Source: Patiria pectinifera (Eukaryota; Echinodermata; Asteroidea; Valvatida; Asterinidae). Taken from it: DNA of 64,000 nt. Under the pieces are notes generated by a model. It ran no database searches. It was not told the DNA's origin and saw nothing but the letters and a program-made list of their open reading frames with translations. The stretch covers positions 13,418,863-13,482,862 of the forward strand of contig CM057135.1 in NCBI GenBank assembly GCA_029964075.1, in the 5' to 3' direction. Both the position numbers and the translations under genes were made by a program. Of this stretch, positions 1 through 64,000 are shown piece after piece. Each line of letters starts with the position of its first letter. Within the stretch, counting starts at the first letter, position 1.

Positions 1-902
1 TCCCGTCATGACCATGAGTTATGTCGTATTTTGCACACATTTGGAGCAACAAGTGGGTGTGCTGTGTTTGAAACATTTTCTACAATGCGCAAAGCATGCT
101 TGGGTGCATAGAATACGCAGATGTAGTTCTCCAACAGAGATGGCCATTTTTGAGAGAGACCTATTAGTATAGTATATGTCACATTTTTGACCTTTGCATT
201 TTTTTTTGCTAAAAAAGGAATTTTTGACATATTTGAGTGGAGTTTACCTTCCTAAGCCAGAATTCCATTGGTAACATTTTTTCCATCTACCATGTGGCGG
301 CCATCTTGGATATCAATATGGCGTCCATTTCGGACCTAATTTGTATCATGACTTCAGACCGGGATTGTCACATGAAGTCCATTTTGGTGGCAAACCCTAT
401 GTTTTTTATACCAAAAACCCCAAGTAAGGTATTGTTGACGGGGTACTCCCAATTGATGGCAGCCATCTTGGATATTTCAAAATGGCCGCCATTTCGTACC
501 TAATTTGTATCATAACTTCGGACCTGATTGTCATATGAAGTCCATTTTGGTGGAAAACCCTATGTTTTGAGAAACAATAAATCACTGTTGATGGGGTACT
601 CCCAATGGATGGCATCCATCTTGGATATTTTGGTGGCAAACCCCATAAATTGATACCAAGGAATCTACACATTGTTACCCCGATGGATGACAGGTTTCTC
701 TATGTTTCAAACCACATGAAATAAAACTTGGAGTGTAATTACTTCATCGGCATCAACAGCACGATCATAATGACTGCTGGATATGATTGGACTGACTGTA
801 ACCTGACTGAACAGATCAGAAGCAATACCCATGCAGACTTGGTCTGAACCACTTTGTTCAACCGTCTTTCCGAGGCACCTGACAGCACAAACTTGTGTAA
901 AT

Positions 903-1668
903 CAGAATTTTAACGAGTCACTAATTTTGTGACTCGAGTCAACCCGAATCGAGTCAAGTCATTTTAAAGAAGTGAGTCGAGTTGAGTCATTAGTTTCATT
1001 TGAGTCGAGTCGGGTGGAGTCAAATGTTTACCTCGAGTCAATTCCAGTTACGAATATTTGAAGACTACATAACAAAGACAAGAGAGAAAGTCATTTGTAT
1101 CACTAACAGTTAACAAGAAGTGAAACTTCGATCTTATCAAGGCTATCTGGTTGGGCTTCGGGTCTAGATTTTATTTCGCTGATAAGCTGACATCGAAACC
1201 AAATTGCATTATACAAAACTGTTTCTGATTATTTAAGAGTCGGTATGTTTCTTTTTAATTTTTAAAAGGAGGGCATAAATTTAGCCGGCGTCCGTATTCA
1301 AGAACTTTATGAGAAATCGCCCAAAGCCAGAGATGAAACAACAAATTGGAAAATATGTGTTTAAAATCCTGTTCTCAGTGGAAAGTATTTTGTGCCTTCC
1401 AGAATGATGTGGTATGGGAGTGTGTGACACGTGGACATTACAAGCGGCCGCTGTAACTGTATTCGCAAAGCGGCATGAATGTTTCATCGTAAGTCAATGC
1501 AATTATTTTTCGCAAAGTTTTGCTTTTATATTGAGGGCTCGAGTCTACATGTAATTATCCTTCGCTCGAGTCGAGTCGAGTCTTCTGATGAGAACTCAGT
1601 CGTTTGCTCGCCGTCGAGTCAAGTCATTTACCCTTAGGGACTTGAGTCGAGTCGAGTCACCAAATGTT
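903..1668. repeat. Degenerate GAGTC pentamer repeats (two blocks)
   Basis: Two blocks (903-1045 and 1530-1668) are built from GAGTCGAGTC and GAGTCAAGTCATTT variants. They flank about 490 bp of unrelated sequence. The blocks are loosely inverted relative to each other, as expected for the ends of a small element. Nothing coding was recognised between them. Confidence 0.5.
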
Positions 1669-1908
1669 GTGACTCTGCGTTCATATCTAACCTAGCCACG
1701 ACAGGACCAGGGTTGTCTGGGCATGTGATGCAGTTGATGCAGAGAGCCACTTAAACAAAAAGAAATATAGGCACACACATAACCTGAAGTGGACTTACTA
1801 ATTGCTAACTATAGACAACATTCACACGTACTTGTAGTGGAGCGGCATAGCCCCAATAATACCAAGAATTGTGCAATCTGTGATAAAATTATGAATTAAA
1901 CTTCGCAT

Positions 1909-2768
1909 GTTGGTTCTTCATGCCTTGAAGACAATTTTTTAGATATAAGAGGTATTTCATATTTGACTTCTGGTGACCTTTATTCTTCAAAACTTCACTT
2001 TCCTATGATATTTATCTCATTTATTCCATAGTCAGGTATTGAATTCAGACCCCATGCACAAAAATCGTTGAGGTGACCTCTGAACTCAATTTTCTTTTTC
2101 TTTTTTAATTAATGGCAGACTCAACATGCTGTGATTGGAATGCAATGGAATATATTAACAAATGTCAAGCAGTATTCATTATTTTGTTCTTATTACACTC
2201 TGCTATCCAGATGGACTTGGGTAACCACATTTTTAACCTTTTTACACAGCCCACTGGTCACTGTTGGAGTGTGATGCTTGTCTGATGTACCTCTTATATT
2301 CTCAAAACAGGGAAATGGAGATCAGAGGTCATGACAAAATTGTCTTTGGGTCTGAATCGTTACATACTATAGAATAATTGTTAAAACACACTTCCTTTTC
2401 ACTTTTAAGACCTGCACACATGTCATGAAAAGTGGCATTTGGAAGATTAGATAAATAGCGGCATTTGGGGTATACAAAGTTCATTGGGAAAAGATGTTGC
2501 ATCTTGACATCACTTTTTTCCATCATATATCATCTCAATAAAGGTCAGTCATTGAAAAAGTGTTGAAAAGACCTTTCCAATTTTTTTAGGAAAATACTTT
2601 AAAACTTTCTTGATTCTCCATAGACTTTGTACACAATCGCTGAAGTGGCACCTGGATTCTTCATTTTTCCCATTCATTGACCCTTTACAAAGGTCACCAG
2701 GGGTCAGATATGAAATGCCTCCATATCTGAAAATGTTCATCAAGGCATGAAGACGTGACATGCCAGGT
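1909..2768. repeat. Imperfect inverted repeat pair
   Basis: A stretch at about 1909-1985, containing TTCATGCCTTGA, GTATTTCATAT and TGGTGACCTTT, reappears as its complement at about 2690-2768. The pair bounds an 860-bp segment without recognisable genes. It may be another foldback element nested in the larger one. Confidence 0.4.
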
Positions 2769-2884
2769 TTAACCACAAAGTGCACAATTCTGTCACTATA
2801 ACGCTCTACTATTGCCAATAATTAACAATCCAGCCCATGAATGGTCAACACTTGTCACCGCGGCTAAAGAGACCCTTTAAAAAC

Positions 2885-4275
2885 TGAACTGCAAAATGGC
2901 GCTCATTCTGAAATATCCAAGATGGCTGCCATCTATTGGGGATACCTCATCAATAATGTATTTTTTAGATTCCTTGGTATCAAATTTATGGGGTTTGCCA
3001 CCAAATGCACAAACGTTATTATTAAAATGAAATCCAAGATGGCAGTTATTTTGAAATATCCAAGATGGCTGCCATCCATTAGGCCAAAAAAAAAAAAGTC
3101 TCCGGTTTCTGGTATGGAGCTTGCCCCAAAAGTGGTGCGGCGACGCGGCTTTTTTTTTTTTTTTTACCTGTTTTTTTTTGGCTTCAAATGTCGGCTGATG
3201 ACTGCAAATGGTGCCCGACTAAACTTAGTGCAAACATATGGGAGTCCAGAGAGGCCACATAAATCTTATTCTCGATCATAACCCCATCTAAAAACACGTT
3301 AAAATTGTGCAGCAGCAGAATTCCAGTCAAACCAGTGAGTTTGGCGGTTTTGAAACATCATCTTGTATTGAAAAAAAAACTTTTTCATTTTGCCGACGCG
3401 CATGGCTACGGCGACGCGCGCGCATACCAGAAACCGGAGACTTTTTTGTTTTGGCCTTAGTCTACCCCATCAAATTTGATTTACTTTGGTTCCTTGGTAT
3501 CGAAAACATAGGGTTCGCCACCAAAATGGACTAATTCATACGACATTCACTTGCAACGTACGTTATTATTAAAATGAATCCAAAATGGGAGTTATTTTGA
3601 AGTTTCCAAAATGGCTGCCATCCAATGGGACTACCCCGTCAAATATGATTTACTTGGGTTCCTTGGTATTGAAAACATAGGATTTGCCACCAAAGTGGAC
3701 TTCATATGACAATCAGTTCCAAAGTTATGATACAAATGAGCTCCGAATTGGCGGCCATTTTGAAATATCCAAGATGGCTGCCATCTATTGATAGTTCCTC
3801 ACCGAATATGATTTACTTGGGTTCCTTGGTATAAAAAAACATAGGGTTTGTCACCAAAATGGACTGCATACGACAATCAGGTCCGAAGTTATGATACAAA
3901 TTAGGTCCGAAATGGCGGCTTTTTTGAAATATCCAAGATGGCTGCCATCCATTGAGAGTATCTCACCAACAATAATTTACTTGGGTTCCTTGGTATAAAA
4001 AAAAAATAGGGTTTGCCACCAAAATGGACTTCATACGACAATCAGGTCCGAAGTTATGATACAAATTAGGTCCGAAATGGCGGCCATTTTGAAAAATCCA
4101 AGATGGCTGCCATCCATTCGGAGTATCCCGTCAACAACACCTTACTTGGGTTCTTTGGTATCAAAAACATAGGGCTTGCCACCAAGATGGACTTCATGTG
4201 ACAATCAGGTCCGAAGTTATGATACACATTAGGTCCAAAATGGCGGCCATTTTGAAATCCAAGATGGCCGCCACA
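2885..4275. repeat. About 165-bp tandem units, right arm
   Basis: The phrase TTACTTGGGTTCCTTGGTAT recurs near 3480, 3650, 3812, 3968 and 4141, spaced about 160-172 bp. Each unit also contains ATCAGGTCCGAAGTTATGAT, a GGCGGCCATTTTGAAATATC block and CAAGATGGCTGCCATC. The same units occur in inverted orientation in the left arm (about 285-705). The array is interrupted by a MITE at 3082-3456. Confidence 0.75.
3082..3456. mobile_element. MITE family A, copy 1, TTA target duplication
   Basis: The ends are inverted copies: GGCCAAAA, then AGTCTCCGGTTTCTGGTATG on the left and its complement on the right. TTA flanks both sides (3079-3081 and 3457-3459). The 375-bp body has a GCGACGCGCGCG block and no coding capacity. 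A second complete copy lies at 49299-49629 in the opposite orientation and a truncated one at 23863-24030. It was inserted into the 165-bp repeat array. Confidence 0.72.
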
Positions 4276-4899
4276 TGGTAGATCGAAAAAAAAATGGTAC
4301 CAATTGATTTCTGGCTAAGGAAGGTAAACTCTATCCAAATATGACAAAAATTCCTTCTTTAGCAAAAAAATGCAAAAGTACATAACAGCCTATACTATAT
4401 TATGCTTATTCAAAAGCAAAATTTTGGTTGTACAAGATCACAGATTGCACTTGCCAGCCTGCATAGCCCTGCATTAGTAAGCAGAAATGTGTCAGTTTGA
4501 GTGTCAAACAAGCAATATTTTTTTCCCGACAAGATTTGGAATATTTCATGGGTGGCCATGAAATATGTTGCACCATATATGAACTCAAGTGCTGATAGTA
4601 CGATGTTATATGGCAATTTATAGTTCTTAAGACAAAAGCTGGTTATGATAATTGTATATAAGATTATAATTATACATGTATGCAAAACTATGGGGGTTGA
4701 TCTATGGAAAGTTTTGTGGCAATAGTCTTTTTTTAGATCGACGTGCCATGCAGCTGAGAATGAAATTGTGGTGTAAAGTGCATGGAATTTGGAATAGAAA
4801 GAGATGGCAAAAAGCATGCAATTTTTGTTTTTGTCAAAAAGGAAGTTTTTATTGACAATTACAGGATAGAATATAACAAAAAATAAAAAGCATTTGAAA

Positions 4900-5830
4900 T
4901 TACAGCATGATGAATATAAATCATTTTTGGGAATTTTTGCTGTGATTATAGTTTAAAGTGTAAATGATGGCATTTACAATAAAGTGAATATGGCAAAACA
5001 GTTCAAACTATGTTAAAACAAAAAGTATAATTAAAAGAGGAAGACATAATATCTGGAGATAACGGAAATATCTTAAGATTTGTTACATGATTAATTACAT
5101 TTGGAGTTTTGGTGTTACTACTAACATTAGGTTATTTGGGTTGAGTTAAAGTGATTAATTTTAATTTTGTCTTATACCGTGTTGACTGAGTAGATTTCTT
5201 TTCGTGGGAGGGGGCAATCCTGATCCGATGGCTTTCAATAATGAAAAAAATGATTTGGGGGGAATTTGTTAATGATTAAAGATTCATGTACCGTTTATGT
5301 TGTAAAGTAATGTGGAGTTAAATAGTATAATGTGGGCTTTACTGTAAAAAATGACAAAACAGTTGAAATATGTTCAGAAAGTGAAGAAAAGGTAAACATT
5401 AATATTTGGAGCTAATTTGTAAAGATTGTGTCAGGATGATCAATTAAATTTGGAGTTTTTGTTTCACTTGTAAATTGAGTATTTTGGTTGAGTAACAAGG
5501 ATTACTTGCAATTTACTATTGTGTTGATTAGTGGGTTTTTGTTGTTGCGGGGGTGTCTTTCAACTGACAGGATGAAAAGAAATGGTTTTGGTGGAATTCG
5601 TGTTTGTGATGATAGGTTATGTGATTGTATCTTGTAAAATTATGTTACAGTAAATTACTTAGAGTAAATAACAGCTAAACGGTAACATATTTAAAAACAG
5701 GAACTTGGAAAAACTGGTTTTTTAAGCCAATGTTTAAAGATAATAGTAATTTAAGATCAAGCTAAATGATTACATTTGGAATTATGGTTGTGATTATAGT
5801 TAAATGTATAAAACAAAAGCCAAAGAGCAA
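4900..5830. repeat. Diverged minisatellite, period about 330-350 bp
   Basis: Phrases such as ATTTGGAGTTTT (near 5098 and 5447), with a variant near 5773, and TGGCAAAACAGTT / TGACAAAACAGTT (near 4990 and 5350) repeat in the same order at about 330-350 bp spacing. The copies are AT-rich and strongly diverged. No exon was found between 4400 and 5957, so this stretch is probably intergenic or downstream of the minus-strand gene that ends at 5958. Confidence 0.45.
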
Positions 5831-5957
5831 ACTTTTGAATGGCCCTTTTGTTTAGCCCAAAGACCCGTATAATGGAAAACTTTATTTAAATACAGAATAC
5901 AGGCTTAAAAAGGTTATAAACACTTTTGAAAGGGTACTTTTAGCAAACTGAGGACCT

Positions 5958-8900
5958 TTAAGACTCTTCTGTTGCTTCATGACTTGTGTTGGGTGGAGTT
6001 GCTGGATCAGGACATCTGTAAATGGTTAATAATAGTGAAACATGGAGAGAAAAAAACCGAAAAAAAAACATATGTTCAGTCTTATTATACAGTCTTATAC
6101 TTGGTATGTGTGCTCTTGAATTTGCTACCCTGTAGCGACCTGTGGCAAAAGGGAACAAAAGGTTCTGAAGGTCTTCATAAGGTTTCACAAAATAGATATT
6201 TGGATGTTACTCAAAAAATAGAAACTGTCAGGGCACAGTTATCTGTCTCAAATTGAAGTGTTTTATGTCAGGGACATTCGGTCCAACTTTGAACCCAGGA
6301 AATAATTTGAGGTTCAAGTAAGAGAATTTTAAAAACTGCTTTTGACATATATCCCAATTGGTTCACGAGAACAAGGTGATGTCTCCACAGGGATACAGAT
6401 TCTGGTATGTGTGTGTCATGTAGCGCTTTCAGACATGTAAGAATATTGCATATGCAGGTTATACAAAAATCACAAATATGTTCATAAGAATAGCATGGGT
6501 AACACCAGTTGTCAGTTATGTCTGCAGCGTCTTGGACCGGATGTTGGTAAGTGTGGGTAGATGTTTATGGTTTTTGTTTTAAAAAGGTGTTTTGTAATGC
6601 TCCTCTTCCCTTATCTAAGATATGAGGTGGAGTGATATGTTAAAAAAAATGAACGATGAGGAATTGTTGTGGGTGGTACAGTGAAATCTCATTAAAGTCA
6701 AACTTTGATAGGTCAATCTCCTGTTAAATTTAAGACAGAATATATTTCCTTCAGTAGTATAGCAATGTTAAAACTTCTTTGAACTGAATTTTTTAAACTA
6801 AAATTCTGAGGTTGTTTTCATGACATTTGACTTACTTTGATTATACTATAATTGTAAATGTAAGAATAATTTACGTTGGGTTGATTTCTGTGATGTCTCT
6901 CTCAGGTTGTTTGCACAATACAGTCACTGTCAGAGAAAGTGCTGCTTGCAGTTCATCCAAGTCTGAATCGAAAGCTCTCAGGAGCAGGTATTTTGGGGCT
7001 TTGTACTTGTACTTGTGCTCATCATTGGCAAACGCTAGCTCAAGCAAGTCACTGTGAAATATGGGATGTGAATGAAAGATGTGCAAATAGTTGTAAGAAA
7101 ATAAAGCAGTAAAATAAAGTGTTTGTGTGGTTGAAGTGAGATTTTTTTCATGTTATGTCTGTGATCTAAAAAAAATAACTAAAACCCGCCCAACAACTTG
7201 ATTTCATGTTTACACAAAAGCAATTGGCAACACACATTTTGGTGGAAGTATATTTATGGGGTGGTGTGAACAATAACTGGAGTTTATTAATAATAAAACA
7301 AGTTACCTTGTTTTCTCTGAAAATGCCTCTATGGTGATAATGACTGTCTGTTCAGCAGTCAAGACCTATATAAAAAGGGTGGTAGTAAATAACAATTATG
7401 TTTATTTAAGATTACTGTTGATACGCTTTTATGAATACAAAGGGTGGGGAAATGGTGGTTATGGTTCCTTAGATTTTTGTGGTGATTAGTTCTTTTAAAT
7501 AGGCAAAAAAATTGTGAGCGTGGAAAAGTCTTTGTATTTTGACTTTGAGTTGCAACAGTATGTGTTTTGTTTGGTTGTGTACATTTTTGTAATATGGTAA
7601 CTATGGACATTAAAATTTTTTTTTTTTTTACCTGAAATTCTGTATATCGAGTGTTTTTGTAGTTGGGGCTGTTGTTAAATGGCTTCGAGTAGATGTTTGT
7701 GACTTTGACAACAGTGTCTTGGGTTGGCATGTCCAGAGAAGCTGCATCTTTCCATAGGTTTACGGAAACGCGCCTCTTGGAATCTCTCGTATCTTGAAGT
7801 TCTATAATGCGTCGTTTGGATCGGTCTGTTTCTTTCATGGAGAAACCTGCAGACAAAGAGCAATAATTGTACACGAAAATAAGGTATCCATGTGAAGCAT
7901 GCAGAGATGAACTACCAGAGCTGCACTCATCCTGTTTGATTTTGTGGACAGTTGTCCCAGAAATTATCTATCTCTCAACTTCTATAACATCTTTGCGTTT
8001 AATAGTTGGCAGACAATCTGCAAGATGAATCTAGCCTCACAGCATTCATTAATCACATCAATTCCTTCCATAGGACCATCAAATTCACAACCGAATACTC
8101 AACCAAGGATACCCACTTTCTGGATGTCAAGGTTCTAAAGACGATGATGGTTTGATCACAGATCTCTTTGTTAAACCCACAGATAAACACCAATATCTCC
8201 ACTCAACCAGCTGTCATCCCCGACACTGCAAAACCAGCATAGCCTACAGTCAGGCCCTCAGACTCCGTCGAATCTGTTCTAATGATTCCGATTGTATCCA
8301 CCACTCACATGAACTTAAGAAACACCTCGTCTCCCGGGGTCATAGCTCCCTGGCAGTCCATCGAGCAATCCAGAAAGTCAAGGCTCGCTCCAGGGAGTCA
8401 GTACTTTCAAAAAGACCTGTGCAACAACAGAGTTCCAAGGAAAGTTCCCTTTGTTGTCACTTTCCACCCCTCCTTTCCCCCCATTCGTACAATAACCAGT
8501 TCCAACCATCATATTCTTCACACATCAGATCGACTTCAACGTGCTGTACAAGAAGAACCCATAGTTGCCTACAGACGGCCACCCAGTCTCAGGGATATCA
8601 TTGTCCGGGCAGAAGTCCCCCCCCCCTTTAATAATAATGTTAACCCCCCTTTGCCACAGGGAACTTTCAGGTGTCCCAACACCTCAAAATGCATTGTCTG
8701 TAGACAACACATCAGATAATCGGCAGTGGCGTCACCAGACTTTTCAGTCCTGGGGGGTACAGGGGGGGGGGGGTACCAGCATTTGATGGGGGGCACTTAG
8801 GTGGATACGGATCGCCGTCCTGGGGGAGGGGTCTAAGGGGAGGGTGTAGACTTTGTGACAGGGTATCAAGTGATGTCCATATGTTTTTTTCCCCGAAATT

Positions 8901-9146
8901 TTAGACTGTACCTTGGACCTGTTGGCGAGTCGGACAACCTCCTGTCCTGTCGATGAGGTCAGTATGTTTGCGTAGCTTGCACGCAAAAACATTCCTTTCT
9001 TTAAACTGGGTAGGTGCTCAGGAATATTTGTGTAGAGTGTTTTCAGGTTGAGGTCTTTCATTAACACATCAATGCATTGATCAGAACCTTTTCTTGGTTC
9101 GAGGTGACCTAGAGTGTAGAATATGGTAGTTGTCATTCCGGTAGAT
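5958..9146 (-). CDS. OB-fold-like protein, multi-exon gene (partial model)
   Basis: Five exons on the minus strand are supported by splice sites and reading phase: 9146-8912, 7846-7632, 7365-7307, 7051-6875 and 6015-5958 (stop TAA). The last four join in matching phase without a stop. The protein pattern is a beta-rich fold with RRIIELQDT, RVSVNLWKDAAS, DTVVKVTNIYSKPF and VLTAEQTVIITIEAFSE, which resembles OB-fold single-strand-DNA-binding domains of the RPA kind. That is inference, as no exact family is recognised. Exon 9146-8912 ends in phase 0 while exon 7846 needs one extra base, so an exon is missing between them, where a Penelope fragment sits. A possible further upstream exon ends at 9925 (donor AAG/GTAAAA), but its start is unresolved. 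Length and start codon are unknown. It could be a host gene or an old transposon passenger. Confidence 0.6.
7935..8720 (+). pseudogene. Penelope-like element fragment (RT thumb to endonuclease linker)
   Basis: Shifting plus-strand frames encode the C-terminal part of a Penelope-type reverse transcriptase. Readable pieces are DTHFLDV (near 8105), FVKPTDKHQYLH and SCHPRHCKTSIAYSQALRLR (8165-8270), then PLPQGTFRCPNTSKC with CIVC up to 8719. The last piece is the Cys-containing linker that normally precedes the GIY-YIG endonuclease, but the sequence stops being homologous right there. The catalytic palm and the endonuclease are absent. At least two frame changes make it a dead fragment. It lies in an intron of the minus-strand OB-fold-like gene, in the opposite orientation. 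Confidence 0.7.
8722..8800. repeat. G-rich hAT-like end fragment
   Basis: The sequence starts CAGTGGCGTCACCAGACTTT and runs into a long G tract. It resembles the terminus of the hAT element ending at 30569 (CAGTGGCGTACGCAGG read inward). No matching opposite end was found nearby, so it is probably a truncated copy. Confidence 0.35.
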
Positions 9147-10750
9147 CTGTCAAAAGAAAACAGAATTTTATGCATTTAGAAATAAAGGTACAATGTTATG
9201 CCCATCATTTGCTCAACCATAATTGACATTCTTTTGTTGAAAAGAATGTTTGTTTATTTGTATAGAGCCAGTAAAGAAAATTCGGTGGATGATTTATCTA
9301 AAGATTACAATTGTGTACAATTATATTAAGTAGAGTATAGTATTAGGTACTAAAGTTTTTATGTTATATTCAAAAATGTTGATTGGTTGAAATGAGTTTT
9401 GAGTTTAGATTGTTGTGCAGAAAGAGTGCAGTACAGTGATTTCATAAAAGCCAGGCATTGTTGAAATGTTTAACAGATATGAATGCTAAAGTTTTTTTTC
9501 AGTATATCATTGAATAATAGACAATTTCTTAATTTTAAAAGTAAGGATTGCCCACTTTCTGAAATCGTATATGAATGGCACCCTGTTTTGGTGTTAGGAA
9601 AGAATTCCATATCTAACCGCGACCTTAGACCTTGCAGTCGCAAACAAAGTATATGGGCCGCGATAGAAAATGTACTCTAGAATAACTTGACATTTCCTCT
9701 CTTAAATCGTTGGATATGGAATTCATTCCTGGTGTTATAACAATACTCCATGGAGGTAGGAAAAGCATGAAAAGACTCGGAGTAAGTTGAACCATATTTC
9801 TCCATGGTTGAACTTGAGGTAAATTTTGTTGCCTTTCTAAAAAGATCAACTGTTGACTTTTTATTTCACATAATTATAAACATCTTGGCATACATGGTCT
9901 TTGGAAAATACATAAATGTTTTACCTTGCTGTTTTGAGTACTTGAAGTAGTTGATAAGCTTCTAACCGGGCCACAAGTCGATGAAATCATAGAGCTAGAC
10001 CGTAGACGAAGCGCGTACATAAATGCTCCAAAACACACATTATCAGTTATCTGTGCACTGTACATGTGGTGCACACTGGCTTTGGATAATAGCGCCCTCA
10101 ATTCTCATGATGCACGAGCAGGTACCACTGCGAAAAAGTCTACTGACAGTACTGGTCGTACTCACCGTCGTTCATGTTTGGTTGGCAAATAATTGCCAAC
10201 CACGGCTGTCTAACTATGGAAGGTCCAACAGTGCAAACATGAAGACGAGCTATCGACGGCTACAAAAGGACTATTTGACTATTGAAAACGTTAAATAATG
10301 AATATGCTTGACAAAATCAATCCTAAACATGCCCTTTTGTTGTGTAACGATGTTGCTGTGACGATTTAGCATGGATTTATTGACGAAATATTTTGCCAAC
10401 CACGGCTGCAATGAGTACCCACAAGAGTGGTTGTGACATGTATTGCTGTTTCCAATGATACTGCCATTATTACAATAAAAATGGTGCAAGGTACGGCGTG
10501 AAAAGGGGCTCTCTCCTTGTACATAGCACATTACATAAGTGATGTTGATCATAAATGTGTTGAATTACATAGAATACAATTGTGGGTATATATTTGGTAA
10601 TTTGGGGGAGGGGGTGAGTGTTGGGGGGAGGGAGCATATTAATGCCAATGCATACTTTGTCTGATTGCTAGAAAAATGCGACTGAGTATTATCAAGCATT
10701 TGCTGTGAGCTCAATTGGCCATGACAAATTCATGTTTGCACCAAGTATGC

Positions 10751-10926
10751 CAGTGTCACAGTCTCATAAATCCGGTGTGCTCACTTCTCCAAAAGGGAAA
10801 TTTAACTCCAATACGGATATGCAAAATTGTGCTGAGGGAGTACATTATCGCCAACTTTATTGTTTGTGCTCACTGTTCTTCGTTTGTGAAGAATTGAGCA
10901 CATCGGATAAGTGAGACTGTGACACC
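10751..10926. repeat. Small inverted-repeat (MITE-like) unit
   Basis: AGTGTCACAGTCTCATAAAT and the following GGTGTGCTCACTTCTCC (10751-10790) pair with GAATTGAGCACAT and CGGATAAGTGAGACTGTGAC (10888-10926). That gives arms of about 37 bp around a 100-bp loop. The remainder of 10100-12240 holds no supported gene. It includes a hairpin GGTTGGCAA/TTGCCAACC at 10180-10201 and G runs at 11371 and 11909. Confidence 0.5.
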
Positions 10927-12239
10927 AGCTAAGACGTGAATGGCTACTGAGATAATTGCCTACTTTTGGGTCATTCCGTCTATGTTAATTTGTATTGTTT
11001 TGAATTTAGGGCCTATTATGGCAGAAGGTCTTGTTTTGCCCATGGGGGTTGGGATGGGTAATTTCCTGTTTGTTTGACACTTGTTATACGTCCTTTACAA
11101 AAGCTCCCTATTGCTTCGATAACTTGCATGTACATGTAGTAGGAACAGAACGAATGTAGTCAGGAAATGTGTCATCTTAGTATGTAGTGCAAATTGCTCA
11201 ATTCCATTCATATTCACAAGAACAATAGCATTTATACAGGTAGATTACACTCATTAAAGAGAGACTGCGGACTGGCAAATGCGCAATTGGGCTACAAAAT
11301 GCATTTTCAGTCGAATGATGTTACGTGCTTGGGATATAAACATCTACACTAACATCCGTTAAAAATCACCGGGGGGGGGGTGGCACTTTTGCAACCCAAA
11401 AATGTGTGTGTTCAGTGCTGGTTGAGATTCCAGCTGTAAACATTTCACCCTCTGCTTACATCAACTACATGTTTCAAGCATGATAGTGTAAACAATGCCA
11501 GCAAAATATGAAATTGTCAAGGATTTGAGGGAACAAGAAATAAATATGGCCCTTTGAGGAAACATTTTTGCTATTTTGTTTGGTAGAATACCGTAATGCT
11601 TTATATTAAAGAAAATCCTTTTATACAAATAAAAAATGTGATGTTTTTGTATCACATAGGATATGGTTATATCGCATTTAAACCCATTAAAAGTCCATGG
11701 TCATTTTATAAGAAACATCCTGCGTTGTTCCATATTTTTTTTTTTGCCGTGTGTGGTGTTTCATAGCATATTCCTGTTTCTGCTGTGTTATGTTTACTCT
11801 TAATGTTACTAATCACAGCATATTTTCATTTTAAGTTTCTCACGAGCAAATATTTTATGCACTAATAAACCGACTTTGACGTTAAACATTTTTTCTGCAT
11901 TCTCAGGTACGGGGGGGGGGGCTAAGCAGAATGGGATACATTGCCTTTGCTGTTGGTTTAGCCACATAAGTTGTGCGCTTGTGCCACTTTTATATCCTGG
12001 TCAATTACAAGCGAATGTTAAATGCAGACAATGTCTTTGGCCACAAGAGGGCGTCCTTACATTTCACGAGGGTTCTTTTAAAGATTCTCCTTTTTAAGGA
12101 AAGCTACACAGGCTGTGGTTTCATTGTGTGGAAAGCATTTTGAAGTTTAGATTGTATGTCATTGGAAAATAATGCTGAAAATTCGAATATCCAAAAAAAA
12201 AATTACATTCAATGAATTCCAAATTATAAGGAACCTCCG

Positions 12240-12640
12240 GTTTGTACCGGAAAGAAGGGGTCACGTGATTTGACCCGCACGAGGTAAAATGGAGATCCTG
12301 AAATATTCTATCTTTTCCCGCAAAAATTGAAGTTCCGGTCTCTCACGATTTATTTTATAGTTGGTTTCAAATACTAAATATATAAATAACAAATCACACC
12401 AAGACAAACAGTGAATCTCCAAGTCGCGTCGCGCGGGGCGGGCCGTGCATACACGCGAAGGGCGCGCCGCTCGAGTCCGAGAGATGGAGAAGTGGTTGTC
12501 GAATGTGATTAGCGCCCTCTTTTGTTAAGGTTAATATACAAGTCTGGCTTCTGCCTTACACTGCATGCGGTTTTGAATGTAAATGTATGGAGCGCTAGCG
12601 GAGACCGGACCAACCCAGGGCGTGCTACATATTTCAGCGA
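12240..12640. other. CpG-rich stretch without recognisable gene
   Basis: This segment is richer in CpG than its surroundings (for example TCGCGTCGCGCGGGGCGGGC near 12424 and GGGCGCGCCGCTCGAGTCC near 12460). It might be a promoter or first exon, but no start codon context, splice site or protein family could be assigned. From 12640 to 13550 nothing else was recognised. Confidence 0.25.
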
Positions 12641-13552
12641 GCTACCCGTAAGTGTGGATTTTGATACAAGACGCCATAAAAAAAATGTACAAATATGTTG
12701 ATTTTTGCCTATTAGTTCTGCATTTATCGTCAAATAATTTAATTGTAGTGAAAGTAACAGTATAAAGATTATTTTTTGTAAGGGCTGGGTGACATATGTT
12801 ATAAAAAACCGCAAAAGATGTGTAAGTTTTAGAAAGTGGAACTTCCATGGGATGATTGATGGTGACGGGAATTTGTTGGAAACAAGTAGGCCCAGTAAAA
12901 ATAGTACTAGCGCGCATGTTCATATACAATGTAAATAGCTGCAGTTTTATACTGAGGCTAGACGGAAAGAATTTTGCATTCTGATGATGGTAAGTCATTG
13001 CAAAAAAAAATATTTTTGAAAAGACTTGAATCTGGGATTGAGAAACATTTCCAATGTTATAGTTAACATGGTTAAATTAAAAATATTTGAAATTTGCACT
13101 TCACAAATGCTTAACTCCATCATACTGTAAGAAGTGGCGTCAGGATTAATTTCCCATACCTGAAAAGTTTTTGAAATCACGGCAAATACTGAAATAGGTA
13201 CTTGACAAAATACTGGCTTCGCTACCATGTCCACATGTTAAGGAAACAATTCTAATAATGGGGCTTGAAGTAGAACGATGAATTTTTGTGCAGCAAAATG
13301 CAGCCATGCAGTTTGCCATGGACATAAATACATGTAACATAAATACATGTAACGCTGCTGGCTATTTTTGGGAAGCGCGTTGCAGACGAACATGTACACG
13401 GACACAGGGGACATGATGATGGTATGCACCAGCGACTGTTTCATAACACAATGCAGGCCTTCAATCACTTTACTGTGACTAGGTTAGGGCTGTACTCTTG
13501 CACTATATGTGTTGTAAAGCAGGCGCTGGTGCATATCCCGATTTGTACGTAG

Positions 13553-13680
13553 GTTACACCTCTATGTTCCGACACCCTTATGTTCCGACTGCACATATTC
13601 CTATTTCTAACTCTAACCCTAACCGGGAGTAACACAATCTAGGTTGTCGGAACATAGGGGTGTCGGAACATAGAGCAGTC
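13553..13680. mobile_element. MITE family B, copy 1 (hairpin with TATGTTCCGACACC arms)
   Basis: The left arm CTATGTTCCGACACCCTTAT and the right arm read as inverted copies around a core containing CTAACCCTAACCGGGAGTAAC. A second copy in the opposite orientation lies at 42451-42573. The 125-bp unit has no coding capacity. Which flanking bases are target duplication is unclear. Confidence 0.68.
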
Positions 13681-13919
13681 ACCTGTACGTAGACGTGTTT
13701 TGCTACGTGAAGTCATTGTTGTGTCTCCCATGTCTGTGTACATATTCGTACGTACGTTCCTAGCGTTATTGTACCATAAGAAAATTATGCTCTGACATGT
13801 TCGTTGCACAAGGGTTTCAAGGGCAGATCCAGGACACAATTTGGGGCCAAACAAATTTGATCCCCAAAAAGTGTGTCCCAAAAAATTACGGCATGTGGTG
13901 CGGGTCCCGTTGAAGGGCC

Positions 13920-13962
13920 CCGATGCACATGTAGATGCACATGTTGATGCACATGTAGTTGA
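13920..13962. repeat. Triple GATGCACATGTAGAT short tandem
   Basis: Three adjoining copies of GATGCACATGTTGAT-type 15-mers. Apart from this and MITE B, 13700-14860 holds no supported gene. Confidence 0.5.
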
Positions 13963-14938
13963 GATTTAACATGCATGGTGCGCTGTATAGAGGTTTTCCT
14001 AGTATATGTACTGTACATGTGTGTGTATCAGGAATAGCACCCGCATCTTAGAATAACATGATACACATAGTATGATATGAACCGTGCTACATGGAATAAT
14101 GTAGCATGGTTTGTTGCCAGAGATAGACCAATCAGCATGGAGGATTCAAGTTTGGTTGAAGGACTGTTTTTGATCATGCATACATGTACGCCAGGGCTCA
14201 CAGCAAAATATCTAGAACTATAAAACTTGTTTTGAATTTTTGGGATTTTCGTGCAACATCATTGTGTAACAGAGAAGAGAATTAACACAAAAAAGCCTTT
14301 GATGTGCTTGCCAAATACAGAAATCTTTCTTAGCAATTGAAAGATCAGCTCTTTACTATATTTTTCAGGGTTGTCAGTGCCATGCTTTTTGCCTGTCAGC
14401 ATCGTCAAGGAAGTACCCTTTTTCATACACGTTTGTCTGTCTTGCAGTCATCACCTCATTTCCCTTCCATCATATTTCCATTTCATTCTTCTACCATGTC
14501 CTTTGTTTCGTCTATTCCATATTCCAGTAAGTTCACATCGTCCCTTCATCCATATGCTCTGAGGTTGGCACCTCCCCAGGAAAGTCGTCTGCTTGTGACT
14601 GTCAAGCAGTGCGCAAACCAGTTAGCACATGACCAATGTGTGTATGCATCAGAACAAGTGAGACCAAATTCACTTTGTTTTGGTGCTGGGGCCCTCTTGC
14701 CTTGTAACTGGATAAAGACAAAAGAAATAAGACGCACTAAATTCACGAAATCTAAGTTCAAGCAATCTAAGTTCACGAAATGTAAGCTCATGCAATTTAG
14801 GTTGAGAGAAGTTTGTTGTCGGAGAGCACAGAGTAAGTACAAGTTCATGAATTTTAAACTGAGGAATGAAAAAGGTTTGTAAATCTAAGTCTAGAAGTGA
14901 ACATGTACATTTTCCTGAACCCCAGCTCAGACATGCTG

Positions 14939-15008
14939 ACCATCATGCAGCACAAGACTGACTAGTCAAGTTCATGATCTTGGAAGGAAAGTAAACTTGC
15001 TGAAGAAG
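14939..15008. repeat. Target-site duplication of Penelope-like element, left copy
   Basis: The 70-bp segment starting ACCATCATGCAGCACAAGAC and ending CTTGCTGAAGAAG matches 18246-18310 except for a 5-base TGACT insertion. In its uninterrupted form it is Helentron coding sequence, so this is target DNA and not part of the inserted element. Confidence 0.8.
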
Positions 15009-15369
15009 TTTGGAAAAGGGATGGCACTATCCCATTCAGTGACACTTCTTCTCTGGTGACTTGTATGGCTTAGTATGTAAGCATGACTGAGTCTTTGCCG
15101 GTTATGTCCGAGTGAAATGTAGAGTGGGCGGACATAAGAGATTAAGTGACTATGATAGGTCGGGTAATCAAATGTGATTAAAGGTGCGAGCAGAGGATTA
15201 TGTCTGCAAATCCTCTTGTTAGCAATAGCATGCTTTCGTGCCTTGCTGTTGGGCACTCTTCAGTTGCATATAGGTGATTCAAAAAGAATCGAGGCTGACT
15301 CGCGAAATAGTTGTGGTTGGGATTGGGTTTATTCCAATCATGTAAGTTTGGTTTGAGCCATGTTACTTT

Positions 15370-17419
15370 TTAGTCGGTTTCAAATTGTTCTTCCAGTAAG
15401 GAGAGCAGTATGTTGAGGGTTTCGTCTCGTTCATTTTGTTCTTCGAAAAAGCCAGAATCTGTTGGGAGTGGTTTGAGCTCTTGGGTTAACTGTGGTAGTT
15501 TAGCTCTTATTAATTTCTCCCGGATGTTTTGGGCTTTTCTGAAGGCAATGAATGGAGGTTTCGGAAAAAGTTCCGAGAGTATTTGATTGCCTTGGATTAG
15601 GTTCCAGTGTCTATTTATTGCTCGATGTATGTCACCGTGATTTATGGCTGGGTTGTAGGTGGTTGTGAAGACAAGTGGAGTTTGTTTTGTTTTTTCTCCA
15701 TCCTTCGTGTTGTGTATTAGTCTCGTTCGATCGGCATGTGAGACTTTGGATGTTGCTGCTTGGATTTCGGTGGGATTGTATCCTCTTGTGGTTAGTTTCT
15801 CTGAGAATGTTTTGACTTTCTTGTGGAAATCATCCGCGTTGTTGGTGTTTCTAGCGTAGCGGAGTGTTTCTCCGTATATGAACGCTTTGAAAGTATGAGG
15901 TGGGTGGGATGATGTTTGTGGAGATATTGGAAGGTTTCCGTTGGTTTTGTGTAGACTTTGGTGTCTAGGATTCCTGTTTTACGGAAACGGTCTCCTTTGA
16001 ATATGGTTAAGTCAAGGTAATTGATTGATGATTCAGAGGCTTCACATGTGAATTTTAGGGTTGGGTGCATCTTGTTTATCTCCGTAATGAGATTTTGGAA
16101 TTCGTTCAGAGTTCCGTTGTAGATGACCAGTATGTCGTCTCTATAGCGCCACAATGTGAGGATATTATCCGCTTGTTGGATTATTTTGTTTTCGAAGTCG
16201 TGTAGGGTGATGTCACAAATTTCAGGGCTCGATGTGGAACCCATTGCACAACCAGTTTTATGGAGAAAGAACTTATTTCCAAATTGGAAACAGTTGCGGC
16301 CAAGGATGAGGGCCAAGGATGAGTTCCAGAAGTTTTTTGGATGTAGGTTGAAGGTGGTTTTGTGATCGGATAGCTAAGGTTTGTATTGTCGAGGGCATTG
16401 CAAACGCATTGGATTGCTTCCGTTTGTTGGACATTTGTGTACATTGAAACAACATCTATGCTTGTTATTAGAACATCTTGTGGAAATTTTCTTTCTTCCA
16501 GTTTGCGCAAAATGTCTGCTGTGTCGCGGACATATGTGGGTTGTGCGGTTACTATGGGAAGAAGGAAGTAGTCTATGTATTCTGAAATTTTGGCCGTAGG
16601 GCTTGTGCCTCCACTTATGATTGGTCGTCCAACAAAAGGTTCTCCCGGTGGTGGGGTTTTGTGTATTTTGGGGAGAAAATACATGGTTGGACATTGACAG
16701 TTTTGTGGAAGTGGGTCGAGGTATTTCAGAGTATCGTTGTCGATGTGTTTGTTGTTTCTCATTTCTATTAGCGTGTTGTGAACCATTGTGATGGTTTGTG
16801 GGGTAATGTCTTGGTCCAGTTGGGTATAGTGATGGGACTCAAGGTAGTGGTAACCCACTTGTAGATAGTCTGAACGGTTCATAATGCAGATGCCTCTGCC
16901 TTTGTCATATGGTTTGACTACGATGTCAGGATTGTTTTTGAGTTTGTTTATGGCGGATAGTTCTTGCGTGGTCATGTTTTTCTGCCGATTTCTTAGCCTG
17001 ATGTGGGCCAGTTCGAATTGTGTGGCTTCCAAGTATTCTTCTAGTGTTGCACTAGGAGATGATTTTGGTTGCCATTTTGATGGTGGTTTGAAGGGATGGT
17101 TTTTGGAGCGTTTGTTACGCATTAGAAAAGCGATTCTTAGTCTTCGGTTGAAGGTATTTATGTCACTTACAAGTGATTTGCGGTTTGGTTTAGCAGGAGT
17201 GGGTACGAAGTTTAAACCTTTTCCTAAAGCAATTATTTCGGTTTGCGATAGTGTTGCTTTGGATAGGTTGGTGATGAACGATTGGCATTGTTCTGCTAAT
17301 GAGCGCAAATGATTGGAGTTGGCTCGTTGGGTTTTCGATTTGCATTGGTTGGAGAAATTGTTAGACTTCAGTTGACTTAGGGATCTCTTGGTTTTAAGGT
17401 TGAGTTTCCTTCTTGCCAT
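15370..17419 (-). pseudogene. Penelope-type reverse transcriptase (frameshifted)
   Basis: Start ATG at 17419 (MARRKLNLKTK). Conserved blocks in order: LNFVPTP (about residue 70), DIVVKPYDKGRG (about 165), MYFLPKIHKTPPPGEPF (about 245), GRPIISGG, SIDVVSMYTNV (catalytic Asp), then GCAMGSTSSPEICDI and YRDDILVIY (catalytic pair, near 16150), NYLDLTI and KPTETFQYLH (thumb). A 13-bp tandem duplication of GGCCAAGGATGAG (16298-16323) shifts the frame before the GCAMGS block. A second shift near 15895 is needed to reach the C-terminus (KAFIYGETLRY to EEQFETD, stop 15370-15372). The reconstructed length is about 680 aa. The active-site residues survive but the reading frame does not. Confidence 0.8.
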
Positions 17420-17592
17420 GGTAGTTGAGGGGTTTATGGTTTGAATATAACGAATAGGGTGGGGTGGGTTGGGTTATATTCCAGTTTATTTATTATAACA
17501 ACTATATAATAAAAGCAGAAGTTGAATATTTCTCTTTTGAGAGGGTGTGTTGGTCCTGAAAAGGACCGTTTGGTTTTGTAGTTAGAGACCGA

Positions 17593-18203
17593 CTAATATT
17601 GTCGTTTTCTTTTCGTGCCTCTGGTTGGTTGATGAGGCCTGGTGAAGAAGCTTAGCAGCTGTTGAGCGGTGGCGTGGTCTTGTCCTTCGAAGTCAGCAAG
17701 CTGTTCTTGTTCTTGTGCGTTGGTGAGCTGTGCCTCGGTGTAGTGAAGTTGGTGTTGGTATTCCTCCAATGCCACTCATGTAAACAGCAAGGACGTTCTC
17801 TTCTGGAGATTGCTCCAGCGATCCTGGAATGCACTCTGAAATTTCAGAGATCTGTGATGACGTGGTGGCCGTAGATTTACCTCGATAGACCGGGAAAGGA
17901 GCCGTATTTGGCGGGTGATGTGACTCTGGCAGATGTCAATGTGTTGACTTTTTCTGACAAGAGTTTCACCAGTTTGAATTTTTCCTCGGTTAGTCTGTGT
18001 GAGACCGTGGTTGGTGTGGATCTTGATGTAGACGGGCCAGAGTCTAGTTCACAGGACAGGAGTAGTGATTCGTCGTCGCTTGGGATGCTGGTAGGAGACC
18101 GTTGTCCGCAAGGAATACCTGATGACATGGAGCTGGATGGCGATGGAGGCGGCTGGCTGGACTTGTTCTTCTTGCTTGACTTTGATTTGCTTAGCTTCGA
18201 CAT
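17593..18203 (-). pseudogene. ORF1 of the Penelope-like element
   Basis: The ATG at 18203 begins a Ser/Lys-rich leader (MSKLSKSKSSKKNKS), followed by proline and serine runs and EEKFKLVKLLSEKVNTL, and stops at 17877. A second segment in another frame (17775-17593) continues with EEYQHQLHYTEAQL, a Gln/Glu-rich possible coiled coil, and a basic tail RGTKRKRQY. One frame change is needed to join them. It lies directly upstream of the RT on the same strand. No known family is recognised; a nucleic-acid-binding ORF1-like role is a guess from charge and position. Confidence 0.5.
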
Positions 18204-18245
18204 TTTGAGAATGGGATAGTGCCATCCCTTTTTCCAAATTTCCAA

Positions 18246-18310
18246 ACCATCATGCAGCACAAGACAGTCAAGTTCATGATCTTGGAAGGAAAGTAAACTT
18301 GCTGAAGAAG
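18246..18310. repeat. Target-site duplication of Penelope-like element, right copy
   Basis: A 65-bp copy of 14939-15008 without the 5-base insertion. Helentron coding sequence continues directly from it. Confidence 0.8.
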
Positions 18311-18607
18311 TACAGAGTAGAGAAAATGACACGGAGGAGAGAACGTAATCAACAGGTACTGAATGCATTGAAGAGAAATGGAATGACATGTTGTAGTACA
18401 AATCAGGTGTTGGAATCTGTTTTGTTTTGAGTTTTGTCAAGCTGCAAGAAAAATGTCTAAACCCAATCACAAGAAAATCAGAAGAACTGAATGCAAAAAG
18501 GCATATCATAGGTCAAGGAATGGTAAACTGGTAGAATTACGCATGAGTCAAGAAGACCGAAGAACTCGTGCGAAAAGAAGAACATTGAAAGTCACACTAG
18601 AAGAAGT

Positions 18608-19120
18608 TTGAGTTATGTGATCAAGAGTATGCAGGATAGAGACGTGCGCAAAGAAAAGCAAAGTAGCAAAACTGAATGTGGCAAACAGGTTTTGTTCAAG
18701 AAGTGTAAATGCTCAGATGGAGTAACACATCATGATACAGGAAAGGTATTACGTGGGACATGTACAGTGGAACAGACAAAGGTGAATAACAATGTGGATC
18801 ATTGTCTGAAGGAAATTCAAGCTATGGAATGCTGGTTATGTGATAAAGTAATAACTGGTCCATTTGAGAGAATTGTGCAATGTAATAGTTGCCAAATCTT
18901 CTATCATGTAAGCTGTACGGGATTTTCAAACATGCATTCTCTTTTAGCAAGTAAATCAGTTTCATGGTTGTGTCGCAAATGCGGAAGATGTAATTTTGCT
19001 AAGTCTTTGTTGTATGATGCATTCCTACAGATGAGAACAAATTTGAGATACCGTCGCGTGAAGTGAACATAGACGATAGAGCTGTCAAGTCATTCACTGA
19101 AGGTGTTTGTTGCACATATA
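18608..19120 (+). pseudogene. Helentron PHD-like zinc finger segment
   Basis: The reading frame contains CWLCDKVI (near 18831), VQCNSCQIFYHVSC (near 18878) and WLCRKCGRC (near 18967). The spacing C-x2-C, C-x2-C, H-x2-C, C-x2-C matches a PHD/RING-type cross-brace finger. It follows the basic leader of the Helentron and precedes the peptidase region. The frame shifts near 19030, where the other frame continues EIPSREVNIDDRAVKSF until the insertion at 19121. Similar fingers occur in Helitron proteins; their role is unproven. Confidence 0.6.
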
Positions 19121-19978
19121 GTGGAGCTGCTAAGCGAAAAATCGTGCACTTTGTGGTAAAAGCATGAAATTTGGCATGTGGGGTCAAAATGGGCTAAAAA
19201 TCATTTTAAGATCGGGACCCATCCTGGATCTTGCCCATTTTGGGGGCGGAGCTTGATTTTTCAAAAAAAGGGGTGCAAACAATACAAACTCATGAAAACT
19301 GTATTTAACATCAATTTTCCTTGTTTTTTACACTTTGAAATAAACTTAAACATGAAATAAGACATTCTAGCATTCTAACACCTGTTATTTTCCACCCATT
19401 TTGTGGGCGTGGTCTAAATGGTAAAAGAGGCGGTATATCTTAGCAGTTTGGTTCTAATATGAAAAAACATCATTCAGTTTGGTGGTAAAATTCTGAAAAT
19501 TGGCATGTCCAAGAGGTGAACGCATCTTGGATCTTGCCCATTTGGGGTGCGGAGCTTGATTTTTCAAAAAGGGGAGTGCAAAAATAGAAAACTCAGAAAA
19601 CTGTATTTTACATCCACTTTGTTTCTCATGCTTTGAAACAAAGTGGATGTAAATTTTAACATTCTAACACGTGTTATTTTCAACCTTTTGCGGCCGTGGC
19701 CTAAATATGTAAAGAGGCGGTACATTAGAGCAGCTTGATTCAAACAAGGGAAAATCATCGTTTTTGCTGGTAAAAACACAACTTTTCCATCGGTTAACTA
19801 TGTTTACCATACACTGTAAAGATAAGTTTAAACGGCTGCAAGACTAATTGTTGCCCTTTAGGGGTGGAGCTACATTTTAAGGTAGGCGGCTATAAAAAAT
19901 TCATATCTAAATTGGTATGATTGTCTACAAGTAACTTACACAGGGTGAGTCAAAAAAAGGAAACCCAAATGGTAGGAC

Positions 19979-20388
19979 AATTTTTTGTAATGAAGTTCTG
20001 CATGAAGCACTATCAAAATCAACATATGAAAGCCCAATCTATTAGCTTTGTTTTAGTACAAGAATCATTCAAATCACTTATGTACTTTTCAAGTTACAGA
20101 ATTTTAAACACAAACACCGTCTTAAAAGTTCTGTCAGCAAAACGAAAACACTTCACATATAGGGGGATGCGCTGGAATTGTTTTCGTTTTGCTGAAAGAA
20201 CACACACCATTTTTTGTGATACGTAAACAGAACTTTAAAACAGTGGTTGTGTTTAAAATTCCGTAACTAAGTACATATGAGTGATTTGAATGATTCTTGT
20301 ACTGAAAGAAAGCTTATGAATCGGCTTTCATATCTTAGATTTTGAAAGTACTACATGCAAAACGTTATTACAAAATAACATTTTGCAC
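19979..20388. repeat. Foldback unit with about 180-bp arms
   Basis: The left arm (19979-20150; phrases TACAAGAATCATTCAAATCA and CAGCAAAACGAAAACA) pairs with the right arm (20172-20388; TGATTTGAATGATTCTTGTA and TTTTCGTTTTGCTG) around a 22-bp centre. No coding content. Confidence 0.7.
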
Positions 20389-20439
20389 ATAATATAAAAT
20401 GAAGAGCCTCGATAATTCTATCATATCCCACGAAAATCA

Positions 20440-21290
20440 TGCTCAGGTCTCTCACGTCATCATGACGTCACTTATATTTTCATCTATAACACATCCCGGT
20501 CTAGGTACATACCAACTTTCAACCCAATCGGACCAGTGGTTCTGTAGATATTGGCCTTCAAAATATGCAATTTTAATATGGAGTCACATGTCACGTGACG
20601 TCATATTACAATAAAAAGATGAAATAAAAAAAAAGACACCATGTCTGTTTGCAAACAAAACACAGGGCTTTTCGCATTTTACAAATGTTTATGTTTCGTT
20701 GGTCCTTTTGCAGTCCCTTGTCATAGTGCTTCATGCAGTTAAAGGTTGTTCAAATGCTTAGAATAATTCCTAAAATATAATTTTATCGCATGACGTCACA
20801 TGCCCTGCAAATGACGTCATCTTTAAAACCCTTCTCAATACACTTTTTGTCATTGTGGTCTTGGTTTGAACCAAGTTTAATGTCAACCCGATGAAAGAAA
20901 GTGTGCAATTTTGGAAGCAGAATAAAATCATAAATATTTTTTTAAAAATTATTAAAAAAAATCAAACGATGACGTCATCGTGACGTCAATTCGGACTTTG
21001 CATACTAGTACCATTATCTACCTACCCAAGTTTTTCAAAAATGTTGTGCAAAAACCATTTACCTAACAAACCAAATACAAAAAAGAATTTTTCACTTTGC
21101 ATGTTGCGTTCGTGAGATATGGCTAAACGGTCCAAAAATTCAAATATTCATATAAAATCTCAGGATGGCGTCATCATGACGTCACTTCATTTTTTTTACC
21201 TATAACACATCCCGGTCTGGCCACATACCAAGTTTCAACCCAATCGGACTTACAGTTCTGTAGATAAAGGACGTCAGAAACATGACAAGT
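20440..21290. repeat. Repeat pair with seven TGACGTCA palindromes
   Basis: The segment at 20450-20550 (CATCATGACGTCACTT, ACACATCCCGGTCTAGG, CAACCCAATCGGACC) returns at 21165-21270 with few changes. Perfect TGACGTCA octamers occur at 20463, 20596, 20791, 20812, 20970, 20981 and 21177. The octamer is the CREB/ATF consensus. Here it is part of a repeat, so a regulatory role is not shown. Confidence 0.65.
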
Positions 21291-21291
21291 A

Positions 21292-23858
21292 AATATTTGA
21301 AATCTGAAGCATTTACTTCTTTTATATTCATACTAGTAAACGCTTATAGTGTAGCAAAACCTAAAAGGTAAAAACTAATTAGTTTCAGATTTTAGCAAAT
21401 GGTTTTGAGTAAAAGTGTTTGCTTAATTTTCATTCATACAGATGCGAGTAAATGCTTCAAAATTGGAAGTGAAAGCAAATGCCATGTTTTATTCATACGA
21501 ACATGGTATCATTTGTACCCTATGAACTTTGTTAATATTAATTTTACGCGATTAACATATAATTATTTGCTTTATAATTTTAAGGGTGCCCCAACCCAGC
21601 CTTGTGAATTACAAGTGCATATTTAAAATCTGAAGCATTTAATCCTTTATATTCATACGAAACGAAGTAAACGATAAATAATTTTTTCTGGTAATGAAAC
21701 CAAGGATCCTCAAAAGTGCATGCCCCAGGCACTGTAGCTCGCAAACCCCGGAAAAAAAACGTAGAGAGAAGACAATGAGAAGAAATTACATTTTTGGAGG
21801 TGGGAGTAAAACCCCAGAAAAATAGTCTGGGGAAAACCCACGGAATCAGGTAGGGACTGAAAACCCAATCCACGTGTACACTATGGGTGCCGATGCACAG
21901 CGCATTGTGCGCGTAAACGGCATTGCGTTCGTCACGTTTGGTGCGCTTTTTTGTATCTGTCCTCCAGCACGTGACCCTCCCCAGTGCCGCTTTCCGTTTC
22001 GGTTACGATAGTTTTATTTTCTGCAAACCTATAAACGTGTAAAGCTTACATTTTGCAGGCCATTTACTCAAGAGCAAATGGTTTTCAGTAAAAGCCTTTG
22101 ATTAATTTTTATTCATACAGATGGGAGTAATGCAAATGCCAGTTTTTATTCATACGAACTACCATATGGTATTATTTGTACTTTTTCGCGATTAACATTA
22201 ATAAATGCAGTGCTTTTTGCGCAGAATTATGTGCTTTTATATTTTCCAGGTAGCCCCAACCCAACCTTGAAATATTACAAGTAAATATTTGAAATCTGAA
22301 GCATTTACTCCTTTTTATTCATAAGAAACGAAGTAAACGCAGGAAAGGTAAAAAGTAATTATTTTCAGAATTTAGCAAACGGTTTTTAGTAAAAGTGTTT
22401 GCTTAATTTTCATTCATACAGAATGCTAGTAAATGCTTCAAAGTGGTAGCAAAAGCAAATGCCATGTTTTATTCATACAAACATGGTATCATTTGTACTT
22501 TATGAACTTTAATAAATGCAGTATTTTTTTTTTGCAGAATTATTTTACTTTATAATTTAAAGGTTGCCCCAACCCAGCCTTGTAAATGACAAGTGCACAT
22601 TTAAAATCTGAAGCATTTAATCCTTTATATTCATACGAAACGAGGTAAACGATAAATAATTTTTTCTGGTAATGAAACCAAGGATCCTCAAAAGTGCATG
22701 CCCCAGGCACTGTAGCTCGCAAACCCCGGAAAAAAAAACGTAGAGAGAAGACAATGAGAAGAAATTACATTTTTGGAGGTGGGAGTAAAACCCCAGAAAA
22801 ATAGTCTGGGGAAAACCCACGGAATCAGGTAGGGACTGAAAACCCAATCCACGTGTACACTATGGGTGCCGATGCACAGCGCATTGTGCGCGTAAACGGC
22901 ATTGCGTTCGTCACGTTTGGTGCGCTTTTTTGTATCTGTCCTCCAGCACGTGACCCTCCCCAGTGCCGCTTTCCGTTTCGGTTACGATAGTTTTATTTTC
23001 TGCAAACCTATAAACGTGTAAAGCTTACATTTTGCAGGCCATTTACTCAAGAGCAAATGGTTTTCAGTAAAAGCCTTTGATTAATTTTTATTCATACAGA
23101 TGGGAGTAATGCAAATGCCAGTTTTTATTCATACGAACTACCATATGGTATTATTTGTACTTTTTCGCGATTAATTTAGATAATTTTTTCTGGTAATGAA
23201 ACCAAGGATCCTCAAAAGTGCATGCCCCAGGCACTGTAGCTCGCAAACCCCGGAAAAAAAAACGTAGAGAGAAGACAATGAGAAGAAATTACAGTTTTAG
23301 AGGTGGGAGGAAAACCCCAGCAGAATAGTCTGGGGAAAACCCACGGAATCAGGTAGGGACTGAAAACCCAATCCACGTGTAGACCATGGGTGCCGATGCA
23401 CAGCGCAATGTGCACGTAAACGGCATTGCGTTCGTCACGTTTGATGCGCTTTTTTGTATCGGTCCTCCAGCACGTGACCCTCCCCGGTGCCGCTTTCCGT
23501 TTCGGTTACGATAGTTTTATTTTCTGCAAACTTATGAACGTGTGTAAAACTTTACATTTTGCAGGCCATTTACTCAAGAGCAAATGGTTTTCAATAAAAG
23601 TGTTTGCTTAATTTTCATTCATACAGATGCGAGTAAATGCTTCGAAAGTGGTAGAAAAAGCAAATGCCATGCTTTATTCATACAAACATATGGTATCATT
23701 TGTACTTTATGAACTTTAATAAATGCAGTAGTTTTTGCGCAGAATTATTTTGCTTTATAATTTCAAGGTTGCCCCAACCCAGCCTTGTAAATGACAAGTG
23801 CATATTTGAAATCTGAACCATTTACTCCTTTTTATTCATACGAAACGAAGTAAACGAT
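21292..23858. repeat. Satellite-like array with nested units
   Basis: A block of about 330 bp beginning GGTAATGAAACCAAGGATCC occurs at about 21693, 22672 and 23192 (spacings about 980 and 520). Between them recur shorter units with TTGAAATCTGAAGCATTTAC and ATTCATACGAAACGAAGTAA (near 21295, 22280 and 23800). Copies within the array are highly similar, which points to recent amplification or gene conversion. No ORF of substance. Confidence 0.8.
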
Positions 23859-23862
23859 TATT

Positions 23863-24030
23863 AGGCCAAAAAAAAAAAGGCTCTGGTTTCTGGTATGCGC
23901 GCGCGTCGCCATAGCCATGCGCGTCGGCAATGTAAGATGATGTCTTTCAATGTAAGATGATGCCTCAAACCACCAAACTCACTGGTTCGACTGGAATCCT
24001 GCTGCTGCACAATTTTAACGTGTTATTTCT
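23863..24030. mobile_element. MITE family A, truncated copy
   Basis: Starts GGCCAAAAAAAAAAGGCTCT followed by GGTTTCTGGTATGCGCGCGC, matching the terminus and first 160 bp of the copies at 3082 and 49299. It then runs into the right arm of the surrounding element without the other end. Confidence 0.65.
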
Positions 24031-24653
24031 CATAAACTTATTTCTCACGTCTAAGTTTATTTCAAGCATGAAGAACAAAGGAAAATGGATGTTTAATACA
24101 GTTTTTCTGAGTTTTTTATTTTTTGCACTCCCCTTTTTGAAAAATCAAGCTCCGCCCCCCCCCCCCAAATTGTGCAAGATCCAAGATGTGTTCACCTCTT
24201 AAAATTATTTTCAGCCCATTTTAACTGGACATGCCAATTTTCAGGATTTTACTACCAAACCGAATAATGTTTTCCATATTAGAACTAAACTGCTAATATA
24301 TACCGCCTCTTTTGTACATTTAGGCCACGCCCACAAAATGGGTGGAAATTAACTGGTGTTTGAATGCTAGAATGTTATATTTTATGTTTAAGTTTATTTC
24401 AAACCATAGAAAAACAAGGAAAATGGATGTTAAATACAGTTTTTATGAGTTTGTATTGTTTGCACCCCCTTTAAAAAAAAAAATCAAGCTCCGCCCCCAA
24501 AATGGGCAAGATCCAGGATGGGTCCCGATCTTAAAATGAATTCTAGCCCATTTTGACCACACTTGCCAAATTTCATGCTTTGACCACAAAGTGCACGATT
24601 TGGGCCAAAAATGGACCTAAGCAGCTCCACTAATATTACACTGAAGCTTCAAC

Positions 24654-25170
24654 AATGAATAGAAATGAAGGTGAGGCACAGACAGGAACTGGCATAATGA
24701 AGCATGTAATAGTAGATGACATGGGTTGCAGACATGCGTGTTCAAATACAGACCAAACACAGGGCTTAGTTAAGCAAAGTGGAGGTTATTCTTTGCGGAG
24801 TAAGAAAAGTACTTATGTTGACAGTGGTTCCAATATTGGAAAGGAGACAAATGAAGGAAATCAGGAGAAAACACAAAAGACAAGAGGTCAATGTAGCAAG
24901 CAAGGTCAACAGCAAAATGGTGCAAGAAATGAAGGGACCTCGGAAACAAAACCTAATACTAGATGTAGAAGTAGAAGCTCAAAAGAACAAGTGTTGGTAG
25001 AAAATGCAAAGGGTAGAGATGAAAAAATGAAGCCAAAAAGGAGAGGTGAAGATAATGTTGAAAGTTGTGTCCAAGGCACTGGTAGAAAAATACGAAGAGT
25101 CTCTTCACAGAAAGTTGATTCACAGAGAATACACAAACCCGATGAGAACAAGAAAATCATGTGGTTATTG
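24654..25170 (+). pseudogene. Helentron low-complexity linker segment
   Basis: An open frame of 172 codons after the right end of the 19.1-24.6 kb element. The frame is open upstream of the ATG (YTEAST), consistent with continuation of the Helentron protein across the insertion. It is Lys/Arg/Gln/Ser-rich with QSGGYSLRSKKSTYV and clusters such as RKIRRVSS, and no domain is recognised. The peptidase segment begins in an overlapping frame at its 3' end, so a frameshift separates them. Confidence 0.5.
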
Positions 25171-25851
25171 TAAAAGCAGCTGTTCCAGCGGAGTCAATCA
25201 AAAGAGTGTGAATAAGGATATCAGTTCCATTCAAGGTAGTTTTCACCAAGGTGATCTTAGATATGGTGAACTAGCAGGTAGACAATGTGTTTGTATGAGC
25301 CTGTGCGGAATCCTCTTTAGCAAAATTAAGCCGTTGAACTTGTGGTGTTGCAAAGACATGGATTTTGTGTTGAATACCGGCAATGAATTGTACAGATATT
25401 TGTCTCGTAGCTCTACAATGATGAATGAATTCTCGTTAATCAGTGAGTTGCCCGAGGAAATTGATGCATTCGGTAAAAATTTCCACATGAAGATTGATGA
25501 ATCTGTTTGTGGTAGTTTTGGAGAAGGAACACGTCTGATTGAATTCAACATGATCCAATGAGTTGTGCAGTGGAACAGACATGTTTTATTTGCTTCAAAG
25601 GGGACACATGTTCAGTAATCGCTCAAGAAGGAAAGTATTATATTTTTTATTCACATTCTAGAAATCAGCATGGCCATCAGGACAGTGAAGGAAGAAGTTT
25701 GCTCAAATGTGTATCATCATGGCAAGGTGTGTACAGGTATTGTACTGAACTTGGACAATCTATAAATGTCAGTGATCATGAACAGTTTGGAATCACAGGT
25801 GTTACTGTCTGGGTAGATGATGATCTCTGTCAGAGTCGCCTGTATTTCTAG
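25046..25851 (+). pseudogene. Helentron C76-like cysteine peptidase (deubiquitinase-like), inactive
   Basis: Two overlapping frames (25046-25561 and 25558-25851) make one domain. The first holds GSFHQGDLRYGELAGRQCVC (near 25233), with the likely nucleophile Cys in the GRQCVC block, then the NTGNELYRYL helix region. The second holds YYIFYSHSRNQHGH (near 25638). The pattern (SFHQGD, then QC, then a D-S-H-S-R block) is that of the C76 cysteine peptidases, known from herpesvirus tegument proteins and also found in animal mobile-element proteins. The expected Asp before SHS is Tyr here, and a frameshift separates the halves, so it should be inactive. Family assignment is from motif pattern only. 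Confidence 0.6.
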
Positions 25852-25859
25852 TCCTAGTG

Positions 25860-27320
25860 GAACTAGGAAAGTCTGCGGTTGTTACGTAAGCCATGGTTGG
25901 AATGAGAAAAGGGTGTGTGGTCTTTGTTATGCATGAGTAATTTTCTTTGTTGCATGAGTGTGTGAGCTAGGAGGAGGAAAAGCGCGCGTTTCAGACAGAC
26001 ACGAGATCCGTGTGGTGAAAGCAACATCAGCGCCGGGTGGATTACCGTTTTGTCACAGTACCACCTTCGGTGTGTTGCGAGCCGTATTTTCTATGTAGAA
26101 AATCAAAAGCCTGTTTTGCTGACCGTAAGTTTTTCCCTTAAGTATTGTGAATATTTATATTCTCTGATGTTTTCAATAAGAAAAAGAAGGTGGAATTATC
26201 CTCATGGTGTTTTCATGCCTGAAGTTAACACTCACAGTTATGTATGTTAGCATTCTAGTTTCAAGTGGGCCTTTTAAAGTTTAGTTGAGTATTTATATTG
26301 ATCTGGCGACGTAATACTTTAATTCTTGTTGCATAGATGGCTTTTGGAGCAAGGTTTGACCATACCCACTTCAAGTGCACTAGAGGTGCTAAAGAGTGGC
26401 CAAGAGAGGGCGCTATTGACGGTCACAGGACAAAATGGCGCAGACGCTACCTGGACCATACTGATTGCGTGAAGCAGGTGAAGCGACCCTGGGCCCTAGC
26501 GGAGTTGTGGTTTCCAAGCTCAGTCACCGCTGTATTACTACTACCCCAGTCCTGAAGGTTGTAGCTAGACGGTGGGACCAAGCAAGGTTGGTGTGGGAGT
26601 AGAACTCGCCCATATCCTTCGGGAGTACAGAGACTGAACACTTGTAGTTGAACCGCATGAATGATCAGCTGATCAAGAGATCAGAAGAGATCAGATATGA
26701 CCCGTACTGTTGATTAAAAGTGGGAAGAAATTATTTACCTGGTGGTGGGTTCCACAGCAGTAAATTGTTGTAGGCCTGAAGGACGGTTGAACCCTAAAAC
26801 TAAAGCTCACTTTTCTGCAAATTTTGTAATTGTGATTGTACTATAACATTTAACTTGTAAGTTGTTTCAGATATTCTCCAGGAACCAGTGTGTTACTAGG
26901 CTGAAATTCAAGGTATGTACCTGACTTGAGTCACTCAAGCTGACCTGCATGTGCATGTACCATTTACCTGATTTGTGTATAATTACTGTTTGTGATCATT
27001 AACTTGGAGTTACTAGATTTTGCTTTATTTGTTCTGTTGCTTAATTTTAATACTTGCATGGTGCATGCTTGGTTGAGAGTTGTTTTTGCATAATTCAAGA
27101 TTTTGCATGGTTGGATGAAAGTTAATTGGTGTACTTTCAGTTAAGTTATTTCTTGGTTGATTGGTTTTTGTATATACCTATATTTAGGTCCTGGTTACTT
27201 GTATATATTTTTTGTTATTTTTTTCCTAGTTCATTGTAATAAATAAGTGCATATTTGTTATTTATTTACTCCTTTTGTCTGGTGTGGAATAATTGTGTGC
27301 ATCACCTTGGGTGGGCTAAC
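25860..27320. other. 1.4-kb noncoding stretch between peptidase and OTU segments, probable insertion
   Basis: Helentron-like coding sequence stops near 25851 and resumes near 27330. The interval has TGTTACGTAAGCC near its start (25882) and a late TAATAAATAAG poly(A)-like signal (27238). A solo LTR is possible, but no paired terminal motif or target duplication could be fixed. Short open frames inside (for example 26337-26555) show no family. Confidence 0.4.
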
Positions 27321-28337
27321 GACCCTTGTTTAAATTCTTTTTTCTTTTTCCTTTGCCTGCTGCATTCGCGCATGACAATCTCAGTATCTGTGGTTGTGAT
27401 GAGACTCTCAATGGTAGCCCCAGTAGTATGACACAGAAAAAGAAACACAGTGAACATGACATAGAAATTATACAAGCTAATCAACCTGACAATTTAAAAT
27501 TTGTTCCCTTGTCTTATGACCATAAGATTGCATTGTGTGAGAAAATAGGTGTGACAAAAATTTGTCTAGAGGGTCATGAAATTCCTGTGAAATGTGAGAA
27601 GTTGACAAAACCTGATGCTATAAAGAAAATTCAAGGTGACGGTAATTGTTTCTACAGAGCTATTTCATATGCTATTTCAGGAACTGAAAATAATCACATG
27701 CAACTCAGAATGGCGATTGCTCATCACTTGTTGGAAAATGCACGTCAGTTTAGGTGCTATTTACGTGAAGGTTACAGGACAGTTCAAGACTAGGTCACAA
27801 ATGCAAGACTGTATAACAATGGAACATGGGCTACTGAGGTAGAAATCATTGTTACAGCACACGTTTGATGTTGTTATTTACACGTACAAGCGCGTACGCG
27901 GGGGGGGGGGTTGTTTTGGCTGTTAAACACCCCCCTTTGAAAACACCCCCCCCCCCTTTGCCATGTAAAAAATATGGAGGGAAAAAAGAGTGCCAAAATA
28001 AGAAAATAAAGAAAGGGAGAGAGATCTTTTTTGTTTTTTGTTTTATTTCCACGGAACAAATTAATAAGAAAAAAACTAATATATATACCAAGTATGAAAT
28101 GGGCGAATTCGGGGAATTTATTGAATAAGTTCCAAAGTGTATTAAAAAAAAACGTCAATTGATATGGTACGTATGCATTCCGCGTTTGCACGTACATGTA
28201 CATGGATATGTATACGTACGTGACGTGGGCTAATTCGCAACACGCGCCCATCGCATGGAATTAAGCGCAAGCCCGTGCGAACAGGGGCCAGCGCTCCAGC
28301 TGGGGAAGGTGCATCAGGGCAGGGGAAGGTGCATGGC

Positions 28338-28860
28338 CAGGAAACTCCTCAGATTGCACCACAGAGCATCTACGATCCAAAATTTCCCGGGGCCCTTGAG
28401 CGGGCCCCGGACCCCATGCCGTAAGTGCTTCGCGGTCGGCGCCGGCATTAGTCCTCCGGCCAAATTCCCTTTATGCTATAATTTCAGCCTAGCGGTGCCA
28501 CCACCCATTTTTTTTTGTACCTTCAGCAGCGAATGGCCGAAGCTCGGACTACAAGAGGCCTGAATCCCTTTCCAAAATAAACAGTTGTGAAACAATACGG
28601 AGATGGAACATGGTTCTCATCTTTGATTACATTTATAACAAACTTTATAAAGAACTTTATATAGAAAAAAATAACAAATTTAAATGGAATTTTCGATGTT
28701 TAAAATGTTTTTCTAAACGGTGGAATTGGCCAGGAATCGCCTCAGATTGCACCACAGAGCATCTAAAAGTCAATTTTTTCCCGGACCCCACGCCGTAAGG
28801 GCTTCGCGCTCCGCGCTCACAGGTCCTGGACCCTTCATTACAATTCTAGCCCCCCCCCCC
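28338..28860. repeat. Duplicated segment inside the hAT element
   Basis: GGCCAGGAA, CCTCAGATTGCACCACAGAG, CATCTA and CCCGGACCCC(A)GCCGTAAG occur at 28333-28430 and again at 28727-28805. The copies differ by small indels. No protein was recognised. Confidence 0.6.
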
Positions 28861-30087
28861 CCCGCAAATGGCAGTCCGGATCTGCTCCTGTTAATCGACT
28901 AGACTGTGTATAACAATCAGTCTCTGTTTCTTGTTTCTTTAAGACTAAACAGGTTAGGAATCATATTAAGAAAGCCAGTCACTCTCTCGAAAATCCTATT
29001 TGTAACAAATTTGCAATCAAAATCGTCAACAAGTCATAGCCATGACTTATGGCCAATGTACAGTACGTGACAGTAGCCTTACTAGCCTATACTACAGCTG
29101 TGATAATAGTGCACAGCAAACGGCGATTTGATACGGCGTAGTCTAGATCGACTCTAGTCTAGGTTAGACAAGTAAAGGCTGTAAAGCACTCCAATATAAT
29201 AGTGCGTACGATATGCGTGAAGTTGCACTGAAAATGAATTTTGTTCTACTCACAAGCACGAAGGAGCTGAAAAGTAGGGATGATATCTCTTATCAGCATC
29301 ATTATCGATATCATTTTTATACAATTTAGATGTAGAATTTAGTTTAAAAAAAGGCTTGTTAATTGTACGTAGTTATACTCATGGCGTATGTCTTGGGTCC
29401 TGTTCATTTTTTTTTTCACAGAGAATATAGACTAGAGATAAACCACAGAGCTATTTCAGCTATTTATAGGAAGGCTAATTAGTATACATAACACTATGAG
29501 ATCATTAAAACACCAAGTACAAACGCTTTAACATAGCCAATGCGGGTGGGTGGAGGGGCATTTGAAATCTGTCGGCAAATTAGAAGATTTGACCGCCTAC
29601 CCCTTTTATCACCCTTGTCAGCCCAAAGCCCCAAAGTAACAGTGTTTGGCGGCAATTTTGTTGTAAAATCTGATAATACATCTGGAAATGTTCAGTTCTT
29701 GGCAGATTTGCTTTTGATGCCCCTATTCCAAAATTCAAAACTCTAGCTAGGCAAGTGCAAAGTAACATGCAGGCAGACATTTTTAACATCTAATACTCAA
29801 TTAATTAAAGAAACTTGAACTTATACATCGAGTGTGACAATTTTAGTTCATTCTGCATTTATGATTTGTAAGTTGATCAGCGAGCGCGAACCTGGTGCTG
29901 CATATAGTTGAAAACAACTGGAGATTTGCAGCTAAACCAATCTTGAAAATTTGGCATGTCGTAAAATTTTCATGGAATTACCCATTTACAAACCAACATC
30001 CATACAAATCCACGTTTTTCTAGTCAAATCATAATATGCCTTTCAGGGTAGATGTGTTGATACTGTAAATCTGTAATGTAATAAGGG

Positions 30088-30197
30088 ATGGATGATGGCT
30101 TGGCAATTCACCGTGAGACAGAGATCAATGCGGACGAGATTCTTAACCTCCTCGCGGAAGAGGCACCCAGAAAATTAATTTTCCGCCTTTCAGAAAG
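30088..30197 (+). CDS. Possible short coding exon inside the hAT element
   Basis: ATG at 30088 opens MDDGLAIHRETEINADEILN and continues to a LLAEEAPRKLIF-like stretch. It then meets a good donor, AAAG/GTATCT, at 30197/30198. Composition and donor suggest a first exon, perhaps of a captured gene. No downstream exon was identified and no family is recognised. Confidence 0.3.
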
Positions 30198-30719
30198 GTA
30201 TCTACTAACTTAAGTTAACGACCTTCAAACATTTTCGATGAGTTCATATAAATAGTGCCTACCTGCCGACTGTTCCGTTTTAATCTGATCCCCCTTTTGT
30301 CTTTTATTTTAGGACGTAAAAATCGGAACGTTCCTATTTTTGTGTGAAAAACAAACATGGATTCTAATATGATCTCCTGACTTTTATGTATAGTGTCAAA
30401 CGGAGTCGAAATATACCCTCCGACTTTTATTTTAGCGTTAAGTTAAGCCCACTGATACTATCTTTTATTTCTGGCGCCAACACAATTCACCATCTTCATT
30501 TCTAGCGTCATAAATGATGACATCCAATTTTGAAACACCCCCCTTGAAAAAATCCTGCGTACGCCACTGTACACGTATGATGATGTTAATAAGTGGTATT
30601 TATTCTCAAACAGATATACATGTACAGACAGTAGTAGTGACAATTAAGTGCAGTCAGGAATTTATTTGCACCATAAGAAACAGGTACATTATGATTTAGT
30701 GACAAGTGTACATGGGTCC

Positions 30720-31554
30720 AGAAGAAAGGTACTTGACAACATTCAGGCGCATGATGACAATACATCAAAAACACAAGTGTTGAAAAGATCAAAGAGACGG
30801 AAACGTGTTAATAAAAGGAAGAGGCAAAAATCTTGCAGAGACCAGCAAAGGGAAAGATATAAGAGAAAGAAAGATAAACAAAATACAAACGATGCTGTGA
30901 GTGTCAAAGAAAAGAGAAAATGTGCAAAGAAATACAAAAAATCATAAATCTGTGGAATACAGACAAGGTGCTATTGAGTGTGGCAAAAAACGATACAAAG
31001 AAAATGCAGCAAATATGACTGGGGTCATGCGGAAAAGATACCATGAGAATGGTGATTTATAGGAGTAAAACAATTGGCTGTGAAAAATTGAAGTATGACA
31101 GAGATGCAGAACATAGGCAACGAAAGAAAAAAGTGCCAAAAAATACAGCAAGAGAAAATACCATAGTGATTTATCATATAGAAATGCTCGTATTAAATCA
31201 ATGAAAAACGAGTACCACAGCGATTCATCATATAGAAATGCTCTTGTGAAATCTATGAAAAAGAAGTACAATAATGATATATCATATAAAAAAGCTCTTA
31301 TTAAATCGATTAAAAAGATATATTCTTTGAACAAATTATATAGGATGAGATTGATACATTTTCAGAAAGCAAAGTTCCACAGCAATCAGTGTTATCGTCA
31401 AAATATGAAACAAAGGAATGCTGAACGAGAAAAAAGAAAGAGAGCAAGTCAACGTATTATGAGCAATGTAATGAGAAATTGGAGACAAGATGTATCATCA
31501 GGACCTGATGATACATACCTGATGTGCAGTTTGACAAAAAGTCCTTTTTTTTAA
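30720..31554 (+). pseudogene. Helentron basic region with tandem SYRNALVKSMKKKY-type repeats
   Basis: A Lys/Arg-rich stretch (KRSKRRKRVNKRKRQK, near 30786) leads to about four copies of an 18-20-residue unit between 31140 and 31340: KYHSDLSYRNARIKSMKN, EYHSDSSYRNALVKSMKK, KYNNDISYKKALIKSIKK and a degenerate fourth. Such short basic repeats occur ahead of the Rep domain in Helitrons and may bind DNA (inference). Stops at 30945 and near 31060 and several frame changes interrupt it. Confidence 0.65.
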
Positions 31555-31683
31555 AAGCAGGTTGTAAAGTGTAAAGAAAATAAATACAGAAGTGTTGATT
31601 GCATATCTCATAAATATCTGCATAAGTGTGCCAACTATGAAAATTGTGGTGATAAGTGTCGTGTGGCAGAATCAAGACGATAA

Positions 31684-32220
31684 TGTTTGTGGATTTGTTA
31701 TACATGTCACAGGAAATTGCTTCAGAACAGGATCCCAGCAGAAGCTTGTGCAAACAATTTGGCATTGGAAGATATCCCAGAAGAATTGAGTTGTTTAAAT
31801 ATATTGGAGGAGCATCTGATTGCAATCAATGTAGCATTTATGAAGATGATGGCTTTACCCAGAGGTGGACAGAATGCAGTGCATGGCCCAGTTGTTTGTG
31901 TACCTTCAAATATTTCGGAAACCGTAACAGCATTGCCTAGATGTTCTAATAATAATGAGTTAATCAGGGTTAAGTTCAAGAGAAAATTGTCATTCAAAGG
32001 ATATTACCAGTACCAATTTGTAAATAGAGAACGTGTTGAGCGTGCACTACAGTATCTTAAGGAGCATAATGTGTGGTTCAAGGACATTGAGATAAACTGT
32101 GAGTGGGACAATCCCTTGGAAGATGAAATTGATAGCCAAGAAGAGCATGAATCTGATAATTCAAGTGAGAGTGATGAAGACACAGACGTAGACACAGATG
32201 AAGAAAGGTTGACAGGTATT
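31684..32220 (+). pseudogene. Helentron DUF6570-like domain
   Basis: Follows an in-frame TAA (31681-31683). Recognisable are CYTCHRKLLQNRIPAEACAN, ALEDIPEELSCLNILEEHLI, MALPRGGQNAVHGPVVCVP, ETVTALPRCSNN and YLKEHNVWFKDIEIN. This succession matches the DUF6570 region that precedes Rep in many animal Helitrons. An acidic tail (DSQEEHESDNSSESDEDTDV) follows. The function of the domain is unknown. Confidence 0.7.
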
Positions 32221-33639
32221 GTTTACGATACATGTTTGCAGCCAGTGAACATTCCCCAAGATGCTTTGGACCAACATTTTGGTAATGTCATGTGTGTTGC
32301 TCCTTGTGAAGGAAATAGCCCAGTCAGAGTATTAATGGAAGAAGGTAATGAGGCCAAATGTTTCCCAGCATTATTTCCAACAGGCGGCCCTATTTTCAGT
32401 GATGATCGTGATGTAAAGTTAAGTCTCTGCAGATATTTTCATAACAGGTTGATGAATGCAAATAATAGATTTGCAAAGTGTACTCAGTATATCTTCTATG
32501 CTCAATACCTACGTCAGAAATACAGCAAGTAATGTCAAAAGTATCAATTGCAATGCGTCAGAGCTCAGGCAGTTTACACAGTGCTGAAAGTGTAAATGCC
32601 AGCATGATTAATGATAGAGATCAACTGAGAGATAGTTTACAGTCTGATAGTGGTTATAGGTTTCTAAAACCAATCAGAGGTACTCCCACGTACTGGCAAG
32701 CAGCTCAGAAAGATGTAATGGCTAAGATTAGACAACTTGGAATACCAACATGGTTTTGCTCATTTTCAGCAGCTGATATGAGATGGCCTGAAATCATAAA
32801 TACGATATTGAGACAACAAGGTGATCCTAGAGATATTGAGGATTTGGATTGGAATGAGAAATGCAAAATATTGCGAAGTAACCCTGTGACTGCAGCTAGA
32901 ATGTTTGACAAGAGATTCCATTCATTTTTGAAAAATGTCAGCATGTCGAGAGCTCAGCTTATTGGCAAAGTGAAGGATTATTTTTATAGAGTTGAATTTC
33001 AGCAAAGAGGAAGTCCACATACCCACTATCTATTTTGGATTGAGAATGCTTCAAGATTGGGATATGATAGTGATTTAGAAGTTATTCAATTCATTGATTC
33101 ATATATCAGCTGCAAATTGCCATCCAAGTACGAGGATTCAGAGCTGAATGACATAGTGAGTCACGTGCAGCTACATAGCAAAAAGCATTCTAAGTTATGT
33201 AAAAAGAAAGGAACTGAGTGTAGATTTAATTTTTCAAGACCACCATCCAGTAGAACCTTCATTACTGAGCCAGATCCAGTGAATAATGATGATGACTATG
33301 ATGATGATTATGCTGATCGTGATGATGATAATGATGAGGATAAAGAAGATGATAGTGATAGCAAGAAGCATAGTGATGCTAACGAATTATTGAAGTCAGT
33401 TTGGGATGCAATACAGAACGAGGAAAACCAGAATTTGTCAACTATTCAATTATTTGAAAGAATGAATATTATTATTATTATTAATTTGTTTATTATTATG
33501 TGTTTTTTTCGCCACCAGCAGCGGAATTGTAAAAAACATTTACAATGTTTAATCATTAAAAACAAAACTTTACTTTACATGAGTAGCGAAGGACTAAAAT
33601 AGTATATATAAAAAAATATAAATAAAAAACCATGAAAAG

Positions 33640-34530
33640 GAGAGGGTGGGAAGGGGAGAGGATGAGAGGGGAGGGGTAAGACAAGGAATATGAACATACA
33701 TAGAATTACATCATTTCTAGACCAACGACTGGATAAACATGGAATTAAATATAATCTTCACAAGACTACACATACAAAGATTTGCATTACATGACATACA
33801 AATGGATGAGAGAGAACGAAAAAAAGGTTTATGGGAAAAAGTTTCTAGGCTTTAAAAAATGCTTTACACACACAAAAAAGACAAAGGAATACAAAACTGT
33901 CATAAAACATCAAACTCACAATAGGACAAAAATTAAGCTATGTGGGGAGTTAAGGGAGAATGGTGTGGTCGGGAAAGGATAACACAAATTCCAGGATTAA
34001 AACGGATAATTATTCCAATAAAACCATTAGACATGGATGTCAATAAAAAAAACAGTGATTAATTATAAGGAGGCAATAAAAAAAATTGTTCACTTGTTTT
34101 TAGAGTTCCATAGCCTAAGGTATGAGGAAGGTAAGCTGGGAAGGGGAGAGGATGAGAGGGGAGGGGTAAGGCAAGGAATATAAACAAACATAGAATTACA
34201 TCATTTCAAGACCAACGACTGGATAAACATGGAATTAAATATAATCATCACAAGACTACACATAAAACGATTTGCATTACATTACTTACTAATGGATGAG
34301 AAAGAATTGATAAAAGGTTTATGGGTAAAAGGTTCTAGGCTTAAAATAACCCACAATACGACAAAAAACTATGCGGGAAGTCAGGGGAGAAGGGTGTGGG
34401 TGGGGAGGGATAACACAAATTCCCACGATTAAAACGGATTATTATTCCAATAAAACCATTAGACATGGATGTCAATGAAAAAGAAAAGTGATTAATTATA
34501 AGGAGGCACTAAAAATTGTTGACTTGTTTT
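33640..34530. repeat. About 490-bp duplication in the LINE 3' UTR
   Basis: GAAGGGGAGAGGATGAGAGG, GACCAACGACTGGATAAACA and AATAAAACCATTAGACATGG occur near 33651, 33720 and 34016, and again near 34140, 34210 and 34450. Two copies lie head to tail. The plus strand is described; the LINE itself is on the other strand. Confidence 0.8.
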
Positions 34531-34761
34531 TGGAGTTCCATAGCCTCACAAGGTAGGGTACAGGGCTGTTTTTGTACCGATTTGTTCTGCAGTTAGGGAC
34601 AGAGAGGTGGCTAGTGGCTACTGTTTCGTAATTGGTTATTTGTGATTTGCATCTGTGCACAGGTAACCAGCTGCTAAACTTGTCATCTTTAAGTAGGTTA
34701 CACACATATTTGTAACAGATGTCCTCTCTTCTCTTAGCAAGAGTGCAGAGGCTGAGATCTG

Positions 34762-36436
34762 TTATTGATTGTTTATATCCCTTGTACTGGGAACCAAGGA
34801 TTTCTGGATTTGTTCCAGGGTGTCACTCTGTTGCTGGGTCAGTCCAGATGACCATACCGGGACTGCGTATTCCAGTATTGGTCTGATGTACCCAATGTAG
34901 ATGGTGAGCAGGTCCTTCGAAGGCAATGCAAAATGTTTTAGAAGTCGGAGCATGTTCATTCGCCGGTTAGCTTTTGAAGTAATGTCCGTCACCCATTCAT
35001 TCCATTTGAGATCCGACTGGATGATTAGGCCCAGTATTTTAAGTGAGTGGTATTCTTGGAGTGGTTGATCACATAGTTTGAGTTCTGTCAAGGTAGGCAT
35101 GCTTTTTTAAGCATACTCTCATGACTGTACATTTTTCCGGATTCAGTTTTAAGCGGTTGTCAGTGGACCACTCCTCAATCGAAGTTAGGTCGGCCTGTAT
35201 ATGGCTTCGATCAGAACGCGTAACTGTTTCAATAAGTGTCATGTCATCAACATACTTCCAATGGTGGGTAGATATGTCTGATGCTCCATCATTGATCATC
35301 GCTAGGAATGCAATTGGTCTCAGGCGGGTATCCTGTGGAACACCAGCGATGGTTGTGTGCCAGTCAGATATTGTGCCATCATAGCGAACGTATTGTTGGC
35401 GTTCACACAGGAAATCGCAGATCCACGGAATCAATGATGGGCGGGTGCCAAGGTTCAACAGCTTAGTGATAAGAATAGTGTAATCCACTCTATCAAACGC
35501 TTTGCTGTAGTCAGTCGCCACAAGTGTAGATAGTGTGTTCGGGGTGTCAGCATTACGAGCTAAAGTGTCCATCACATTAGTCAGGTAGTGAGTAGTTAAC
35601 ATACCCTTTCTGTTGCCAAACTGTTGGGGGTCGAGCTGGGGATGGATGTCTTGTAGTATCCATTTAGTAACGAACTTTTCTGCAACTTTGGCCAAGTAGT
35701 CAGTGAGTGAAATTGGCCGGAGTTTGTTGATGGTAGGTTAATTGGTCTTGGGAACTGGGATAACTATGGCTTTTTTCCACTGTGATGGGAGGCTGCCTGT
35801 GGCAAGTGATTGATTGAGGATGTCGCAGATTGGGGTACTCAGTTCACAAGCGAACTCGCGAATCAAGCGCAGGGGAATACCATCTGGACCAACAGCCTTG
35901 TGGACGTTGACTTTTCGAAGTTCGTTGTAGACTTCCCAAGGGAAGACTTGGGGGCATGGTGACAGAGTAGGCAAATACGCTGGAAGTGCAGCACAGTCAA
36001 GCCGAGGGATGTCCGCTGCAACTGATAGGAACTGATTGTTGATGGCGTCAGCAATCAATTTCTTCTGTGACTGATCAATGCCAGGTACACGGATTGCTGC
36101 GTTGCGTGCCTGATTACCAGTCATGCCTCTGATTTGTTTATACCACGTTCTGGGGTTGGCTTTTTTGTGTTGTTGAACACGACCATGGTAGTAGTTATTT
36201 TTAGCAGTTATTATGGATCTTTTGACCTTATTTCTGAGCAACTTCCACAATAATTGTCTCCCTTGGTGGAATGCCACCTGTCGTTTACGTATGAGTTCCT
36301 TGATTTTGGTGGTCATCCACGGTTGGTCCTTGTTGTGGAGCTTGATGGTGCGGCACGGGATGAAACGTTCAATGGCTCCATGCAGTGTGTTGTAGAATAT
36401 GGTTGACTTCTGGTCAGCCGTGTCTTCTTGAAGCAC
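34762..36436 (-). pseudogene. LINE reverse transcriptase (frameshifted)
   Basis: Three segments in different frames. 36436-35738 holds the pre-RT part and KAVGPDGIPLRLIREFACEL. 35695-35069 holds FGNRKGMLTTHYL, DYSKAFDRVDY (catalytic Asp), AGVPQDTRLRP (normally GVPQGT) and WKYVDDMTL (catalytic YVDD, near 35255). 35100-34762 holds KILGLIIQSDLKW and YIRPILEYAVPVWSSG, the thumb end. A stop at about 35738 and a shift near 35090 interrupt it. It primes reverse transcription at the target in related elements. Not functional here. Confidence 0.82.
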
Positions 36437-36468
36437 TCCTTCACATTTCTGGTTGGTAATCCATCGAC

Positions 36469-37258
36469 CTAAATCGCGAATATTTGAGTCGCGAAGAGGT
36501 CGAACAACGCGCGCTTCTCCTCAACATTTGGCATTGGTGTGTGATTTGTGGGTAGCCAGAGAACACTGTTGTGATCGCTCCTGCCGATTGGGGACGTGAT
36601 CGTGGGTGTGTCGTAGTAGTCGGACATGTTGGTAATAATCATGTCGAGGATGGTATTGTTGCGAGTTGGAGAGTCAACCACCTGCTTGAGATCATTACTG
36701 CAGCACAGTTGTTTGATATCAAGTTTGTTGAAATCTCCAAGGAGGGTTATTCCCGCATTGGGATAACGGGTTCGTAGTAAGTCTGTAGTATGCACCAGGT
36801 GATCAATTAGAGTGTTAGCATGTTGGTTTGCTGTATACTGCCCCAAATATCACCAAGCTAAGAGTGCGAGGCAGTCGCTTTGGTCGTGTGTGAATCCAGG
36901 TAACTTCTAGTTCTGCTGGTATGTTGATATTGTTAACAGGACAGGCGTTGAGGTCACCGTGGGTGTAGAGCGCGACTCCACCTCCTCTTCTGTCAGCTCT
37001 GCTCCGAGTAAACGAGGAGTACCCTTGAATTTGGAGGTGTTCATCAGGTAGGAGTGGAGAAAACCAAGTTTCTGAGACTATGGCAACATGAACCTTTAGG
37101 CTCATTATAAGGGATCTGAACTTGTCTATTTTGTTATTGAGGGAGAGAGGGTTACACATGAAAATTGAAGGCAATCTCATCCTTGCAGTGTGGACTTTGG
37201 TACTGTTTGAAGGTACTACACGTTGCCGATGAACAGGAACCAAATTGGAGTAGCACAC
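36469..37258 (-). pseudogene. LINE AP-like endonuclease (frameshifted)
   Basis: Two segments: 37258-36815 with NNKIDKFRSLIMSLKVHVAI, VSETWFSPLLPDEHL and RADRRGGGVALYTHGD, and 36846-36469 with LLGDFNKLD, NTILDMIITNM and IGRSDHNSVLW. These are the Glu (SETW), GDFN and SDH motifs of the exonuclease-endonuclease-phosphatase fold that nicks target DNA. One frame change separates them at about 36830 and another separates the domain from RT. Confidence 0.8.
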
Positions 37259-37339
37259 AATACGCAGTAGACTAGATTCACCACGGCCATGATGACTTAG
37301 GTAGTTACGTGCAGTGATATTCTACACTGTATTTTCCGG

Positions 37340-37596
37340 GGTCTGCTCATAGGTCCGACGCCTCATAGGTCCGACGCCTCATAAGTCCGACAAAATCGCA
37401 TACCCTAACCAAATAAAGGCCCGTATGTCCGACGCCTCATAGGTCCGACGCCTCATAGGTCCGACGCCTCATAAGTCCGACACCTCATAGCTCCGACGCC
37501 TCACAGCTCCGACGCCTCGTAAGTCCGACAAATTAAACGCCTTGTTTTTCCGTTGTCGGCGTCGGACCTATGAGGCGTCGGACTTATGATACGGCC
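37340..37596. repeat. Tandem GGTCCGACGCCTCATA repeats with an inverted end
   Basis: About a dozen 15-17-bp units of the form TCCGACGCCTCATAGG fill 37350-37530. Near the right end (37553-37590) the same unit appears in reverse complement (GGCGTCGGACCTATGAGG). The arrangement is that of a foldback element with a repeat-built arm. A short ACCCTAACC lies between units. Confidence 0.75.
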
Positions 37597-38047
37597 CCGT
37601 ATTTTCCTTTGCTTATTTTGTCCCGCTCTACATCCACGTTTAGTACGTTTCGAGATGTTCAGTTTACATATTTTGTTCCAAATATCTGGATTAATTGGTT
37701 TGCCAGAACTTACTAGTTGTGTTGTAGTCTTTCAGCTATTACATGCAGCGGGATGCGGTTACTGATCCAGTATACAGCGGAGGGCGCCACCGTTGGAGCA
37801 ATACTGGACAGGTAATCTTATCTCGTCATGGAAGTGCATGGAAACGACAGATAAAAGTTAAGAAATGCTGCTTTGTCTAGCCAGTTTTGAAACTCACGAT
37901 TCATCCAGTAGTATCCTGGTAACTGACTTTGATGTTGGCTGACCTTGTATGTACCAGAGAGTCCCAAGAAGCGAGAAAATTAACTGTTTTCCGCTATACA
38001 GAGACGGAGCAAATAACAAGCGAGTGCAGCCACGGCAAGGGCGCCCT

Positions 38048-38105
38048 CTCGTTCATAAACTGATGAATTAGTTTTGATGTTAGTGTTTGCATTATATATT
38101 ATCCT
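38048..38105. repeat. Inverted copy of Helentron segment 38651-38707
   Basis: About 57 bp here (ATGAATTAGTTTTGATGTTA, then GTGTTTGCATTATATATTAT) is the reverse complement of 38651-38707, with one or two differences. It sits exactly where Rep coding sequence resumes after the LINE and tandem-repeat insertion. Confidence 0.8.
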
Positions 38106-38545
38106 TTTTGAAAAGGCTAATAGTACATTGAGCAGGAAACCTACTATTGTCATAAAAAGAGAACTACAAGATGTGTGGGTAAATTTGTACAATCCTGCTT
38201 TGATGAGGTGTTGGAATGCTAACATGGATATCCAGTATATCACCGATGCATATGCATGTGCAGCTTATGTTGTGTCATATATGTCTAAATCAGAACGTGA
38301 AATGGGACAGTTATTAGCAAACACACAGAAAGAAGCTTTGAAGGGTAATTTGGATGCTAGGCAAAGTATGAAGGAACTTGGTTGTGTATATCTACATAAT
38401 CGAGAAGTATCGGCCCAGGAAGCTGTGTTTCGTGTATGTGGTCTTCGATTGAAAGAGGGTTCAAGAAAAGTCGAGTTTATACCTGTAGGTGAGAATCCAG
38501 TCAGAATGAGTTTGCCATTAAGTGTAATTCAGAATAGATCTGAGG

Positions 38546-39170
38546 ATGATGAGTGACATATTCATGGCCAATAGAGTAGATCGCTACAAGGCAAGACCAG
38601 ATCTTGATAAATTTAAGGATATGTGCCTTGCTACATCTTGCTCAGAATACAGGATAATATATAATGCAAACACTAACATGAAAACTAATTCATCAGTTTA
38701 TGAACTAAAAGATGGTTTGGGTCACATACAGAAGCGTAGTAAAACTGAACCTGCAGTCATAAGATACCATAGATTTTCAGAGAATAAATATCCTGAGAAA
38801 TATTACCACAGTATATTGCAGCTGTTTCTTCCATATTGTGTAGATGCACATTTGAAACCACCTCAGTTTGAAACATTTGAACAATTATATAAAAATGATG
38901 CTCTGTGTTTTCATGATAAACTGAAATCTGTGAGGTGCATTGTTGAAAGTAACCGCTCTATATATGAAGCAAATGTTGAGTCTCCTGAAGCAGCAAAACA
39001 GTACGTAAAGAAATTTGGTCTTAAGAAGGCGCATGGGCTTTGATTTGTCCTAAATCTGAGCAAGACAGACTTGAGTGTGAAGCAGAACGTGAATCAGTAA
39101 TAGAAGAAGACAATGAATTTGATATTCCGGATTTGCAAGCTGATGAATCAGTAAAAAAAAATATGTAATA
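38546..39170 (+). pseudogene. Helentron segment between Rep and helicase
   Basis: Contains [54 protein letters not shown] and LFLPYCVDAHLKPPQFETFE. This region connects Rep to the helicase in Helitrons. It overlaps the Rep segment by 11 bases in another frame and shifts again near 39035 (CPKSEQDRLECEAE). Confidence 0.7.
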
Positions 39171-39177
39171 TTGAACC

Positions 39178-40701
39178 ACATCCAGCAAACATATCAAAGC
39201 AAGAAGCACTCAATTTATTAAGATCATTGAATGAACAGCAGAGACAAGTGTGTTAATAAGATTCGTAGCTGGTGCTTACAAGAGATTAAATGGAAAAATC
39301 CTAAACCATTTCATCTGTTTGTGACAGGTGGAGCTGGAACCGGGAAAAGCCACTTAATAAAGTCAGTTCACTATGAAGCAACAAGACGTTTTGCTAGAAT
39401 GGTTCAAAATCCTGAGAATATGTCAGTGTTGATAGTTGCGCCTACAGGAGTTGCTGCATTTAATGTCAAAGGTAGTACAATTCACAGTGCTCTTCAATCC
39501 CTGTTGATGCTAGATTACCATATCAACCACTTGGAGAAGAGAAATTGAATACGCTGAGGAATGTGTTACAAGATCTTTAAATTTTGATTATAGATGAAAT
39601 ATCGATGGTTGATCACAAGATTTTGTGCTACATACATGGACGTTTGCGTCAGATGAAACAAACACGTAGTCATAATCTTTTCGGTAACATCAGTATTTTA
39701 GCTGTTGGAGATTTTTATCAGCTACCTCCAGTCAAAGGAAAAGCATTGTATCAGAGAGCACTCCCAGTAGATCTATGGAATGATATTTTCCAGAAAGTAG
39801 AACTTAATAAAATCATGCGACAAAAAGATGATGTACAGTTTGCAAACGCACTGAATAGGTTACGAGTCGAAACGATGAAGGAAAAGTTTTCAGAAGAAGA
39901 TGTGGCATTGTTGAAGTCCTGTGAAACTGGCAAAGATTGGAATGATGCATTACATATCTACCCATGTAACAAACAAGTCGATGAATACAATACGCAAACA
40001 CTCTTTGCAACGTGTACTAATTGTATATTGATTGTTGCTAAGGATTTACTGAAAGAAGTTTAAAAAAGGTAGTCGGAAAGGACGGGTAAAAGTTCCTAAG
40101 AAATCCACATACACAAACTTGCCTGAATCATTGTGGATGGGTGTTGGTGCTCGAGTAATGTTAACTAAGAACATTGATGTATCAGATGGACTTGTGAATG
40201 GAGTCTTTGGCACAGTACGTGCAATTATTATGTTGCCTGATAAATCTTGGCCGAAGTGCATTGAAGTTCAGTTTTGATAATAAGGATGTTGGATTGAAGT
40301 TGAAAAGAAGATACAAATCGTCAAGTAAAGAAGACACAGTTCCAATTCAAAGGGAAGAAGAAAATGTCAGTAATCAGTGTGTTCGACAGCAGTTTCCCTT
40401 AAAATTAGCCTGGGCATGCACAGTTCACAAAGTGCAAGGAGTGACAAAAGATAGAGCAGTTGTTTCACTTGAACGTACATTTTCAGCTGGACAAGCCTAC
40501 GTTGCATTGAGCAGAGTCACATCAATGCATGGACTTGTGATTCAAGGGTTTGATGAAAAATATATCTTCTGTAACAAGGCAGTTTTGGAATCATTGAAAA
40601 GTATGCCAGAATTTACTAATGCTGAAGAATGTGTAAGAGAAGTGAAATTAAACAAGACTGTAATCATGATGCATAACATTCAAGGATTAAAGAAACATTA
40701 A
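39178..40701 (+). pseudogene. Helentron PIF1-type helicase
   Basis: Motifs in order: TGGAGTGKSHLIKS (Walker A, near 39329), APTGVAAFNVKGSTIHSALQ (Ia), LIIDEISMVD (Walker B, near 39584), ILAVGDFYQLPPVKG (III, near 39696), [28 protein letters not shown] (near 40135), QFPLKLAWACTVHKVQGVT (V, near 40391) and GQAYVALSRVTSMHG (VI). This 5'-3' superfamily-1 helicase unwinds DNA during transposition. Frame changes occur near 39500, 40060 and 40270, with a stop TAA near 39578 just before the Walker B block. All key motif residues are still readable. Confidence 0.85.
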
Positions 40702-41280
40702 ATGGACCTAAAATGTAATAATGAAATGATGAAATCTGATTTCATTTGTCTTACTGAGACATGGATCGATAATGAGCAATACTCTGATATAGAATTAACT
40801 GAATTCAAATGCTATCATATGATAATTCAAGTACAAGTAACACACATGTTGAATCAGCAATGTCATGGGGGTGTAGCAGTATTTGGTAGAAGGAACAAAC
40901 CATTTAGCAGACTGACTCTTCCTGTTCAGAATCTAGAGCATATTGCATATCAGGTAAGATGTCGTATTGTGTGGCAGTATAGTCCAGCTTCATATTCAAT
41001 GGATGAATTTCTTGGCTATTTGCAAATTCCGTTGAGTGAACTTCATAAAGTTTCCAATAGGTGCATTGTGATGGGTGATTTTAATGAAGACATTCTGAAA
41101 CACTGTTCACGGATTGAAAAGTTAATGCAAGATTATGGTTATAGACAGTGTGATCATGATGAAACTACAGAAAATGGCACATTGATTGACCACGTATACG
41201 TCAGAAATATGGATACGGTAGATGCTGCAGTGATTCCAACATACTACAGTTATCATGAAGAAGTTTCCATAAGAATATAA
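40702..41280 (+). pseudogene. Helentron C-terminal AP-type endonuclease domain
   Basis: In the same frame as the helicase end, separated only by the TAA at 40699-40701. Motifs: SDFICLTETWIDNE (catalytic Glu region), HGGVAVFGRRNK, RCIVMGDFNEDILKH, NGTLIDHVYVRN and YYSYHEEV, where the usual SDH has become SYH. The fold is exonuclease-endonuclease-phosphatase, acquired by the Helentron branch from non-LTR retrotransposons. The reading frame itself is open, so the fused ancestral protein was cut by one stop codon. Confidence 0.8.
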
Positions 41281-41339
41281 TTTGAATACTTTTATTTAGG
41301 ACATTCTCAAACCTATAACATTGAAACTGTCAATGTGAA

Positions 41340-41353
41340 GTACACTAGTGTAC
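41340..41353. other. Perfect palindrome near the Helentron 3' end
   Basis: GTACACTAGTGTAC, 60 bp after the endonuclease stop. Helitrons end in a short hairpin, and this is the best candidate. The following sequence to 42450 holds no recognised gene. Confidence 0.35.
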
Positions 41354-42450
41354 ACGTACACTATATTTCTCAGTTCCATGATGTTGGGGATCATTTTGGA
41401 TATTATGGAAATTACTGATCAAGTGAATTTTTATTCTCATGAAATGTATGAATTTGTTTTCATCATTATTAACCTGAACTGTGAAGGCCCTTTTAAAGTA
41501 GCTTGGTTGCATCCTCAAATTGTTCAAAATATTCTTATTGCCACAGTGTACAAATTGAATACAGCGTCAGTCTGCCTAAATATTTTTTTTTTCATGACAT
41601 TTGTTCATGGAGGGATGATCACTGGCTAAATATCCTTCATTTGTATACGTACAGGTTTTTCTATTAAATGTAATATTGTTAAATATTGTTGTTTTCATGT
41701 GAAGCTGATCTTTCAAACTAACATACAATTGATGTGCAATATCAGTGTTAATAAGTATTCATGGATTTTTTATGTAAATCATGTTCGTTTTTCAAGTTGT
41801 ATACTCAAGAGACGTACATAACGTGCAAGATGGAATTATGTCATTCATGGTAAATAAACAATGTAAAAATAGTGCAGTGAAACATGGACACCGAGATTAT
41901 ATCATAGAAAGATGCTTTTCAAAACAGCATGACCGGCTTGATGTCTAGTGCACAGTGTCACACTGCACAGATCAACGGTTGTCCAATGAAAATTAAGCTT
42001 TCCCTTAATGCTAAAGCCAGCGATAAGTGGTTTTGCAAGGAGGAAGCTCATGAACTGCATCTTTCATTTTGATGAGTTCAAAGTAGAAATCTAAGAGAAC
42101 ATACAGACCAGATTAGTTGAGCCTAGCTACCCAGTGGTCTGAGCTTCAGAAGTGCTATAGGTGAACATTGAGGCAACTGTTCTTTAAACAAAGAAATTCT
42201 AAGAAAACAATTGAGAATATCGGACTCCTTGTGACGAGGAGATCTGCATGCGACGCACACCTCAAGGAGAGCCACCCACTGATCTGCATTGATGAGACAA
42301 TGCAGCTACACATACTTGGGGTATGTCATCTTCTCTGATGTCAAGATTGACGTAGCGGTAGATGTGGACAAACAGTCGATTTGGCAGCCAGTGGAAGAAC
42401 AATAATGCTTTGGCACCTGCCACTGACCATACGCCTGCTTTGGCTGCACC

Positions 42451-42573
42451 GGTGACTGCTTTATGTTCCGACACCCCTATGTTCCGACAACCTAGATTCT
42501 GTTACTCCCGGTTAGGGTTAGGAATAGGAATATGTGCAGTCACATAGGGGTGTCGGAACATAGAGGTGTAACC
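42451..42573. mobile_element. MITE family B, copy 2
   Basis: Inverted relative to the copy at 13553-13680. TATGTTCCGACACCCCTATG at the left, GGTTAGGGTTAGGAATAGGA in the core, and GGTGTCGGAACATAGAGGTG at the right. It is more regular than copy 1. Confidence 0.68.
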
Positions 42574-42789
42574 GCTGGACCAGTCTGTTCAGCATACATG
42601 TATGCCTTATCAGCTACAAAGCACCTGAAGCAGATGTGTACGTCAAAGTCATAACTATAAAGACAAACTTGACCACTTGACTGTCAAAATGGCTACGTAT
42701 GCATGTCAATACATGGTGGATGTGACTTCCAAAAGAGTGAACTTGTGGAAATTTTGAAATCATTTTTGAGTGCTTGGCCACATTACAGT

Positions 42790-43170
42790 GGGGCCACCCA
42801 GAACTCTGTGTGTTATTTGCTCTCCAACAGGATCACTTTACCTGCCAGTATTTGAACATGGTTCAGGTGAGTGAGATTGTCAGATTTTCTGGGTTGGTTG
42901 GTGGTGTTCAGGTGTTCTTCAAATTCAGACCTGCTTGTTTGTGTTTGGTTTGTTTGAGCACTACAACTACAAATCCACATGTTTCCTGCCAGTTGCCAGT
43001 GTACTCCCCCAAAGCATCACTGTGTATGCCAGTAGTTGAACGTGGTTCAGGTGAGTGAGATTGTCAGATTTTCTGGGTTTTCGAGAGTTTTGGTCGGTGG
43101 TGTTCAAGTGTTCTTCAAATTGAAACTTGCTGGTTTGTGTTTGGTGTGTGTGTGATTCTTGGAGGTAAAA
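42790..43170. repeat. Tandem duplication, about 190-bp unit
   Basis: CCAGTATTTGAACATGGTTC, AGGTGAGTGAGATTGTCAGA and GGTGGTGTTCAGGTGTTCTT (42846-42930) recur at 43030-43115. A related piece, TGCCAGTATATGAACATGGT, occurs at 58500, on the other side of the 15-kb element, so this sequence is probably the target into which that element inserted. Confidence 0.65.
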
Positions 43171-43243
43171 GACACTCACACATGTCATTCTCTTGTATCC
43201 ACTTTCTGTAGAAGTCTTCAACTACAAATCTACTTGTTTTCTA

Positions 43244-43960
43244 CACTCTAAAAAAAATTGGGCAAATTGTGCCCAACTTTTAGCCCAATGTTGGTCTAAA
43301 TATCAACAGGTTAAAAAGTTGGTCATTTATTGCCCAACAAGCATTGGGCAATCGCTTTGCCGAGAAAATGGGTAATGCCTTTTGTTTAAATGTTGGGTAG
43401 TTTACATATTTGTTGGTCAATTTCAAATTGTCCAATAATTGGTCAAATTTGGTTGCCATGTTTGTTGGTTAATTTGAACTTCCCACTTTTGTTGGTTATT
43501 ACAACTTTCCCCCCCAAAATTGTCAAATCCGGTGGCTATTTTTGTTGGTTAAGTTTAAATAACCCTAAAATTGGTCAAAGCTGGTTGTCATATTCGTTGG
43601 GTAATTTTGAATGCCCAAAAATTGGTCAAATCTGGTAGCCATTTTTGTTGGTTAGCAAGGTTTTAATTTTCCCAGGAATTGGTCAAATGCGGTTGCCATA
43701 ATGTTGGTCAATTTCAACTTTCCCAGGAAATGGTCTTTAATTACTTGATTGATTGGGATTTTTTTTCCACAGAAATTGGTCACACGTAGTCACGTTTGTT
43801 GGTTGACCCAGAAATTGGTCCTTTCCTTTTGCCATGTTTATTGGTTAAATCAGGTTTTCTCCAGAAGTGTCTTTTCCCCTTATTTGGGTTGCATAAAATT
43901 AGCTTTTTTCCTTCGAAATTTGAAACATATTTGGTCAATAAACATCCAACCAGAAGTTTA
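43244..43960. repeat. Subterminal TTGGTCAA/TTGGTTAA motif array, left end
   Basis: Units of about 60-85 bp carry ATTGGTCAAATTTGGTTGCC and TGTTGGTTAATTT variants. The right end of the element (57500-58230) has the counterpart, with GTTGGGTAATTTT and ACCAAATGTTGGT. Subterminal motif arrays of this kind bind transposase in CACTA elements (family knowledge; not shown here). Confidence 0.6.
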
Positions 43961-44549
43961 GGGCTTATACTTGCTGGATAATAAACAGCGATGACAGTAG
44001 TTGTGCTTGTCACTTGAAATACAATTTGGATAGGTCAAATTTTAAATAAATTGTTTCACGAATCTATAAAGGGGGAATTTTTTTTAAAATAAATTTACGT
44101 AAAGTTCCATTCCGTCCCTAAATTATCAAGAGCAAATAAAAACAATGAAATACAACCATGTTAAACTACCACTTAACTGTTTGCTGCCAAACAAACCCTT
44201 TATTTAAACCATACTGATATAAAACATACACAAAACACAATGGTTCATTTGTTTTCGTAAATGCTAATGAAGCATTTTTTTGCAAAGCCTTATAAGTTTG
44301 GGAAGATTTTGTATAGACTTCTCACTTCGTCCAATGAAAACTGCCAAAACAAGCTTTACAACTTTTTATCATCATGTTTCATATCTAGCATTGCTAACAC
44401 AATAACGTTGGGCTCCATCTTGCCTTGGAAGTGTTGAACAATTCAACAACTTTCGTTATATTCCAAGAGTATTTAGAGTGTTAAATTTGGGCCGATGAAT
44501 TATTCAGAGATTAAACTTTTAACATGTAAACTATTTTGAAGCCTCAAAG

Positions 44550-45412
44550 GGAAATACCTCCCTAGGATGCTGGTAAATGACAGTGTAAAGCATCCTGTAA
44601 AATTATGGCACCTGGTGTGAAGTCATTTTCAAGAAATTGTATTTTTGTTTACATTTCCAACGGTGGTTGGCCGACCTCCGTTGGAAAAACCTAACTATTT
44701 TTCAAATATCCAAATTTACCATTTTTTTTCAGTCGTAATTTTGTTTGCTATTGGTTACATGTTCCTGAACAGGTGCAGACCAGCTGGACTGGTTCCCTTA
44801 CCTTACAATTTTCCGGCATCTATAACTTGATCCACTTCATTTTCAGTGGAGTCCGGGAACAGACTACTTGAACATTTTTGTTTTTCTTGGTTTTTCCAGC
44901 ATTTTGAACACAAAACTTCAAACATGTCAGTGTAACAATATTTTTTCTATTATACTAACCCCTCAAATAGTTTATTTCTGAAGCCGCTTTTGCTGTAATT
45001 TTCAGAACTAAACTATTTGTAATAGATCAAATATTGTTACACTTACATGTTTGAAGTTTTATGTTCGAAAATGCTGGAAAGACCAAGAAAAACAAAAATG
45101 TTCAAGCAGTCTAGTTCCCGGACTTCACTAAAGATGAAATGGATCAGGTTATAGATGCCGAAAAATTGTAAATTAAGGGAACCAGTCTAGCTGGCCTGCA
45201 CCCATTCATGAATAGCAAATAAAATTTGAACTGACAATTATTTTTTTTGTAAATTTGGAGAAGTTGAAAAAATAGGTTTTTCCAACGGTGGTCGGCCAAC
45301 CACCGTTGGAAATGTAACGAAAATACCATGTGTTAATTGACTTCACACCAGGTGCCATGATTTTACAGGATGCTTTAGACTGTCATTTACCAACATCCTA
45401 GTAAGGTATTCT
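44550..45412. repeat. Foldback element with about 420-bp arms
   Basis: The left arm (GATGCTGGTAAATGACAGTG, GGCACCTGGTGTGAAGTC, TTTCCAACGGTGGTTGGCCG) is mirrored by the right arm (CGGCCAACCACCGTTGGAAA, GACTTCACACCAGGTGCCAT, GACTGTCATTTACCAACATC). The centre is near 44985. No coding capacity. It lies in the CACTA-like element downstream of the SAM gene. Confidence 0.78.
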
Positions 45413-45948
45413 GTAAAATCTTGGTACTTTTTTTCCCCCAATGTTTGCAAATTTCCTTTTAGCATGAATGAAAATACTAAGGTTAATGTAGGCACTTATT
45501 TTTTTACTGGGATTTCTGGCTTGCCAGGTTAGACTACACCATGATAATCGAATGTCAAACCTGTAGCTGATTGATATGTTGTTACCAGAAAAGGGCAGAA
45601 ATGGTTGCTACATATGTTTATATGTACGTAGCTGATATTAAGAACTTGCACACCACAGGGTGTGAGTGACCACTGATAAAAATAGCTGAAAACAGCTGAA
45701 AAGATCTAAAAAGGCTGAACTTTGGAAAAATATTTTTTTGTACACAGCAAGTGCGAGAAAAAGCTGAAATCCATAACCAATCAAGCTGAAATCAGCTTTA
45801 AAGCTGAGATTTCACACCCCTATGACACCAAATGCAGATTACTTGGATTACAATGCTTAAATCACTTGGACACCAAATACGCACGGAAATCCCTCAAGAT
45901 TGGGGGAACTATCCCTGGTAGTTCGTACACGACATTTTGGAGGAACTC

Positions 45949-48900
45949 CTAGACTGTCTTGACTTGTGGCTGGTAATTGATGTCAAGCACGTAATGTGCC
46001 TTAAATGCTGCATCAACAGTCTTTATCAGACTTGGGTAAGGGACGGCCCGTCTCTCAACCACCAAGAAGACTTGAGATGGACTCAAGCGCTCAGTTGTGT
46101 AGAGTGCAAGGATGAACGGTTGTGGCCTCTTTTCGGCATTGATGCTGTCCAGGTAGTTGTCCACGTCGATTATGGCCTGACAAAAATGAAAAGAAACGGT
46201 ATACGTCACTCACTGGTATTTTTTTTATTTTAAAGTGTACAGCAGTTAGTTTTTGCCAAGTAACCTGAAATGGCAAGTACGTTTTAGTGCTGGAGTCTGG
46301 TGTACTCTACAATATGTTCCCAAAAAAGTGTCCATTTGACTGTTTTGAAAAAATAACTACAAACCATGAGGTGAATTGTGAAAATTGCGCACAATTGAAC
46401 AATTTCAAGGGGGGAGGGGGCGGATTCAAACCCCTCCCCCCCCCCTTTAGGGTTAATCAGTTTCAGTGCTGTGTTACGTAAGCTGTGTAAAATCCTGCAT
46501 GTTGAGAAAAAGGTTGATGTGGTTTGGGATTGGAATTATTTGCCCTTGAGCATTAAACTGCATGCCTTGCCACGATTGACTGAGAGAGAGGCAAGTTTGA
46601 CCTAGCCCTTTTCACTACATGAAGGATTTTACACAGCTTTAAAACACATATTGTATAAGGCAAGGAATGCCAGTGTCCAAAAAAAAAAGAAGAAAAAAAA
46701 AGAAAAAACACATTGTGATCACTTAACAAAGGAGTAGTGAGGCCTGACTGAAATTAATTGCAACTCACAGGCTTAGTGTCTGCACAACCAAAAGTTCATT
46801 GACATCATGGTTTTGTAGTTATTTTAAAGAAAAGTCAGATGAACACTTTTTGGGGACATAGTGTATATAACATACTTCATGCAAAATTCAAAACAAATTG
46901 AATTGAGACTGTTAGTAAAGCGAGAAACCATCTTTCCCACTGATAAGCTGAAGATGTGCAACTGGTACTTTTATGCACCTTTGTATGATTTGCCAATAGA
47001 AATAGATCAGCTTATCAGCAAAGGAAGAAATCAAACTATGTCCTTCACTGAATTGCCCTATGCTATAATTAATTATGGTGAACAGTTTCAGCTTATTTAT
47101 ACTGGAAAAACCTTAGCACTCAATCCCTTTATATGTGATCTTAGAACAAAATACAACATACCGGTTTTAAGTCAATAAATGCATCAATGCTGTCGAACAG
47201 GCTGCATCGGCCTCCTCGCTTGCCTTTACTGCGGCCCCCCAGAATGACTGGTAGAAGGAACAGGGCCAGGTTTTTCTTCTCCGCTGAAAAAAGAAATTAA
47301 CAATACATAAGCAATAACAAAACCCTGCAAATAGAAATTTCCTCAAAACTTGCCAATATGTTTTGCAAAGCTGTAACCAATAAATTCGCATGAAGCGAGC
47401 CAACATGTACAAATAAATGATTAAAATCATGTGGGGCTACAATCCAGCAGAGAATAGTTTAAACATTGTAAAGCAAGTTTGCAATTTTAGAGGAACCCCC
47501 TTTTCCCCCATTTTCGAGGGCTATGAGGTGTGGTGGTGTTTCGAAGCAGCAAATGCTGAAAGATTTGGGGTTGGGGTCCCAAAATTCTTGAGATTTCAAG
47601 AGGAACTTGTCTGGCAAATTTCCAGGTTTGAGTTTGAGCTGGTCAGCTTTGATGTCAGCTCCAGCAGTTTTTTTTAAATTTGTGTGCAATTGAAACACAA
47701 CATTGTCAGTGAAACTGCGCAAGTGCAAATTTGTTGAGTGGAGCTGACCTACTTCTGTGCCAGCTTCTCTCATTTGAATGATCATTCATAGGCTAACCAT
47801 AGAGGAAGGAACGCAAACTGAAAACTTTATCAAAAGGTTAGCATATGACAAGTTTACCTGTACAGAGTGTACCATCTACTTTGTCCTGCATGTGGAGAAC
47901 CTGCTTCAAAGTTGGAGTCATGAAGTTGGCATATGCTATCACAGAGTCACACAAGCCTTCCCACTTGAAGAAGAGGTTATCTGCAATACCTGGATGATGC
48001 ACCAAATCAAAGTCCTGTGCGATCTTTAAACAAATACAAAATACAAACAAACACATTTATCTACAAGGCAAAATACAGCTATTCACACTTAAAAAAAATG
48101 ATGAACTGTTTGAGGACTCCAACTCAAGATCCATCCCTTGTATTGTGGGAATACGATTTTCACACAAAACTATTGATTTCTGATGTTGAAGATAATTAAC
48201 TAAGGAGGGGTGTTTAGGAACCTATTCTGGAAAGTCCACACAGTACAACACTGAAATGTTATTGTCAATAAGCTAACTTGATCCAATGCTGTCACGATAT
48301 TGACTGCAACACCTCTTGCAATGTATGATATGTTCCATCCTCTTGTCACATATTGCTGTTTGGAACCTATAATTTTCTTACCATGTCTTTGTCGAGAATA
48401 CGTGGAAATTCCTCCAAGATGCCAGCCAGAGAGTGCTTCTTCTGCCCAATGAAATTCTTGCGTTGCCTTGCTGTCAGTGCCATGTATTCTTGAACTTTGC
48501 TTGCTGGCTCCATGTTGTCCTTCAGCCAAGCTACCATCCTGGCTTCTTCTTCAGGAGAACTAGTTGTCCCTTCACGAGGTGGCTCTACATATAATAGTAT
48601 TGAAAAAAAGTTTTGACAACATGTGTCAAATTTAGCCCTGTGCAGCCAAGTACGAAAGTAGGGTCAAGCTGAACCAAGTCAGCTTGGCAGGCCCAACCAA
48701 ATCCAAAAACTAGAAAGTACATGTATAACCAACAAAACAAAGTTAACACTTGACTGAAGGAAACCTTGAAAGTGTAACCTTTGGGAACGATGTTTGTTGG
48801 ATAAAAAATATATTTGTTGAAACAAAATGTACAAAATAATGCAGCACAGTGCAAATTATCATTTTAATTGCGTGCATTCAGCTCCAGACAAATAAAATAA

Positions 48901-51900
48901 ATTACCTTTTCAATTTAATTCAGCTATTTTTCAATTTATTCAGCTCCAGACAAATAAAATAAGATTTACAAAATTGGGAACAATTGAAGGATACAACATA
49001 AAAATCTTGGATGCAACAATATGTTGCTTAAACACATACCTTCAGCAGGAGCATCCAATTTCCCCTTGTTCCTGTCCTCATCAAGCATCGTCTTTCTGAT
49101 GTACCTTAGTCGCTCCTCCAAGTACCCTGTAGCTGGACGTTTGTTTGCACCTTTCATATACCATGCTTCCTACATAAAAGAAATTGAGAAGCCCTTTCAT
49201 TTAGTTGTACAAAAATATACTCTTTTCAGTTTGTAATACATCTATTTCAGGTTGCCATGCAAGTATCAGTCAGTCTCACAAGAAAAAAAAAAGGTAATTG
49301 GCTAAAAAGAAGAGTCTCCGCTTTCTGTTATGCACGCGCGTCGCCGTAGCCATGCGTGTCAGCAGAATTATAAAGTTTTTTTTCATTGTAAGATGATGTC
49401 TCAAACCGCCAAACTCATTGGTTTGACTGGAATCCTGCTGCTGCACAATTCTGACATGTTTTTAGATGGGGCTACAATCTAGTATAAGCTTTATAAGCTG
49501 TATAGGCTTTATAAAAGCTATACATTTTGCACTAAATTTAGTCGGGCACCAATTGCAGTCATCAGCTGAAATTTAAAGAAAAAATGTTTAAAAAAAGGCA
49601 AGCTCCATACCAGAAACCTTTTTTTGGCCTCAAGTGGGTTTGAACAAATGTTGTATATCTGAACTGTTACATTTCATTCTTGTAGCATAAACTGATGGAA
49701 CTTGTATTTGATGCAAAAGTTTTGCTTCTTTAAAAGTTACCGTACTTTGAAATTCTCATTTTTTAACTTTTGTTTGTTTTCTACTTTTTGTCTCATTCAA
49801 GACAGGCTATATAAGGATTAACTTATATCTCTAAAGTATACAACTGATTTTTCAAAGGTTGTTTTCAGATGTAAGTTTAAAGTGATAACCATTTTTCAGT
49901 AGGAAGATAAACCAGTCAATTTTTCTTTGTATAAAAATGTGTTTTAGAGTTAAAAGATTGAAACAACACAGCAAAGAAAGAAAACAAGCACAATTCCTGT
50001 TTAATTTGCAAACATACTTACATAGCCTTTGCCCTCTGGATCTTTGAGGTATGGAAACTCCTCAATGATACTCTCAGCAAGACACTGCTTCTCGTATGAA
50101 CTTGGCCTTTATAACACACACAAAAAGAGTTACACTGTTGAATTCAGCGGAGTTAGTTTTCAATTCGGTGGAGCAGTGATGGGTGCACACAAGTATTGAC
50201 ATAATGCGCACATACACGCAGTTGCTCTAATTTGTCGGGTCAGTGCATGACATTGCGTAGCTGCAATCTATAGAATGAGAACATGTCCCGGACGCTGATG
50301 GCGTCTGCCTGCAATTCAAAACATGAAACGGCAACTTTGCTTCACATACACACAGTTTTTGTGCTAGTGAGATTATGTCTTTCTAAAATTCTCATTATTT
50401 CTTACCTTACAAGAACGCTCAATTTGTCAATTTTTTTTTATTTTTGGGGGGTGCTTGTACTTACTTCAAACCATGGTTTTCAATGAGGAATCCAACCAAC
50501 AAGGATGTCATTGTGCATCTGGCCTTCTTTGTGAGCACTTTATCAGCTTGAAGTTGTGCAACAATAGCTGTGCCAACCTTGGTTGTCTGAAGAATAGTCC
50601 GTGCATTCTGCAATTTGAAGAAAGTAAAGTAGTATACATGAGGATGGGGATAATCAAGACAGGTGCAAACATCCACACACAAAAAAGTAACATGACAGTG
50701 GGTGCACTGGATGTGACAAAGTGCTACTGTATTTTTTTCTTTTACCTTACAAAGTAAACACAATGTCATACACTTACAAACAGTGACATCTTTCGTTTCT
50801 TCTGGTGAGAGGGTGTGCCACTTGAGGATGAGGATGCCCTAGACACTGAAGCTGATGCATTGCTTTGTGGGGAGGAAATATCAGACAACTCATGCTCATC
50901 CGTCAGGTCATCAGAGGAGTCATCATCACTGTACTGTAGTGGAGGCTTCTGCGCTCTTATTGCAGCATGCTGTTGCTTTGGAAACTGGAAATTTCATACA
51001 AATATGACATAAAAAATAATTCAAAAAAATAAGTTACCCTGCAAATAAGCTGAAGGGAAATGTACCAGTGAAGGGCAGAACAACAGATTGAGCAAATATT
51101 TCTATAACTCACCTAAAATGTGTTATATAAGGTTGAATCGAATCACAATGTACAGCAAATCATCTTTTTCATCATGGCTCCGTGTAACATGATGTTACAT
51201 GTCGTTTCACCATGATGCCTCCATCCATCCGTTGAACACCAAAAGCATGAAAGTGTCTTTTGAAAGCCTTTACAAGCCATGGCCTTAGAGTGACGAACAG
51301 GCCTCTCTCGTTTACAAGGATATGCTGCACTTCAGCAAACTGGGGTCCATCTTCTGTCCATGCTGTGAGGACCATGCTGTTCGGTTTTAGCTGGTAACCA
51401 TACACATTTGCCATACTTGCAACTGTGATAACTGTATCCTGTGTAACCTTCAGAGAAGCACAGATGACATTCACCTCTTCCAACGATTTCACAGATACAA
51501 GAACCTGATGCTGTATATCAACATTACATTTGAAGGTGTGGTTGGGATCAGAGAGCAATGCAACTTTGTTGCTGCTGGTGCCTAGTAGCTACCGACTTCG
51601 CAATGTTTCGGTAGTTGTTACATGCAGCAGCCCACTTCTTAAATGGCTTGTGTTTGGCCTCATATCTCATACTCGAGTATTGCTGTAATGGGCCAAGTAG
51701 CCGAATTGCCCTGGGATAGTGCAACAGATGATGCTGCTTGGGTGTCAAATGACGTTCTGAATAAACTTGAAGAAAAAGACTGTGGTGGTCACGTATCATA
51801 TGTTTCAGAGAGTATGTTGCTCCTTTGCTGATCGAGTCAGACATAACTGTTTTGTAAATGTCCAGTAGCAACAGATAAACCTCCCATACGTCTGATCCCT

Positions 51901-54900
51901 CTGGCACAAGATCACCAATTATAAGTGGGAGATAAATCGCAAGGCACATGGTCTGAGCTGCTTTCTGTCCACTTGGCCCCCCGGATTGTTAAAGGCTGAT
52001 GGCCCAATTGCACTTGGTTTGTTTTTTTGGTCCACTTTCCCATAGCTAAATGCACTAATCCTGCCATTAAGCTCGTCAAGTGTGAATAAATTTTCTTCAA
52101 CCAAAGATTTGAGAGTTAGTTTAATCTCCAAAGGTAGAACACCCTCTAGCATGTCATGCATAACATCAGGAGCAACATTTTGTGTTACATGGTAGCCTAA
52201 CAAGTTATTCAGGGCAGAGCGTCGCTTAATACCCGTTTTACTGACATCTTCCAGTGCTGCATCCTCTTCATAACTGTGCTCAGTCCTAAGAAGATCTGGA
52301 TCTTCCACAAGCTGATATCTCGCAGTCTGCCTGTGTACTCTGCAAAACCTGCATGGATGGTTAGCTACAAAGCTCAGAACATATCCCAAGGTTTCATGTT
52401 GGCCTAAGTTGTCTCCAATAACCTGGAACAGATATGGCTTCACTCTAACTGACAGTTCATCATTTGAAACTTCAATGCCTTCTTTTTGAAGTCTGTTAAG
52501 ATCTTTCACTACCGTGGGTAACACACAGTCAATACCATACTCCGACAAAACAGTGCACTTGGCACACGCGACCAACATAATACCAACATAATATTGCTCA
52601 GATTTGCTTGGCATATTGAGGGTAAGCCGAGGATGCTGGAATAAAAACAGGTAAGCTTATGTATTCCTTTATGCGATCCTAGAGGGTTGGCTGTCTCAAA
52701 AGCATCATTATAAAGGAGAATTGGCAACATTATGCTGCCTGTTTCTTCCCCTTTTAGTTTTTCAGCGACAAATTCTCCATCACGGAATGACTTCAGAACA
52801 TTTGGATCATCTGATTTTTCTTCATTTAAAATTGCTTTGAGAACTCCAGGCTGCTGCAAAAAAGTTCTCAAATTGGAATCTATCGGTACATACTGATAGG
52901 TGTCTCGATTCTCAACTTGCATAATTTCTCCTGTGGTAGAGTTTGTTCGAGACTTAAATGTCCTGCCAATAAGCTTTTCCACTGGAGTTATCAGATGACC
53001 TTCCTTTTGCAAGTAAGAATTACGCTGATATTGTGTCCGAAGGCCATTGAAAGATGACTTAATAGCTTCAAATGTTTGCTTCATGTTCTCAAAACAAGCA
53101 TTGCGATCATCAACTGTTATGCTGTTGACTGATGTAGTTGCATCTCTTTCAAAATTGTTTAGAATAGTGTGGACTAATTCTTCAACTTCAGAAATTACAT
53201 TTTGAGTGAATGAAGATGGGACAGCAGATGACATCATTGTCTTAATAAACAATTCGATATGTTTTCTTGGATCGTCTTGGATCAGTCCCTCATCTAAAGA
53301 CAAATCGCCATTTTCTGAATCTTCATGCTCACTACTTGTGCCAAATTCTTCATGCTCACTACTTGTGCCAAATTCTTCATGCTCACTACTTGTGCCAAAT
53401 TCGCCATCCTCAAAGTCTGCTGCTTCATCATTCGATTGTAATTCAATATTTTCAGAGCAGTGTTGAGAAATCAGATGTCTTTTAAATGAGGAGCAGTAAG
53501 AAAATGTCTCTAAACAGCCATTTTGATGGCAAATTATCCTTGTTGCAGATCCCGATGTGATGTGGTGGACATATTTAAGATGATGAAATAACTGTTGCAT
53601 TTCTCCCCCGACAGAAGTTAGACATCTAAAACAAGTAAATTCCATTTCACCAGTTTGTTTCATTCAATCAAGTTGTTAACTCACATCTCTCCTCCAACCC
53701 TGAAGAAATTTGAGCCTCAAGCCAATCTTGGGTATCAGCTCAACAAGTGAAGTTTCATCTAGCAGCTTCAAAGCAGCGGTGTCGATTTCATGTTCTACAT
53801 TTGAAGACAAACAAGATAAACTTTCTTAAGAAAAAGCACTTCATTTTAAAAAAAAAATATTTTTTTAGATTTTTTTTGACAATCTAGTTTGTCAACTTTT
53901 TATAGTTTGGGGAAATACTGTTGACAATACACCCTCAACCCATTTTAAACCTAAACTACTACTACTAATACTACCACTAGACAACGGTCCAGCTATGGTA
54001 TATTCCTTGTCAGGCGCGGTTCTACGGGGGAAGGGGGGGGGGGCTGTAGCCCCCCAATATTTTGTCTAGCCCCCCCAAAATAAATGCCGTAAAAAAAAAA
54101 TTGCATTAGCAAAAAGAAGGATTGTGATGTACATGCGAACGGTCTCCCCCTAAAGAAGAGATAGCCGTTACAAGGGTGTATTAGTTAATATAATGTGAAT
54201 GATTTTAAGATTTTATTGGCGCTCCCCATTGAAAATATGGCATGAGCCGGCCCCCCCCCCCCCTACTGATTTTCGGAGGCCTAAGTGTCTGGAAAAAATA
54301 ACCGGTCTACATTTCAGCACGCCTCCCTGAAAATTTGTTGGCTCCAACGTGCTAGCCCCCCCCCCCCCCAAAAAAAATATTGGTTCTAGAACCGCGCCTG
54401 TTCCTTGTTGATGAAAAAAAAAATTCTCGGGGACTTCATGTTAAACACACACGGTAAAATTTGCATTCAAACTCTGATGCTTATTGACATAATCACATAC
54501 ATGTAGCATGCAGCAGTGTTCAGTGGAAAAGAGTTGAATCTGTCCCCATCCCAGCCCCCCACCCCAAAAAAGTTAAGTTCTCTGTGAAGCTACTGCATTG
54601 TTCAGTAATATTATAGCCGTGACATAGTTGTAAGCTCACGTGTCAAAAAAAAAATGATAATACTCCTTGATTGAATTGTAGGGCTATAGGAATCATCAGA
54701 AGATCTAATCACAGGGGCAATAATACATGTAGGGTATACAAGTATATGTACAACATGGAATATATCTCCCATAAAATGGAAGAGGCCCTTTTTATTTAAT
54801 AATTCTGGGTAGATAACCACAAAACCTTCTTAAGTGATTTAGCATTAGTAGGCCCCGACTAATGCATAAAAAAGTTAGCCTATGCCTAGAAAAAAAAATA

Positions 54901-56567
54901 ACAATATTAATGCAGCCTCAAAAAAGGATATTTTTTGGGTTGAAAATCCGTGAAATTTGATTGAACAGACATCATACAGCGATCGTTCAAAAATGCTTAT
55001 GACTTTTATCTAGGCTACCAACGCATTGTAGGCATATGGTAGTAATATGGACATACATCCCGTAGTCACGTACACAATACAAACAGTAACACATAGACGT
55101 ACGTGAAGCAGGGGCCAGGACACGACCGCGCGCGATCTACATGCGGAGTTTGTATCTGTCAAACACAAACTCCGCATGTAGATCGCACGCGGTCGTGTCC
55201 CGGCCGCGCCCCTGCTTCACGTACATGCAGCCTACGTGTTAATTGTTTGTATGTGGTAGGCCTACGTGCATGACGTGTGTACGTCCATACTACCATAATA
55301 CAATGCGTTGGTAGATTAAAAGCCATAAACGTTTTTGAATGATCGCTGTAAGATATCTGTTCAATAGTTGTTGAATTTGACGGATTTTCGACCCAAAAAA
55401 TATTTGTAAGTACATGAAGTAGGCCTAGGCATATCATTAGTATCAACATGATCAAGTATCATTGAAGCCCCATTTAGCTACTTCGTCTTTTATAATTATA
55501 TGTGGAATTGAGGTGATTTCAAAGGTATTTTTGTGTTAACTTTGCATTGTCACTTTGACAATGCAAAGTGGGACGCTTGTAAGTTGTATTGTACGACAGA
55601 CCAACATCCCAAATGTCTAAAAAAGGAGTTCTACTAGCGCCCCAGTTAGTGGGACTAGCCTAGGCCCTACTTCGTACTCGAGTAATCCTTACTTTTAGGA
55701 CCCCATTCCTATATAGGAAGGGAAAGACTCACCAAAACAGCTGACTAAATGACACTCAAAGTAACATTCTGATATTTCTTGACACATTTGAACAGTTGGC
55801 AATGACACCTTCTTGAATATCAGCAGGTTTAAGTTTGTGGAAAGAGGGCAGGGCTTTGATTTTAGAGGAAAATTGAGGGGTAAAAGATGACGATGACAAC
55901 CAGAAAACACTCAAAAACCAAGATGGCAAACGTGAAAGCTCGATGCAATGAAAGCTCGATGCTGACTGGCTGATAAAAAATAAACATCTTAATTTTTTTT
56001 TTTAGCAGCCAATCAGCATTGGGCTTTCATTATGTAGGGCTTTCACGCGTGTGAGAACTAAACAATATGCACGTCTGACTGTGAAAAAAGGTAGGAAAGT
56101 CACATTTTTTGAAAGTCCTTTCAATATTACAACTAACATGAGTTTATATGAAGAAAAGAGACTGCTTTAGCCTGCAAAAGTCACTTTGGTACTGGATAGT
56201 CATCTGCAAAAGTCAGTTTTGAACAGAACTCGTAAAAAATAAAGGTGTCCTAAAAGTAAGGATTACCCGTACTCGATCTGGGGTGCTACTGTCCGAAAGA
56301 CAAATGCGAGAAAGGAGTTCTAACGACCCTCTGGGTCTAGCCTAGGCCTAGGCCTACTGCTAGCCCAGGCCAAGGTCTAGGCTATGCCTACCCTGCAATG
56401 CAGATAGGCCCTAAATGCTGGATGTCAATACTCAGCCTACCTTTGAAATTTGCACTTAATTCGGGAACACCCCAACGTTGTAGGTATTCGTCCACACTGT
56501 CGTCATGGTCTGCAACGACTTCCGGTAAATCTTCGTCGATGTCTCCAGCTCCAGGCCCCCTTGACAT
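45949..56567 (-). CDS. SAM-domain protein, SAMD3-like, 10 exons, intact
   Basis: Exons: 56567-56441, 53794-53685, 50984-50778, 50607-50465, 50106-50022, 49169-49040, 48584-48382, 48014-47858, 47283-47162, 46176-45949 (stop TAG). All introns are GT-AG, every phase matches, and the total is 1512 bp, 503 aa, without an internal stop. Residues about 24-79 (VDEYLQRWGVPELSANF, then LVELIPKIGLRLKFLQGW) form a sterile alpha motif. Residues 80-148 are acidic and Ser-rich with a KKRK basic end. The rest has EKQCLAESIIEEFPYLKD, WYMKGANKRPATGYLEERLR, MALTARQRKNFIGQKKHS and, near the end, VFLVVERRAVPYPSLIKTVD. This layout is that of the SAMD3-like proteins numerous in fish and invertebrate genomes. The biochemical function is unknown. 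The transposase gene lies inside intron 2. It may be a transposon accessory protein or a host gene in use. Confidence 0.82.
47162..47283 (-). CDS. Exon 9 of the SAM-domain gene
   Basis: Acceptor TTTTTTCAG before 47283 and donor CCG/GTATG after 47162. It encodes EKKNLALFLLPVILGGRSKG and LFDSIDAFIDLKP. The first two bases CG complete a GCG codon with the last G of exon 8 (47858), which shows that exon 8 splices directly to it. Confidence 0.8.
49299..49629. mobile_element. MITE family A, copy 3
   Basis: Inverted relative to the copy at 3082-3456. It starts TTGGCTAAAAAGAAGAGTCT and ends CCAGAAACCTTTTTTTGGCC. The body contains GGAATCCTGCTGCTGCACAA, as in copy 1. It lies in the intron between exons 5 and 6 of the SAM-domain gene (49170-50021), so it arrived without disturbing the coding sequence. 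Confidence 0.72.
51172..53663 (-). pseudogene. CACTA-like transposase with zinc fingers, frameshifted
   Basis: The ATG at 53663 opens a frame with two C2H2-like fingers (FTCFRCLTSV with HHLKYVHH, and CHQNGCLETF with FKRHLISQH). Then come acidic FGTSSEHEE repeats, PILLYNDAFETANPLGSHKG (a DDE-type Asp block, near 52720), LVACAKCTVLSEYGIDCVLP, NHPCRFCRVHRQT, APDVMHDMLEGVLPLEIKL and SSMRYEAKHKPFKKW (likely catalytic Glu, near 51660). The C-terminal part runs to 51172. The chain matches animal CACTA/EnSpm-type transposases in order. Breaks: an 11-bp tandem duplication (52571-52592), a loss of phase at a C6 run (51977-51982) and another shift near 51555. The gene sits whole inside intron 2 of the SAM-domain gene, 22 bp after exon 2. 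Confidence 0.75.
53322..53402. repeat. Three 27-bp tandem copies inside the transposase
   Basis: TTCATGCTCACTACTTGTGC is repeated three times at 27-bp spacing. This gives three FGTSSEHEE units in the acidic region after the zinc fingers. The frame is preserved. Confidence 0.85.
54011..54400. mobile_element. hAT-type MITE, 8-bp duplication TTCCTTGT
   Basis: The element starts CAGGCGCGGTTCTA and ends TAGAACCGCGCCTG, a perfect 14-bp inverted repeat. It is flanked by TTCCTTGT at 54003-54010 and 54401-54408. The interior is made of C/G tracts and AT-rich sequence with no ORF. It lies in intron 1 of the SAM-domain gene. Confidence 0.85.
54929..55405. repeat. Foldback element with about 230-bp arms
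   Basis: ATATTTTTTGGGTTGAAAAT at the left is mirrored by GATTTTCGACCCAAAAAATA at the right. The centre (about 55157) joins CAAACTCCGCATGTAGATCG with its complement. The arms have diverged by several per cent. It lies in intron 1 of the SAM-domain gene. Confidence 0.78.
55672..56280. repeat. Inverted repeat pair around 540 bp
   Basis: CGTACTCGAGTAATCCTTAC and TTTTAGGACC (55674-55705) face GTCCTAAAAGTAAGGATTAC and CCGTACTCGA (56248-56277). Smaller hairpins lie between (CTTTGCATTGTCA...TGACAATGCAAAG at about 55540-55568, and a GATGCTGACTGGCTG/CAGCCAATCAGCAT pair at 55950-56025). Probably a MITE. Confidence 0.5.
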
Positions 56568-58238
56568 TTTGGAAACGGTGCCGGACGGGAAGAGTATTAT
56601 ATCTATACTTATAGGAATAAAACTGGCAAACTGCGGCGGGCGGGCAGGACAGGCAGTGGGCGATCCGGCCGACCGTGTGTGTACGTACGTATTGGGCCTA
56701 CGTGACGCCTCGACGAAGATCAATGTCGATTTTGCGCGCGCGCGGTAAACGGAGTTGGCACGCACCCAACATTTTGGTGCAATAAATTTCTGGAAGTGGA
56801 GACATCAGGATCGAGTGTGTGAAGCCTGGGTATTAGGAATACTAAATGTGCTCGTTTTAATAACTTCTGAGCACATGTTTGTTCCCATTAAATAAATACC
56901 TTTCCGTTCAAAACTCAACAATTCCCAAACCATAAATAACTATAAAAATTATTAGCAATTTTACTTAGTGCATGGTGAAACACCTCTATCACTGTGTTTG
57001 ATGGTATGAGCCTAGCCCACTGTACGGTTACCTTATATGGAGATAAGCGCGCAACGGTACACGTGATGATTTCATGATTTTTGTGGTAGGTCCTATTCTT
57101 TGAGGGTTTTTTAAAACCCCACTTAGAGACAAGTCATATATTTATTGAAACACACCTCCAAAATTTCCTATTTCTTTCTCAGAAAATACTGTGTAAAATA
57201 TTTCGGAATTTTTAAAGTATGGCAATCTTGCTAATAACTTGGAGTTAAGAAGGTTATTTAACCAAAAGGTTTTTTTTTCACCTCATTTTTTTATGTTGGT
57301 CCTTCTCAGGAGTAGATTTTTCTCAACATCGGTTAAATTGATATTGGGGAATTAGCATTTCCCAATATCTATGCACTGAAAACACGTTGGTAAACAATTG
57401 TTTGTTAAAACTATATTCAAACAGTAATTGGTCTATAGTTTAATACGATACGTTGGGTGTTTTTTTCCCCAAATTTTTCAAACACCGTAAACAAAAATAA
57501 TTGAGCAGCAGGAAATTCCAACTAATTGGTGACTTTATAATTTTTATTGGTTAAAGTGGATTACCTATAAGTGATTGGTAAGTTATACCATGTTGTTGGG
57601 TAATTTTGCGGGGTTAATAAATTTCCTACTTTTCATGGGTAATCTGTACTTTGTCGTTGGATGATTTTATAATTTTCATTGGGTAAAATGCATTACCAAT
57701 GAGTAAAGGGCACTTTATGCCCAGCCGTTGGGTGATTTTAATCGAAAATACAGGGGAAATTGGTTTGCCCAATAGTATGGGTAATCTGTACCATGTTGTT
57801 GGATGAAAGTGTATTTTACCCAATGGTGATGGTCAATCTGTACCATTTTGGTTGGGCAAAAAATAACAAACAAATGTGTGAAGATGATAAAGAACTAAAA
57901 TACTGGGAAAAAAGTAACCAATTACTGGTTAACCAAAACTTTGGTTAATCTAGTCACATTTGTTGGTTTTTTAAATATATTTGAACGCAATAAATAAGTG
58001 TGACAAATTTGGGATTGCCCATATTTAGGGTGAAAAGTGACCAACACTGTTTGGTAATTAAATACTACCAATAAAAAGACAAAAGTCACACATTTGTTGG
58101 ATGTTTTCGATGCCCATTTTTAGGTAAATCGTGTTGGTCAATTTCGACCCAAAAAGGCCAACATTTTGTACTAAAACAGACCAAATGTTGGTGAAATCAC
58201 TTTGCCCAACATTTTTTTGCCCAACGTTTTTACAGTGT

Positions 58239-58412
58239 AAATAATGAAAGATTTGCGGAAACACCATAAACTCGACGTTCCGGTCAGTATGCTCTGACCG
58301 TGGTCAGAGCATACTGACCGGAACGTCGAGTTTATACCTCTTGTTCTTTTCAGAACCATTCTCTTAGTTGAGAAATTATTCGCACATGGTGTTTCCGCAA
58401 ACCTTTCATTAT
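58239..58412. repeat. Foldback unit with a perfect 34-bp palindrome core
   Basis: 58266-58299 and 58302-58335 are exact complements (ATAAACTCGACGTTCCGGTC and following bases) separated by GT. An outer pair continues the symmetry (AATAATGAAAGATTTGCGGA with the complement near 58393-58412), interrupted in the right arm by about 50 bp. It begins immediately after the end of the CACTA-like element. Confidence 0.82.
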
Positions 58413-58957
58413 TTAGTATCTTCACCATGCAAAGCCTCAAATCTTACTTACTTGTTTTCTGCCAGTTGCCAGTGTGCTTTCCTACAGCATCACTCTACAT
58501 GCCAGTATATGAACATGGTTCACGTGAGTGAGATTGATCATGAAACTTTGTTTTCATTACCATTACCTACTCTATTTTCAAACTTTGGACAATTTCAGAC
58601 TTTGCTCATAAAAATACACGCGGACAACTGCAGTCTGACCTATTTACCTCAAATTTGAGGTAAAAGGCAAATGATACAGAATACAGGGGGTATGCTATTG
58701 ACAAAATGAATTATCCTTAAGCTTGAATGAGGCATTTGCAACGGGCACCTACATCTCTGCAAATAGTGTACCTTGAATGCGACTGGTAACTTAAAATTGA
58801 GTGTGTCCACTAATATTTTAGCATTTTGCAAAAGTACAGCCAGGTGGCAAAATAGTACGAGACAATTTTTTACGAGTGTTGCTTCTTATAAACCACTTCC
58901 TATTATATTGTATTCAGGGAAACATGCTGACTCTATAGCAGATGAAATTGCCCGCTG

Positions 58958-59170
58958 GATGCTGACATTGCCACCGTCTATCTGAACGAAGAACTCCAGA
59001 AGATCTACGAGTGGGAGCAGAAATGGAACGTCATATTTGTCACAGAGAAATGCAAGGTGATGTCTCTGAGCAGAAGGTCCCCTTCTAAGTAGCCTCTAGA
59101 ATTGATTATGGGAGGAAAGCCCCTGCAGAGAGTTCAGGAGCTGGACATAATTGGAGTGAGATTCTCTATA
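58958..59170 (+). pseudogene. Non-LTR retrotransposon RT fragment
   Basis: The frame DADIATVYLNEELQKIYEWE followed by KWNVIFVTEKCKVMSLSRR is the segment after the catalytic block of a LINE reverse transcriptase (L..I..W...W...F...KC.VM). After an in-frame stop (near 59089) the match resumes with GGKPLQRVQELDIIGVRF. Only about 70 residues remain. No catalytic motif is present. Confidence 0.55.
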
Positions 59171-59189
59171 TATACGGCTATCCCTACAC

Positions 59190-59440
59190 TAGTTTAGAAG
59201 CGCAATCACTTCTCACAAGTCCCAATGGACTACGGATATTCTTCCAGTTAGAATTGCAATCGCTTCTCCAAACGTCTAAATGGACTACGGGTATTCGTAC
59301 ATGCAGTTAGAAGCGCAATCGCTTCTCACAAGTCCCAGGGGACTATAGATCCCTACATTTAAAAGTGCAGTCGCTTCTCGCCAAAATAAGCGCAATCGCT
59401 TCTCACAATTAGAAGCCGCGCCATCGCTTTTCGCAAGCTG
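59190..59440. repeat. Repeats of the palindromic 17-mer AGAAGCGCAATCGCTTC
   Basis: TTAGAAGCGCAATCGCTTCT or close variants appear near 59197, 59254, 59308, 59362, 59390 and 59420. The first copies lie in about 60-80-bp units with CAAGTCCCAATGGACTACGG. Each 17-mer can fold on itself (AGAAGCG with CGCTTCT). Confidence 0.72.
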
Positions 59441-59446
59441 ATAAAC

Positions 59447-59473
59447 GCTGCGGATAAATCACTTATCCGCAGC
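59447..59473. other. Hairpin GCTGCGGATAA/TTATCCGCAGC
   Basis: Eleven-base perfect arms around ATCAC, directly after the palindromic 17-mers. A terminal hairpin of a small element is possible. Confidence 0.7.
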
Positions 59474-59528
59474 ACAAGAGCCTATGGAGGGAAATTGGCT
59501 GAGATCCATCATTCCAAGGATAATGGAC

Positions 59529-59996
<468 letters not shown>

Positions 59997-60117
59997 GGGG
60001 CCTGGTAAACAAGTTGTGGCCGACTGGTAATTTACTGGAGGCAATACGAAACCCTTAAGACATGTGATCAACTAATTATTGTTTCTCCACTAATCCTTGA
60101 ATAAACCCCAAATCTAG

Positions 60118-60149
<32 letters not shown>

Positions 60150-60270
60150 TGGCCTGGTGAACCAGTTGTGGCCGACTGGTAATTTACTGGAGGCAATACG
60201 AAACCCTTAAGACATGTGATCAACTAATTATTGTTTCTCCACTAATCCTTGAATAAACCCCAAATCTAGT
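59997..60270. repeat. Tandem duplication: 120-bp flank with short GTGC tract
   Basis: The 120 bp from GGCCTGGTAAACAAGTTGTG (about 59999) to CCCCAAATCTAGT (60117) are followed by a 33-bp GTGC tract (60118-60150). They then repeat almost exactly (60151-60270). The unit is therefore GTGC tract plus flank. Confidence 0.9.
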
Positions 60271-61436
60271 AAATTAATAATATACACATTACCCAATAAT
60301 TTGGATCGTGCTGATCGGATTTCGCACCACGCGTCCTTATATGTTATAGCCTACTGTGGATAATTATTAACTGTGTTTATCTAATTTGCCTACGTGACAA
60401 TGCCACGTGTCTTTTCCTATTCCTCAGCCCTTTTCATGTTTAATTTAAATGGGTGTCCACTCAGTGGCGCGAACCAACGTGAAGTGCAGTTCACGCCAGA
60501 ACCAGAACGCCTATACAATCGTAAATCCGTAACGTGGAGAAACCAACTATACAGATAAGTCATCGAAGGCGCTCAACCGCATGATATGTAATTTATAGCC
60601 AGGAGTTGATTGGGCTTTGTTTTATGAACATTCTTGTAAGTTACTCCCACTGGCCACTGCACAATTACGATATGAGCGGCTACCGAATATTGTATAACAA
60701 CCAATACCCTTAAGGCCTGAACGGCAACGTACTACTTGTTTTTAACCAACCTGGTTCAGCAATGCCTACCACAATTCAAACGTTAATTAATCACAATTCA
60801 GTAGCAAAATATGTATAATCCCTTCAATAGTCATATGCCCTACCACACTACGAATTGTCTCTAGCCAACCTGGTACACATTAAATGATCGACTACAACTT
60901 CAGTAATGCAATCAACCTCGTTTGCGTTTACAACGTGAATATGTGGCTCCATTGAAGACAACACTTAATTTTATAAACCATAATTGTAGTGAACGACCGT
61001 GTTTGTAACCCGCACATATGACTTGTACTCCCCTTAAGTGTACTGCAGGCACCCATTCACAAGTATGGTTCATATGATAACTCATGCGTTGACGTTAACT
61101 TAAATTTTACATCAACTGGGGACAACCCCTAACCCTTAAGTCATGATCGGGTACGTGTTTCGAGAGCCACAATATGCCTTGACAATCTGGTGAATATTCT
61201 GTGACTGCATGCCCTTAATGAGCGTGTGCGGTAATAGTCTTAAGTATTTAGTTCCATATCGCCCCTATATACCTCGTAAGCTACTACATGTATCTCAGTC
61301 AACGAACTTTGACCGAACGGCTCACCGCCACGCTTGGGTTTCATACAATATTGGATGCAAACACCCTTCCTGCATTTACAATAATCGTAAGACTTCAACA
61401 TAATAGTCGGTTCAACGTCCTGTGATGTGTAAGTCT

Positions 61437-61472
<36 letters not shown>

Positions 61473-61690
61473 TCTTGCTTTAGCACACGTTAGCCTTTAA
61501 ACAAAATAAGTTACCCCCTTGGACAACCCGTTGTCTCTACATTCAACAACCATATGATACTCCGTATTGAGTGTTACTAACCGCTGAATTACGGAATAAC
61601 AATTGCCTGTTTTGGTTTGTTGTTAATCGTCCCCTTCACTGTACCCCAAAATTGCCGGTGCTGAAGGGTACCAGACGTGTTTGGGCTAAA
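60271..61690. other. Unassigned sequence; (GT)n tract at 61439-61471
   Basis: No repeat, splice-supported exon or protein family was recognised. Open frames are short. A GT microsatellite of about 16 units lies near its end. Confidence 0.5.
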
Positions 61691-64000
61691 ACAGTTTATA
61701 TATAGTCTGTCGCATGGGCTGCACAAGTCCGTAAGCCCCTATAAGAGTTCGACTTGCGGAGGGTTTGTTGCGCGGCGTGCAACCACTCAAACCGTGATGA
61801 AAAATGTCCGACTCCTCGGTAGACATGTCAGGTTAAGCCCCGGGGCTTTTTAGCAGGGGCTGTCCGCCAATCGCCCGCGACATTCGAAAACCACCGTGTA
61901 TGTGGCAATTGGCCAACGACACACAACTGTCCGCCCAAAATATGTCCGACAGCCTGACGGCAACGCTTTGCCTCGACTCCCCTCAGGCTGGTCTGCAAGT
62001 TTTGTGTTAAGTGCTGGTGAAACGCCCACTACTCCTTTCAAAGCAAGGAATCTGCAGACTGCACTAGTGGTTCCCAAGTCACCGATCCTGTGGCCGGCCC
62101 CGCCGACCTTAACTCATCGGGATGAGGCTGCCGCCGCTTCCCATATCCTCGGAGTGCACCCTGTATGTGAATCAAAAACAGAGCTTTTGTGAGGGACCTA
62201 GTAACTATTACGGCAATTCGCATTTTGTCACAGATTAACATTTTTGCACTGTAATAACCTAATGTAGACTCATGCCTGATTTCGTAGGAGCACACAAACC
62301 TTGTTAAGCCCTGAGCTGAGTGAACGGCATCGCTCCTCAACATTGCCCATCTGTGTATGTCCTCATATCTGCATATTAGGCTGATAAGTCCCATAGCAAC
62401 TAAGCTGCTGACATGTTGACAGATTCAAACTAAATCGCAACCCGTGGGTTGGCACCCTGCAACTCTCCTGTAAGACAAGGACCCCAATTGCCGCTCTTAC
62501 TGCCCCGCTGGGCGGTACTAAGCAAACAAACACTAACCGGAAGGACCGGGGTGAGGTACAAAAAGAACTGATCAAAAAAACGTCCCGATGTTAGTCTACT
62601 GGTTAGGAAGTCACTGACAATGTCATAGAGACGACCTGTACCCAGGGAATGTACGTCCCCAAAATTCTCCATATACGACAACGACTCTCACTGCTATCTT
62701 ACTGGTCAATGGCCATTACTAACCAAATATGAAACTCACTGATAACCCATCGTTGACTATGACCCACAATATGGCCGGTTGCAGTGCCCTACTCACTTTA
62801 TAACTCTGTTCAAATAATTTGCTAAGGCAGCACCTTGACTGACACGAGAGTGGCGCCAAACTGTGCACACGCTAATGACAATTGCTCATATGTAGGCCCT
62901 ATGTATTGATTCACTTATTTATTTATCTATTTATGTACTTATGTTAATCTTCGAATGTACTAGTTAATCTTCCGCGGCCGTGGATTTCACCCACCCAATA
63001 GGGAAGGGGCCGGGGGCTCCCGCGTGCCTGCTTCCATCTGAGACTACTAGCCAGGAACTGGGAAAAGTGAAACGTATTCGTGTTTGGTGGCGCCCCTCCC
63101 GCCTCCCTATAGCCTACGCCATTGGCACCATGGCCTTTGCAAATATGGGAGCAATAAAATTGGCAACAATAGTTTTATTAAATAATGCTTCTGCTATCTC
63201 TGAGGCAATCCTCAAAGAACTGCACGCGAGAGCTAACTTTTGTAACTTTTGGTGACGTTATGTCATGTATGTCTCATACATTGGTATGCTGCATTCGCGT
63301 TGTGTTAAAATCTACGCCTTTTCTCTATAGGGATTACCCGTACTTTGTCTGCCCCACACTTACAACTTACGAGCGCTTACATGGCCTCATAAAATCCCCA
63401 CAATCTTCTTCATATTAACGCCTGCTCTACGTCATTCTGATAGTAGTAAGATTTGCAATCCTTGATTCTAACCTGGAATTTCGACAAGACACTAACGGGG
63501 AAACCAGCAAGTACTAAGCAAAGCTGCATGCAAAACGCTCTCCAGCTCCACTAAAAGGAGGGTAGGTTTGAACATGTTGCTTTGGAGTGTGTGCAAATTC
63601 TAGGACAATCAGAAACTCACGAACATGCCGAGTCAACTCGGCCCAACACCCATTGTTATCTGAGCTTCAGGTATTACACAGTGGTAAAGGAATCTGCTCA
63701 CCCGGTATACATGAGAAGACACTCCACGGACTTGTGGCTCGCCGCGGGTTGTCAAAGTAACGCCGTGGTCCGGTCACGCCCGATTCTGGTGGAACGGTGA
63801 GCACGCCGTTTGTCTCGGTTTCCCGTGCTCGGCCGGGGAGGGGAAAGCACACTGCACTGCTAAAGGAAGACTCGATGTCGTGATGTCCGAGTCCAGTCCT
63901 TGACCCACTCCGGAGTTTGGCCGGTCCGTCCGGCTAACAACTCTCTGTCGGCGTTGCTAGCCCATGCTCGCTCGTCTAGCCCCGACGCAATAGCGTTCCA
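61691..64000. other. Unassigned, GC-richer sequence running off the window
   Basis: The GC content rises and the character differs from the rest of the window. A TTTATATATAGTCTGTCGCA element is at 61690-61709. The final 300 bp has stretches such as GCTCGGCCGGGGAGGGG and GGCCGGTCCGTCCGGC. No protein was recognised. It might be a ribosomal external spacer or a 5' gene region, but this is weak. Confidence 0.25.

Follow-up and report, generated by a model that had tools for sequence, protein, structure and literature searches.

Organization of the locus

The analysed stretch of DNA (hereafter the window) comprises 64,000 nucleotides of the sea star Patiria pectinifera (GCA_029964075.1, contig CM057135.1). 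It carries a ten-exon gene for a SAM-domain protein, called here the accessory gene, and in the second intron of this gene, on the same strand, the remains of a DDE transposase gene; both are enclosed by imperfect candidate terminal repeats and by short-motif arrays. The features are given below with the evidence that defines them.

43244..58237, minus strand: whole element, CACTA/EnSpm (CMCT) type, 14,994 bp, TA at both flanks
58212..58237, minus: candidate 5' terminal inverted repeat CACTGTAAAAACGTTGGGCAAA..., 19 of 23 columns matching the other end
57338..58237, minus: 5' subterminal array of CCAAC, ACCAATT, TGACCAA and TTGGGCA, extent set by eye
56441..56567, minus: accessory exon 1, ATG and start of the SAM domain (exon model, Pfam)
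53685..53794, minus: accessory exon 2, remainder of the SAM domain (exon model, tblastn)
51126..53645, minus: transposase remains (finger region, DDE core, C-terminal domain) in intron 2, with four frame changes
53460..53645, minus: two C2H2-like finger stretches (profile of the relatives against PDB)
52692..52718, minus: first catalytic Asp motif LLYNDAFET, assigned from conservation and model
52396..52422, minus: second catalytic Asp motif VIGDNLGQH, assigned from conservation and model
52339..52353, minus: C(2)C motif as defined in PMC12730594
52141..52170, minus: D-x-M-H-D motif, its D, H and D being the same in all 19 aligned relatives
51710..51739, minus: H(3)H motif, position in the window
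51650..51664, minus: catalytic Glu motif YEAKH, assigned from conservation and model
51126..51522, minus: C-terminal domain of the transposase, resembling a BAH domain in the structure predicted for relative P0017 only
50778..50984, minus: accessory exon 3 (exon model)
50465..50607, minus: accessory exon 4 (exon model, tblastn)
50022..50106, minus: accessory exon 5 (exon model, tblastn)
49040..49169, minus: accessory exon 6 (exon model, tblastn)
48382..48584, minus: accessory exon 7 (exon model, tblastn)
47858..48023, minus: accessory exon 8 (exon model, tblastn)
47162..47283, minus: accessory exon 9 (exon model, tblastn)
45949..46176, minus: accessory exon 10, ending at TAG (exon model, tblastn)
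45862..45951, minus: premature TAG, 28 in-frame codons and a stop, matching the C-terminus of the Patiria homologue
43244..43943, minus: 3' subterminal array of the same four motifs, extent set by eye
43244..43269, plus: candidate 3' terminal inverted repeat CACTCTAAAAAAAATTGGGCAAA... (read inward), pairing with the 5' end

Elsewhere in the window, DUF6570 and Helitron_like_N were matched in two adjacent open reading frames at 31687-33602 (plus), probably the remains of a Helitron, and the RVT_1 and Exo_endo_phos matches at 35069-35695 (minus) and 40702-41280 (plus) are probably retroelement fragments. An open frame of 412 amino acids at 16181-17419 (minus), in a region rich in CCAAC/GTTGG, had zero Pfam matches at E 0.01.

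The accessory gene and its premature stop codon

The accessory gene runs from 56567 to 45949 on the minus strand, and its ten exons, separated by nine GT-AG introns, join to a reading frame of 506 amino acids, 1521 bp with the stop codon counted. A previous sequence-only reading of this DNA had also arrived at ten exons, with identical outer ends and with the 53685/50984 junction, all of which are retained here, while its lengths of 1512 bp and 503 amino acids had to be corrected. When the crown-of-thorns protein P0002 and the sea-cucumber protein P0003 were compared with the window by tblastn, eight and six of the ten exons, respectively, were recovered at the modelled positions.

The protein was assigned to the SAM-domain proteins by the Pfam gathering score and by the SAM fold: its N-terminal domain reached 22.3 bits with SAM_2 (cut-off 20.5), and the score with SAM_1 was 19.1 against a cut-off of 23. 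In the family as a whole the domain is recognised sparsely, SAM_1 in only 4 and SAM_2 in only 3 of 14 members at E 0.1. A search of PDB sequences with the profile of the accessory family returned two SAM domains at E 0.11-0.12, and the best 50 of the 161 Foldseek rows obtained with the predicted accessory model consisted of SAM domains and one low-probability spliceosome row, the SAM matches having E values of 0.055 or worse and none reaching 0.001; the VIA rows for this model cover residues 15-83 only. Against BFVD no match at E 0.001 was present among the best 50 of 94 rows, and no DNA-binding domain or DNA-binding fold was recognised in the protein. The accessory protein is built of the SAM domain and a conserved central and C-terminal region whose fold was not recognised. 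A provisional partial sequence of human SAMD3 was aligned with the accessory profile by hhalign (probability 73.5, pairwise E 3e-5) over 197 columns of the SAM domain and the central region; SAM domains are alike anyway, so this similarity is taken as a lead only.

At least 16 homologues of the accessory protein were found among the 7994 best-scoring candidates, in Patiria miniata, the crown-of-thorns star, sea cucumber, a sea urchin, several fishes and two other sources, and a further search added P0095; since the protein searches scored the best 7994 to 7996 candidates, all numbers of relatives given here are minimum values. The sea-cucumber homologue cluster has 30 member sequences, which can also be isoforms. 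The closest homologue among the candidates scored was P0001, an uncharacterized gene model of Patiria miniata (LOC119733962), with 358 of 362 aligned residues identical, four substitutions and one residue missing. One of the substitutions hits a Trp common to 7 of the 16 accessory proteins that have a residue there, the fish rows being variable. P0001 is devoid of the SAM domain, its first residues corresponding to the end of exon 3: either the first exons have been lost from its copy or its start lies elsewhere.

The last exon ends at a TAG codon, and two alignments were used to judge it, one of the window protein with 13 of the 16 homologues (A1) and one of all 17 accessory proteins (A3). 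In A1 the window protein breaks off ahead of a block that the relatives possess, and the column of the TAG holds Trp in all 12 relatives that reach it, one of the 13 being too short, and in A3 Trp stands in 15 proteins, with two too short; one of these 15 rows, P0095, is a shortened model and was probably forced into the column. Furthermore, the 28 codons past the TAG, in the same frame, are identical to the C-terminus of P0001 and are followed by a stop codon at 45864-45862. The Trp column together with the continued frame means, therefore, that a premature stop removes the conserved C-terminus in this copy, as assembled, and the gene, earlier described as intact, is not.

This result bears on the proposal that the accessory gene has been preserved selectively, whether by recent amplification in trans or by host use. 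The identity of 358 in 362 residues to the Patiria miniata protein does speak for it in so far as it shows a close copy or an allele to exist, but the gene is truncated and the lesion numbers do not differ from those of shared decay. One stop codon was found in the accessory gene against four frame changes in the transposase; the chance that at most one of five lesions falls in the accessory gene, computed by codon number, is P = 0.35 in a rough binomial calculation of low power. Such a split is what shared decay could give, and nothing in it demands selective preservation, which we consider hardly credible here. The argument for preservation and host use had been founded on an intact accessory gene and has lost its basis. 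Host domestication and selective preservation were rejected for these reasons, namely the premature stop codon and a number of lesions that is nothing unusual.

The transposase in intron 2

The transposase is a protein of approximately 830 amino acids, for which at least 78 relatives were detected among the 7994 best-scoring candidates. Its location in intron 2, on the strand of the accessory gene, was confirmed: the mechanical open reading frame starts at 53663, and the relatives match from an in-frame Met at 53645. When relatives including P0021 were aligned with the window, the coding sequence was found to pass through frames -3, -2, -1, -2 and -3, i.e. four frame changes, in agreement with the previous estimate of at least three disruptions. 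The best explanation is that the transposase was formerly one uninterrupted open reading frame within intron 2 of the accessory gene. A direct splice of accessory exons 1 and 2 to the transposase (53685/53663), which had been suggested earlier, was considered and rejected as infeasible in this copy, because it needs an intron of 21 nt, which is too short; exon 2 and the transposase share a frame, with two stop codons between them.

For the motif alignment 19 of the 78 relatives were taken. All 19 have the two Asp and the Glu residues assigned to the catalytic triad, as well as the C(2)C and H(3)H motifs, without variation, and these can be read in the window too. The structure predicted for relative P0017, as distinct from the window copy, has the RAG1/Transib transposase fold, with a sequence identity of 8-13% in the structural alignments to RAG1/Transib-type structures. 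The Pfam family Transposase_21 (tnp2) was matched weakly, by 5 of the 19 relatives at E values up to 0.1 (best E 0.0054), and DUF4218 by 2 of the 19. In the window itself, the transposase pieces had no Pfam match to Transposase_21 and the finger piece had none to zf-C2H2. Scans of viral contigs for both families gave 1 and 15 pattern matches and zero confirmed relatives.

The candidate ends of the element

The candidate terminal repeats can be aligned with 19 identical columns, 3 mismatches and 1 gap. This imperfect repeat was located by eye and then checked; an exact 9-mer seed search missed the element ends. The subterminal arrays end at CACTGTAAAAACGTTGGGC (58237) and, inverted, at CACTCTAAAAAAAATTGGGC (43244), and, with both strands counted, the window contains three copies of CACTNTAAAA, of which two are the element ends. 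The termini, CACTG and CACTC, form the 5'-CA...TG-3' inverted repeat of the CMCT (CACTA/EnSpm-Mirage-Chapaev-Transib) type. Elements of this type have target duplications of 2 to 5 bp; the TA/TA flank seen here is an identity of 2 bp, expected by chance once in 16 cases. The wider flanks, ATTTA and TAGAA, have no 5-bp repeat.

Subterminal motifs, as in CACTA/EnSpm elements, were found at both ends, with the words and the array limits picked after inspection. CCAAC was counted 11 times in the 5' end (mean of 500 shuffles 2.20, maximum 9) and 11 times in the 3' end (mean of 500 shuffles 2.05, maximum 7), while the 700-bp bin at 17151, with 10 CCAAC/GTTGG, is as rich as the bins of the 5' end. 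On the coding strand the outer 1.6 kb contain 10 copies of TGACCAA, and the 13.4-kb interior and the rest of that strand of the window contain none; on the opposite strand the ends have one more copy. A 51-bp tandem unit is located at 43512-43651, inside the 3' array.

Several repeat structures lie in or beside the element. A short inverted-repeat element (58238-58415, arms TAAATAATGAAAG...), which contains a perfect 34-bp inverted repeat, adjoins the 5' end of the transposon; a nested inverted-repeat structure of approximately 860 bp, with arms 77-96% complementary, lies within the element on the 3' side of the accessory gene (44553-45410); and nested palindromic repeats in accessory intron 1 (54928-55403) are possibly another small inserted element.

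Linkage of the accessory and transposase families

The accessory-family profile matches 7 of the 78 transposase relatives, in several animal groups, the material being gene models and open reading frame calls and not aligned loci. In P0034 and P0024 the transposase fingers are preceded by the latter half of the SAM domain, and P0034 is identical to the sea-cucumber protein P0025 at 493 of 496 positions of their overlap. In P0025 and in the hake proteins P0042 and P0031 the transposase is followed by later accessory parts. In P0062 and P0087, of a parasitoid wasp, C-terminal accessory parts stand ahead of the transposase; with this accessory-first order, therefore, the nesting is not universal. 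The converse search, with the transposase profile against the 17 accessory proteins, gave no match. Some of the linked proteins are probably artificial fusions made by gene prediction; fusions of this kind, however, presumably arise only where the two genes lie next to each other on the same strand. Accessory pieces thus adjoin such a transposase in a sea cucumber, in fish and in a wasp, and the two genes may represent an ancient two-protein transposon.

Another explanation has to be weighed at this point, namely that the SAM gene is a host or domesticated gene maintained by selection, into one intron of which a transposase, now dead, has inserted. The clean splice sites of the ten exons and the single stop lesion would suit a host gene, as would the near-identical gene model in Patiria miniata; against this, the conserved C-terminus is lost through the premature stop, both genes lie within the terminal repeats and the end motifs, the transposase has accessory pieces beside it in the relatives described above, and the 30-member sea-cucumber cluster, even if isoforms are possible, fits a multicopy element. 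We judge this explanation highly improbable. As the earlier reading supposed, the two genes probably belong to one element with a nested arrangement, considering the En/Spm-like layout and the accessory pieces on 7 of 78 transposase relatives.

Proposed two-protein mechanism

Taken together, the anatomy, the candidate ends, the end-clustered motifs, the lesions in both genes and the family linkage in several animals are best explained, in our opinion with fair confidence, by an old, decaying sea-star copy of a CACTA/EnSpm-type (CMCT) element, in which a transposase with a predicted RAG1/Transib-like core is nested in the gene of a SAM accessory protein of putatively TnpA-like function.

According to this model, a single promoter ahead of exon 1 would drive a single primary transcript. 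Splicing out of intron 2 would give the accessory mRNA, and a transcript retaining intron 2, or starting in it, would give the transposase, in the manner of tnpA and tnpD of En/Spm. Of the two products, one would be the finger-bearing DDE transposase with its predicted RAG1/Transib-like core. The other, the accessory protein, probably binds the short-motif arrays near both ends as TnpA does, which is a guess by analogy; self-association of its SAM domains could then pair the ends for the transposase, while an excess of the protein might, alternatively, silence the element. A regulatory or accessory role and alternative processing of one transcript, both proposed from the letters alone, are sensible suggestions by analogy with En/Spm.

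The accessory protein might instead resemble RAG2: it would leave the ends unbound and assist a RAG1-like transposase at the level of chromatin or regulation. The predicted RAG1-like core of the transposase and the lack of a recognised DNA-binding fold in the accessory protein are compatible with this, and the RAG1L/RAG2L transposons provide a precedent for a transposase with a partner gene (PMC7204232). However, both the motif arrays clustered at the ends and the nesting of the genes are as in En/Spm, where arrays of this kind are bound by the accessory protein, and the BAH-like domain, if real, belongs to the transposase itself. We therefore regard a RAG2-like partner as unlikely and keep the TnpA-like accessory protein as the preferred model.

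Two-protein CACTA elements are well known in plants. A broader proposal, which is possible but doubtful, would be that a CACTA lineage spread throughout the bilaterians is an obligate pair of a RAG1-fold transposase, maybe with a BAH-like reader, and a SAM accessory protein that polymerises on the end arrays to pair them, and that hosts have in addition taken over the accessory gene for genes of their own, vertebrate SAMD3 possibly among them. If this is true, the lineage would be an independent animal counterpart of both TnpA/TnpD of En/Spm and RAG1/RAG2. A conserved SAM partner of a RAG1-fold transposase would offer a tractable model for a transposase recruiting an end-pairing partner, and gene models annotated as uncharacterized or SAM-named in fishes and echinoderms would become transposon genes.

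Comparison with known systems

Among the titles and abstract beginnings listed from open-licence papers, none describes a SAM protein belonging to CACTA/EnSpm elements or treats SAMD3 as a gene of transposon origin; such families may be present in Repbase. RAG and Transib transposases produce a 5-bp target duplication. The present element differs in this respect from RAG1/RAG2, ProtoRAG (BbRAGL) and Transib, the flanks here having no such repeat; it differs from RAG1/Transib also in the low sequence identity of the structural alignments, and from RAG1/RAG2 in its partner, which is a SAM protein and not RAG2.

Among the animal relatives of CACTA, SmTRC1/TRC of Schistosoma, mosquito and beetle has 2-bp direct repeats and alternatively spliced further open reading frames (PMC1636069), and it resembles the present element in the 2-bp flanks, in the further open reading frames and in a similar D-x-L/M-H motif. 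The TRC termini, however, start with CCC and not, as here, with CAC, so the CCC core is absent here; in addition, while conservation of the further TRC frames was not detectable according to the same paper, accessory pieces of the present family occur from echinoderms to fish and also in a wasp. ESTA, a group of fungal EnSpm-like elements with TA duplications (PMC12730594), shares the CMCT motifs and the TA flank, the features by which it was compared; it differs in carrying a TET/JBP dioxygenase gene and is described from fungi.

The termini of En/Spm begin with CAC. The present element agrees with En/Spm in these termini, in the motif arrays at both ends, in the DDE transposase and in the two-gene architecture, in which an accessory gene of several exons contains the transposase frame in one of its first introns. 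In En/Spm the accessory protein binds the end arrays (PMC2613891). The differences are that the transposase has N-terminal fingers here and lies in intron 2 instead of intron 1, that the flank is TA whereas a soybean CACTA element has 3 bp (PMC2613891), and that the accessory protein belongs to a SAM-domain family, its putative likeness to TnpA being drawn from the layout; among the plant CACTA elements, TNPA and TNP1 have little similarity to each other (PMC2613891).
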